This document shows, in pieces, positions 1 to 64,000 of a stretch of DNA of 64,000 nt. Made by a program: the position numbers and the translations under genes. Origin of the DNA: Saccoglossus kowalevskii (Eukaryota > Hemichordata > Enteropneusta > Harrimaniidae); NCBI RefSeq assembly GCF_000003605.2, contig NW_003151770.1, positions 63,488-127,487 on the forward strand. The letters run 5' to 3'. The first letter of the stretch is position 1; the number at the start of each line of letters is the position of its first letter. Below the pieces are notes generated by a model. That model ran no database searches. It had not been told where the DNA came from and saw nothing but the letters and a program-made list of their open reading frames with translations.

Positions 1-445
1 ATGTTGCTGCAGTGCTGACAATTCAACCCATTTAGCAAAATAATTCTTGAGCAGCACAATTAACTGGTCAGGACTCTCAGAACTTTCAGGTTTAATTTCA
101 CGGAATCGCTTCCTGTACCCATCCTCTGTGAAATCGTATCTTGTCAACAACGCCACCTTCACACGATCATAGTCAACTGCATCAGTGTCGGACATCCTGG
201 AATATACTTCCAGTGCTCTACCAGTCAACAGCGCACTTCAATTTTGTGGCCCATCCATCTTTATGCCAACTCGCATTCGTTGCAAACTTCTCAAACTGCA
301 ATAAATAACTATCAAGTTCGTCCTTACCATCAACAAATGCAGGCAACTTTGGTGACCGTGCATCATTGACCACATTTCGTTGACCGCCATCCGCGTACAA
401 ATCAAATGAAAACTGCATTAATCTCCAACGTGAAACCCCTTTCAC
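1..445 (-). pseudogene. gag fossil of a Ty3/gypsy-type retroelement
   Basis: Read on the minus strand, this stretch encodes the core of a retroelement Gag of the SCAN-like kind found in Ty3/gypsy elements. Recognisable words include KLPAFVDGKDELDSYL and, nearer the window edge, YRKRFREIKP and SPDQLIVLL. Only the gag portion is visible, because the element runs off the left edge. It looks broken, with at least one or two breaks in this short stretch. Age cannot be judged without other copies. No LTR or pol region is seen inside the window. Confidence 0.7.
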
Positions 446-1339
446 CGTGAAACCCTTTTCACCGTAAAACCCCTTTTATCGTGGGAACACGCTTGACGAG
501 CACTGAGTGCTGGATCCAAAAGCTGTAGTACATTACTTTGGCATCATCACTGGTGGTATGGTTGTTGTTCAGTGCATTAAAAACGTCCCTCATGAAGAAG
601 CAGAATTATGAAGTGGATAAACCCCTATGATATCATATTTTATTGCTATGACATTGCCCATTCACTAAAGCAGGAAACAAGGGCTAAGCGAACACAGAGA
701 AAGATGGATGATGATGATGATGATGATGGCAGTAGTGCTTCTGACAGGTACTACAACAAGTGAATGAGCCACTCTCCATTGACAAGTCTACTCACAATTA
801 CGAGAGAACAGACACTATGACTCTGCTCCAAAAAAGATATATGGTCACCTGACACTGATATACTGGTGTTGATCAAAAATCCTGTAGCTCATGGATGACA
901 TGGTACATTCACCATGTACAAAATGTCATTAAATCAATATTTGTGAACATGTCAGTACAATTGGAAAGTAAGTAATTAGGAGATGAATTTGAAGGGTGAA
1001 ATGCCTCCTGTCACCAGAACAACATTGATGCTTCATATCTTATGTGCCAAATCTGTAGCTACAAGACACAAACGTTACACAACTACCTGTGCCCACCCCC
1101 TTGAACGTGAATGACTGGTAACTTATGAGGAATAATATGTCCCAAGGTGGTGTATGTACAATTCAGCACTAGTGGCTGTTCTGGAACTAATTAAATGTGG
1201 TTAACAGGGAACATGCTCCCCTGACTACGCTGTGCAAACTCCTTAGAAGTGACGTACTACTACAGAGTAGTTTTGTTTTTTAATTGCTTATAATATGTAT
1301 TGAGACAATTATGACGATCCTGCACTTAGAAATAGATCA

Positions 1340-1340
<1 letters not shown>

Positions 1341-1370
<30 letters not shown>
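1341..1370. repeat. (TAAA)n microsatellite
   Basis: About seven uninterrupted TAAA units. Confidence 0.9.
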
Positions 1371-4300
1371 GTCAGAAACTTTTAATAGTGCCGAATCACT
1401 CCAAGTCACTCAGTCACTACACAAGGACCAATCAAACCACCCAGGTAACCACTTCTGGAACTAAGATTAAATCCCGAATTGAAATTGTCTTCGAGGAGCA
1501 TGCAGTATGTCCCTGTAGAACGTGTATATTAACCAGAAGTCATCAATGAATTGCTAATATCCAAAATGTATTTACAAAAGGGTTAAATTAAAAGTAATAA
1601 TTTAAAGTACTGTTTAATAAACAGACATTGATAAATAGATATAAATGGCCCAGTACATATATAGAACTATGTAAAGTGTATTGGCCAGTATACAATAAGA
1701 GCTTTGTTTGTAACCGAGTCAACATTACAAACTAGAACGAATGTGCTTTTTACGTATAATAGCTGCCTTTATCACCAAGGAAACGATTCACTCAATATGT
1801 GATCAACCAGATACTCAGTCAGCAGCTTGGCAGAAGTGATTTTAAAAACAGGATTACTATTTTCGTGTTCAACTGCTCTTGATGAGCAATCAAGGTAAGT
1901 CCATGCGATAGTAATTGACTGAATGTTGATACACGGGACACTCGAACGATTAACAAAACAATGATCATTCTATTTGAAAAGGGATTAATATGTGAACTGA
2001 CCTTCAAGTCTTGTCCATTTTGTACGAGGATGCGGTCGTCGCCTCAGTAACATAATTGCATATGACACTGGTGGGACAAAACAGACGCCGATAAACTTGA
2101 GGAAACTAGGTTACCCAGGGTGAAGTTGCATATATTTTACACCTATAATCAGCATTGTATGTTAATAAAATGTCAACGTACGTAATACACTGAGTATCTT
2201 ATTACTTGAACTGATAGACCAAATCCCGCGACAGTGTAAATTCAGTCGAGCACTTGAGCCCATCATGATGTAATAGCTAAAGGTATCGTAGTTTCTTGGC
2301 CGTGACAGTAAACTAGACTTTCTATTTTTGGTACACATTCATCTCACTTTTCAGCTGTCCATCGTTGTGGTCCGTGGTCCGCGTCAATTTCTACTTTTTA
2401 ATTGAAAACCGCAGATATGATTGCTTTGATACTTGGATTTGTTCATTTCGTAATGATACCTTCAATTCCCTAATTTCGATGAATACTTTTGTATTTTTGG
2501 TAAAAATGCTATTTTCGACTTCTTCAAGAATGATTTCTTTGATATTACACATATTCATTACAATAAAACGTGTATTGCTAACAGTGGAGCTATCTCAGCC
2601 GAGAGGCTACTTGTTAAATATAAAATGCAGGAACAAGCTTATATGGATGTTAGAGGTATCAGCAATAGCTTACTTATTAACACGCCCTATACATAGCATA
2701 CATGCCTTTGAAATCCGGAAATAATAATAACGCGTACATAAATATCCCCCAAATGACGTGATAAATCTTGCAACAGGAAAAAGGCGAGCGAAATGCCTGA
2801 TTTGCACGACTCGTTGTATCGCCATTGACCGGAAGTAAAGTATCATGAACTGTGTGAGAGTTGGACGAGATCTCCTATCGAGGTTGTTCAGATCTTTGGC
2901 CATGACACTGATCTGGGTATTTAAGATAAATTTTCTATGGAGGATGTTCGAAAAAATAGAAATGAAATATTTATTTAAAATATTTTAAAAAAAGAACAAT
3001 TAAAAGCATCAAAAAACAAAACAAAAAAAAGCCCAATTAGATCTTATTTTAATCAGATTGTGCAATGAAAACTAAACGGTCCTTAAACGTGATTTCAGAA
3101 ATACCATTATAATCTTATAATCGTGAATAGATATCAGAATATATATTGTATATTCATTCGGCAATATAATTGTGCACATTGCGATTCATATGTGAAAAAA
3201 AGATGTCAGAAATTCAAAATAAGTCATAATTGAAAAAACACTGCAATTTGAGATAAACTGAGCCAATAAAGACCAGACTGCATTAAAAAATGTATATTCA
3301 ACCGTTAGAGCGACGCTGATTTATCTGTTGAATTTGGTGATAAAAATTGATAAGACGCCCATTGTGTATATTGTTCAACTATTTGATGTGTGTTCAAAGG
3401 TGGGTAAAGCCAACAAAATCAGCGGTCATCTGATAGGCACTGTATTCACTACAGCTACATAATACATAGTGTATTATCTTTTCATCACACTGCTTCTCAC
3501 AATCACATGAACAATTACAATACTAATTTGAATGATTTTTATAAGATGTTTGATAATTTCTACATAATAATCTAGAGAATTTGGGGTTGACACGTCATTT
3601 GTCATAATTAGAAAGCACTCTGAATCTGACGTTGACCACTCTAATGCATAATGGCCAGTAGATAGCAAAAAAAGTAAAATAGTAAAAAAGCCTATTGAAA
3701 TGTGAAGGAAAGTGGATACCGCAAAAGGAATTTACACAGACGTGCATGTTTTAACACATTCCAAAAACATTTTTCTTGTTGTAGTCTGTCGCTTCGACAA
3801 TAAACTGGATTGGCAACCGTGCAGTCTGTGTGTTTTGATGTTTATGCCAACTGATAGACAACTATATATTGCATGTACCTGGCATTTACTGCTTGGCGTT
3901 CTACAGTCGAGTGAGAAAATACGACGATTTGAACAGTGCAAACCTTTCCATCACATTTGGAATTTTATTATTTACTTTCATCCAGATATTAGTTACACTT
4001 GGGATTCTGACCAATTTTATCATTTATTAATAATATATAAACGTCATAAACGAAGTAGTTCTCATCAACAAATTGCCAGTTTAATTTTTAAAATCTAGCG
4101 TATGCGATTTCACGGTTTCCAATTTATTATGAATTGTTCTACAAATATCTACCAAGAGCGTGCGTGTCATTAAAAAAATACACTTCTAGCGTACACATCC
4201 GGCAGGGCATCTAGTGTCGAAGAAGATAAGAAAATCTGATGCAAAATCATTAGAGGTTCAAGCAAACTTGACTTGCTCCCCTATTATTATCATTCTGATT

Positions 4301-6190
4301 TACTTCTTCCGCCGTTTTTCAGCAGCTTGTCCCAGAGAGCCTCGCAACCGATGCTAATAGAAGCTGACCTTTAATTGACCATTCTTTGGATATTGTGATG
4401 GGTCCATTATTTTGACAGCTACGTGACAAGCCATAAATAATTTGTCAAACTTACATGTGCTTACACAAGGTCTACACCTCTAAGTTTTTATAGGCTTACA
4501 GTGGGCGCAAGATCTTTATATACACCTAACTCCCGCACCTGGTAGTAACATTGTAACACTTTCCTAACATTGTAACACTTTCCTAGACGATCCAAGTGGC
4601 CGTTAAAGACGAAATACGATTAGTTACTCGCCTACTCGCCTAACAGTTCATCAAAAAACGGACCAGAGTTTCAATTGGAAAACAATCGGAAAGAGATTAT
4701 TCGCCTCTCCTTAGGACTCATCGGAGTCGGTATTTTCTCTTTTATTTCTCCTTGGCCTGGCAGCTATTCTTCGTCACTGTCATTGGAGAGAGACTTTATT
4801 GGAGAGTCTGCAAAAGAAAAATTACATAATTTGCGCCATAGTATCCAATTCAGTATATTCGACGTTGGCCTCTCAAACTAAAACTATATGACATTAAAAT
4901 AGCTATTAAGAAAATGTAATAGGGTGTAATCAATAAATGAATGAATATACTAATGAATAGTATTATGGAAAAACCTTTTAGCAGTTCATATACAACTTCA
5001 CAACTATCAGCTACGTTCTGCACTTCGGAAAATGTCGCTGAAATTCTGTTCTGTCTCTGTGTGGTCTGTCTTTGGTTGGCAAACTATTTACATTGCTATT
5101 GTATGCTTTGCGCAGTATACTGATATCACTAAGTAGTTCAAATTTACCCGCCTTGCATCGTGCACTGTATTTCTCCGGGAAAGCAGCTTGTATTCTGGGT
5201 ACGAAAACGGACATGGCACGCTCTGAAAGATCTCTGTTAGATTCTGAATGAACCCGACTTGGTACTGTTAAACAACCCTTCGTGAGTATAACCTGTATAT
5301 GGGGGTACATCGAAAACCTGCGGTGTTGAAGTTCAGACTGATAATGTTATGGAGATCCCTTGACCATTTTCGTCAGCTAGCCTTGTTAAGTCACTTCCGA
5401 TAAAACGTTCAAATTCACTACATGTGAATCATGCATTTAGAATATTGTTGCAAAACACCAGATCTGAAGGATATTTGAAACTCGTATACGGTGACAGTGT
5501 GGAGGTAAAAAGTAAAAGTAGAAGATTGCAGGAAAAGACTGCATGGGTATATATAAACCCATTAGACGCAATGAAATATCAACGAACTACCAATTAATGG
5601 TATTTACATTTATCACTTATTGTTAAATATTCAATCCCATTTTGATGTTATATTATAATTCCACAAAGTGTCACACAGCAATGCAATAGTTCAACTACGC
5701 CGTCCCTTATGGCCACACATCAATGTCATTTCGCATTCGGTGTTTGATATTGATTTATCAAGTTCTCATGAAAGTGTTTGGAGATGTTGCAAACCCCTCG
5801 CGGATCGGTAATTGCCTACCAGGTGCGGGATTTCTGAACACCCTTTTAATGGGTACAAAGTTTCCGTTTGTTTCTTTTCACAAACAGTCATTTCCGGACA
5901 TGACATATACACACATTCGGTGATCAGAACACATCACCAAGGAAACGGTTGTAAGTATATCTCCACCATATATATACTTAGTATGCTTTATACAATACAA
6001 CCATTATGATATACACTTAGGTCTTTACTGTAACCAAGTCAACATTCACACCGAGTTGGAATGTAATTTGTCAGCAGTACACAATTGCGTTCATGCCACA
6101 GCTATGAATTCCTTGGTTACTTAGTCGTGACAACATTCTGACATCTGGCACGGTACTGTAAGTAAAAACGGAATACATATTTTACACAAT

Positions 6191-6211
6191 GAGAAAGAAA
6201 GAAAGAAAGAA
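6191..6211. repeat. (GAAA)n microsatellite
   Basis: A short run of GAAA units. Confidence 0.8.
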
Positions 6212-7407
6212 GACATGCAAGGTGACATTTACAATGACTAGGCGTAAAATATAATTCCTTGTTGCATATTACATAATGCAATGATTAAATATGTGTAATA
6301 ATCTCTACATTGCCTGACACATCGAATTGGCTGCACTGCGTTCGATTGACATATTGCACTACTGTAGTTGATTACTTGTCATCAACAAATGGCTTTCAAT
6401 ACGCTTCTTCCCACCGGTATTTCATACCTTATGACGTTGAATGGATTTGAAATATGATGTAGGATTAACATTATTGAAATGTTTTGATATAATTTGACAC
6501 ATTTAGTCGCTATACAAGGCACGTCATTGGGAATACTATGTCAGTCTCCAATGGTGAAAATGATGCTAGTATAAGTTGATGGAATGTAATGTACATTCAA
6601 TTACTCATTGCAATCTAGTGTCAATTATTTCAATCTGCTAACGTGTTATATCCCTTCATCTTACCCTAGAGTAGTGAAATCATTCTATATATATATATAT
6701 GTAGCAGAAACTGTTACTGCTTAAAAATGTAATAGCTCCCACTTAAAGCAAACTACAACTTCAACTTCTTATGAACCAACATATTACAGCATCACATACA
6801 GTGAACACGACTTTGTTTCATATAATACAATAACCCCGACATTCGCATTAATGATATTCAAATTAAAATCACTTTTCACGACAACGAGCTGGGATAGAAG
6901 TGACATCATTATACTACATTGCCCTCAACACTACATAATTCCATAAATCAAGCAGTATCATTCCCTATTCTCAAACTCCCATGTACATCAAGAGAACTTA
7001 ACACAATGCCACCGACGTCTATTAAACAATAATTAAATCATTCAATCACAAAAATACTTAACACCATATTTACTCGCAAATTAATTACACTGACTATTAT
7101 CTCGAAGCCATCGATAATAGCCCTAATAAATGGCTATTATACAATCTATCTACCAGTCACTGGGTTATGTATATATATCTATATTTAGGTCAGACCCAAA
7201 GTCACTGTTTAGTGGTGGAAATGAACAAGTTGGCGTTAGTGTTTTATCAAGGCAAAATTTAATGTCAATAAATAGTAAGGACAAGCAAGGACTAATATGA
7301 ATCTTACGCGTTGTATGGTCATATTTCGTGTCGTTAATTCTTAAACTAAACTAATATTGTTCTCATACAATTTTGTTTTCTTCTTATGCATTTCTTTGTC
7401 ATTGGAG

Positions 7408-7866
7408 ATGGACTTCAACCAGGAAAAAGTTCAAAGTGACTTTATGCAGTATATTAGCTCTCATTACTATGACATAAATAAGTTGTGCGATATATGTGCA
7501 AAAATGTATCCCGAAATTATCACCAAGGAAGAAATAAAGTCAATAAAAGTGAGTATATTCAGTGTTTATTTAGGAATAGCATTTAATTTATACTATTCAT
7601 TAGTATAATATCTCAATTTTTACATATTTTAACATGTTTCATGGTTTTGAACAGCCCATAGTCTGACAATACAAATATAAAAACAATTACTTTTAAGCTG
7701 ATATATTATTTATACGTGTAATATGTGCAATATTTATTGTAACAGGGAAGACAAATACACCAACGTCCATGGTATATACTCAATCTGTTTAAGAAAACTT
7801 CGAATTGGTGTACGAAAATAGCAAATGTATTAAAAGAAATCAATGAAACGAATTCAGTGACCTCAG
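7408..7866 (+). CDS. Exons 1-2: CARD-like death-fold domain
   Basis: Exon 1 (7408-7548, 47 codons, phase 0 end) and exon 2 (7746-7866, phase 1 end) encode an all-helical segment of 87 residues. The pattern ITKEEIKSIK, followed by a spacer, ILNLFKKTSNW and IANVLKEI, matches the usual CARD order: helix 3-4 acidic 'xEEIxxI', a hydrophobic helix 4 and a tryptophan-led helix 5. The donor after ATAAAA is GTGAGT and the acceptor before GGAAGA is AACAG. It could instead be another death-fold class (DD, DED). No family-specific catalytic or binding residue settles this. Confidence 0.5.
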
Positions 7867-10800
7867 GTGAGTATGAAACACACTCTGTGATTTGTTGTTG
7901 TTCCAAAACATCGCTGCAATATTATACGCATATCCATCATGTATCAATTCCAATTATAATTATGTTTTTAGTTTATATACAACCAGCCACAGTTATGGAT
8001 TCAGAGTTTTCAATATTAGGTCAATGATAGGTTTTTGGAACCTTCTTAAATTTGATTGAAATATTATCGCACAAGGAATAAACGTTTTATTTTGTATATG
8101 GGAGATGTTTACCGCTTAAATCAGAAACACTAATTTAATACATTGAAGATTAATGTATGGTAAAGTCCATTTCCTAAAATTTATGAATATTATGAAGTTA
8201 TTACAAGACTACCTCAAAGTATGCACGAAGACAGTACAGCTGGAGCATCGACCGACGCGCATATACATCTTTTCCTTTCAAGGATACATCATGGGAATGC
8301 CGAAATCCAAAAAGTTTAGAACAGAATCAGCGAACTTCTTTGTGTGGGGTCCGGTAAAATGCCGATGACAGCCATGTTTGTTTTTATTATTAGAGGACGC
8401 TTACGCGCGTAAGCATTCCATACTTGGAATTTGTATTCCCTTATATGATAGGATGAAAATACCCCGTAAAATTATGGCACGCTGTAACTTGGCGTTACTG
8501 TGACAGATGTATAATAATACTTTATAAGGTGAAATTATGTTAATGTTACAGGTACTCTTATAAAAAAGGTGTTTGGGAAAGATGCAGAAAGAGTCCAAGG
8601 TGAGAATAGAGACTGAATTTCTTATTGATTGGATTTGAGATGTGACACTGGCATAATGTTGATGTTTCTACATAAAACATACAGTTAAAATTTAATTCAA
8701 ATAAAAAATCATTTCATATCACCTGTTCATGAGTTTCACACTAGGTGAAATATTTATTATTTATTGACATAATTCTTATTTTGTTTATATCAGGTCCATG
8801 TCACATTACAGTTGAATGGATTATAGCCTTGTCCAAAAACAGCCGTTATATCTGTTCGCATCTTTTCAAAATATACGAATAAGTGATAACGAATGTCGCT
8901 GATGTGAGATATTGTTTGAATGTTGTTTATATTTCACAGATTCTGCTGTTCATTTTAGGACTAAAAAGACCAAAAGCAAAGTAAATATTAAAGGTAAGAT
9001 AAGGCTAAAGTTGATTACAATGTTACATTGGATAATTCACATTGTGAAATTGCGTTCACTGGTGTCTAGGTACTGCTGTACGACGCAACTAATTAGAACG
9101 CGTTCAAGGCCAAGGCTATATGTTGGTGAGGTGAGGTGAGAGGTGAGAAGGTGAGAAGATCGGCATTGTGGTCAATGCAAATAGTGTCTTTATTTCATTG
9201 TTTACAGGTACTCAGAGAAATGGTGAAAGGTCAGAATGTGTGATGTTTACTGATGTAACGAAAAAACATTGTTTTTCATTTCGAATTTTTGCGTGTAATA
9301 TTTGTATCTGTAAACAATGGGTTTGTTTGAATTCGACAATGGCTTTAACGGCGAATAAAGCTATATTAAACTACGAGGTTGATGTTTCATTCGAGAAATG
9401 ATCACTGCACTGCAATGATCACTGAATAAAACACGCGGTCGGAGTGTTTGATTGATTTATTTTGATTATTTCTTCCCTGAAATGTATCACTACCGGCATT
9501 TATTTTGTTCTGCTGACTATGGTTTGGATGTAAACATTTGCAATGATACACTATGTGCAATTGTTTTCACTTCTTACAGGTATTACAGAACCATGCAAGC
9601 CATTGGAAGATACAGAGCGAGCTGAAGGTCTGAGTTTAGAATCCTTTGTTATATCTATTTGTAAATGTTAGTCAGTATTTAATTTGAAATGAAAGGTGTG
9701 ATTATCTCGTATTTACAGGTACCCAGAAACATGCAGAAAAGGTTGCAGGCCAAAATACAATTTCTTATATTGTTTTGTTGATAAATGTGTGACAATATAT
9801 TGTCATAGTGACGATCATAATGTACAATCCGAGGCCAGGATGACTGTGGATATTTCAATATTAGAGATGGAATGAAATTAACATGTAATCGTATTCATAT
9901 ATAGAATTGCAATTTAACTGATTGTATTTAAACTGCAATTAAATCTATGTATATGTATATATAGCATTGCAATTTAATTAAACTTCAATTAACTTATGAA
10001 AACACGCAAGTACTAGTACATCGTGTCTGCTTGATTAAGATATACTATTGCAACAATAGACATTATAAATTGTAATCAAATTGACAGGTACTGCTGTACC
10101 ACGCGAATCAATGGAAAATAAAAAAACAGTTGAAGGTAATAATGTATATTTATTATGCTGTAGTGTGGTGCTTACACAGTGATATTTATAATTCAATTAT
10201 TCTGTTGTACTACGATGTGTCTTTTTATACATATATGTTTATGTAAGTCATTGCAGTACAAATATTGCAAGGTCTGAGTTTAGATTTTTTGTTGTGGCGT
10301 GGTGCACGCTGTTTCTAAAATAGTGTTATACATAAAATAGTGTTATAAAAAAATGTACTTATTTCGTATTTACAGGTACTCAGAAACATGCAGAAAAGGT
10401 TGAAGGTTAGAAATACAATTTCTTTTGTTGTTTTGTTGATAAATGTGTGACAATATGTTGTCATAGTGACGATCATAATGTACAATCCGAGGCCAGGATG
10501 CCTGTGGATAATTCAATATTGGAGATATGTTAATGAGATGGAATTTAAATAACATTTAATCGTAATCATATATAGAATTGCAATTTAACTGATTTTAATT
10601 AAACTGAAATTAAATCACGCACGTGCGACAATACACGAAACAGATTGTGTTCAATTTTACAGACACTGCTGTACCACGCGAAGCATTGGAAAATAAAGAA
10701 CTAGTTGAAGGTAATAATATATATTTATTATGCTGTAGCGTGGTGCTTACACAATGACATTTATAGTTGAATTATTCTGTTGTACTACGATGTGTATTTT

Positions 10801-12714
10801 TTGCATATATGTTTATGTAAGTCATTGCTGTACAAATACTGTGCATGCAGAAAACGATGAACGTAAAAATCACGATTTCCCGTGTTCTTTTGTTGAATAA
10901 TTATGACAAATTACTGACATTACTATGATTGCAATGTACACAAATAATTCGGTCAGAATTAATTACTTGTATTTTTCTTCACAAAGGATATTATCACTTT
11001 TGTTTTACAGATACTGCTATACCAATACAGTCCCAGAAACACGCAGCAAATAGTAAGAAATTAGCCTTATTTTTATGTGACCATGCTTAAATTGTAATGT
11101 AGCAGACATAATTAAGTTTGTAATTAGTTTATGAATAATCTTGTTTCCCGACTGCACGTTAGCATCGCGTATACATCGACCACGTGTATATGCAGCACAT
11201 AATAAATCAGCTGGTCTCAACGTGTCATTGATGTTGTTGAGAAGGTTAATTAAATCAGTGAAGTGGATAAACAACAGAACGTGTATGTAGCAGAAATGGT
11301 TAGAATTACAGCCAGTGTATATGTCTAGGTAACGCAATGGATGACGGGAATTGTTGTGTGATACGCCCTCGCAACACCTCTTTACCCCGTTGGGTATACA
11401 TATTGTCTCCTATTGTAGTGCGGTTCACATATTCAGCCCACTTAGTCTGGAGATCACTACCAATATTCTGCAATATCAACTTTGTTTTATATATATTTAA
11501 GATTCAGGTATGTTTGAATACATAAAGAATGCATTCAAAGAACAGGCCCAGAATTTCGATGCAGTACACCAGAAGTTCGATGAAGTACAAAAGAATATTG
11601 ATACAGTACGACAAGAAATAAAAGGTGATTTGAAATCCATTAAAGAATCATTTCACAAAGATGTGAGCAGACTGGAAACAATGTTGGAGCAGAATATGTT
11701 GTCTGTGGAGAAACAATTTGCTGATTTCAAGAAGGGTAAGATGCTTTCCAGAAATCATTCTCGAATAAAAATATATTTAATTTTAGCTTTATGGGTTCCA
11801 TTCATGCATGAGTCGCAATATTGAAATCATCCAAAATTACTACATATAATTCAATAGGAAATCTGACAAATGTGTTTAAATTGCTATCACCATTAACCAA
11901 TCGAATTCAACCTTCGTTCAATGCAGATTTCAATTTAGCATGTTCAATAGACATGTGTGTTTTTACAGTTTATCTTAATTAATTTTTGCCAGATACTTCA
12001 CTGGGACAAGCCGAAATACAAGCTTGTGTTTCAGAAATGATGGAAAAATACGCACAACTGATAAAACAATTCGATAGTATAAAAGGAAGGATTGATGAAC
12101 TTGAAAAGGATCAGGGTTAGTGAATATTTATACAAATCACGTAAATTTCAGAGCTTAATTGCAATTTGTTTATAAAGTGGTTCTATCGGATACGTTAGTC
12201 AATTTATACTAGAGATGTTTATTGCATACAATCAAACATACTATCACGTGCATGGGTGGAAACAATGATACTACCAATGGCATTGTGGTCGATACAGTAA
12301 CTTCCACTAGGATACGTTAGTTATTCTAGTGTTTCTTTCAGCAGCTTCTGAAATTGATATAACCAAACAAATCGTTGCGCAGCTAAAAACCATAAATAAA
12401 AAACTAGAGAGTAAGGACGAACTATGCACGGAAATAGAAAAGCTGAGACAGAAAGTAGAAGAACTGCAGTTAGTAATTATGAATAACTGCAGTGAGTTGC
12501 ACAAACGTCTGGATACATTGACATTAGATGAAAAAGATGAAGGTAGGCTTCATTTTATGACATAACCAAACCAATTAATTATTATATCTACCCACTAAGC
12601 GTAACAAACTTGTTTGTGAAGTTATAAATAGACTGTTTTTTTCCAATTTAATTTGCAGCACCTCAGAGGGATTCTAAACCAATTCAGGAATCAGACATAA
12701 ACTTCAACACTTAA
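7408..12714 (+). CDS. CARD-like domain plus coiled-coil protein, multi-exon gene
   Basis: I assembled this gene from GT-AG borders and matching phases. Exons: 7408-7548, 7746-7866, 8552-8599, 8940-8993, 9580-9627, 10088-10135, 10376-10405, 10663-10710, 11011-11052, 11508-11735, 11993-12115, 12342-12542, 12659-12714. The sum is 1188 nt, 395 codons plus a TAA stop. The start is the first in-frame ATG (MDFNQEKV). Residues 1-87 look like a death-fold domain, most like a CARD. About 110 residues of low-complexity, charged linker follow from mini-exons. Then come about 200 residues of heptad-rich coiled coil and a short polar end (SDINFNT). There is no signal peptide or membrane segment, so it is probably cytosolic. 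By analogy with CARD-coiled-coil adaptors it may self-assemble in a signalling complex, but that is inference. The mini-exon set actually used is uncertain, since decayed or optional copies lie between them. Confidence 0.65.
8190..8530 (+). repeat. Dispersed repeat family B, copy lacking half of the hairpin
   Basis: It has only the left arm (ttattacaagactacctcaaagtatgcac) and then joins directly to the body at tatacatcttttcc. It lies in the intron before the first mini-exon of the CARD-like gene. Confidence 0.75.
8552..11052 (+). CDS. Mini-exon cluster of the CARD-like gene
   Basis: Seven short exons of 30 to 54 nt, all phase 1-1 and therefore skippable without frame loss: 8552-8599, 8940-8993, 9580-9627, 10088-10135, 10376-10405, 10663-10710, 11011-11052. 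They fall into related types. The 'TAVPRE..ENK' type is at 10088 and 10663. The 'TQKHAEKVE' type is at 10376, with a copy at 9719 whose donor reads GC-CAAA. The exon at 11011 joins both words (TAIPIQ then SQKHAA). Unusable copies are seen near 9071 (in-frame stop), 9207 (unclear donor), 10253-10271 and 10840. The introns around the copies are also alike, which shows segmental tandem duplication. Confidence 0.6.
11508..12714 (+). CDS. Coiled-coil and terminal exons of the CARD-like gene
   Basis: Exons 11508-11735 (76 codons), 11993-12115, 12342-12542 and 12659-12714 are all in phase 1, and the last ends in TAA. The first three are heptad-rich, with segments such as FDEVQKNIDTVRQEIKGDL, QLIKQFDSIKGRIDELEK and IEKLRQKVEELQLVI. 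They form an almost continuous coiled coil of about 180 residues, as expected for a dimer or trimer. The last exon is a short polar tail. Acceptors (TTCAG, GCCAG, TTTCAG, TGCAG) and donors (GGGTAAG, GGTTAG, GGTAGG) are all readable. Confidence 0.65.
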
Positions 12715-13391
12715 GTAATCACATGGAAAAGATGGACAGTATTATGGACAGAAAACAGTTCATAGACTTGAAATGAAGCGTCAAAAGTAAATGGACAACG
12801 ATAAATGTATGATTGGAAGTGCCAAGCCCAGCTTTGGTACACCCCCATGTAATCCTATTTCTCTCCATTGTTTTTGTTTTGGCATTTTTTTTTTAGAAAC
12901 CGTTGTATGTGATGATATCATTTTTTTTTATTGTTGGGAACCATTTTTAATTGCGATTGTTTGTAATGGAATGTGGATCAGACCTAAAGGCACTGGACAT
13001 TATTAGACATTAGTGGCAGTGTGTTGGCGTTTCTGAGATTAGTGATTTCAACATATTAAGAAATCGCCAGGTCAAGGCTTTTTATTTCATACATGCAATC
13101 AGGTTAGACTAATTCGCAACTAATATTGCCTCACAATGTATTGATCATTGTGTGTGAACTGTGTGATATATAAGTAGTGTTCTTGTTCAATTGCAGTTTT
13201 TACCCGCTCGTTTGGTATTTTTAAAAGTCGGCTTTGCATTCTGTGTGTTGTACGCTTTATATTGATCTAAATATCCTGTTATATAAATAATTGTAGTCAT
13301 TGCTTGATTGAGGCCTTCGTACTGAACGCGTTATATATTCTAATCAAAGAGGTCTTAGTTGTATAAAATAACTGTTGTATTGATAAATAAA
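12715..13391 (+). other. Probable 3' UTR of the CARD-like gene
   Basis: This is non-coding sequence after the TAA stop. The first clear AATAAA hexamer downstream is at 13386-13391, inside a gataaataaattg context. This is inferred from position and the signal only. Confidence 0.35.
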
Positions 13392-15141
13392 TTGTTGTTC
13401 CATCACACCCAAAGACTTAAGTATTGTAGTCAGAGTGTGGATGATATTATCACCTTTCTAATACTCCTGGTATATATCTGACATGATTCCTTTTTTTGTC
13501 AAATGATTGTTTTGCGCTGCTGTGTTTAATCTGTATTCATATATATATATAGCTGATTTAGATTTAGGTTCCTCGAAGTAGGGGTCAATCAAAGTTTATG
13601 ATAACATGGTTTATCTATCATTGTTGATATGAACGAATACCAATTGATCGTGCCAACACAATGTGTCGAACAAAGTGATGAACTGAGCAGATGATGGAAT
13701 ATGTCTGCAATGAGAACAAGATGCAAATGACATAATATTTATGTTCGTTTATTTATAGATTACACAATATGCTGACATGAAGAAATGTCGAAATGGAAAG
13801 TGTCGTAGTTTTTGTTATGCAAAAGTGTTTTCTGTGTACAGAATGGAATGATAATCTGATAATAATACTGACATTATTGTCGAGGTCAGCACATGATAGC
13901 TTACAAAATCCAGTTTTTTGCCGTGAAATTGAGTTCATCAACAGGGAATCAAATGTTTTTAGATTTGTTATAATGTTAGCGCCAAATCCCCGAACCGGTT
14001 TGACTGATAGATGTAAGGGGTATTTTTATGATGCATACAAATAGATATTGCCAATAAGGTGAAAGCACTCTACAAGACTGCCAGATATAAAGAATTCTGA
14101 CCAAATGTTGAAACTGACACAGTCCCGCAGAATGCACCCCTATAGATGTGCAAATGAAACTGGCACAAGCAAGGAACAAAATACAGATTGAAAAGCACTA
14201 AATTGACTTAAAATTGAACAGACTTATAAAAATGACAACACAAAGCATGGAGTGGGATTTGTTTGAAAACTTCAGTAATATCGTATTCACACATACATTA
14301 TTATGCACTTACTCACTTAGTCTCTTGTATATCATCACAAATAGTAATGTATGATGAAGAAAATCTGTCAATCATTTGATTAAGCATGTTTCCCTAAAGA
14401 TAAACCTAAAAGAAATATCCCAAAAGGAGGTGTATCAAAAAGACCAATAATATAACCCTCGATCAACTCTGCCGTGACAAGATCACTAACGATGTCAGGA
14501 TTTATCTAGCTGACAAATTGTTTTGACATTCATACAAATTTGTTGTTAAAAATTGAAAGCCGTAAAACAAACTTCTCTAAGGCCATTACACAGTTCTGAC
14601 TTAAAAGTGTTATCTTAAAAGTGTCTTTCCAAACTCTAAATGTTAATAGGTGCACTTACTGCAGTTGGTAGTCACTGGGCACCCATATTTTAGGATTTAT
14701 TGTATTTAGAAACTGGATGATGTTTTCACACAAGGAGTCCACACGGATAAGAGGACGTGAAATCTTGGCACATTCCTTACCCTCATTGAAATTATTTTTA
14801 GATTTCCTTCTTATGTTATTGGCAGAAAACTGGGCATCCTGACCTCTTGGTTGTGCAGATTGTTTGTGAGAGCAAATATTAAACGAATGCAACGTACTAC
14901 AACAAATGGAGAAAATTATTGAGGCGCTATTCTCGTCGTTCTTGATGTAATTGCTGGGATTTGTGAAAACGTGATGCATAGCACTATAAAAAAAGTTTAG
15001 CAATACAAGTAATCAAAAAAAAAGTTTGTCTCACATGTATACCAACTTTCACGAGGTCAAATCAATCACAGGAAGCGTACTATAAATGAGCAGTCAAATG
15101 TGGAGCAAGTGAAAGTATCACGTTTAAATAATGTATTTAAG

Positions 15142-15188
15142 CAATAACCCCCAACTTCGGCGGGGGGTGGGGGTGTGGGGGGTTATTG
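15142..15188. repeat. G-rich inverted repeat / G-quadruplex candidate
   Basis: The sequence reads caataaccccc at one end and gggggttattg at the other, so the ends pair. Between them the plus strand carries runs of six, five and six G separated by one to three bases, enough for a four-tract quadruplex. It stands out sharply in AT-rich surroundings. Confidence 0.6.
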
Positions 15189-15609
15189 TTATTATATTAT
15201 ACCAGTAAATTGACAATTCGATAAAACTAGTTTACTCATCTACTATAAGATCATGATTATGGCCCTTGAACATGAATATTTATAAGAATAGTATGCACTT
15301 GTACACTGAATGCATACACAAATTACATACAAAACACAGTTCAAATTGAATAAAACAAATTTTTATTCCAAAACGTATCCACAGTGAATAGAGCAGCGTA
15401 AACACAACTATTAGCATAACAAAAGATAACCTTCCTGACCTTTTACTGACTGTGGCAACGCCATTTGAAAGTCGCGTACAGTTTGAATCATTAAAACAAC
15501 GGATTTTCCACGTTTTCATTCCGGTTTTTGTACAATTTGGACTGTAATTGGCCGATTGAAAGTACAGTTTACTGTGAAATAAACCGGTTTTGTGACTCAT
15601 CATACTACT

Positions 15610-15900
15610 TGTAACTGTGGATATTTGACGTTTAGCGGCACTTTGTTCGAACGAAGTTTGAAACCACGAATTCGGCCGAATTTTGTTAGCGGTTGGTCGA
15701 ATGTTGCCTGAACGAATTGTTTGACTGTGAACATTTGGTATTTTTATTGCTGATTTACAGTAATAAAAGAAATGCGTTTCTCAACTTGTCACTTTATTTA
15801 GTCTCATGCCGTATTCACGATGATGGTAAATAGTAAATATCGGTAATTCCATTTATTTTATTATAACGCGTACGCCAACTGACTGTAATCGAGACGAACT
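15610..15900 (+). repeat. Dispersed repeat family A, divergent copy
   Basis: It shares the ordered words gaattttgttagcggttgg, aaatgcgtttc, tttatttagt, tagtaaatatcg, ttattttattat and gccaactgactgt with the copies at about 38150-38525 and (inverted) 49320-49725. It has no coding capacity. It is older than those copies, judging by its mismatches. Confidence 0.6.
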
Positions 15901-18900
15901 TTCTGGGGTAGTCACAGTGTGGTGCACCGGCCAAACACAAGAACGGAGGTCACGAATCCGTTACGACCTTTTCTTCGTTGACTATTAAAGTTAATCCTTT
16001 TTGTATATAATTCCCACAGATTATTAATGGCAGTTCCCACACTAGTCGTGTTAGATTTTACGTGAAGCAATTGAGTTGAATGTAACTCAAATGTGATGTC
16101 TGAGCTGTAGGGCCTACAACGTCGATTAAGCCTGTGTCTGGTGCACAACCAGAATGTTTTGATTTTATTCCATGGAATAGGATCTATAACAAACTAATTA
16201 TGATATTATATTATAATACAAAAACATACTGATCGGGAAATAATAAAACAGTACTCCGTTCAAGTAAATACATCCAAATATAATTCATCAAAACTCTGTA
16301 AACAATTAATGACATATTTGAATGGACACGAAATAAAATACATAATAACCAGAAAATATAGAATGTAGATGATTTCTATACAACTGCTGATGATTTCTAT
16401 ACACACTCTTTTGAGTGACACTGATAAAGGGAATACTGCTTTAGCGTAAGTTTAGACTTTTATTTAAACTCCATCACATACTAATGGAAACCTACAAAAT
16501 TATGATATTCTTGGTACATCGCAATAAATATGTCCCGACAAATAGTTTGTAGTTCGTAACTAACCAAATATGGTGTCCTAAGGCTTCGTGACCTGCTAGT
16601 ATCTTCAACGCTCTTAAAGTTCAAGTTCGATTTCAGTTTAACACATATTAATTTCTCGTGTAATGCCAACAAAGCTTATTAATACTAAAAGAGCAAATTA
16701 CATGTTTTTTTGTTCTGTTCATAATAAAATACACCAATTTTTAACAAGTCGATGACACATTATACTTAATCATTACAATAAAAAGAATTCTTACCTGAAA
16801 ATCTTATATGAGCTCTGTACTCACCCCTGATTGAATTACCTCTCCAAATTTGCCCCAGTTCTTTCCAAGCATATCATCTACTTTAGAAGTATGGGGAAAC
16901 GTTTATTCCATTCACTAATTCCAATATAAATTTTACAAAAGAAATACTTCGTATCATTTAACACACACATAACACTCATCTCTCTAGATATATTGTTCAT
17001 ATATATTTCCGTAATAAACGATGAACTGAGCGAAAATGATACTTCGACATGTAATTTGGTAACTGAGCAGTTTTACACAGTAGCTAATGTGCTACACCAA
17101 GCACATGGGCTTCTTTCTTCTTTTATAAATAACTTGACTGAAACTGTCGGAATGAAAAGAAGCTATTTGTGTGTTTTTTAATTCACTGTTATAATGAGGT
17201 TAAAAACAGCACGCTCTGAAATGTGAGTTCTGTGGATTTTATGTATATATTGTTGTCAGGAATCAACGCCCTCATACATTCCCACACCGCTTCTGTATAT
17301 GGTCTAAAATAGTTAGGCATAAACACTATGTATATGGCTGCGGTAGCTATGATAACATTGGAATGAACGACACGATTGTTGTTTTGCCGAATAAGCCCCT
17401 CCTCCCGCCCACGAGAATACAGCAACTAGGGTCATAGATTTATGCGCCCTCAATACGGTAATCCTTCACAACTAGTCTCCGACTAATTAATGCCATGCTT
17501 TCCATGTACGTGTTTACGATGAGATCTACACTTAGAATAATTTTGGGGTTAAGAATGACCCAATTTCCTTACAATAGTTCATCGTTTGGAGCTGGCGTTG
17601 CAGACGTTTATATAAGTCATTGACGCAGTTATACACAACGATTCACGCGTGTCATTGACATGCAACATTTGCGCTTTCAGGGGCTTGTCAACTGACGGCT
17701 AAGTGCGAAAAAGAAGGGGGCAGTATATACAATTGTCGACACAATTACTCACAACTACTGCCAACTCATGAAAATATTAACCATTTTCTGAGTTGAAAAA
17801 CGTTTGAACGGCTACCTGTTTCAGCGCCATCACAGACATTGACTTGATTCTAATAGTATTACAGCTATTGTTATAAGTGCACGTTATAACAAGTCTTTGG
17901 TGAACACACTTTTCGCTAAGGTCACTCGCCTTTTGTCGCCTTAAGTATATTCGTGACACGTGAATGCTTTCGGCCAGTCAAAATCCAGCCCCACTAACGT
18001 CATTAATTTATGTTTATGATACGTGTCTTGAGTAGGTGTGTCTGCAAATCTTTTGAGACTGTGCGTTCGGAATCGGTGATTTTCTGTGTGTTTTATTATT
18101 TTCATAATAGTCTTGTAACCTTAAAAGTGGTAGTCTAGAACCATATCGTTTCGCTGCATGACAGACGTGCCATCGACGTAGGCTAGGACTCCTTATCGCT
18201 GTGACCGATTGTTCCTTTTTCAATGCATCAGTGATTGTAAGTCAGTTCACTAAATTTGACGTTAATTTCATGACACTGTCATATTATTTTATTTGCAGCG
18301 AATAGTCGATATAACCACTAAAACCACATATGTATTATTTTCTTGTCTTGTGTTACGTAATTCGACCAAACCGTGATACGAGCCACCCATCCGTGTATTA
18401 CAGCGTGTGAATAAGCGGGTATACGAAACTCTTCCATGTATCAGTGATTTGTATTCTTATACGCCTTCACCATGTCAATGAATGATTGTCAAGATAATGA
18501 CTTGTCTTACATTTAAGACACTTCTACTTCATTGTTGCCCAGTTGTATATGCAACAAGTAAATATTTCATGCCACACTGGTACAACACACTAGAGTATAT
18601 TTTGCATGCCGACCCTTTCATTCAATTACTATGCATATTATATTGATCAACTGACTGCCCTAACAGTGAACCACACTGTATATCGGTTGATACTACATTG
18701 TTTCCTGGCTCGGTCCTATCCACGTGACAGTCGTTGTGGTTGCACTGCAGTATGTATTTTTTAGCATAATGATAATTTATCCGGGTGAAGACGAGTCTTT
18801 GTATCAGAATACAACATTAATTAAATATTAATATATTCATTTTCACCCAATATATACATATTACGCAATGACCAGCTGGTAATGGCAATAGATAATCCAA

Positions 18901-18987
18901 TTGGTTTTAATTAATATGATATCATAAGATTTTCCATTGATATTAAAGACATCATCAATATTTGTTTTTATTTTTCAGCACATCAGC

Positions 18988-20373
18988 ATGAAATGCAGTA
19001 TCTTGATAACGGTAATTGTTGGTTGTCTAATTCTTATGCACGTGTTACTCACTGTCATGTGTACGATGGTATTCATACATTGCTTAAAGGAAGGCGTCAC
19101 AATAGCAAACTGTGAAAACAATTCAACATTTACTTTGTCTGTTAATGCCATAGCAATAGGGCTTCCGACATCATCTGTGTTAATAGGCAGTGTATGGATG
19201 TTGGCTATGGCAGTTTGGTGGCGCCACCACTGGCATCAGAGTAATGTGCAGCTATGGAAGAAACTGTACTTCTGGAAACACGTGTTTATTGTGTTTCTAC
19301 TTTTAGCACACTATGTTTTTACTATTCAAACTCACAGAGAAGAGTTGGAGCAAGGAAATGTGATCTTTTTTATGATTCAGGCACTTGATATAGTAATGGT
19401 GGCAGCACTCATGCATTCTCTTAATAACATTAAATTTACCGAACCCAACGAGAATGGAGATTGCCTGAATTATTCTACGAAGATGTTTCACGTTACAATG
19501 ATGCTTGTGTGGGGATTCTACAATCTCTGGCTGACCATTGGTAATGCAATTTATGCGTGTTTGAAAATTAATACAATTGGAACTTCAAGTGATATTGTAT
19601 CAAACGCCGTGAATTTATTGGGATTTATCGTTGTAGGGCATTATAGGTAATATATTTTAAAATAATTAATATCTTTTGTTAGTTCCTGTTTCACAATTAG
19701 TGAGCTGTCACTTTTCATTTAGAAATATTCAACTTCTGACGCAGGACTATAAAATATCATAAGAATATTGCTAGATCTAACCATTGAATCAATAGAAAAA
19801 GAATGTGTTCCCTGACACATCCTCGGAGGCGCAGATACTCTTTGTACTTAATTATTGCTTTGTACTTAAATAAATTAGGAAAATAAACTAATTAATTAAT
19901 TAATTAATAGATATTTTAATGCATTTAAAATTATGTTTAATTGTAATGGATGTACTGTAATGTTAGTAAATACCTGTGCACTCACACAACTCATCGCACA
20001 TTATTAAGAGAATTTATCACGTTACCTGAACAAAAAAAGCATTGCTATTTACGTTATACGAATAAACTAATACACAAGATTTGACACAATTATTTAGAAA
20101 GATAACTATGCATGCTACATAAACAAAAACAACTTTGTCCAGTGCTAGTGATTGAATTGCTCTGACTCGAAGACGTTCTATATTTTTTTCTGCAGGTATA
20201 TTCTGACGGGGTTCTTTATGCACAAATTTGCTTATGTCTGCAGAAATAAAGACTACCTAGTGATCAGGGATGACGATGACCCTCTGGAAATACCAGTGAT
20301 TCATCGACAATCTGAAGTAACGTCAGATGATACCGCCAATGAACGAAGACAATTGTTACCTCAGTTGATTTGA
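18988..20373 (+). CDS. Six-pass membrane protein of unknown family
   Basis: Two coding exons, 18988-19646 and 20196-20373, join in phase across HY-R-YILTG and give 278 residues plus a TGA stop. The coding exon begins at 18979, after a strong tttttatttttcag acceptor, so an upstream 5' UTR exon is likely. The ATG at 18988 (MKCSILITV) is the first in the exon. Six hydrophobic segments lie at about residues 4-31, 52-77, 95-112, 123-145, 165-186 and 200-225. An N-glycosylation site (NNST) sits in the first loop. The C-terminal tail is acidic (DDDDPLEIP) and ends near ERRQLL, which fits the [DE]xxxL[LI] endolysosomal sorting motif. If the tail is cytosolic, that suggests sorting to endosomes or lysosomes. 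I do not recognise the family. Histidines and tryptophans cluster at WWRHHWH after helix 2. Confidence 0.75.
19888..19909. repeat. (TAAT)n microsatellite in an intron
   Basis: Five TAAT units lie inside the single coding intron of the six-pass membrane protein gene. Confidence 0.7.
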
Positions 20374-21286
20374 ACACAAATTGGCTACATCACTAGATTT
20401 ATATATATTTATATATATTTATATCAAAATATTCAGGTAACGAGCGACATTGCACCCTGGTATAATATTATGTTCATGTTTACATGCAGATAATTAAATG
20501 GCGTAGTTAGCACATGTATTTAAAGCCAGCCATGAAAATTAAACAATAAGGAGTATTGAAACATTGAATTTGTGTGTAAGCATCGTTTGCAGAAAATGTT
20601 TCATTAAATTGTTTACATTGTTGGACGAAATTTTGTAGCTTAATAGACAAGACGTATTTGTAATTGTTTTGATATGTATTACTTTCCTTTACACTTATAC
20701 AATTAAAGGAATTCCAAAGATCCAAGGCGACCGACTACAGCTGAGCAGTATTACTAAAAATATAAATGACGTATAGAACGCCAAAGCGTGTGAACTGCAG
20801 ACGTCGAGTTATTATATAGTTTACGCACTAGTTGGGCGACATTTCAACGCCCAGGTGAGAACCATGCACCACCACACATCATAACTCCGGAATTCAACTC
20901 CGAAAGCCACACTATATATAAACAATTTATTTCTGAACTACATTTTGTTGCAAAATACTAACCTAAAAATTAGTTATCACAGGGAAATGGTTCCAGGTAA
21001 GGGTAATTTAAAGAGATTTTGTAAACATCGCATGAATATTTCCCTAATCCACATGTCAGATTGACATTATAAAAACAAATACGAAAAGATTACAAAACTA
21101 CCACTGCCGACATAAGGAAGAACGTATGTGCTATCACAGTGGAAAATAAAGTGAAACATCTGCTCTGCCTTAATGATATACAATGAAAGCAGGTTTTTCG
21201 TTCATAGAGAATGAATCAATTAATGAATTACAATACTTGTCGTAGGGATTGTTTCAATTGTAAATATTTCACCCACAGGTGCACAC

Positions 21287-21571
21287 ATGAACACGAACAG
21301 AGATGACATCATGATCATCATCTGTGCTCTTGTAGGTGTTGTTAGTTTTCATAGTTCAGCCTCGAATCCATTCAAATTAATCACAGTTCTAAACACTATC
21401 TATGAACATTATCTAGAATGTATTTATACCGGGCCACAGTACACCATCAAAGAGAAAAGTTATAGCGTGCTTTGCCATACTGATTCATATCAATTAGAGA
21501 AAAGATCACTTGTGATGGTTGACATTCCCAACACATGCCTTGTTGAGTACTCTCCCCATCAAGACGCATGA
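21287..21571 (+). CDS. Short ORF of unknown nature upstream of the 40-bp satellite
   Basis: A 94-residue ORF starts just after a cacccacag acceptor-like site. It has one hydrophobic N-terminal stretch (IMIIICALVGVVSF), which could be a signal peptide, followed by a cysteine-containing polar part (YLECIYTG, YSVLCHTD, NTCLVEY). It may be a terminal exon or a small secreted protein. No family is recognised and chance is possible. Confidence 0.25.
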   Translation: MNTNRDDIMIIICALVGVVSFHSSASNPFKLITVLNTIYEHYLECIYTGPQYTIKEKSYSVLCHTDSYQLEKRSLVMVDIPNTCLVEYSPHQDA

Positions 21572-21669
21572 ACATAAAGATAATTAAAAACAAAGGAACT
21601 ATCCGATATGAAAAAAACACTTATTATAATGGAATGTGTTTTATTTATATTATATATTGTTGTTTTCTT

Positions 21670-24034
21670 AAACTACATGTGTTCATATGACTTATGCTAT
21701 GGCAATTCAATACTACATGTGTTCATATATCTTATACTATGGTATTTCAATACTACATGTGTTCATATATCTTATACTATGGTATTTCAATACTACATGT
21801 GTTCATATATCTTATGCTATGGTAATTCAATACTACATGTGTTCATATGACTTATACTATGGTAATTCAATAATACATGTGTTCATATGACTTATGCTAT
21901 GGGAATTCAATACTACATGTGTTCATATATCTTATACTATGGTATTTCAATACTACATGTGTTCATATATATTATGCTATGGTAATTCAATACTACATGT
22001 GTTCATATGACTTATACTATGGTAATTCAATAATACATGTGTTCATATGACTTATGCTATGACAATTCAATACTACATGTGTTCATATGACTTATGCTAT
22101 GGCAATTCAATACTACACGTGTTCATATGACTTATGCAATGGCAATTCAATACTACATATGTTCATATGACTTATGCTATGACAATTCAATACTACATGT
22201 GTTCATATATCTTATGCTATGGCAATTCAATACTACACGTGTTCATATATCTTATGCTATGGCAATTCAATACTACATGTGTTCATATGACTTATGCTAT
22301 GGCAATTCAATACTACATGTATTCATATATCTTATGCTATGGCAATTCAATACTACATGTGTTCATATATCTTATGCTATGACAATTCAATACTACATGT
22401 GTTCATATGACTTATACTATGGTAATTCAATACTATGTGTGTTCATATGACTTATACTATGGTAATTCAATACTACATGTGTTCATATGACTTATGCTAT
22501 GGTAATTCAATACTACATGTGTTCATATGACTTATGCTATGGCAATTCAATACTACATGTGTTCATATATCTTATGCTATGGCAATTCAATACTACATGT
22601 GTTCATATATCTTATGCTATGACAATTCAATACTACATGTGTTCATATGACTTATACTATGGTAATTCAATATTATGTGTGTTCATATGACTTATACTAT
22701 GGTAATTCAATACTACATGTGTTCATATGACTTATGCTATGGTAATTCAATACTACATGTGTTCATGTGACTTATGCTATGGTAATTCAATACTACATGT
22801 GTTCATATGACTTATGATATGGCAATTCAATACTACATGTGTTCATATATCTTATGCTATGGCAATTCAATACTACATGTGTTCATATGACTTATANNNN
22901 NNNNNNNNNNNNNNNNNNNNNNNNNNNNNNNNNNNNNNNNNNNNNNNNNNNNNNNNNNNNNNNNNNNNNNNNNNNNNNNNNNNNNNNNNNNNNNNNNNNN
23001 NNNNNNNNNNNNNNNNNNNNNNNNNNNNNNNNNNNNNNNNNNNNNNNNNNNNNNNNNNNNNNNNNNNNNNNNNNNNNNNNNNNNNNNNNNNNNNNNNNNN
23101 NNNNNNNNNNNNNNNNNNNNNNNNNNNNNNNNNNNNNNNNNNNNNNNNNNNNNNNNNNNNNNNNNNNNNNNNNNNNNNNNNNNNNNNNNNNNNNNNNNNN
23201 NNNNNNNNNNNNNNNNNNNNNNNNNNNNNNNNNNNNNNNNNNNNNNNNNNNNNNNNNNNNNNNNNNNNNNNNNNNNNNNNNNNNNNNNNNNNNNNNNNNN
23301 NNNNNNNNNNNNNNNNNNNNNNNNNNNNNNNNNNNNNNNNNNNNNNNNNNNNNNNNNNNNNNNNNNNNNNNNNNNNNNNNNNNNNNNNNNNNNNNNNNNN
23401 NNNNNNNNNNNNNNNNNNNNNNNNNNNNNNNNNNNNNNNNNNNNNNNNNNNNNNNNNNNNNNNNNNNNNNNNNNNNNNNNNNNNNNNNNNNNNNNNNNNN
23501 NNNNNNNNNNNNNNNNNNNNNNNNNNNNNNNNNNNNNNNNNNNNNNNNNNNNNNNNNNNNNNNNNNNNNNNNNNNNNNNNNNNNNNNNNNNNNNNNNNNN
23601 NNNNNNNNNNNNNNNNNNNNNNNNNNNNNNNNNNNNNNNNNNNNNNNNNNNNNNNNNNNNNNNNNNNNNNNNNNNNNNNNNNNNNNNNNNNNNNNNNNNN
23701 NNNNNNNNNNNNNNNNNNNNNNNNNNNNNNNNNNNNNNNNNNNNNNNNNNNNNNNNNNNNNNNNNNNNNNNNNNNNNNNNNNNNNNNNNNNNNNNNNNNN
23801 NNNNNNNNNNNNNNNNNNNNNNNNNNNNNNNNNNNNNNNNNNNNNNNNNNNNNNNNNNNNNNNNNNNNNNNNNNNNNNNNNNNNNNNNGTATGACTTATG
23901 CTATGGCAATTCAATACTACATGTGTTCATATATCTTATGCTATGGCAATTCAATACTACATGTGTTCATTTGACTTATGCTATGGCAATTCAATACTAC
24001 ATGTGTTCATATGACTTATGCTATGGTAATTCAA
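21670..24034. repeat. 40-bp minisatellite, about 59 units if the gap is repeat
   Basis: The unit is exactly 40 bp, of the form ctacatgtgttcatat - gacttatgctatgg - caattcaata. Variants sit at fixed places: tga or tat after 'tcata', gctat or actat, and ggcaat, ggtaat, gacaat or ggtatt. Marked variants recur at fixed distances. The taatacatgt form at 21872 and 22032 is 160 bp apart. The tactatgtgt/tattatgtgt form at 22431 and 22671 is 240 bp apart. These show duplication of multi-unit blocks. Because 40 is not a multiple of three, every forward frame cycles through a 40-residue peptide, which explains the long repetitive ORFs here. They are not genes. Confidence 0.95.
22897..23888. other. Assembly gap (992 N)
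   Basis: A run of N lies wholly inside the 40-bp minisatellite, so the true unit number is unknown. Confidence 0.99.
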
Positions 24035-24859
24035 TATGCAACGAAATTTGTATTGTTACACATGTACCGTGACTATATGATTCGTGCTCGTACAATATAG
24101 ATATGTGACTAGAAATAAGATGGGTTGAATATATCGATATAATCCAACTTGATATGACACATATGACTAGGATAATTACCACCGTGTAATTTCACTGGTA
24201 TATGCATTCAGTGCAAAGCTGATCCAAAGACGAAACGTATCATAAATATATGAGCTGTTTCACCTTGGGTGTCATTTTCATCTGGTCTTGAGAATGAGTA
24301 TTTGAGATTTGACATGATTGGGGAACAGTTATTCAAACGTAGTGTTTGAGTGAATTATCTTTTTATTTTTTACTTGCAGTACCTATTCATTATTTTGTCA
24401 TGACCAGAAGTATAAGCATGCCATTTTTTTTACATTTTTAAAGTTGTTTTCTTTGTTTGTTAATTGAATAACGTTTGTACTAGTTAAATATAAAACAGAA
24501 CATAATTCTTGCCCCACGAGTTATAATGTTAAATATATTTGATGTAGTTTTCTAATACTTTTTAAATTTCTTTTTATTATAATCAAATCTTACCGCTATC
24601 GTAACTATAATGTGCATTGTCAGGTAGTAGACCACGTAGTAGTAATATAACTATTTTCAAAATACTGGGGAATCCGAAGTCAGCAAAAGGAAACTTATAT
24701 CGTAATATAGTTTATTTAAAATCACTGATATTAATTTATTAATTATTGTATTCAGCAATAATGTCTCACAAAACGCATATAAATTGTACAATATTTAAAA
24801 ATATGTCATTAAACAGTGATATGCAATAAATAATCTCGGCAGATTCATTATATACATAA

Positions 24860-25160
24860 TGGAGATATTACTTTCTTGCTGCTACACCAGCCACTGCAGA
24901 TGTAGACATTATTTGGCTGCTACACATGTTAATGTAGTTAATGTAGCTACTACACGAGATACTGCAGGTCATAGTGAATGAATATGGCTGATAAACCAGC
25001 TCCTGCATTTGTAGCTACACCTGCCACGCCTGCTGCTGCAGACTGTAGTGATGGAGTCTGGCTACTGCACCAGCTACTGTAGATAGAAGTGGTAAATACT
25101 TGCTGCTATACCAGCTAATACTGACTGCATGAGCGTGCACCAGATACTGCAGATTTCAAT
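24860..25160. repeat. Degenerate GC-richer repeat
   Basis: Diverged repeats of words such as gctgctacaccagc, actgcagatgtag and gctactgcaccagctactg recur at irregular spacing. It looks like an old tandem repeat downstream of the GABBR2-like gene. I see no ORF of interest. Confidence 0.5.
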
Positions 25161-25602
25161 AATGATGCAGTCTTATTTGGTAACAGAAATAGAAATACAG
25201 AAAAGGCACTAACATTCATCTCTGTCAGTCTGTCAATAGTCAATTTAGGGGTAAAAATTGTTTTCTTCTGGAGTATGTACTTTACGAATTTCAATTATTC
25301 ATATCTATTTCTAGTGAGTACAAATAATTTCTCTTGGACGGGGTGGCCAAGGGTGAAACAGTTACAATAATATTATTATGAAATCTTTAACTTGAGCTGT
25401 AGTGTTGTATAATTTGGTGGGATGCTACTGGATGGACTTGATACGATGGAAAACATGTAAAGCGGAATTATTTAAAATATATTCCGAGATGATCTGAGTC
25501 TTGAATCTGAAACGACACTGCCTCATAATATTTCACTTCAATCAATAAATACATAATATTCCAGCGTGTATTCTATAAAAGCATCATTCACAGCTCACTG
25601 TA

Positions 25603-26142
25603 TTATACGTAGTACACTATCCTACATGAATCCAGTTCAGCCAACTGTTTTTGTAAACGAAGTATCTCATTCCGCAATCGTATCATCTCCCGTTCGTGGT
25701 CATCCACAGACAATATATGGGTGTTGTTTTTGTGTGAGTTCGTTTTATCGCAAATCCTCTTTTTAGAGTTGGAATTGTTATTGCCAACAGTAGGCAAACT
25801 TGTGTACTCAACATTGTCGAAGGTCCTCACAGGTGCAGATTTAAGGGAAGATTTTGATATTTTAAAAATATGTGGATCATTCTCAGAGTCTTTCTCACTC
25901 AGTTCAAGTTTCACATATTGTATTTTGTCACCTGTTGCGATTTGCTTTCTTTGGTTTTCGATTTCATAGTAGTTACTTATATCTGTTTCCTGTATGTCCA
26001 TCAATAACTCAGAAGATGTACTTGCTGGAAAGCGAGCGTCGCCATCGCTGTGCACCAACAACGAAGTTTCATCGGTATCTGAAATTTCGGTAGAAAGAAG
26101 TTCTTCTAATTCCTCTTCCAAGTTGTTGATCTGTACATCAAG
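25603..26142 (-). CDS. GABBR2: GABBR2-like: terminal exon, coiled-coil tail
   Basis: The exon follows a ttattactag acceptor in phase 0 and has 179 codons plus stop. It opens LDVQINNLEEELEELLSTE, which extends the coiled coil of the previous exon with unbroken heptads. In the family this coiled coil pairs subunits 1 and 2. A serine-, asparagine- and lysine-rich stretch follows, then a second helix-prone segment (HEREMIRLRNEILRLQKQL). The protein ends in VYYV, which fits a class II PDZ ligand; that is inference. AATAAA candidates on this strand lie at 24740-24735 and 24716-24711. Confidence 0.85.
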   Translation of the reverse strand, partial: LDVQINNLEEELEELLSTEISDTDETSLLVHSDGDARFPASTSSELLMDIQETDISNYYEIENQRKQIATGDKIQYVKLELSEKDSENDPHIFKISKSSLKSAPVRTFDNVEYTSLPTVGNNNSNSKKRICDKTNSHKNNTHILSVDDHEREMIRLRNEILRLQKQLAELDSCRIVYYV

Positions 26143-29100
26143 CTAGTAATAAAGAACATAAATCTGTTTGTATACAACGATAGATTACTGCATATTTATT
26201 TACATTTCAAAACATTTCTAAGACAAGTAAAAGTAGATTGTAAATCGGAACGGTAAGACGTGTCAGTAGAAACATATTTTTGCTCTATAAGCAGAATAAT
26301 AATTGAAAGTTCCAGCATCTTTTCTGTCATTCAAAATCAATCATCAATAACAACTATCTCTTACGTACAATATCCAGGGCAACGTAGTGTAAGCAATGTT
26401 ATAGTTATAGTGAGTGATTCAAATGTACATGTCGAAAAAAATCCGGACACACACACCAAAACAAGACAAGAGCAGAGGCCTTTGAATAGTGATACAAAAC
26501 GTAAATATTTATACGTGAAGTCTTGCTAGTAAGAAAGTACCCGAAAGAATAACTCCATTAATGATGTGGGTGTGACAGTGGAAGTAAAAATAACATTACT
26601 CCATCTAGTGCTGTGGGCATGACAGTGCCAGGAAGAATAACCCCATTAGTGTTATAGGTGTGACAGTGCCAGTAAAAATAACATTACTCCATCTAGTGCT
26701 GTGGGCATGACAGTACAGGTTAGAATAACTCCATTAGTCTTGTAGGTGTTATAGTGCAAGTAAGAATAACTCCATTAGTGTTGTATGTGTGACAGTGCCA
26801 GAAAGAATAACCCCATTAGTGTTGTAGGTGTGACAGTGCAAGTAAGAATAACTCCATTAGGGTTATAGGTGTGACAGTTCCAGTGAGAATAACTCCATTA
26901 GTGTTGTGGTTGTGACAGTGCAAGTAAGAATAACCTCATTAGTGTTGTAGGTGTGACAGTGCCAGCAAGAATAACTCCATTAGTGTTGTAGGTGTGACAG
27001 TGCCAGTAAGAATAACCCCACTAGTGTTGTAGGTGTGACGGTGCAAGTAAGAATAACTCCATTAGTGTTGTAGGTGTGACAGTGCCAGTAAGAATAACTC
27101 TATTAGTGTTGTAGGTGTGACAGTGCAAGTAAGAATAACTTCATTAGTGTTGTAGGTGTGACAGTGCCAGTAAGAATAACTCCATTAGTGTTGTAGGTGT
27201 GACAGTGCCAGTAAGAATAACTCCATTAGCGTTGTAGGTGTGACAGTGCCTGTAAGAATAACTCCAGTAGTGTTGTAGGTGTGACAGTGCAAGTAAGAAT
27301 AACTCCAGTAGTGTTTGTAGGTGTGACAGTGCAAGTAAGAATAACTCCATTAGTGATTGTAGGTGTGACAGTGCCAGTAAGAATAACTCCAGTAGTGTTG
27401 TAGGTGTGACAGTGCAAGTAAAAATAACTCCATTAGTGTTGTAGGCGTTACAGTGCCAGTAAAAATGACTCCACTAGTGTTAGAGGTGTGACAGTGCAAG
27501 TAAGAATAACTCCATTAGTGATTGTAGGTGTGACAGTGCCAGTAAGAATAACTCCAGTAGTGTTGTAGGTGTGACACTGCAAGTAAGAATAACTCCAGTA
27601 GTGTTGTAGGTGTGACAGTGCAAGTAAGAATAACTCCATTAGTGTTGTAGGTGTGACAGTGCCAGTAAGAATAACTCCACTAGTGTTATAGGTGTGACAG
27701 TGCCAGTAAGAATAACTCCACTAGTGTTGTAGATGTGATAGTGCCAGTAAGAATAACTCCATTAGTGTTGTATGGATGACAGTGCAAGTAAGAATAACTC
27801 CATTAGTGTTGTAGGTGTGACAGTGCAAGTAAGAATAACTTCATTAGTGTTGTAGGTGTGACAGTGCAAGTAAGAATAACTCCATTAGTGATTGTGGGTA
27901 AGACAGTGCCAGTAAGAATAACTCCACTAGTGTTGTAGATGTGACAGTGCCAGTAAGAATAACTCCATTAGTGTTGTATGGATGACAGTGCAAGTAAGAA
28001 TAACTCCATTAGTGTTGTAGTTGTGACAGTGCAAGTAAGAATAACTCCATTAGTGTTGTAGGTGTGACAGTGCAAGTAAGAAAAACTCCATTAGTGTTGT
28101 AGTTGTGACAGTGCAAGTAAGAATAACTCCATTAGTGTTGTAGGTGTGACAATGCAAGTAAGAATAACTCCATTAGTGTTGTAAGTGTGACGGTGCCAAT
28201 AAGAATAACTTCATTAGTGTTGTAGGTGTGACAGTGCAAGTAAGAATAACTCCATTAGTGTTATAGCTGTGACAGTGCAAGTAAGAATAACTCCATTTGT
28301 GATTGTGGGTAAGACAGTGTAAGTAAGAATAACTCCATTAGTGTTGTAAGTGTGACGGTGCCAGTAAGAATAACTCCATTAGTGTTGTAGGTGTGACAGT
28401 GCAAGTAAAAATAACTCCATTAGTGTTGTAGGCGTTACAGTGACAGTAAGAATGACTCCACTAATGTTATAGGTGTGACAGTGCAAGTAAGTATAACTCC
28501 ATTAGTGATTGTGGGTGTGACAGTGCCAGTAAGAATAACTCCATTAGTGTTGTAGGTGTGACAGTGCCAGTAAGAATAACTCCATTAGTGTTGTAGGTGT
28601 GACAGTGCAAGTAAGAATAACTCCATTAGTGTTGTAGGCGTTACAGTGCCAGTAAGAATGACTCCACTAATGTTATAGGTGTGACAGTGCAAGTAAGTAT
28701 AACTCCATTAGTGATTGTGGGTGTGACAGTGCCAGTAAGAATAACTCCATTAGTGTTGTAGGTGTGACAGTGCCAGTAAGAATAACTCCATTAGTGTTGT
28801 AGGTGTGACAGTGCAAGTAAGAATAACTCCATTAGTGTTGTAGGCGTTACAGTGCCAGTAAGAATGACTCCACTAGTGTTATAGGTGTGACAGTGCAAGT
28901 AAAAATAACTCCATTAGTGATTGTGGGTGTGACGGTGCCAGTAAGAATAACTCCATTAGTGTTGTAGGTGTGACAGTGCCAGTAAGAATAACTCCATTAG
29001 TGTTGTAGGTGTGACAGTGCAAGTAAGAATAACTCGACTAGTGTTGTAGGTGTGACAGTGCAAGTATGAATAACTTCATTAGTGTTGTAGGTGTGACAGT

Positions 29101-32100
29101 GCCAGTAAGAATAACTCCATTAGTGTTGTAGGTGTGACAGTGCAAGTAAGAATAACTCGACTAGTGTTGTAGGTGTGACAGTGCAAGTAAGAATAACTCG
29201 ACTAGTGTTGTAGGTGTGACAGTCCAAGTATGAATAAATCCATTAGTGTTGTAGGTGTGACAGTGCAAGTAAAAGTAACTCCATTAGTGTTGTAGGTGTG
29301 ACAGTGCCAGTAAGAATAACTCCATTACTGTTGTAGGTGTGACTGTGTAAGTAAGAATAAATCCATTAGTAATTGTGGGTAAGACAGTGCAAGTAAGAAT
29401 AACTCCGTTAGTGTTGTAAGTGTGACGGTGCCAGTAAGAATAACTCCATTAGTGTTGTAGGTGTGACTATGTAAGTAAAGATAACTCCATTAATGATTGT
29501 GGGTAAGACAGTGCCAGTAAGAATAACTTCATTAGTGTCGTATGTATGACAGTGCCAGTAAGAATAACTCCATTAGTGTCGTATGTATGACAGTGCCAGT
29601 AAGAATAACTCCATTACTGTTGTAGGTGTGACTGTGTAAGTAAGAATAACTCCATTAGTGATTGTGGGTAAGACAGTGCCAGTAAGAATAACTCCATTAA
29701 TGTCGTATGTATGACAGTGCCAGTAAGAATAACTCCATTAGTGTTGTATGTATGGCAGTGTCAGTAAGAATAACTCCATTAGTGTTGTAGGTGTGACAGT
29801 GCCTGTAAGAATAACTCCAGTAGTGTTGTAGGTGTGACAGTGCAAGTAAGAATAACTCCATTAGTGATTGTAGGTGTGACAGTGCCAGTAAGAATAACTC
29901 CAGTAGTGTTGTAGGTGTGACAGTGCAAGTAAAAATAACTCCATTAGTGTTGTAGGCGTTACAGTGCCAGTAAGAATGACTCTACTAGTGTTATAGGTGT
30001 GACAGTGCAAGTAAGAATAACTCCATTAGTGATTGTAGGTGTGACAGTGCAAGTAAGAATAACTCCATTAGTGATTGTGGGTAAGACACTGCCAGTAAGA
30101 ATAACTCCACTAGTGTTGTAGATGTGACAGTGCCAGTAAGAATAACTCCATTAGTGTTGTATGGATGACAGTGCAAGTAAGAATAACTCCATTAGTGTTG
30201 TAGGTGTGACAGTGCAAGTAAGAATAACTCCATTAGTGTTGTAGGTGTGACAGTGCAAGTAAGAATAACTCCATTAGTGATTGAGGGTAAGACAGTGCCA
30301 GTAAGAATAACTCCACTAGTGTTGTAGGTGTGACAGTGCCAGTAAGAATAACTCCATTAGTGTTGTATGGATGACAGTGCAAGTAAGAATAACTCCATTA
30401 GTGTTGTAGTTGTGACAGTGCAAGTAAGAATAACTCCATTAGTGTTGTAGGTGTGACAGTGCAAGTAAGAATAACTCCATTAGTGTTGTAGTTGTGACAG
30501 TGCAAGTAAGAATAACTCCATTAGTGTTGTAGGTGTGACAGTGCCAGTAAGAATAACTCCATTAGTGTTATAGCTGTGACAGTGCAAGTAAGAATAACTC
30601 CATTTGTGATTGTGGGTAAGACAGTGTAAGTAAGAATAACTCCATTAGTGTTGTAAGTGTGACGGTGCCAGTAAGAATAACTCCATTAGTGTTGTAGGTG
30701 TGACAGTGCAAGTAAAAATAACTCCATTAGTGTTGTAGGCATTACAGTGCCAGTAAGAATGACTCCCCTAGTGTTATAGGTGTGACAGTGCAAGTAAGAA
30801 TAACTCCATTAGTGATTGTGGGTGTGACGGTGCCAGTAAGAATAACTCCATTAGTGTTGTAGGTGTGACAGTGCCAGTAAGAATAACTCCATTAGTGTTG
30901 TAGGTGTGACAGTGCAAGTAAGAATAACTCGACTAGTGTTGTAGGTGTGACAGTGCAAGTATGAATAACTTCATTAGTGTTGTAGGTGTGACAGTGCAAG
31001 TAAGAATAACTCCATTAGTGTTGTAGGTGTGACAGTGCAAGTAAGAATAACTCCAGTAGTGTTGTAGGTGTGACAGTGCAAGTAAAAGTAACTCCATTAG
31101 TGTTGTAGGTGTGACAGTGCCAGTAAGAATAACTCCATTACTGTTATAGGTGTGACTGTGTAAGTAAGAATAACTCCATTAGTAATTGTGGGTAAGACAG
31201 TGCAAGTAAGAATAACTCCAGTAGTGTTGTAGGTGTGACAGTGCAAGTAAAAATAACTCCATTAGTGTTGTAGGCGTTACAGTGCCAGTAAGAATAACTC
31301 CACTAGTATTATAGGTGTGACAGTGCAAGTAAGAATAACTCCATTAGTGATTGTAGGTGTGACAGTGCCAGTAAGAATAACTCCAGAAGTGTTGTAGGTG
31401 TGACACTGCAAGTAAGAATAACTCCATTAGTGTTGTAAGTGTGACGGTGCCAATAAGAATAACTCCATTAGTGTTGTAGGTGTGACAGTGCAAGTAAGAA
31501 TAACTCCATTAGTGTTATAGCTGTGACAATGCAAGTAAGAATAACTTCATTTGTGATTGTGGGTAAGACAGTGTAAGTAAGAATAACTCCATTAGTGTTG
31601 TAAGAGTGACGGTGCCAGTAAGAATAACTCCATTAGTGTTGTAGGTGTGACTATGTAAGTAAGGATAACTCCATTAATGATTGTGGGTAAGACAGTGCCA
31701 GTAAGAATAACTTCATTAGTTTCGTATGTATGACAGTGCCAGTAAGAATAACTCCATTAGTGTCGTATGTATGACAGTGCCAGTAAGAATAACTCCATTA
31801 CTGTTGTAGGTGTGACTGTGTAAGTAAAAATAACTCCATTAGTGATTGTGGGTAAGACAGTGCCAGTAAGAATAACTCCATTAATGTCGTATGTATGACA
31901 GTGCCAGTAAGAATACCTCCATTAGTGTTGTGGGTGTGACGGTGCCAGTATGAATAACTCCACTAGTGTTGTAGGTGTGACGGTGCCAGTAAGAATAACT
32001 CCATTGGTGTTGTATGTGTGACAGTGCAAGTAAGAATAACTCCATTAGTGTTGTAGGTGTGACAGTGCCAGTAAGAATAACTCCATTAGTGTTGTAGGTG

Positions 32101-35100
32101 TGACGGTGCCAGTAAGAATAACTCCATTAGTGTTGTAGGTGTGACAGTGCAAGTATAAATAACTTCATTAGTTTTGTAGGTGTGACAGTGCCAGTAAGAA
32201 TAACTCCATTAGTGTTGTAGGTGTGACAGTGCAAGTAAGAATAACTCGACTAGTGTTGTAGGTGTGACAGTGCAAGTATGAATAACTCCATTAGTGTTGT
32301 AGGTGTGACAGTGCAAGTAAGAATAACCCGACTAGTGTTGTAAGTGTGACGGTGCCAGTAAGAATAACTCCATTAGTGTTGTAAGTGTGACGGTGCCAGT
32401 AAGAATAACTCCATTAGTGTTGTAGGTGTGACAGTGCAAGTATGAATAACTTCATTAGTGTTGTAGGTGTGACAGTGCCAGTAAGAATAACTCCATTAGT
32501 GTTGTAGGTGTGACAGTGCAAGTAAGAATAACTCGACTAGTGTTGTAGGTGTGACAGTGCAAGTATGAATAACTCCATTAGTGTTGTAGGTGTGACAGTG
32601 CAAGTAAGAATAACTCGACTAGTGTTGTAGGTGTGACAGTGCAAATATGAATAACTTCATTAGTGTTGTAGGTGTGACAGTGCAAGTAAGAATAACTCCA
32701 TTAGTGTTGTAGGTGTGACAGTGCCAGTAAGAATAACTCCATTGGTGTTGTAGTTGTGACAGTGCAAGTAAGCATAACTCCATTAGTGTTGTAGGTGTGA
32801 CAGTGCAAGTATGAATAACTCCATTAGTGCTGTGAGTGTGGCGGTTGATATAGTGGCAGAGGAATCCGTTTCTAATGTGTTTTTTACAGAATTGATGATT
32901 AAATTGTTTTGATGTATTTACCCGTGACAGTTCTTTTTTAAATGCTCGATTTTGTACTTCAGCTCTGAAAAGACGTTCGCGGAAATCCTGCCTTTCACTG
33001 CATAGGAATCTTCGAGTTCTACCTTTGACCTCAAGGCCCGTTGACAAGGTAACATGGTCTCTGTCTTTACCGCCCGTTCTTTTCATTGCATAGATCTGTA
33101 TGTAGGAGGTTGGAAGATATAATTATGTTGCGAGTATAAAAATGTTAAACATGTCTAGATATACACTAGTGATTTTATTATCCATTTAACTGATGACTGA
33201 TTGCTATATGTTGATTCACACTGACCATGGATGATTTTTATGTATCTGGTAATATGTGACGTCCATCTTGTTATTGTTATCGCAGGCAAATAGATAGACG
33301 TTTCCGTAATATACGAAACGTGTTGTAGTGATGTGAACAATGGCGAGACGCTTTGCCGTGTAGTCGTGAGTTAGAATCCCATTATGAGTGTTCGTAATGT
33401 GTCTGTAATTTATATTCATTGTTATATGTTTCCACAATAAACATTGCGATGCATATTGTACTCGTCCTTGTCTCCTAGTATATATGTGTGCATCATGTTG
33501 TTTTAGCGACATTTGATGACGTATTCGGTTTAGGCAGTAAACACGCGCACATAACTCCTAGAGGTTTGAACGCAAATACTATCACTGGCAGGGACAATAG
33601 TTTTTCATAAATGTGTAGGTGTTGCATAATCAAGGCTTATCACTTATAATACAAATGAACAATTGATGATCGTACCTTTGGTAGAAATAATAAACATAAT
33701 GTGTTTGTTGTTGATATTAAGATAAACGTGGAGATGACTAAGAAGGTTGTAGTGACTTGTTGACCTGTGCCGATCACATTCGAGATAATGACCGTGATAA
33801 TGCTCATTAGCATAACATTGTAAACACTCATCCCGATATATTGGGAGTCATTCAAAGCTTCAATTTTCACTTTTCTTGTTTCCCAAGCAAGGAATGCCCC
33901 AAATAACAGAAGTAATCCTTTGTAGGCGTATAGTATTCCCAGCCATATGTCCATGCGATTGCAAGTGCACTGTTCAATAATTGGAATGTAGAGGATATCG
34001 TCTTCGTCTCGAGTCTGTGGACGAGTGAAAACAACGTGTTACGTCCAAGAATTGCTAACTGGTGGTTTGCTTAGAGCAGACACCGTAGTTGTCGTGTGAT
34101 ATATAGGGAAGATATTGATGGGGAAAGAACCTCAGAAAATCACATCTAATAGGAATGTTTGGACAATCAGACATACATGTAAACTATAATTTGTACTTGT
34201 AAATTACTGTTAAAACACAATATTTTCGTTGAAATCATTGTTTCAGAAACCTACCGTTGATGGCAGTATTTGTTCTTTCATATGTAGGGGATCCATACAA
34301 ATCCAAATAACGAGTACAATCGTATCGAAGACGAACAGGCACGTGACCATAAGAAATAAACGAGACTCTTGTAGCATCTGCAATATTCAAAAACAACATC
34401 AGACCCAATGTGAATGTGCTGCCCCGAACAGGGATATATTATCGGTGCATCGTTTATCAGAGGAGATCAACAAATTGTTAGTGTTAAAATTATGGTTGCT
34501 GAGGTGTGATGGACGCCTTTCAGTAAAGTCACAAACTGGCATTCATTCCCATTTTTCAAGTTTGGCGGAGAAAATAGTAAAACGTGTGTTGGGAGATGGG
34601 TCACTTACCTTTGTTCGAAGGACGCCGCTGGCGGCACGTGTAAATATATGGTAAACACGATATGTTTTGATAAATAACGAGCCAAATGCCAGTGAAAATC
34701 CAGCAGCTAATAAGAACGCTCGAACCTAGGGAATAAATACGAAATGTTTTTTTTATTGTGCAAGCATATAAAAGATTCGGAAATGTGGTTGTATTACATG
34801 CGCTCCGCAGTCGACGAAATGCGTACAATCTGATGCGAGGAAAAAAAGGCGCTGTACGGCGATTGGGATTTAATGTATATGTGTACTGTGCTATTGCCAA
34901 TACTGGTAGTTCATTTCATTTGTACTAGTACCCGTATGTAAGCGACCCGGAAATTGACGACTTACCGAACAAAGTACTGTGAGTATCGTGGTATTCTTCA
35001 CAATCGTAGAGTTCAGTCCCAACAAAATAAGACATAGATACACTAAAATACTCCCGATTATCACAAGATTATTCAAATTAGGACTAGATAGTTTGATGAA

Positions 35101-38100
35101 TCTGAAAATATAGACAAGTGTTTGTTTGTTTGGTTGTTTGTTTGTTTGTTTTCGGTTACTCATAATCTCAATAAAATAATGACTTGTAAAAAAATACCGG
35201 AATCTGTCATCAAATTCTTATTATTATGTGTGGCCACAGAATGTTTATCATGAATAATCTGGTACGAATTTGACGCATGCCAGACGTGTAGGTAATGTGC
35301 CTATGTTGCGCCCTCTTACGGCGGTTTCAAATCGCTGATGAACGTAGATGAATACTTACTTGGTGTTTCTGTATCTAAGATTGAACAACAGGAACAATAT
35401 GGAAATGAGTACGCCCCCTATCGACATGAGTGTAATGCAGGTGAATGCGATGCCATCTATATGAACTATCTCCTCGATCACCAACAGTCGGTCACGTGGT
35501 ACTTTTCCATCTAAATGAGAGAGTACGTGTTTTTTTCATTACTGGTAAATGATTTGAAAAATTAGGAATCGAATATTTTGACTGATTCAAGGTCAAATAT
35601 TGCCAGTCGACATACCTGCATTATCGTACACAAAATCACCCGGCGGCTATTTTCATTCAGTTGTACAGAAATATTTTTCGACATATATCTATTTTGTGAA
35701 ATCTCACAACACATGAACAGTTATTCTGACCACATATACCGGTAAAGCCGTACTGAGTCTCTTTCCCACCCGGTTTCAACTTTACAAAGGCATTTATACG
35801 AGACATGTTGTATGAGCTTCGTTGTATCTTACCTTGCCAAAGAATTGGAACGCAGTCTGTCGCGTTGAAATCCAAATATTCTGTCAAAGGGTTGTAAATG
35901 GCGATTCTCTTCATTTTACCGTCTGCAAACAAAATATCTTCATTTATATTTAGCTGCACAAACTGTAATACGTCATGAGATAGTACGATCATGATAATGG
36001 CGTATGAGTATTGAATGGTACGGCAATCAGTAAGTAATCGGTTTACAGGTATATTTATTGCGTTTCAAGACCTCTAGCCCAAATTCAAAACACAATTAAT
36101 AACATGAACACGTTAAAAATTTGGTTCGATTTTTACGTTACGCGATATCTCACATGTATGGCATAGCTCCATGGATAAATAAAACAACGTTCCTCAAAAC
36201 TGTCTTCCGTATCATAAAACCAGTAGATAACAACAGCCAAGGGAATTTGCAAATATTACGTTGAATAAAAAGAAGAGGGATTAATTATCGGCATCACTAA
36301 ACAGAATGTGATATTCAACCTCTCTAAGTATAGTAGACCGGTCGTCAAGGCAATACAGAGCAATAAAGAGCATAGGAAACACGCCAAGCTTTTAATTATC
36401 TTTAAATCACAAGTCGGAGATAAAATTATTTACAGGTTTAAGTGTGCTCTCAAAGTCGGCGTAAGAGCGTATGGCTTTGCAAGAAAGGCAATACGACGGC
36501 GTAGTTGGACGTTACTTTCAAATGCGCCACGCAAATATGTGCTGCATGACATCATGTTATGACAATTTACCTTGGTTTTGGTCAAAGACGGTGATACTTT
36601 CTCTGTCTGCTCCATTGAACGTTATGTGTCCCTGTAAAACAGAGACAATTGCATGATTCCTAGCCCCATCACGGTGGTTTGAGTTCTAGAACTAAATATA
36701 TGTCGTTAAAGTCTTTTTCGCATATTTTAGACATCAACATTCTTATCAAACTCTCCAATCAGGATTTAAAACATTCAATGAACCAAAACACCACGATTTA
36801 ACGTGTAGATGCAATGAGAGACGTTGGTTATAACAACTTACCGAAATGCCAACAAAACTTAGATGCGACAGAATGCTTTTAATTTTGTCTCGGAGATAAC
36901 TGTTACGGTACTGAGCTTGCTCCAGAGAGCTCGTTGTTCTATTCACTTTAGTCACGTTCTCCTCGGACAGGGTTTTCATGATTAATCCAATGGCCCAAAC
37001 TGCGTCGTATGTTTGCGGAGCGTATGTCGTTAAGCCTTCGCCATGTTCAATTAACAACTCCTCGAATTGATTCGGTGTCTGCGGAAGTAAAATAAAACAA
37101 AATTATTAGAGGTTTAGCAGACCCAAATTATAATTCTCTACAAGTTACGCAGTATGATTTGGATTTTGAGTACACAACAGCACATTTTTTTACGCTTTGT
37201 TAAACGTCACAAGGCACCCCACATCAAACGCGACGCGAAAAGACGACAGCGCCGCCTTATGAATTAACACCATTTATCGCTGTTCAATTTTTCCTTCCAT
37301 TAAAAGTACATATTTGGCAATACTTCAATTTGCAGTTTAATATATACATACATGTATATAGCTATAATGTAAACTCCAAGTGCAGTGAAAGATGTCTCTT
37401 TGGCAATGACAGAACTGCGCATGTTCCTAACTCACCAAACCAGATACCGTTGTACGGTTCTGTATATCTCGATTCAAAGATTCCACCGCTATGTAACCAT
37501 TCAGAGCGTCCTGTAATTCTTCCACAGTGCAGTCCGTGTCATTGTCTGCCATCCACCAATCAGACTGGTACCAACCCACCAGTATCCATATGTATTTACC
37601 GCCATACATCCCACGTTTGTAAGCCTGTACGTAAACAAACATAATATCGGTCGTATTTTCTATTAAAGCATTTTGGATCGTTAGTTTCTCAAAAATGCAT
37701 AGGCTCGATGGTTAATTACGTGATTTTTATCAAAAAAGAATGCCGAATTTGGTCAAATTCAACGAATTGATTCAACCCTACGATTCGTTTGGTTGGAAAA
37801 ATTTGTGATTTTGTCGCTGTTTTGTAAGAATCTGCATTTTGCCTTTCATGTTAACCTGTATTTTTATATTAGGCCGTTATTCAAGATGGCTGCCCAATAT
37901 AGTAACAATAGTATTATATTAAAACGTGTAAGCCAGATGACTGTGCATATGCTGTATTGCCGTGTAATGTCCTTCTTATCGATGGCATGATCTGACGCGA
38001 CAAGAAACATTCAGGGATAATTTACCAACAAAATTACATCTTCGTTTCCACAACGGCATCTTACCTCACAGAAAACACGCCTTGCTTCTTTTTCGAAGAA

Positions 38101-41100
38101 GTTTCCAATGATGACTCTTGCGTCGGCCTCCTGTGTAAAAGACACAAATTGTCATTCCAGCTTAGCAGCCAATCAGCGACGGCCTTACAGTGTACAGTCA
38201 GATGACAATTTCGGTTTCAAATACCCCAGGAAAGTGTTCTATGTTCTTTGTGTAATTAGGTGTTCGTATGCAAGGGATTTTTCCACACAAAAACGACGAA
38301 TTCGATCGAATTTTGTTATCGGTTGGCTCAATATAACCCCAACGGATCTCATTTTTGTGAAAGATTGGTATTTTTGTCCAGATTTGTAGGAATCTGCAAA
38401 ACGCGTTTCACAACGTGTCTCTTATTTAGTTTTATGCTGCATTCAAGATGGCGGCCCCATATAGTAAATATCGTATTTATTTTATTATCACGTGTGCGCC
38501 AGCTGACTGTGGTCATACACTGGATTCACATCGCAAATGTTGGTGGCAGTATTGTAATGCAATCACTGACTGAGTACACTATTCAACCGCAGCCAGTATT
38601 CCACCCGTCTAATAAAAAGTAATATTATTATCACACTGATTAAAGCGGTTCAACCGATTACTCTGTGTCCACCTCAAATGTTTTCTTTACGACGAACATG
38701 CGAATTCGTGGGATTCGGATCACGCGATCAAGCCTTTCGTCACCAAGGCAACATTATTATGAAGTGTCATTCTCCTCAATCAACTAAGGGCGAATTTTCT
38801 ACTTGCTTAAGTATCGTTCTATCCTGATATGATGTGGGTAATAATAAACAGTGGCAATGATGGCTTGGAATAATGAGATGTCGTACCTCGTAACACGCTC
38901 GGTTAACTCATGTACACGATCGTTTCACGTGACTCTATGGAACCAGTAGTTTTTCTGAAACACTCGGTGGCATTCAGACTTCTTTTTAAATGTTTAGTTA
39001 ATTCATTTTGTAATTTGTTCAATCTTATGACACCATAGTAATTTGAAAGTATATCACATTTGTAGCTATTAGTAATACAGTAATAGTAATACAGATATAC
39101 ATCGTTTCTCTAAATATTATGACCTCCGCTCACTAACATGAGCGTTTTTATTTAATAGTGTTATATTTAAATATATATTAAAAACTTTAGTTAATGAGGT
39201 CGACGCAATTAGAAAAATTATAATCCCTTTGACATAAAACTAATATATTACACATTACACAAGACGATAATATGAGGTTATTACGAGGATACCTCAAAGT
39301 ATGCACGAAGAAAGTACAGCGGGAGTATCGACCTCCGCGCAGCGGAGGATCGATGCGACGGCGTACTGTCTGAGTGGTTACTTTGAGGTATCCTCGCAAT
39401 AACCTTACTCTTATACATCTTTTCCCTCCAAGGATACACCATGGGAATGACGAAATACCAAAAGTTTAGAACAGAATCAGCGAACGTCTTTGTGTTGAGT
39501 CCGGTCAAACCCTGTTGTTTGTTTTTATTATTAGAGGGCGCTTACGCGCGTAATCATTCCATATTTGGAATTCACATTTCCTTATATGGTAGGATGAAAA
39601 TACCCCCTAAAATATTGAAAAATTACGACGCGCTGTTATGGCGTTACGGTGACAGATGTATAGTATTTAATTATATTAAACAGTAGAAACAACTCTAACT
39701 AATAAATCAAAAGACCTTAGACAAATGGCCGTTGAAATCTCGTTGAGCGAGAGAGAGCGACGATACTCGTAGTTGTCCGTTAAATAGTGTTCCATTCTCG
39801 TTGTCATTGCGTTCAGCGTTCAAAATATTCCGACTAAATAGATAAAAAGAACAGTAGATGTGATGACGGAGACTTTATCGTATATGTGAGTGTTATTTAA
39901 GTGTGCTCAGCTGAAACAGCTATGTTTCCGATGTTGAATCATTGATGCCATATGCTTGTCGCATTGCGCTGCAGCTCATTATTTTTTTCTGTAAGATCAA
40001 CCCTCACAGTTGTCGTACCGTGTAGTCAATGTTAGGCGACATGTACAACACAGTTTTCTCGGGTATGGAATGACTCACAAAGGACGCCCAATTTCACGGC
40101 CATGCAACAAGACATGTTTCATTATCACAGACGTGCATAGTATCACAAGACAAGCGCACGAATTTGTGTTATTAACAATTTATTAACCAAATTATTTTGG
40201 TCACATGATATTATAACGTGCATTAAATCAATATTTAAACAATTGATTTGCTAAACATAAAAATGATCGTACCACCCGAATACATATCTTGCGCATTGTG
40301 GTACGAATAACAAAGGGACAACTACGGATCTCAGGGAAATCCTAATATAAACTGGTAAGATAGATGATAAAGCACCCAATGGCTAAACATAACGTATCGT
40401 AAACGTGTGTAACTGTCATATCACTTGTGAACATTGCAGTTACGAAAACTATAGTATCCTGTATTATTCATCATTTTCTCGAGAAAAAAAATGCAAAATG
40501 ATCTATCATATTTGGCAAGAACAGAATTTGCATTTGCCGAGCCTCGCCGAATACTAGGAATAACCTATATTTTGCCAGTCAATGTGAAATGGGTATCATG
40601 TTCTCAGGTTGTAATAACAGTACGGATACGATAGTTCGATACGTACGGTTGAAGCGTCACAATTACCACGCAGCGTGCGTTTGAATCTCGTATAAACCAC
40701 AGTCAGAAACTAAATATAAACAAGCAATGTTATTACATGCGTTGTATAGGTCACGTGGGACCCATACCGAACACGACGCGCAACGACTAGTGTGGCGCTC
40801 TTACAATATATTGGTCCGTCCCTCTGCTGCATTATAATGGTTCATGAACTTGCACTTTCAAAGCTTCACAGTGGATACAGCTGTGTAAACCTTGCCAATC
40901 CCTCCACATTGAATGCTACGCTGGTTTGTTATATTGACAATTTATTTTAATTATTTGTATCGGGGAATCAGTGCAATTATTTGTTATACTCCATTTAACC
41001 AATGTGCATATACATGATGTAATGGGTTAAATGACGATAGTGAGACCAATAATAATAATTATAATAATAATTTTGGTGCAACCAAATATTTATCGCTTCC

Positions 41101-43865
41101 AACATGAATATTCCTAATGTCCGTATTTGTTTAATTGTGTGGGATGGCCATTTTAGCTTATTGATTTAGTGGACGTCACCGGCTTTAAGAAAAATACGTT
41201 TTCAAAACGGCAAGGTAACACAGAGAGCTAGACCAACTGTTGATGTCGATCGCGGACATTCGATCTATTGAGAAGCGCAAAAACACTATCACGTTTTTTA
41301 TGTTTCAAAAATGTTACCAGTCATCAACGTTTGTTCTGTGTTTAAAAATTTGTAATGTGATTTTTTTATAGAAATTTCGTGTTAAAACATTATTCCATAA
41401 AGCATAAATAGTTTTCGTCAGGATTTCTCAATAATATGATTCTTTTACCATTTGCTACCAAATAAGACTTTGAGATATGACGTAACGTTTTTACTAAAGG
41501 TACAACAAATAATCCATTTTCATAGGAAACAATTATTTTTACAAAAAGCTGTTTGGGTTTCGTGGAAAACAACAACAAAAACATATGCATAAAGGTAAAG
41601 AAGATCTGGCTATAATTGACATACATCGTTCCTACTCTGGCAAAGACGTTCTTTTTTATGTAAACAAATGCACATTCGAAGCCTCGATTTGGCTCAGATA
41701 TGTAGTCGTCCGAGTCCATCAATAAAATACTGTTTTCAATGATTCAATATATGAATGACTACACATGAAAACAGAGTGAGTTTATGATATTCCATCAATC
41801 AATCCCGCCCGATTGAAATATTCAAACTCAGTACAGTCGACATTACATATAGGAAATGCGCTCAAAAATATCATCAGATATCTTTGATTTTTAAAATATG
41901 TTGGGGTTTTTATGCATTTGTTTTTATGACAGAAAACGCACATAAAAACATGCTTTCCACTGTTCAAACATCAATGAAAATTGCGTCCTATTGGAGAAAA
42001 TTACATCTTTAAAATATAGTAAAAAGGAGTCACATGATGATTACTATTTGTGTGTTACGAAATAATCTTTTAACATGGATTCCTATGGAAATAGTTCCAA
42101 AATGGTCATTATTTATATTTCCGCGAACGACATTAATGCTCAATATTAAAAGTCGTTAAATGGGTCTGATGCGTTCAAGTTAAACCTCAATTCATTAAAA
42201 CCAATTCCAATCAATTTTACCGTCTAACTAGTCTCAGATGTACGCCATTTCTGTGAGACTCACCTTCAGTTTAGCTATCTGTGACGTCGGGTCGTCAACG
42301 AAGCCTTCTGCTGCTACGATGGTGATGTTCGAATACGCCTCTAAATAATCAATCATTTTACTGGTAGCCTGTAGATATTAACATGACTTACATATATTAT
42401 GCTTCGTACAACCTTTCTGCAATTAATGCTGAGTTAAGTGAAATAGTTGTTTATTGTGTACGTGTTGTGTTGACAATCATATAGTCGCGTTCAACAAAAC
42501 ATTTGTTTGTTTGCCAGTGTTCTCATGATTTATAGGAAAACAATATTCGTAACTTGATACTGTACTCAAATTCTTTCTATAGTGTCGAAACTCATAGCCA
42601 CTTATACTTAACAGTAAATCTAACACAAAACAAAAGCCAGATTTAAAGTGTAGAGATTGATTATAATCTTCTCCATTAAAGTAGCTTCCCCGCATTGCAA
42701 AAAATGTAAAAAATCACTAATATGATTAGAATTAAATATGATATTAAAAGTTGATATCCTGCTCTTACTTTCCCGTCCATTTTATTTTGAGAGTAGTGGG
42801 GGGTCTTATCCCTTACATCTATATTGGAACTGACCTGCAAGGACAGACTAAGCCCCCTAACTCAGTGAGTGTCTAATGTTTACAAATCCACCTTAGTTTA
42901 GGAGGCCCTTTTTATTCTAGTTCTACAGTGTATATATTTTGTTCTGGGGATAGTACCGCGTAAATATACTAAGTAGGAAAGCGACTTTAACAGATGATGA
43001 TTATTGTGAGTGGAATGAATCAAACGTTCTAGTATGGCAATAAAACATGGTGTTGATAAAATGTAGGTCCAACAAAATATGAAATATGAAAATCAATAAT
43101 AGTCACAAATTTTCACATTGTCATTGGTTCGATCATCATAGCGTAACAAATATTGCAGGCAATCGCCGCCCAAGCATTCACAGTTGACAGACATTTGAAA
43201 TTCAATAAAACGAATCATTACTTATTATTGGCTGTAAATATAAAACTTTGAAACTCACCGCCGAGAATATTTCTTCATCTTGAAACAGCACGCCAACGTG
43301 TTCCCATTTGAAATACTGTAACAGAGCCGTCTTTGCCGGGTCGTGAGCCGAGTCCGGCGAGACTGTCCGGTAGAAAGTTGGATACTCTTCGCGGTTTGTG
43401 AGAGCCACAGACGTTGATGCATACGACAACTAGTTTGGATAAAGAACATTTAGTCGTAATGTATGTTAATGCTATTGGACAGTACATAGCAATAATACAA
43501 AATAAAACTCTTACTTATTGTACAACAAAAAGTAATAACTGTTTACACAATAAGATGTCAATATCATTGCGTCCAATCATCAAATTATGTTAACGCTCCG
43601 ACATCCAATTATCTACGAATGAACGAATCAATGAATAACATCAACTTGAACGCAGTTAACATCCAATCATGAGCGAACATCCTGAAATCAAAACTTCCTT
43701 TAGTCAATCATTATTACGAACACTTACCATTACAAGATTCCAGAAAGGCAAAATCTGGGCGATGTGTTTGGAGACATCGGAACAGGCTGCGCCCAAAAGC
43801 ATTACCATTGGTGGTTTTCGATACAGTTGATCAAATAATGCATCAGCCCCAACACCGGGATCGCA
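25603..43865 (-). CDS. GABBR2: GABA-B receptor subunit 2-like (5' end missing)
   Basis: Class C GPCR, minus strand, 15 exons in transcript order: 43865-43728, 43429-43259, 42368-42264, 38130-38065, 37624-37436, 37078-36842, 36631-36571, 35922-35833, 35510-35360, 35101-34966, 34725-34609, 34377-34255, 34014-33676, 33095-32922, 26142-25603. All borders are GT-AG and phases agree. The sum is 2637 nt, 878 codons plus stop. Order of parts: Venus-flytrap domain (start lacking), seven helices, cytoplasmic coiled coil. GABBR2-type words include FIKLSSPNLNN, AWETRKV and ALNDSQYIGMSVYNV. In known receptors this subunit traffics the heteromer to the plasma membrane and couples it to Gi/o, while subunit 1 binds GABA. 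An orthologue is expected to do the same, but it could be a lineage-specific paralogue. The signal peptide and first part of lobe 1 were not found up to 64000. Confidence 0.93.
26529..32850. repeat. 41-bp minisatellite filling the last GABBR2-like intron
   Basis: Roughly 150 units read agtaagaataactcc - attagtgttgtagg - tgtgacagtgcc, 41 bp long with a common 42-bp variant (gtgattgtgggt). Unit types (tcgtatgtatgac, tggatgacag, ttatagctgtgac, cgttacagtg) recur as ordered strings. For instance, the string with gtgtgactatgtaag starts at 29461 and again at 31645, and that with gtgattgtgggtaagac at 27888 and 30071. Both pairs are about 2.18 kb apart, so multi-unit blocks were duplicated. The minus strand has long repetitive ORFs (ELFLLALSHLQ), which come from the lack of stops in the unit and are not genes. 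The array makes up over 90 percent of the intron 32921-26143. Confidence 0.95.
32922..33095 (-). CDS. GABBR2: GABBR2-like: exon 14, start of cytoplasmic tail
   Basis: 58 codons, phase 0-0, after an acatacag acceptor and before an ACGG|GTAAAT donor. It continues FLPK as IYAMKRTGGKDRD and ends in the first part of a coiled coil (RLFRAEVQNRAFKKELSR). The reading frame stays open past the donor into the intron as far as 32619, through the first minisatellite units. Intron retention would therefore replace the tail by repeat-encoded residues rather than stop at once. Confidence 0.85.
33676..35510 (-). CDS. GABBR2: GABBR2-like: seven-helix membrane exons
   Basis: Five exons. 35510-35360 gives helix 1 (FTCITLMSIGGVLISILFLL). 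35101-34966 gives helix 2 (LVIIGSILVYLCLILLGL). 34725-34609 gives helix 3 (FLLAAGFSLAFGSLFIKTYR). 34377-34255 gives helix 4 (FLMVTCLFVFDTIVLVIWI then DPLH). 34014-33676 gives helices 5-7 (YAYKGLLLLFGAFLAWET to LCLLFLPK). Intracellular loop 2 keeps the KTYRVYHIF motif and basic residues. The EQC cysteine of extracellular loop 2 and the C of TVLCS before helix 3 are in place for the conserved disulfide. The gene therefore looks functional across the membrane domain. Confidence 0.95.
35120..35152. repeat. (GTTT)n run next to a GABBR2-like acceptor
   Basis: On the transcribed strand this is an AAAC-rich run, 19 bases upstream of exon 35101-34966. The polypyrimidine tract lies between the two. Confidence 0.8.
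35833..43865 (-). CDS. GABBR2: GABBR2-like: Venus-flytrap (ligand-binding) exons
   Basis: Eight exons (43865-43728 to 35922-35833) encode most of the bilobed extracellular domain. It opens at CDPGVGADALF, the point where family members read CDPG/CDNA within lobe 1. It continues through GAACSDVSK (the GCSSVS/VCPSVT position), LSYASTSVALTNR, FFEKEARRVFCE, MYGGKYIWILVGWY (GABBR2 has MYGSKYQWIIPGWY), TYDAVWAIGL and GHITFNG. Several N-x-S/T sites are present (for example NIT, NRT, NVT, NAT). The 42264-38130 intron is 4.1 kb and carries two dispersed repeats. The other introns here are 0.2 to 0.9 kb. Confidence 0.92.
37740..37950 (+). repeat. Dispersed repeat family A, old copy
   Basis: It keeps the order gtaagaatctgcattttgcc, ttcaagatggctgcccaat, atagta and ccagatgactgtgc of the better copy 400 bp downstream, with many differences. 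It lies in an intron of the GABBR2-like gene. Confidence 0.5.
38150..38525 (+). repeat. Dispersed repeat family A
   Basis: About 375 bp match, in inverse orientation, the segment at 49320-49725. Shared words include agcagccaatcagcgacggc, acaatttcggtttcaaatac, ttttccacacaaaaacgacg, ttcaagatggcggcc and gcgccagctgactgtg. No ORF is conserved between the copies, so it is a non-autonomous element. It sits in the GABBR2-like intron 38131-42263. Confidence 0.8.
39268..39680 (+). repeat. Dispersed repeat family B with a long hairpin
   Basis: The body at 39410-39640 matches 8270-8500 closely (words aaaagtttagaacagaatca, cgcttacgcgcgtaa, aggatgaaaatacccc). It is led by a hairpin whose outer arms are 39274-39301 and 39379-39406 (28 bp with two mismatches). 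Inner arms lie around 39314-39366, with cctccgc-gca-gcggagg at the tip. It is in an intron of the GABBR2-like gene. Confidence 0.8.
39681..42263. other. Rest of a GABBR2-like intron
   Basis: No host exon is seen in this 2.6-kb part of the intron. Two minus-strand ORFs (41390-41722 and 41782-41967) are open but match nothing I know. A stretch at about 40750-40795 (cacgtgggacc then cgaacacgacgcg) resembles the 49-bp repeat near 52.6 kb. Confidence 0.4.
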
Positions 43866-46125
43866 CTGTAAAACAAGTCATAATCACTAAATACATATGA
43901 TAGACTACGTTTACAATTGTGTTTTACTCAACCATATGACCTGATTCCGTTGATATCACTTATATAGATGTTTCATTTGTTACAAGGAAAGGCCAACACT
44001 TATTTTTCATTCAAAATATTTCTTTTTGATACACTAATACATGCTGATGCAGCTGGTTAAATATGCGACACCTTTCTTAAAGCCGCTGCATAATGTTTTT
44101 CCGTCTTCGACAAGGTGTGATTACTGTAGTAACATAACAGTGACAATAATCAATGTAAACAGTTAATTATTTCAATACTACCCAAATACACATTAACATT
44201 GGAAATTGTGTTCAATTTGGAGCTTTTGTTACCAACAAGTACTTTCATATTAATATATCATTGTTTTGTACTTTTTTGTACTACTTGCACTATTCAGTGA
44301 CAATGACCGACCGATATGTAAATCTGTCATGTTTATTTCTTCTCCTCGTAATTCACCTTTAACGGTACCATGTTTGCCCGAATGTACACATTCAAAGGAC
44401 AATGATTTGTTATGACACAATTAGAGAGAAATTTAAATTTCTTGCATTGGCTACAATTAAAAAGGGGATTAAGAGATAGTTCAGTGATTCAATAGTTATT
44501 TCAACATGTGCTGCAAGTAAGGTTTGGTTCACGCCTGGCATGCACTGAGAAATAGTGACAGCGAATGTATACCTACCGTAAACAACGGTTTAGGGAATCA
44601 AACTTCTAATGTGAAGATAATGTTACATTGTGATTCACCTTCAAAAAAATGTATTCTGTGTAATTTTGAGCTTAAACTCATTCCCGATGGCTCTGTTGAT
44701 TCACGATACGGTTTATTTCGAATCACGTGTAGCGTGTCAGATATATTGATGTTTGTTTCGATGAAGATGGTATTCACAGCTAAGTCAAGATTTATGTCAA
44801 GATAAAGATAGAATATAAGAGGGTAAAACACCCTAAACAAAAAAGAACTATACATGCATCGATTGGATTTTGATATCGACGATTCCGCCTGCGTGTGACG
44901 TCATATGTAAGTCTGTCTAAATGTTATCGCTGTATCGGTGATTTCAGATAGTGCATTTTTTCAGACGAACGAGTAAAAACATGTCATTTGGTGAAATAGA
45001 TGTTATATTTTATGTTCTTTGCGATTTTAGATTCGATCATCGACATCAATTTGAATAATGGCGTACATTTTTGCTGACAAAAGTAAGCTTGTAAAGTGAC
45101 AATTAATGTGTGCCAGGCTTAACTTGAAATACAGTTCTCTCGAAGAATTTACTCATTACCGCGCACTCGGAAGCGACTGTTTTCATCGTTCTTATCTAGC
45201 AGGATACATGTAAAATATTTGATAAAGTATATACCAAAATATTTCGTTTGTTGCCTTGTATGAATCAGGTGAACCATTTTGTTTCGCTGGCTTTCATCAT
45301 ACAGCTAACTTGAACACGATGCGATGAGGGCGACCATATGACACGCTAACTACTGTTAATTTCAGTGAGTGATAACGTGTTTCCCAATAATTTGTCACCA
45401 TTTAGAAAGATTGATTGTTCTGCAGTGTGTACCTCGGGTGGTGAACAGTATTGTGAACAGTATAAACGGGTGCGTTTGAGAATATTTTACTTAAAGTAGC
45501 ATAAATTTGACCTTACGTTCACAATGGAATAAGCGATTTATCATGTATTTAATGATTTCATTCATTACGGGATTATTGCACGGGTTGCATGACTCGATAC
45601 ACATCGGGACGTACTGTGAGCTACATGATTGCAGTACATGTGTATCGGACCTTACATTCTAATTAAATCTATGCTCATTTCAGACATTGTGTTTGCACGT
45701 GGCATTAGACGTGACATTTGTACAAGGCTAATTGTATTTGTATTTGCAACAGAAAAGAGATTGACAAATAATTTGTATGGTTCACCAAAAATCAACATTG
45801 GCGCTGGTGAAGTGAATAACATTGTCGTAAGTCGATATCATCTGATTCGCAAATATGCGACATATAATGGATCACATTAAACATACCAATATTTTACTAT
45901 ATTATGTTGTTCTTGTATTTTTTATAACATTTTATAGTGCAGGTAGATAGTTCACGTGATCTATAGACATTATTTTCGCAGCTTTCGTAATGAATCCGTC
46001 TACAAACCAGAGAGGTGGAATTATGAATTCATATATTACTTGTTAACACTTTGGATTTTATAATCTATGCATTGTGTCCGGTGATTGCCACACCCAGATT
46101 CTGTCTCTATTATCGTGTAAAAAAA

Positions 46126-46331
<206 letters not shown>

Positions 46332-47954
46332 CATGTTCTTTAATATTTATATAGAAAACAGCATTTCACAACAAATAAAACAAGCTTGGTCTCTTAATAA
46401 TAAATGTATATGGGCAATGTAACATAATTACCCGACATCAAACTCAGTTGAAAACAACCATTAAGCCGTACGTTGAGTTTTGAGAATTATAAGCGATTCT
46501 ACTTTTTGACGCGTCAATATTGCTTTAACAGTCTAACCTTCGATAGCGGGCGGCTTTTGTTCAGCATTTACTATGAAAGTTTATTATTTTTAAACTACTC
46601 GTATATTAGTTTCATTGTTCTTGAGAATGCCCGTTTACTATGAAATCACTCTTTCCTTGTTCAAACAGTACCTTTTACTAGGAGAACATTGTTTTTCAGA
46701 ACTAGGTTGTTTTCACATGATTCAAGTGAAGAGCACAATGTTCCCCTCATTATTTTAAAATATTGCATTTTCCAAGCAGCAACACAATGACCTTTACTAG
46801 AAACTAGACTTCAAATAGACCATTAACTACCGTTAGCGTCCCACTGGCCGCACTGTAACTACTCTGGTATCGTGAATTTATTCTGAAATTATTTGTGTTT
46901 CCCGTTATTGTGATTTGTTTGTTGGTTCATAATACGATGGTTTTATTCAATTATAAACAAATCGTGTGTCATCTTCTCGTGATAAGTCGGTATTATCCAG
47001 CCGCCATTGGAAAGCAGGCAATACGCCTCAACCGGTTAGTAAATGCAGTGTTCAATATAATTAGCATATAAATAAAAGAATCAATGTATTGTTTTTTGCC
47101 CGGGATGGCATATGTGTGTCTGTCAACATGAATATTTCAGGACACCGCTTAAAGTGGCTTCTCAAACCTGAATTGCAGATCAAAGCCAAATGGAAATAAT
47201 TCTCCAGAGAGTTCGAAGATGTAGGATTATGTATGAAACTAGCTACGTTTACAGTCAGATTTTTCCGTGATCAACTTCAAAATTGTTAGAATTGTTAAAA
47301 ATCAATATGTCGACACTAGCATTGACTTATGGCATTAGATTATAGTGAAATATCTGTCACGTTGAGTGTGTTGAATACGTATTAAACATCAATGACGATG
47401 AGTTGAAAGTTTAACAGTTCTACGTATATGTACAATGCTGTTATGCTACTAGTATTATATAATTGTGTTGAATGCATTATTGTGATTAGACGTGACAAAG
47501 TTTTAAATTATACAAGCTAATGTTAAATAGAACATCATGCACTGTTATGTATTTCTATGATAGGCCCCAGAGTATGTATAGTAAACAAGTTACTCTCGTA
47601 ATCGACATTCAATGTTATTACACGTAATAAACCCTAATACTACAGCGTGACAACTAACAATCTATTCGTTACTAATATCGTATTTATGCAGACACGTTTG
47701 TAAGTTATAATAGTGCTGATACTGCCAAAAGTGTGATGCAACAATCTACTAATAGCTACGTATTCTGCTTGATGAGATAAAGGTTTAGGTAGTGTTCCCT
47801 TATTTTACATACTACATCAGTATTTACATGAAAATTACAGTCTTCTGGTTACAAAAGTTATGATTAATGTTTCATGTAGCTTTTTGTCTTGTTATATGGG
47901 AAATGACAAACTTATTTGAAAACGATATTTATAAGAACATCAAAGCGGAATGAC

Positions 47955-48812
47955 TTAAGGTAGAGATGCAGGTTCGTGGGCACTTGGAGGTGATTTTTTT
48001 GGCTTTAGACTGTTAAAATTTTGTAGAATTGTGAATAGTGGAACACACTCAAAAAACGATTTTAAAATATAGACAACAGGTGCAAACATTCTCTCTTTTG
48101 AATGCTTAGCAAGATTTAGCAAGGCTGTACATAAATAATAAAAAAGAAACATAGTGAAAAAAAGAAATGACGGGATCTCCGTATTATGCACTAAATTTAA
48201 CTTTTAACAAAACTGTTACAGCCATTTTAATTATGAGCATTAGCAAACTCCTTACTGAGTGAATTGTTATGCAAATTAGCAATTATCTCAGCTTCTTTTT
48301 AGTGCACATTCCAGAACTAGCTCCTAGACGCTTTGATATTTTGTTTTGAAATTTTCACAAATGATTGACAATGTTTATCTTCAAAACGCCGTCGGGGCAT
48401 TGTTTTTGGTTCAACAGTCTTACAACAATCGTACAGACAACTAGCCTGGGTGTTAATTTATGCATAAACTTGAAGAAGTGAAATTTGAGATGCTGCCCTG
48501 CAAAATTGACAACTGGTAGACTGTTTTCAAGACGGCACTTTCTTCATAGTAAATAGATGTACCCATAAACCAATTTTTACAGGAAACAGAAGCATGGTTT
48601 AGAAGCAATTTCTTTTTAATTACTTTTGACCAAAAAAGCACATTTTTGTGCATATTTCAAACTACAGTGACCATAAAAAAATACTAACAACATTTTAAAA
48701 TTCATACAATAAGCTTTCCGAAAATATATAGTTTTGTGGACAAGGGAGGTCATCTTGGCTTCCTAATTAACTAATTAAAATACCTGTCAGATAAACTGCA
48801 TCTCTACCTTAA
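47955..48812. mobile_element. TTAA-flanked inverted-repeat element (piggyBac-like MITE)
   Basis: The sequence ggtagagatgcag follows TTAA at 47955-47958, and its exact inverse ctgcatctctacc precedes TTAA at 48809-48812. The element between the TTAA copies is 850 bp. A TTAA target duplication is the mark of the piggyBac superfamily, though the GG ends differ from the usual CCC start. There is no transposase; the ORFs inside are short (66 and 78 residues) and unrecognised. It is therefore a non-autonomous DNA transposon. The perfect 13-bp inverted repeats suggest it is not very old. Confidence 0.7.
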
Positions 48813-49319
48813 CGCATCTTGCGCTATTTATTTGTATTATAATGTGGTTACTCTTTTATTTCTGCTTTATGTAATATGTACAGTGAGGTTTGTCTTGAAT
48901 AATATACACACGCCACGTCCCGTACAAACTAGACTGTTTTGCATCTTCTAGCAGACAATTTGTGGATTCTATATTTTACAATATATTACATTTAGCTATC
49001 ACGTTATTGTGAAATAGATTGATATCATTCTACACTGAAAACAATAGAAATTGTACTAGTCCCAAAAAGTATCAGCACTAGTTCTAGACTTGCACACAAT
49101 CTCCTGTTTTTCAATAAAATAAAATATTATGTGAGTGTAAAAGTGGCAAAACTTTGTTTCGATAACTTTCGTTATTTATACAGTGAAAGCTGTGATCTTG
49201 CTTATTCTTATGGACTATCCGCGAGCTGGCGTGGAACACCGGTCGAGGAGTCGATCGAGAAAACGGCACAAACAAAATGTTGATTATACATGTTGCACAT
49301 GTAGGGGTAATCTTGTTCA

Positions 49320-49725
49320 CAGTCAGCTGGCGCACATGTGATAATAAAATAAATACGATATTTACTATACGGGGGCCGCCATCTTGAATGACGCATAAAA
49401 CTAAATAAGAGACAAGTTGTGAAACGCGTTTTTCAGATTCCTACAAATCGGGACAAAAATACCAATCTTTCACAAAAATACGGTCCGTTGGGGTTATATT
49501 AAGCCAGTCGATAACAAAATTCGGCCTAATTCGTCGTTTTTGTGTGGAAAAATCCCTTGCATACGAACACCTAATTACGCGAAGAACCTAGAACACTTTC
49601 TTGGGGTATTTAAAACTAAAAATTGGCACTCCAGCTCAGCAGCCAATCAGCGACGGCCTAACGCTTAGATGACAATTTCGGTTTCAAATACCCCGGCTTA
49701 GTGTTCTACGTTCTTCGCGTATCTG
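49320..49725 (-). repeat. Dispersed repeat family A, inverted copy
   Basis: It is the inverse counterpart of 38150-38525, running from cacagtcagctggcgcac to the gcagccaatcagcgacggcc region. The region after it (49680-49720) shares the caaataccccgg words too, so the boundaries are approximate. Confidence 0.8.
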
Positions 49726-49917
49726 TTACATGTGAACGCGAAGGTATGTTAACACCAATAGAACAAATAGATTAACACAGCAAACGACGAAAATTTTTTT
49801 CACAGTGTGAACAAAGCTAATATGCCATCAACACTGACGCGATCGAAGTTATTGTGTTCACACTTGAAGACTGTATTTCGTTTATGCGTTGGTCGAAACG
49901 ATCACCGTATTGCCTAT

Positions 49918-49950
49918 GTGCATACTTTGCGGTATCCTCGTAATTGCCTC
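49918..49950 (-). repeat. Arm of repeat family B hairpin
   Basis: The inverse of this segment reads aattacgaggatac-gcaaagtatgcac, which matches the hairpin arm at 39281-39305. It is a third copy, here without the family B body. Confidence 0.6.
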
Positions 49951-51248
49951 CTATTTCATACGGAGATCAATGGACTATTGCGAAGAGGCAGCTAAAACTT
50001 GCGATAGACAACTGAATCAGGCTCACACCTGTTTAACTCGTTTTGTCATGTGAACCCGGCTTTACAAATTGGTCGAGAACTATGCGTCGTCTGACAACTG
50101 TTTCATGTACCGTGAGCTCAATTACACTACATAAGTATTTGTAAGGAAGCGAGCAAAGCATAACTGAGTGGATGCAACAATGGGGGGATATTGTCAATAT
50201 ACTATCTTTGAGTGCTACTACAGTTTACTTTACTCCCTGCATTTTATATTCACTACATTTATTTAATTTACATGGAGTGGGTACGGTGTCATTCATGGAA
50301 CTGCGATATCAATTAGGGATTGGTCAATTTGATATATGGGAGGGTGACTTGAAATTAAAGATTGACGATGAAGAGGATCTATTTTGATTGATGTCGGTGT
50401 TAAATATTTTCGAAAACTTTATACATATCATTGTGGTAGGCATGCGATCAGAATCAAAACAAATTTAATTTAAATTATTCCAGATCCTTAATGTATGGAA
50501 CAGCGATGTGAGCTCCGCGATGCACACACAAGTAGACCGAGGGATAGTTTCGATGGTTAACACTGTTTTGGATAAAAACAAACTGCGTCATGTATTGAAT
50601 CGATACGCCACAACATTAAGTGGCATTTATTATTTCTAGCAGGATTTATTGAAAGAAGTAGACATATTACAATGCACATTTATTCTCAGTCGCGTGCAAT
50701 ACAATTAAAAATGCCCTAGCAACGGCAAGTCTTGACTCAAACTGTTCATTCTCCTCTCTTCTTATCCTTTCATTCACTTGCGTTATTTAGCGCTATACTT
50801 TAGTGCAGGGTTAGATAACTCGGTCAATGTTGTGTCTGGGAATAATGAAAGTGTGAGTGGGGGGCATCGTTGTATGGGGAAGAGCTTCATTCATGCTGAG
50901 GTAAACACTAATCTTGTAATTCTGAATCGCTTATTATCGTGGCATCTATAACTGTTGTACTGTTTGTCGATCTTATAGGATGTATGATTCGTGTGCGATG
51001 TCACGTGACGTGTATGCGCGCGAAGCGTTACAGACGCAAACAAATCACATGAATTAGGTATTATTTTCCTACATCTAGCTTTGAGGAAATAAGTAACCCA
51101 GTATGTATAAGAACGATTGGCATTGTGCATGAAACAGACCATTGACGAGGAAAGAGAAATACCATGTCCTACCAATATCCCAACTCGTAACGCCATTGCA
51201 GTATTACAGTATTGGACATTTTCTCACATCTGTGTTGAAGTGCAAATT

Positions 51249-51321
51249 GAATGAATGAATGAATGAATGAATGAATGAATGAATGAATGAATGAATGAAT
51301 GAATGAATGAATGAATGAATG
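51249..51321. repeat. (GAAT)n microsatellite
   Basis: About 18 perfect GAAT units. Confidence 0.97.
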
Positions 51322-52160
51322 ATACTGGAATGGGAGTCACAATTACGTGATGTAATATCCCATTAATTAGTTCTATAGCGTGTGACAGGGAATTTATGTG
51401 CACATAACAAGATTTGAGCAGGTGGTGAACACAAAAGAAGATGGACAATCAAACGCCGAGTACACGAAGAACCATCTGATAAACGTAATAAATCTACAGA
51501 AAAAAGAGGTTGAAGAGGTTATGAACTCATTAAATTTTCTTCCCATCTATAAATTGTCACAATTAAGCTTCTGAACGTGATTTTATATAGGTTTTCTTTG
51601 TGGAAAAAACGATCACAAATTTAATTATTGTAAAGATGACAACGTTGTGTTCATTCACACAAAGGAAAATGGAAATATACCGTGTGTCGCGTTATAATTT
51701 GGGAAGAGCTGCAATTTATTATCCATTATTGGATGAACAGGAAGCAGAAGTGCGGATTCATATTCCTTGTAGTTCCATATATACTGGTTATTAAATTATA
51801 TAATTAATATATGTGAAGATATAATATGTAGTAAGCATTAAACGCGTTCTTCCCAGATTCCCCCTCAATTCACTCAATTTTGTTTTGTTAATTCCAGTGA
51901 ATGGCGCAGCTGAAAGGTGAATCGGTAAGTTCATGGGGTGTATAGTGTTAGCGAAACCTTGTATTGTGTATTTTGTTCAGTCGTTAGCAAGCTAACATGG
52001 TTAATATATTTAATTGTGTTGATTCTCAATAATTTCGTAAAAGCATAATCATGAGTAATTTTACTATTTACTCCTTATGCAACCGACCAAATAAGTGGTC
52101 TACCGAACCCGTTTCCATGGAAACAGAAAGTCAAATATGCCGGGCATTCGGAAACAGTCT

Positions 52161-52498
52161 ATCCTCGGGGGCGGACATCCGGGCATTTTCACCGCCTGGC
52201 AACCCGCGGCGGTGGAAACAAAGGCCCAAAACTCGCAGAAAACCGTACTTTGGTGTGATTGTTGAGACTCCTCTGAACAGTGCAACAAGATTAGCCCTAC
52301 GTGTGTAACATATATAAATTTGATTGTTCGGGATTACTTTAAAGTTGAGTTTGTGTTGTTTTCTCGAATTTTCACCGGCTCGACCGGCGTTCCACAGCAG
52401 CGCGCACAGAGCCCATAGAAATGCATGGTACAGTGGTGCGCGTCTTAGCAACGTGGAACGTCTGTGACGTAGCTCCGCCCCCGAGGATGCTAGTCCTT
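52161..52498. mobile_element. GC-rich short inverted-repeat element
   Basis: The ends are a perfect 15-bp inverted pair: atcctcgggggcgga at 52161-52175 and its complement at 52484-52498. The 338 bp between and including them are clearly GC- and CpG-richer than the flanks. No target duplication is clear. It could be a MITE-like element or a CpG-island promoter that happens to carry the inverted pair. ORFs on both strands overlap it but neither is recognised. Confidence 0.45.
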
Positions 52499-52579
52499 CC
52501 CTATTGTAAGCCAAATGTCTGATAACATTAGTAAAATTGGTATATCGCTACCTCAAGCGTAACACGCAACATGCCTTAA

Positions 52580-52700
52580 GAAGACGAGACGATGCGGCGA
52601 CTGTGTTACGTCACGTGGGACGAATATCGAAGACGAGACGATGCGGCGACTGTGTTACGTCACATGGGACCAATATCGAAGACTATGCGATGTGGGACTG
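52580..52700. repeat. 49-bp tandem repeat, about 2.4 copies
   Basis: gaagacgagacgatgcggcg recurs at 52580 and 52629, and a diverged start (gaagactatgcgatg) is at 52678. Each unit ends in ttacgtcac-tgggac-aatatc and includes a CACGTG or CACATG box next to TTACGTCA. Confidence 0.85.
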
Positions 52701-53690
52701 CGGCACTATAAATCTGAAGAGAATAGCATTTCATTTGTTTCGTAAAATTCAGATCTACAAATTACATACAACACAACTTCAATCAGAGCGAGGCGCACTT
52801 ATTACAGCATGCGGAAACTCACATTGTTTGCGATTCATCTAAGTAATCGACCAGGCGTCTGACTACATTAAATGTAGCACAAATGCACACAAGAGCTCCA
52901 TTTTGGAGTGGTTGATGAGCGGTAGTAATGTCAGCAGCTGACTGGCGGACGTTAAAGAATTTGTGTTGATTGTGAATAAGGAAACATTTCGATTCTGACT
53001 ATTGTCTCACATCCCGCATAACCTCCGTTATGTTATTGAACACTGACAATGTTGACATCTCGGGTCTTAACCAAAATCGTGGTGTATACATGAATGAGGG
53101 CATAATTCTTAGTTGGAGTAAAAGTAACGTCGGTTTTATTACATGTAAGTAATCTCCGACGATAAAGAAAACGTATACTGCCACTTAGCGAATGGATATG
53201 GATGCTTTTTTTCATTACTACGCGACAAAAGGACAATACTATGCTGTGAACAAACAAAGACAGAATGTAGTCACTCGCTGTTTGCTAAATCAACTTAAAT
53301 AATATCTGCGAATACCTTTTAATGGTAGAATGTGTAGTGTAGTTAATTAATTTTTAGTTGTACCATGCGGAATATAATGGTACCCATGGTAACTTGAGTA
53401 AGCCATGATCGTTCTCAAAATTTTCTATAGTGATATAGGGTCCATTGTGTCAAGTACAGACCTATTGAGTAACTGTTGTTATATATTAACCTAAATGTTA
53501 AGTGTGTGTAAAGTAATAAACAATTTGATTGCAAAATAAATTATATTCTTGATAATACGCAATACAAATAATGGGTTGGGTTCGATAACGTTTAAGTACA
53601 TACTACTGTACTTGAAATGGTAGCAATAATATTTACTCACTGGCAAAGAATCATGCAACAGCTGGTTGCGTTGTAACAATTTTGAGCACT

Positions 53691-53699
53691 GATTGATTG

Positions 53700-53757
<58 letters not shown>
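53691..53757. repeat. (GATT)n microsatellite
   Basis: About 16 GATT units with one early break. Confidence 0.95.
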
Positions 53758-56700
53758 CCAGCATTCATTTATTATTTGTTCATTTATTCATTCATTCAAT
53801 CAGATTTCATCTGTTCTAGGTTATATTTTCTGACTTTCCGTGTTTTCACTCGAATCCGGACCAGGTTCACTCACGCATTGAGTTCATGAAATGAAAATAC
53901 AGCCTGAGTAACCATGTACACCGCCTTCTCCGTCGATGGTGATGTACTGTGGGCATTGGAGATGATAGGAACATACTGATTATTGTGTTGAGCGATGTAA
54001 TTTAAAAAGTCTTTTCATTACAAAATGTATTTTACAAGATCTAGAATGTTGGACTGACTAATGTTGACTAAATAGCAAAAAATTGAAAGCTTGTCATAAC
54101 CTCCCCTCCGGGTAGAAAATTCCTCAACTCTCTCCGATTTATTTGATTTCTTTACCCGTTGCTTACATTTTGTCGGGATTCACAATTTCTCCTGGAAATT
54201 GAACATTTGTCCCTACCCTCGCGAAATCGAAAACGTTTCCCCTGCCCTCATAAATCGAAAAGCTTTCAAACAAAATTTTGAACATTTTTTCGATGAACAG
54301 CTCCACCAATTGCATTGATCACGACGTGCAGCCGATAGTCATACATTTTAAACCTCAATGTCCAATCACAAAAGTTATCAATTGATTGACATTATGGATG
54401 CTTGATTTATGTTGCAGATATGTTTATTACATGAAAAAAGACGACTCGTGGTTCTCCAGACTACATAATAAATACACGTCTGCTAATGACAATAGCACCC
54501 ATACGGGCCCCATATCAATGTAAATACCCCCGGGCCGAAAATCCAATTACTACATTCTTGAAAACATTTTGCGCCATTATTTACTGTCTTGGGGTCACCC
54601 ATTTGTCTTTACTTGGACAAGTTCAAATACTTGTCCTCTTATAAATACTTGAGGGCAGTATTTACACCAAATGAGCCAACCTGAGTCAGTCGTGATTTGT
54701 TTTGTTGTTTTTCTCTCGGTCTAGCCTGTCCTTCTACAGGAGAAGTACAAAATACTCGAATCGACGTGGCTACAATGAGATTATTTACAGAACAATTAAT
54801 CTCCCAAGATATTCGCATAAAATGATAACCTGCAGTCGTTAAGCCTTTCGTTCATCTTACCTCTGGCGGGAATTCTTGGCTTACTTGAAAAGCACAGTCG
54901 TCTTAAGAGTATGTCTCCTATCATGTTATAATTAAATACGGGATGTGATGTCTGGGGTAGCGCTTAAACACGCTTAAGACTTGCTTGCTTTTTGTTATAA
55001 TCACGGGCAACGCCCTGAAGTTTAATCAGAACTATTTTAGAAAATACAGTATAGTTAACGTCTTTATTATTATTGATTGTAAAAGCGAGTCTGAAACGGG
55101 TTTTATTTCTAAAGGTCATTCCATCTTATGTGTCAGTATTTGTTCATTAGTTACCAAGCTATGTAGATGTGACCTGCATAAACTAGTCAATTACGCTTTA
55201 GTAAAACAGATGGTTTTTGAAATGCCAGCTGACTGCGCTGGATATACTAAATACAGACTGCGAAATAAGAAAAAACTACGAATGACCATTGTTGGTATTG
55301 GTTGAACACAGTATCGCATTCTTCTTCAGCCCGGTTAAAATACAGACTGTAATTAAAAACGTTCATATCTATATCGACAGAATTGTATATATCTTTAGAC
55401 ACGTGGCCTCAGAATAATGTTATTTCAACGTCTAGCTGTGACGCTTACCATATGTTTCTTGTTCTGACTGAACGTCCTGTTCATATCATGCTGACACGCC
55501 TTAACGAGCAGAGTTCACGCTTGGTTTCACAATTTGTCATTTCACTCGAGAGGAGCTTAATGGCATTAGACAATACTACCAATTCTAATTTGAATAATGG
55601 TTCGCGACTAACTAGCTTACAGTCAGAATTGTTTTTCCCTGTATCCAATGTACGGTTGCGAACCGTTCACTACAACAATCCCGTAATGTAAATACTACGT
55701 ATTATATATGCACGTATATACATTGTTACTTGTGCAATAAATTTAAAGGTCTGTGACATTTTTTCTCCAATATAGAGTAACCCATTGTATTGTCTTACGC
55801 GCAATGTATTCGTCGAATGGGACTATCCTGAAGAAAAGTAATTGACATTCATTCCAGTTCTTTGCGAGCTTTGCCATTTAAGAATATAGGGAATGTAAAC
55901 AAGTTGTATTCCAAGTTATAAACGATGCTAGCAAACGTGTATATTGTGTGAAGCGGAGCCGATCATACCGTGGAACAAGTTGAATAATGTTCTCACAATA
56001 TAGACTTTAACAATGTAATGAGGTGTAAGTTTACTTACAGTGGCTATGCGCTTTGCCGTGGTAGTGAGTTGTAATCTATTGTGTGGCGTGTTTATATGCT
56101 CATAAAATATAATAATTATAATTAATTTTGTAAAATGGCGTGTATAGCAATGTATAATCATTATTTTTTTAATTGCAAATGACTTACGTCAAAGGTCACA
56201 TGATTTCAATTTACTTGTATAAAACATATTTATAGAGTATTCTATGGTTTTCAATTATGTTATTGAAATATGTGTTACATTTATTTGTTGTTGTTCTCTA
56301 TCTTGAGGAGGGCAGTGTGCTCTGGTTAGTGCGATTTTCGCAGTAATAATTTCCCGTGATACTAATTGTGTCCGTGATTCTGGGACATAAAGTAGTTCTA
56401 AAATTGTATTTTTATATCACATATTAAGTGTACATTGAATGACAGTAGTCCAACCACGCGCTTTCCTGTGCAATACAGCACATACGAATCTAGACCATAA
56501 TATCCCTGACGTCATCATCGCTGACGTCAGAAAACAGTTAAACTTACTCGAAATTATATACCACGAGCAGACGGATGGTTTCCAATGAAAAGTTGATTGA
56601 CACTGCCGCTGAAGCAAAGTTGCTCAAATAATCCGAGAAACCGTTTCATTGTTTAGATATATCAAAACAAACATGTTCGTCAGGGGTCAACTGAAATTCT

Positions 56701-59700
56701 GTTGCGATGACTATTTTTTTTCCCTCAAACATTGAATACGACCACTTGAATAACAAATGGTGGTATTATCGCATCTACTAATGTCATTTCTGAGTGATTT
56801 CTAATTACGTGATACAATAGAGTCATATAATTGTCATAATTCCAAGAGATAGAGATTTTATTGTAGTGAGCAAAACGAATCTTCCTGTCGTCTTCCGTTG
56901 GGACATGTATAGCCGTTGATACACATATAGCGGCAGGTGCTCTCAACGGCGTCATTAACATCAAAATTATCATAGATCCACTCCACCACCATTCATATAC
57001 ATATACACACACGACTAAAGTTCAAGAATAAGAACATTAATTACACACACGGACTGACAGACCGTGAGATAGTATGTTCCATGTCCCCTGAGCACGATGA
57101 ATGGATTGAGAGCAATCATTAGCGGTTATACCTTGAGATGGAAAAAACGTCAACAGAATCATCGCTGTAAGCTGATTGAAAGTTCAATCTACTACTGTGA
57201 ATTATTGTTTCCTAAGACAATTGTTTACGTCAGCAAATATACAATTTCAAATCTTATATTTACAACATTTTGTAACAAAACAAGTACAAGTCACTTTATA
57301 TGGAAACGTTATTTCAATATTATTGTATGATATTTTCATCTTGATGTCTAGAAGATTTGTTCACAATCATGGTTTATTTTGTTATGTATTGTGTATATGT
57401 CACATACGTAATGGGCGAAATGTGGTATAACGTATTAAATGAAGTAATATCGTTGTTAATTGTAATCTCATGTGGCGTGTGTAACTTCACCGACAATATG
57501 AACAGCTTGTTATTACTGTCTCCTCATTTCTTTATTTTAGAGTAAAGAAACAATGTACATTAAAAATGCAATGAATGTGTTGCCAACACATACGTCACGG
57601 ATTGAAACAAGAAAAATTGATGCAATGTATCGAGAATAAGAAAGGGAATTATCCTAAAATGTAATAACAACACCACAATTTGGGTTGTTATATCTGTTGG
57701 ATGAGATACTGACAAAGATCGCCTCCTCTAATTTGTTATTTCAAATGATGGATATACAAAGATAATGTGAAATCACTTCGTCAGAGATGGCATCTACGAA
57801 ACCAGACATGCTGAAAAGGTGACGTTATCACGACATCCCTCTAGTAACCATGGAGAGAGGAACATTGATATGGTTCACGTTTCATCTTTGCATCATTTGT
57901 CGGATGTGTTGAAGAAGGATAAGCGTGGACATTTATTTGTGTTTCAGACTTGTATGTGTGTTTTCTGTCTGGATACATTATTTTTTATATATGGTTTTAT
58001 TTTTTTTAAATGGTATACAACTAGACAGTCTCGTTGACTACTAGCACTTCTTTAGTTGCAGGTGATGTTTCTGTAGATAACATTATTGTTTTAAATCCCT
58101 GGAATGTCATCAATGTCATCATGCACTAACTCTGAGTTTATAATGTCATGTCTAGCCCAGTATCATGGCGACAGAGCATTGGCACTGGAATCTTACATTC
58201 ACTTAGTAGTTAGTGGATTTTAGTGTAATGGTTATGTAGCTAGTGTTGTTCCAGGCCATTTAATATCATTGTGCATTATTACATCAATGTCTGATTGACA
58301 CGCGCAATTACACTGTTTACGAGTGTTGCTCTGTCTTAACTGACCACTAAACGACTCACAAATGATGCCCGGGCACTCATGGATTAACGTTAACGACGGT
58401 ACCTTCCTTAATAAACAAATGGTTACTCAGCCATGTGTGTTTGTTCGTCGTACATCTAACTGATATTCCAAAGTACACAATACGATAGTTTTCCTGGGTC
58501 TTTAACATTTAATATTTTTCAAATCCTACAGTTATATATTAAAATGCATTCTATGGACTTGCCATGCCGAGAACTATTCATGTAAATCGTGTATAAACTA
58601 TTCATGCAAATCGTATGTTACTGCAAATGTTAGTCATTTACGGAAGACATCATCACGTGCCTGTTCGTAATTGCGACTAGGATGCCAATAGTCAAGTACA
58701 ATCTCAAATTTCATTATTACAATTTGGCTGATCGAGCTACAACCAAACAGGTTTATACAATAATTACTGTACGTGTAGGTTTCCGTCTAAACGGCGATCA
58801 AAAACCCAAAGTATTATCACAGTCCCTCTATAGAAGTGCTGTGGTATTACGAAGATGTCTATTGTGATTGTGAGATTAATTGTGTTGCTCAGTGCAGTAC
58901 ATTCCGTATGTACACTTAAATCTAAACCACTAAATGTATTATAGATTTGAATCAAGTACATCCATTAGATGTGTTCTAAGTATATACGACGGGTTCTTTG
59001 AACATGGCAAGGAATACAATCAGATAGGTGGACGTCTCGAACTATTTTATTTATTAAGGTAATTACTTAATTGCATTACGTTTCAAATGCTGATATGATC
59101 AACCACTCATCGAGACGTTAAGTCCTCGGAAACAGGACTGCGTACACTAATGATGGGTGAAATAATAAACAGACTACTATAAGTCTAAAGGCGACAAATA
59201 AACAGATTATATTCCCACGGAAACGTCTTGACAGGTAAGTGTTTCGTTATTTGTCAGGTGTCACAGCTAGTAGGGGAAACGTCTAATATACCAGTTCATT
59301 TGCCGACTTTTAACGCACTCTTCTAAACGCATGTTTACATTTGAGTGCTTGTGCTGGAAGATGTTTTTAAATTACGCAAAGTTGAGTATGTGAGCCATTG
59401 ATAACATCAAATGAACTGTACGTCATAGGGGTCCTCCGTCCAATGTTAAAGTGAAATTAAAAAAAAAATTCGATCATTCTCAATATTGAATTATTCAATT
59501 AGTCATATTATCACGGTGGGTCAGTAGTTTTATTCAACATATCTAATTTATTTTAATTTATGATGAGACCCACCCACTCTTCTCAATATACAAAACAGGG
59601 GCATTTTGACAGATACATGATGTTAATGTAATTGTTAAATTCAAAATAATTTTTCAAATGGCTTAATTATTCTCATTACAGATGGTAGTTGAAACTACCA

Positions 59701-62700
59701 GTGACAGTGAAAAGCTCTTAATTACCGCTATAGTAATTTCCATGGTAACACATTGCTGTATTATTTAATTCAAATTCAGAAGAAAAGGAACTCGGCCACC
59801 TATTCGTAGTTTAACCGTTTTAAAAAAACATGTTTTTTTATTTGGTTTACTCAAAATGGTAAATCTAAACTAATCGAAGCAATGAAAAACAGAATAGGGT
59901 GCCCTCCTCATATGGAGTAAACTATGATGACATGTATACATATTCTTCAATCAAACATAAACACATGCTTCTCAATTCCCTGGATTGTGCCCTGGGACCA
60001 CGGGATAATATTGCTCTTGTTGTTCAAACAACTAATCTGTCTATTGTTTTCTAATGTATTTGTAATCTAGTGAGATAATAAACTGGAAACTAACAAAAGA
60101 AACACCACGTCGTTTGATTTGTTGGTCACATGTGTTTACACACAATTCTAAAGTTCGCGGAAATATCGTATATTGCTGGAAAGTAGCGACAATAGATAGT
60201 TGTCAATTACTTAATATAAAATACTAGCTAAAATGCTGAACAATAATATGGCTGTTATGATTGAAAATTGAATTAAGTCAATTTGCAAAAAAAGTGTAAA
60301 TACACACGATTTCACTCAACGTCAACTTGAATATCACATTATATTTACTGGCCATCAACGTAACGTCAACGTAAGATAAGTTTATAAGTATTATTTTGTA
60401 CGTTCCACGCAGTTTGAATTCAACCTAAATCTTATGTGGAAATTATAATGTTACATTAATGTCATATATTGGCCTCTCTATGTCTCAATCACTACTATCA
60501 TACGGCTTTTGAAGAGCATTTGTTCCAACGAATCCAACGTGCTCAATATCAAACATTTAGTCTAAATAGGTACGTTAGTTGAGACTAACACGTCACTAAA
60601 TATTTAAAGCATCACGTGTTCATGATTGAGCGTTCGACAATTGTACATTATTTAGGCATCTCACGCACTGTTCTTTACATGTTGGCTTATTTGGTTCTAA
60701 CCACAGAATAATAAACTTTAGTCAGTTCCAAAATGAAACTGGTTCTGCCAAATGTTTCTCACAAAGATGGCGTCACATTTGAAATGCTCAATAATCTGTA
60801 ATTCCCTTCTCTACGTATCAAACTGAGTTCACAAAACTCATGCTATACCAGTTTTTGTAGTTATTACTAGTATTTTAAGATTGTGCCTACGTCTTTCAGT
60901 GTCATGTCCAGCTTAGCTGCATCTATATTGGCTCGTACAATACCCATAGTTCACAGCTTATGTTTATATGATGATCTAGCATTACGTCATTTCCAGGATT
61001 ACTAATATGTCACGCTCGTATTCGTTAGAAAAATCAGAAATCTTTACAATCCAAAATTGTAAAATAAACTGTTTTGTCTACTTATGAAACTAGCTATTAT
61101 TACGTCATCATATTCAGCGTAGGGCGGACGTCGCTTTTATAATTCAAACAATTCAATTGTGATTTATCAAATTTCTTTAGGGTTCCTCAAGGATTCATTC
61201 TGGTAGCCACCGTGCACGTGACCGTTATTAGCATCTCCATTAATAATTAAAATCTCTCGTAGTGTTAAACAACTGTCGGTTACCTGTTGCTTAGTTCACA
61301 TAAGCAGGCGAAAGCAGTGAACCAGCTCAACCACAATTTCAGGCTTAATGAAAGATTGACAAATTAAAAAAGTGGATTACATATGTTTAAATCATTTGAC
61401 ATGTTTTGAGCTAAACATCAAAATAATTTAGTCTGACCTGGACTCCGCTCGTCCCACGAAAAACCTTAATGATAACGGAATATTTCTACACAAGCCATGA
61501 TATATAATCTATGTGTTAGTGATTTGATGAGTATCGTAAGCTGTAGAACGACACCATTACTACTAAACTCATAAGGAAATGAGATCATGCAGAGTATCAG
61601 CGAAGACGCAAATCTGTCACTCAAAGTAATATTAATTCTCGGAACAAAGTAATACATGTGCCACATGAGTAACATTACGTCAGAGGCCATAACCTAATGA
61701 TGACACTGAGATGTATAATGCTGACTAAAAATGAATATGGATTGATGACTACCTCTAAATGTGTTAACTTTTCACAGGGCACCACATTTAAAATAAAATA
61801 ATGCATTTGACAGACCGAATGTACTCCTAGGAACACCTGCGTTGTTATACGATGATCGTACGACGTATTTGCCTTTCTTGTGATGATAGATAGCATTAAT
61901 GCCGGCACCAACCGCGAGCAAAGAATCGCTTTTTTATTCACATCGTACAGGCTCGTTTGATTGAGACAAGTACGCGTTTAGACGGTTCTATCTCGGTAAT
62001 TGTACCCCGCGGCACGTTGCTTGTTTAAATCTGAATTCCTGGAATTGCAATATTGGTGCTTCGGGCAAACCTGCATTTACGGCGGGAGAAAGAAGTGAAG
62101 ATCGTCAATTTTGAGGCGTGAGGTCACGCTGATTTAACTGGTTGCAGTTGAAGTACCTCGTTGTTACGTTTTATTCTAATGGATTTATGACGTTCCCAGA
62201 TGTATGTTCATCACGCTGTACTAATGAGTTTCTGGTAAATAATACACTGCAAATTGTTACCTGGTGGAAAAGAACTATTCTGATTCTACTAAAATTGGCA
62301 CGTGAAGTCGGTTATGTTGGAAATTTGCGAATCGGGCAAAGTAATTTGTATATCGTGTGGGTTTGTCGTTATTTCTACTTTGAAATTAAGGCCAGTTTCC
62401 CCTACAAGACGAATTTGAGAAATGTCTAGCGTATTTTTAAATTTGTACTACTATTCTTCCTTTTATTGGCGTCCTGTCAACACAGACTATAGTGCACATC
62501 TCATATCATGTAAACTGAGAGTCATATGTCGTAATGCTAATACACGGTATCCAATTGATTATATTATTTGAGATACGCAATGATCTGCTTCTTCAACACT
62601 TTACATATACAGAATATGAAGTAGGAGACATGTGCACGTAATGTCTTTCTCTCCGATTCAATAGCATACTTTTATTGTCAAATTTAAATCACCATGTCAC

Positions 62701-64000
62701 TGAAAGCCATATTTCATGCGTTTCAGGTGTGAATACATCGATTTAATTTGCTGGTCATTTCCTTTATATATATGTGAACTGATCTGCATTATAGTTTTAA
62801 CACGAAGAGAAGATAGAGTAGATATGGTCACATATGCCCGCAATGATGTTTCTATAATTGGATGTAATCACTAAACCATCTTGCAGGGATCCATGACGTG
62901 AACCCAAATACAGCAGCGTATGTATACAACTAACATTGTGTTGAAGATGCTTCTTCGTATGAAGAAATATTATCTCAACATTGCTATTTTCAAATATCAA
63001 AATAACAAATGACACATTCTACCTATACAGCTAAAGAATTAGAATAACAATATTAGGAAGGTGATAGTTTGTCTCAGAAAACGTATAAATTGTGTGTGTT
63101 TTTTTTATTGATATTGCGATCACTTATTCCTGTGTTGTATAAATCTAACTTGGCTGTGTATTACACATGTCCAACTGCATTGCTTATAACTTTATGCATT
63201 TCGGATTGGTTTATTGTGTCTAACTACTAGTAATTAATTATGTCTTGAATATAAGAATTCATCAACTCAACACATGAACAACTTTGCTTGGTTAGATTAT
63301 GCAAATACAATGAAACTAAAAAGAATGAAAGCTAATTAGAATGTTGTTATATTAATTATCAACATGTAAAAATGAAAGTTTAAAATTATTCGACGTAGAG
63401 GGGATAGCAAAATACACTTCGGAACACCTTGTGAGGGACCGCATTGAAGCAGAGACATTTTTGACAGACATTGGGGATTTCAGTAAACGTGTTTTGGAAT
63501 ATCTCTGTTACTTTGACATATAAAATAATAATATTGGGGATGTTTTACTTTGCTGGGAAAGTATTTTCTGTATTTAAACTACTACTGTATATTATTATGT
63601 AAATGGGCTAAGATGCATGATTTTACTTGAAGGCTTTGTTCACTCGTCATAAAAATGGGAGACAATTCTTTCTTTTACCCAATCTCGGTTATCATTAATA
63701 TCTTTATTTTTATTTTTAAAACTCCATTTTGTTGGACAGTGAACATTGTTGAATGTTTTTTCTTGTCTGTATGCTTTCTATTCTGTAAGGTAAACTTTGA
63801 AATGAAATTCTGCTCAGTTATCGCCATCATCATTGAATGATAAATTACCATATAACTCGACAATTTCGTCACATCCCAAGAGTATGGAAAAGGTGTTTTA
63901 AATGATATGTGCTCAATGTCCCTATGGCGTTTTCGTCAAGTTACGAACTTTGCCGGAAATAGTATTGTGAATGGCGTCTGCACACTAAATATACAGGAAT

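Follow-up and report, generated by a model that had tools for sequence, protein, structure and literature searches.

The PEVK exons of titin form an array of short exons that codes for a spring; blocks of exons are described as duplicated, and the array as expanding and contracting in size (PMC6469411, PMC12241362). Annotated PEVK exons number 113 in human and 99 in mouse, with a minimum PEVK ratio of 0.54 (PMC6469411), and for PEVK-C it has been argued that total length dominates evolution; alternative inclusion of exons alters the length (PMC6469411, PMC12241362). In the MEGs of Schistosoma, about 80% of the coding region is reported to consist of symmetric exons of 6-36 bp (PMC5825161), and the products are described as almost always secreted or membrane-anchored (PMC5825161, PMC4350168). 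Human tandem exon duplication substitution events, in turn, are reported to be mostly ancient swaps between exon copies (PMC9741552).

The mini-exon array described here shares features with all three systems. Like titin PEVK as characterised in these accounts, it is a short-exon array that codes for a likely spacer and has grown by duplication (PMC6469411, PMC12241362); unlike titin PEVK, with about a hundred exons in a giant muscle protein, it has seven mini-exons in a predicted protein of 395 residues, and the PEVK ratio of the whole linker (43/106 = 0.41) is below the titin minimum of 0.54 (PMC6469411). With the Schistosoma MEGs it shares serial short symmetric exons, exon duplication and the potential for frame-safe skipping (PMC5825161, PMC4350168), but its mini-exons are 30-54 nt long, only one of the seven has 36 nt or less, and together they account for just 318 of the 1188 nt of predicted coding sequence (27%), compared with the MEG proportions given above (PMC5825161). 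As in human tandem exon duplication substitutions, adjacent exons are homologous and derive from intragenic tandem duplication; unlike in the human events, the copies stand in series, some of them are recent, and all could be included together (PMC9741552).

The window, the stretch of 64,000 nucleotides of Saccoglossus kowalevskii DNA that was analysed, contains an apparently animal gene on the plus strand: an N-terminal domain encoded by two exons is followed by a linker made of mini-exons and then by a coiled coil (Table 1). Predicted splicing from E1 to E15 yields a frame of 395 residues without a stop. The protein is predicted to begin with MDFNQEKVQSDFM; this start is provisional, as the frame upstream stays open to position 7345 without an ATG. 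A match to a polyA signal is found at 13386, past E15.

Table 1. Exons, mini-exon copies and duplicated segments of the gene (positions in the window)
Feature	Position	Strand	Description
E1	7408..7548	+	ATG-bearing coding exon, 47 codons, phase 0-0, donor AAA/gtgagt
E2	7746..7866	+	121 nt, phase 0-1; ends the 87-residue N-terminal domain
M1	8552..8599	+	48 nt; resembles type B in its 3' half; interior vs 10376 p 0.0005
M2	8940..8993	+	54 nt; A-like, weakly
Decayed A-type mini-exon	9070..9108	+	39 nt, in-frame TAA, GC donor
Probably decayed B-type mini-exon	9208..9229	+	22 nt, frame broken at the relatives' homologous donor
M4	9580..9627	+	A-type, 48 nt; weak donor AAG/gtctga
Copy 1 of the recent duplication	9625..10267	+	B9719 and M6 with introns
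B-type mini-exon with GC donor (B9719)	9719..9748	+	CAG/gccaaa; probably dead
M6	10088..10135	+	A-type, 48 nt
Copy 2 of the recent duplication	10269..10841	+	M7 and M8 with introns
M7	10376..10405	+	B-type, 30 nt
M8	10663..10710	+	A-type, 48 nt
Decayed B-type relative	10844..10862	+	without acceptor; adjoins the right end of the recent duplicate
M9	11011..11052	+	42 nt; A-like start, B-like end
E12	11508..11735	+	228 nt, phase 1-1; first exon of the coiled coil
E13	11993..12115	+	123 nt, phase 1-1; coiled-coil exon
E14	12342..12542	+	201 nt, phase 1-1; probable coiled-coil exon
E15	12659..12714	+	final exon, TAA stop

All seven usable mini-exons named in the initial annotation are present between the N-terminal domain and the coil: each has a YAG acceptor, a GT donor, a length divisible by three and phase 1-1. 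Their donors match the consensus at 6 to 8 of 9 positions, with the weak donors of M4 and M9 at 6/9 each. The 106 residues that they are predicted to encode are 58% DEKRNQST and 21% ILMVFYWC.

The mini-exons are related in sequence, as the initial annotation had claimed, and the two types that it distinguished look like the long (A) and short (B) forms of one family: in an alignment of ten of the eleven exon-like copies (the 10844 relic was left out), B lines up with the final 30 nt of A. Comparisons of exon interiors gave p < 0.05 for 20 of 45 pairs, uncorrected. In one exon-similarity test the control pools held 73-87 segments, which sets a floor of about 0.006 for p, and the exon comparisons took the decayed A exon as 9070-9111, its true right end being 9108. 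M2 is the weakest relative and its place in the family is marginal: its interior is similar to those of M6 (p 0.0145) and M8 (p 0.008) and of no other A exon, again uncorrected for 45 pairs. M9 is a hybrid that carries both type words in one exon, just as had been noticed: its start is A-like (p 0.0014 against shuffles) and its end B-like (p 0.0002).

A self-comparison of the array, suggested as a check by the initial annotation, gave off-diagonal matches far above chance, and adjacent exons are homologous beyond chance. One tandem duplication is recent (9625-10267 to 10269-10841, E 1.8e-112), and older ones have left traces. The recent one appears as two matches, of 9702-10267 with 10359-10841 (E 1.8e-112) and of 9625-9945 with 10269-10616 (E 2.0e-86); the M4 region (9560-9629) also matches the M8 region (10644-10712; E 1.3e-6). 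Flanking introns were copied together with the exons, with 26 differences in 327 positions of conserved intron blocks. The proposed cassette of roughly 0.6 kb is thus real, but only one such duplication is recent, rather than several. Likewise, the introns do match, but not over the several hundred bases first described: those downstream of 10088 and 10663 match for about 131 nt (to 10267 and 10841), and those downstream of 9719 and 10376 for about 197 nt, followed by a gap of about 100 nt. Both matches are parts of the same duplication unit of about 0.6 kb.

At least four decayed relatives had been described among the usable exons; four were found, and some of them are doubtful. The head of the 9070 copy matches 10086-10104 (94.7% over 19 nt), and the region of the 9208 copy (9179-9228) is 78% identical to 10348-10396. 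The 9208 copy is likely, not certainly, dead, as other donors would give frame-neutral ends at 9222 or 9237. The 10844 relic is included in a match of 10387-10453 with 10844-10909 (76%, E 1.1e-7); beyond its exon part it continues as intron-like sequence for about 50-60 nt.

Within the recent duplicate, exons and introns differ to a similar degree (9/78 positions in exons versus 26/327 in intron blocks, p 0.37) and the exon lengths are unchanged, as would be expected of a loosely constrained spacer and also of copies that are partly unused. A depletion of indels from the exons is suggestive only (P 0.065 or 0.023; Fisher 0.24 or 0.10). In the older pairs M4/M6 and M4/M8 the exons are still 67 and 69% similar (z 6.5 and 8.5), whereas the 80 nt of intron downstream have no similarity above shuffles (z -0.6 and -1.1), and the exons of both pairs have kept the length of 48 nt without an indel. 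Three of four exon pairs show no sign of constraint at the protein level (pN/pS 0.16/0.09, 0.34/0.32 and 0.30/0.36); the values of the fourth (0.04/0.16) come from two changes, and between M6 and M8, 6 of 7 changes are non-synonymous. The pN/pS values of the exon pairs thus give no evidence for purifying selection on the amino-acid sequence of the mini-exons.

The N-terminal domain had been labelled CARD-like, and this label finds no support in Pfam, in PDB sequences, in a CARD scan of the organism's own genome or in a profile comparison. Pfam has no match to the CARD domain (PF00619), neither for E1+E2 (E to 1) nor for E1 to M9 (E to 10). A CARD-profile scan of the own genome returned 13 matches among 22 scored candidates, none of them on this contig (C4187), with a sensitivity that is lowered by the intron of the domain; a profile of 4 of these 13 CARDs aligned to E1+E2 over 20 columns with P 0.097 (hhalign), and to the coil as control with P 0.32. 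Searching PDB sequences to E 10 gave three matches, the best to Tax1-binding protein 1 (E 0.18), which we do not take as a relative. In its own genome the domain was found at this locus only (next E 1.91; 3 candidates scored), and there was no match to the domain among viral contigs and none to the whole gene in a phage collection. The coiled coil, in contrast to the CARD label, is borne out by E12 (p 0.0005) and E13 (p 0.0035), in which hydrophobic residues recur with a helical period; E14 reaches only 0.0525. The coil, too, was found at this locus only (next E 0.74; 11 candidates scored). E12 to E14 were considered as duplicates of each other; a three-sequence comparison gave only matches of 12-14 residues (best E 0.007), which we take as coiled-coil similarity.

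We favour, with a probability of roughly 0.7, the reading that the array drifts by cassette duplication and decay and that the linker is a polar spacer in which length counts for more than sequence. By the searches run, this would be a single-locus gene with an N-terminal domain of 87 residues and a C-terminal coiled coil, and its linker mini-exons would mostly descend from one ancestral mini-exon through repeated tandem duplication of exon plus intron. As the usable exons are multiples of three with equal phases at both ends, gain, loss or skipping of any of them keeps the frame, and the array would therefore be able to drift: copies would be born by duplication, some would die by mutation of a splice site or by a stop mutation, and one exon would have become a hybrid. 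We infer that the mini-exons are spliced in and that the 106 encoded residues are a disordered, flexible polar spacer whose length is the property that is used. A mostly relic array, in which only some mini-exons are used (for example M1, M2 and M9) and the A and B copies within 9500-10850 are decaying passengers of intron duplication, seems unlikely to us. Neutral non-use of the copied exons would be compatible with the recent pair, where conservation is no higher in exons than in introns, and with three of four pairs showing no sign of protein-level constraint; the mainly non-synonymous changes between M6 and M8 and the 4 of 11 copies that look broken point the same way. However, the older A exons have stayed similar to each other, in frame and constant in length, which is not true of the introns downstream of them, and M4, M6, M7 and M8 retain open frames and GT-AG sites.

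That the array serves as a ruler tuned by splicing, an extension of the favoured reading that the initial annotation had put forward, with alternative inclusion producing linkers of 0 to 106 residues that would set the spacing between N-terminal domain and coil, is conceivable, if rather less than probable: all seven mini-exons are frame-neutral, and the range of donor strengths is compatible with partial inclusion, but exons in decay would be just as likely to have weak donors. A broader proposal joins active turnover with such a ruler, selectable through splicing; one gene would then hold intermediates of birth, death (a GT donor changed to GC, a stop, loss of an acceptor) and fusion, and the linker length would be both evolving and regulated by splicing. 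We regard this combination as doubtful. Very improbable, finally, is an origin of the mini-exons by repeated exonisation of fragments of a transposon or dispersed repeat. An A+T-rich repeat in the duplicated intron (within 9887-9974) does match contigs C763 and C3810, but these matches exclude the exons; the pattern of the A-exon start has two occurrences in this gene and one elsewhere, compared with one for the reversed control, and a query of 601 bases, which covered B9719, M6 and the final part of M4, brought up no exon copies in the rest of the genome. Neither the pattern search nor the 601-base search of the own genome thus gave any sign of a transposon origin of the type A exons.

Judged from its sequence, the locus is a clear and real case of intragenic tandem mini-exon duplication, a process already known: the principle was established by the PEVK exons of titin and, for short symmetric exons, by schistosome genes. 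What it provides is a compact example, in which frame-neutral mini-exons could let the length of a linker change harmlessly and in which several stages of turnover lie within 2.5 kb; the array may be useful for asking whether selection acts on the length of a linker or on its sequence.

Duplicated mini-exons had been described for this gene in the initial annotation, and a BLAST comparison of 8400-11500 with itself indeed gives off-diagonal matches (E 1.8e-112, 2.0e-86, 1.1e-7, 1.3e-6, 1.6e-5 and 5.4e-5); the similarity within the exon array exceeds chance. A profile built from four A-type copies with their flanks finds its own members at E 2.5e-12 or better in the 64-kb window, and the next best matches are other array members (11002-11024, E 0.1; 10367-10410, E 0.25). 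A second profile, built from M1 with three B copies, behaves likewise (own members E 5.2e-10 or better; next 9571-9633, which is M4, at 0.3). As the members are the training set, these scores show specificity and not independent discovery.

Predicted gene, usable mini-exons (M) and broken or broken-looking copies
Feature	Position	Strand	Remark
Predicted gene	ATG at 7408 to TAA ending at 12714	+	frame read from sequence
M1	8552
M2	8940
Broken A copy	9070		in-frame stop and GC donor
Broken-looking copy	9208		frame broken at homologous donor
M4	9580		type A
Broken-looking copy (B9719)	9719		GC donor; twin 10376 reads GT
M6	10088		type A
M7	10376		type B
M8	10663		type A
Broken copy	10844		without acceptor
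M9	11011		both type words

The assembly holding the window (C4187:63488-127487) has 572 Mb in 4830 contigs. It is taken for an animal genome from the introns of this gene, the class C receptor match nearby on the minus strand and the presence of CARD domains in the assembly. With all seven mini-exons, the predicted coding frame has 1188 nt and 395 residues without a stop. Judged by the stop frequency of nearby introns, a run of 203 stop-free codons, roughly as long as the coil part, has a chance of ~2.5e-6, and the 87 codons of the N-terminal exons E1 and E2 one of ~0.004. The frame-neutral 1-1 phase claimed for the mini-exons was found in all of them; as it is shared by 10/10 exons from M1 to E14, the symmetry belongs to the entire 3' part of the gene and not to the mini-exons alone. 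At the start of E14 (12342-12344) there is a tandem acceptor (cag then CAG) that could gain or lose one codon in frame.

The downstream coiled coil holds up: among the coil exons, hydrophobic periodicity is helical in E12 (p 0.0005) and E13 (p 0.0035), reaches only 0.0525 in E14 and was not found in the mini-exon-coded linker (p 0.30). At E of 1 or less the coil part matches 57 Pfam families; the 25 listed are all below their own cut-offs, the best at 1.4e-5, and seem to reflect generic coiled-coil similarity. E12 contains a 21-nt (seven-codon) tandem repeat of 3.2 copies (11550-11617), coiled-coil heptads repeated at the DNA level. The description of the N-terminal domain as CARD-like found no such backing: none of the 13 CARD-profile matches in the genome (E 1e-3 or better) is on the contig of the window, and a profile of four of them aligned with E1 and E2 over 20 columns at P 0.097 (coil control 0.32). 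For these 87 residues, Pfam at E 1 returned nothing beyond a sub-threshold DUF771 (0.25) and PDB chains nothing convincing (best E 0.18). Their hydrophobic-residue spacing is reminiscent of MAVS/RIG-I-type CARDs, which is a lead only.

Ten of the 11 copies (10844 omitted), each trimmed by 5 nt at its start and 4 nt at its end, were compared in pairs against shuffles, with uncorrected p values. The interiors gave p < 0.05 in 20/45 pairs and values above it in 25/45; apart from A-A and B-B comparisons, those below 0.05 include M1-M7 (0.0005), M4-B9719 (0.011), M4-M7 (0.016) and M7-M9 (0.02), and M2 reaches p < 0.05 with M6 and M8 only. In a multiple alignment of the same ten copies, B aligns to the last 30 nt of A: most simply, type B would be an A exon minus 18 nt (six codons), and M1 may be an exon of 48 nt whose end resembles B. 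M9 does carry both type words, its 5' half agreeing with A in 11/12 positions (p 0.0014) and its 3' half with B in 16/18 (p 0.0002, the lowest value that 5000 shuffles can give); this would fit either a fusion or a long form that retained both parts.

At least four decayed relatives had been proposed, and 4/11 copies look broken. The 9208 copy could instead end at 9222 or 9237, both of which are frame-neutral. GC donors serve a minority of introns; the 9719 copy is probably, not certainly, dead, because the sequence past its GC donor fits poorly. Since both its twin 10376 and the 10844 relic have GT there, this GC is most likely younger than the recent duplication.

That duplication copied a whole exon-intron cassette, as had been suggested: by self-comparison, 9625-10267 (copy 1, with B9719 and M6) was copied to 10269-10841 (copy 2, with M7 and M8). 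Its left edge lies inside the final bases of M4 and its right edge adjoins the acceptor-less B relic 10844, so that the order before duplication would have been A4-B-A-(B relic)-hybrid. The relic runs on for ~50-60 nt as B-intron-like sequence, and its edge was probably produced by an older duplication. In 50-column stretches the copies are 84-96% identical over most of 9710-9945 and 10096-10245; in 9625-9701 and 10049-10087, segments picked post hoc, 33/114 sites differ, versus 26/327 in the conserved intron blocks (p 1e-7). The unevenness could reflect patchy gene conversion, a difference in age or locally faster change. A stretch of copy 1 from 9946 to ~10048, roughly 100 nt long and including an extra A+T-rich repeat unit, has no counterpart in copy 2. 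Units of this intronic repeat lie at 9897-9994 (two, copy 1) and 10568-10605 (one, copy 2), and there are matches to it on contigs C763 and C3810.

The exons of the recent pair are conserved no better than introns: 9/78 exon sites differ, versus 26/327 in the conserved intron blocks (p 0.37), with six non-synonymous and one synonymous change between M6 and M8 and one of each between B9719 and M7. In the older pairs M4/M6 and M4/M8, similarity is retained in the exon (z 6.5 and 8.5; pN/pS 0.34/0.32 and 0.30/0.36) and in the acceptor region, the last 20 nt of the intron (z 3.9 and 6.8); it is slight in the 100 nt upstream of these (z 3.8 and 2.3), and the downstream intron has none above shuffles (z -0.6 and -1.1). 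Four A and B exon pairs have no indels, with 2.9 or 4.1 expected given 25 substitutions, a weak depletion (P 0.065 or 0.023; Fisher 0.24 or 0.10). This pattern would suit a spacer whose frame and length are kept while residues drift; it also allows that the mini-exons may be partly unused.

Elsewhere in the window, intron sequence upstream of M1 (8400-8516) is 80% identical to 39541-39665, 31 kb away (E 5e-27), a repeat with at least two occurrences in the window. Two large tandem-repeat tracts lie at 21672-24036 (40-nt unit, broken by a run of undetermined bases) and 26545-32840 (41-nt unit, ~153 copies over 6.3 kb). On the minus strand, a frame at 33643-34038 matches a class C G-protein-coupled receptor (7tm_3, E 2e-26) and one at 36749-37102 has a sub-threshold ANF_receptor match (0.0048).

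The nearest precedents for the array are the PEVK exons of titin and the micro-exon genes of schistosomes. The linker here is not PEVK-rich (43/106), and exon size and coding-sequence share place the gene outside the schistosome class. As intragenic tandem exon duplication, the array is ordinary in kind, and it is an unusually readable snapshot of this process.
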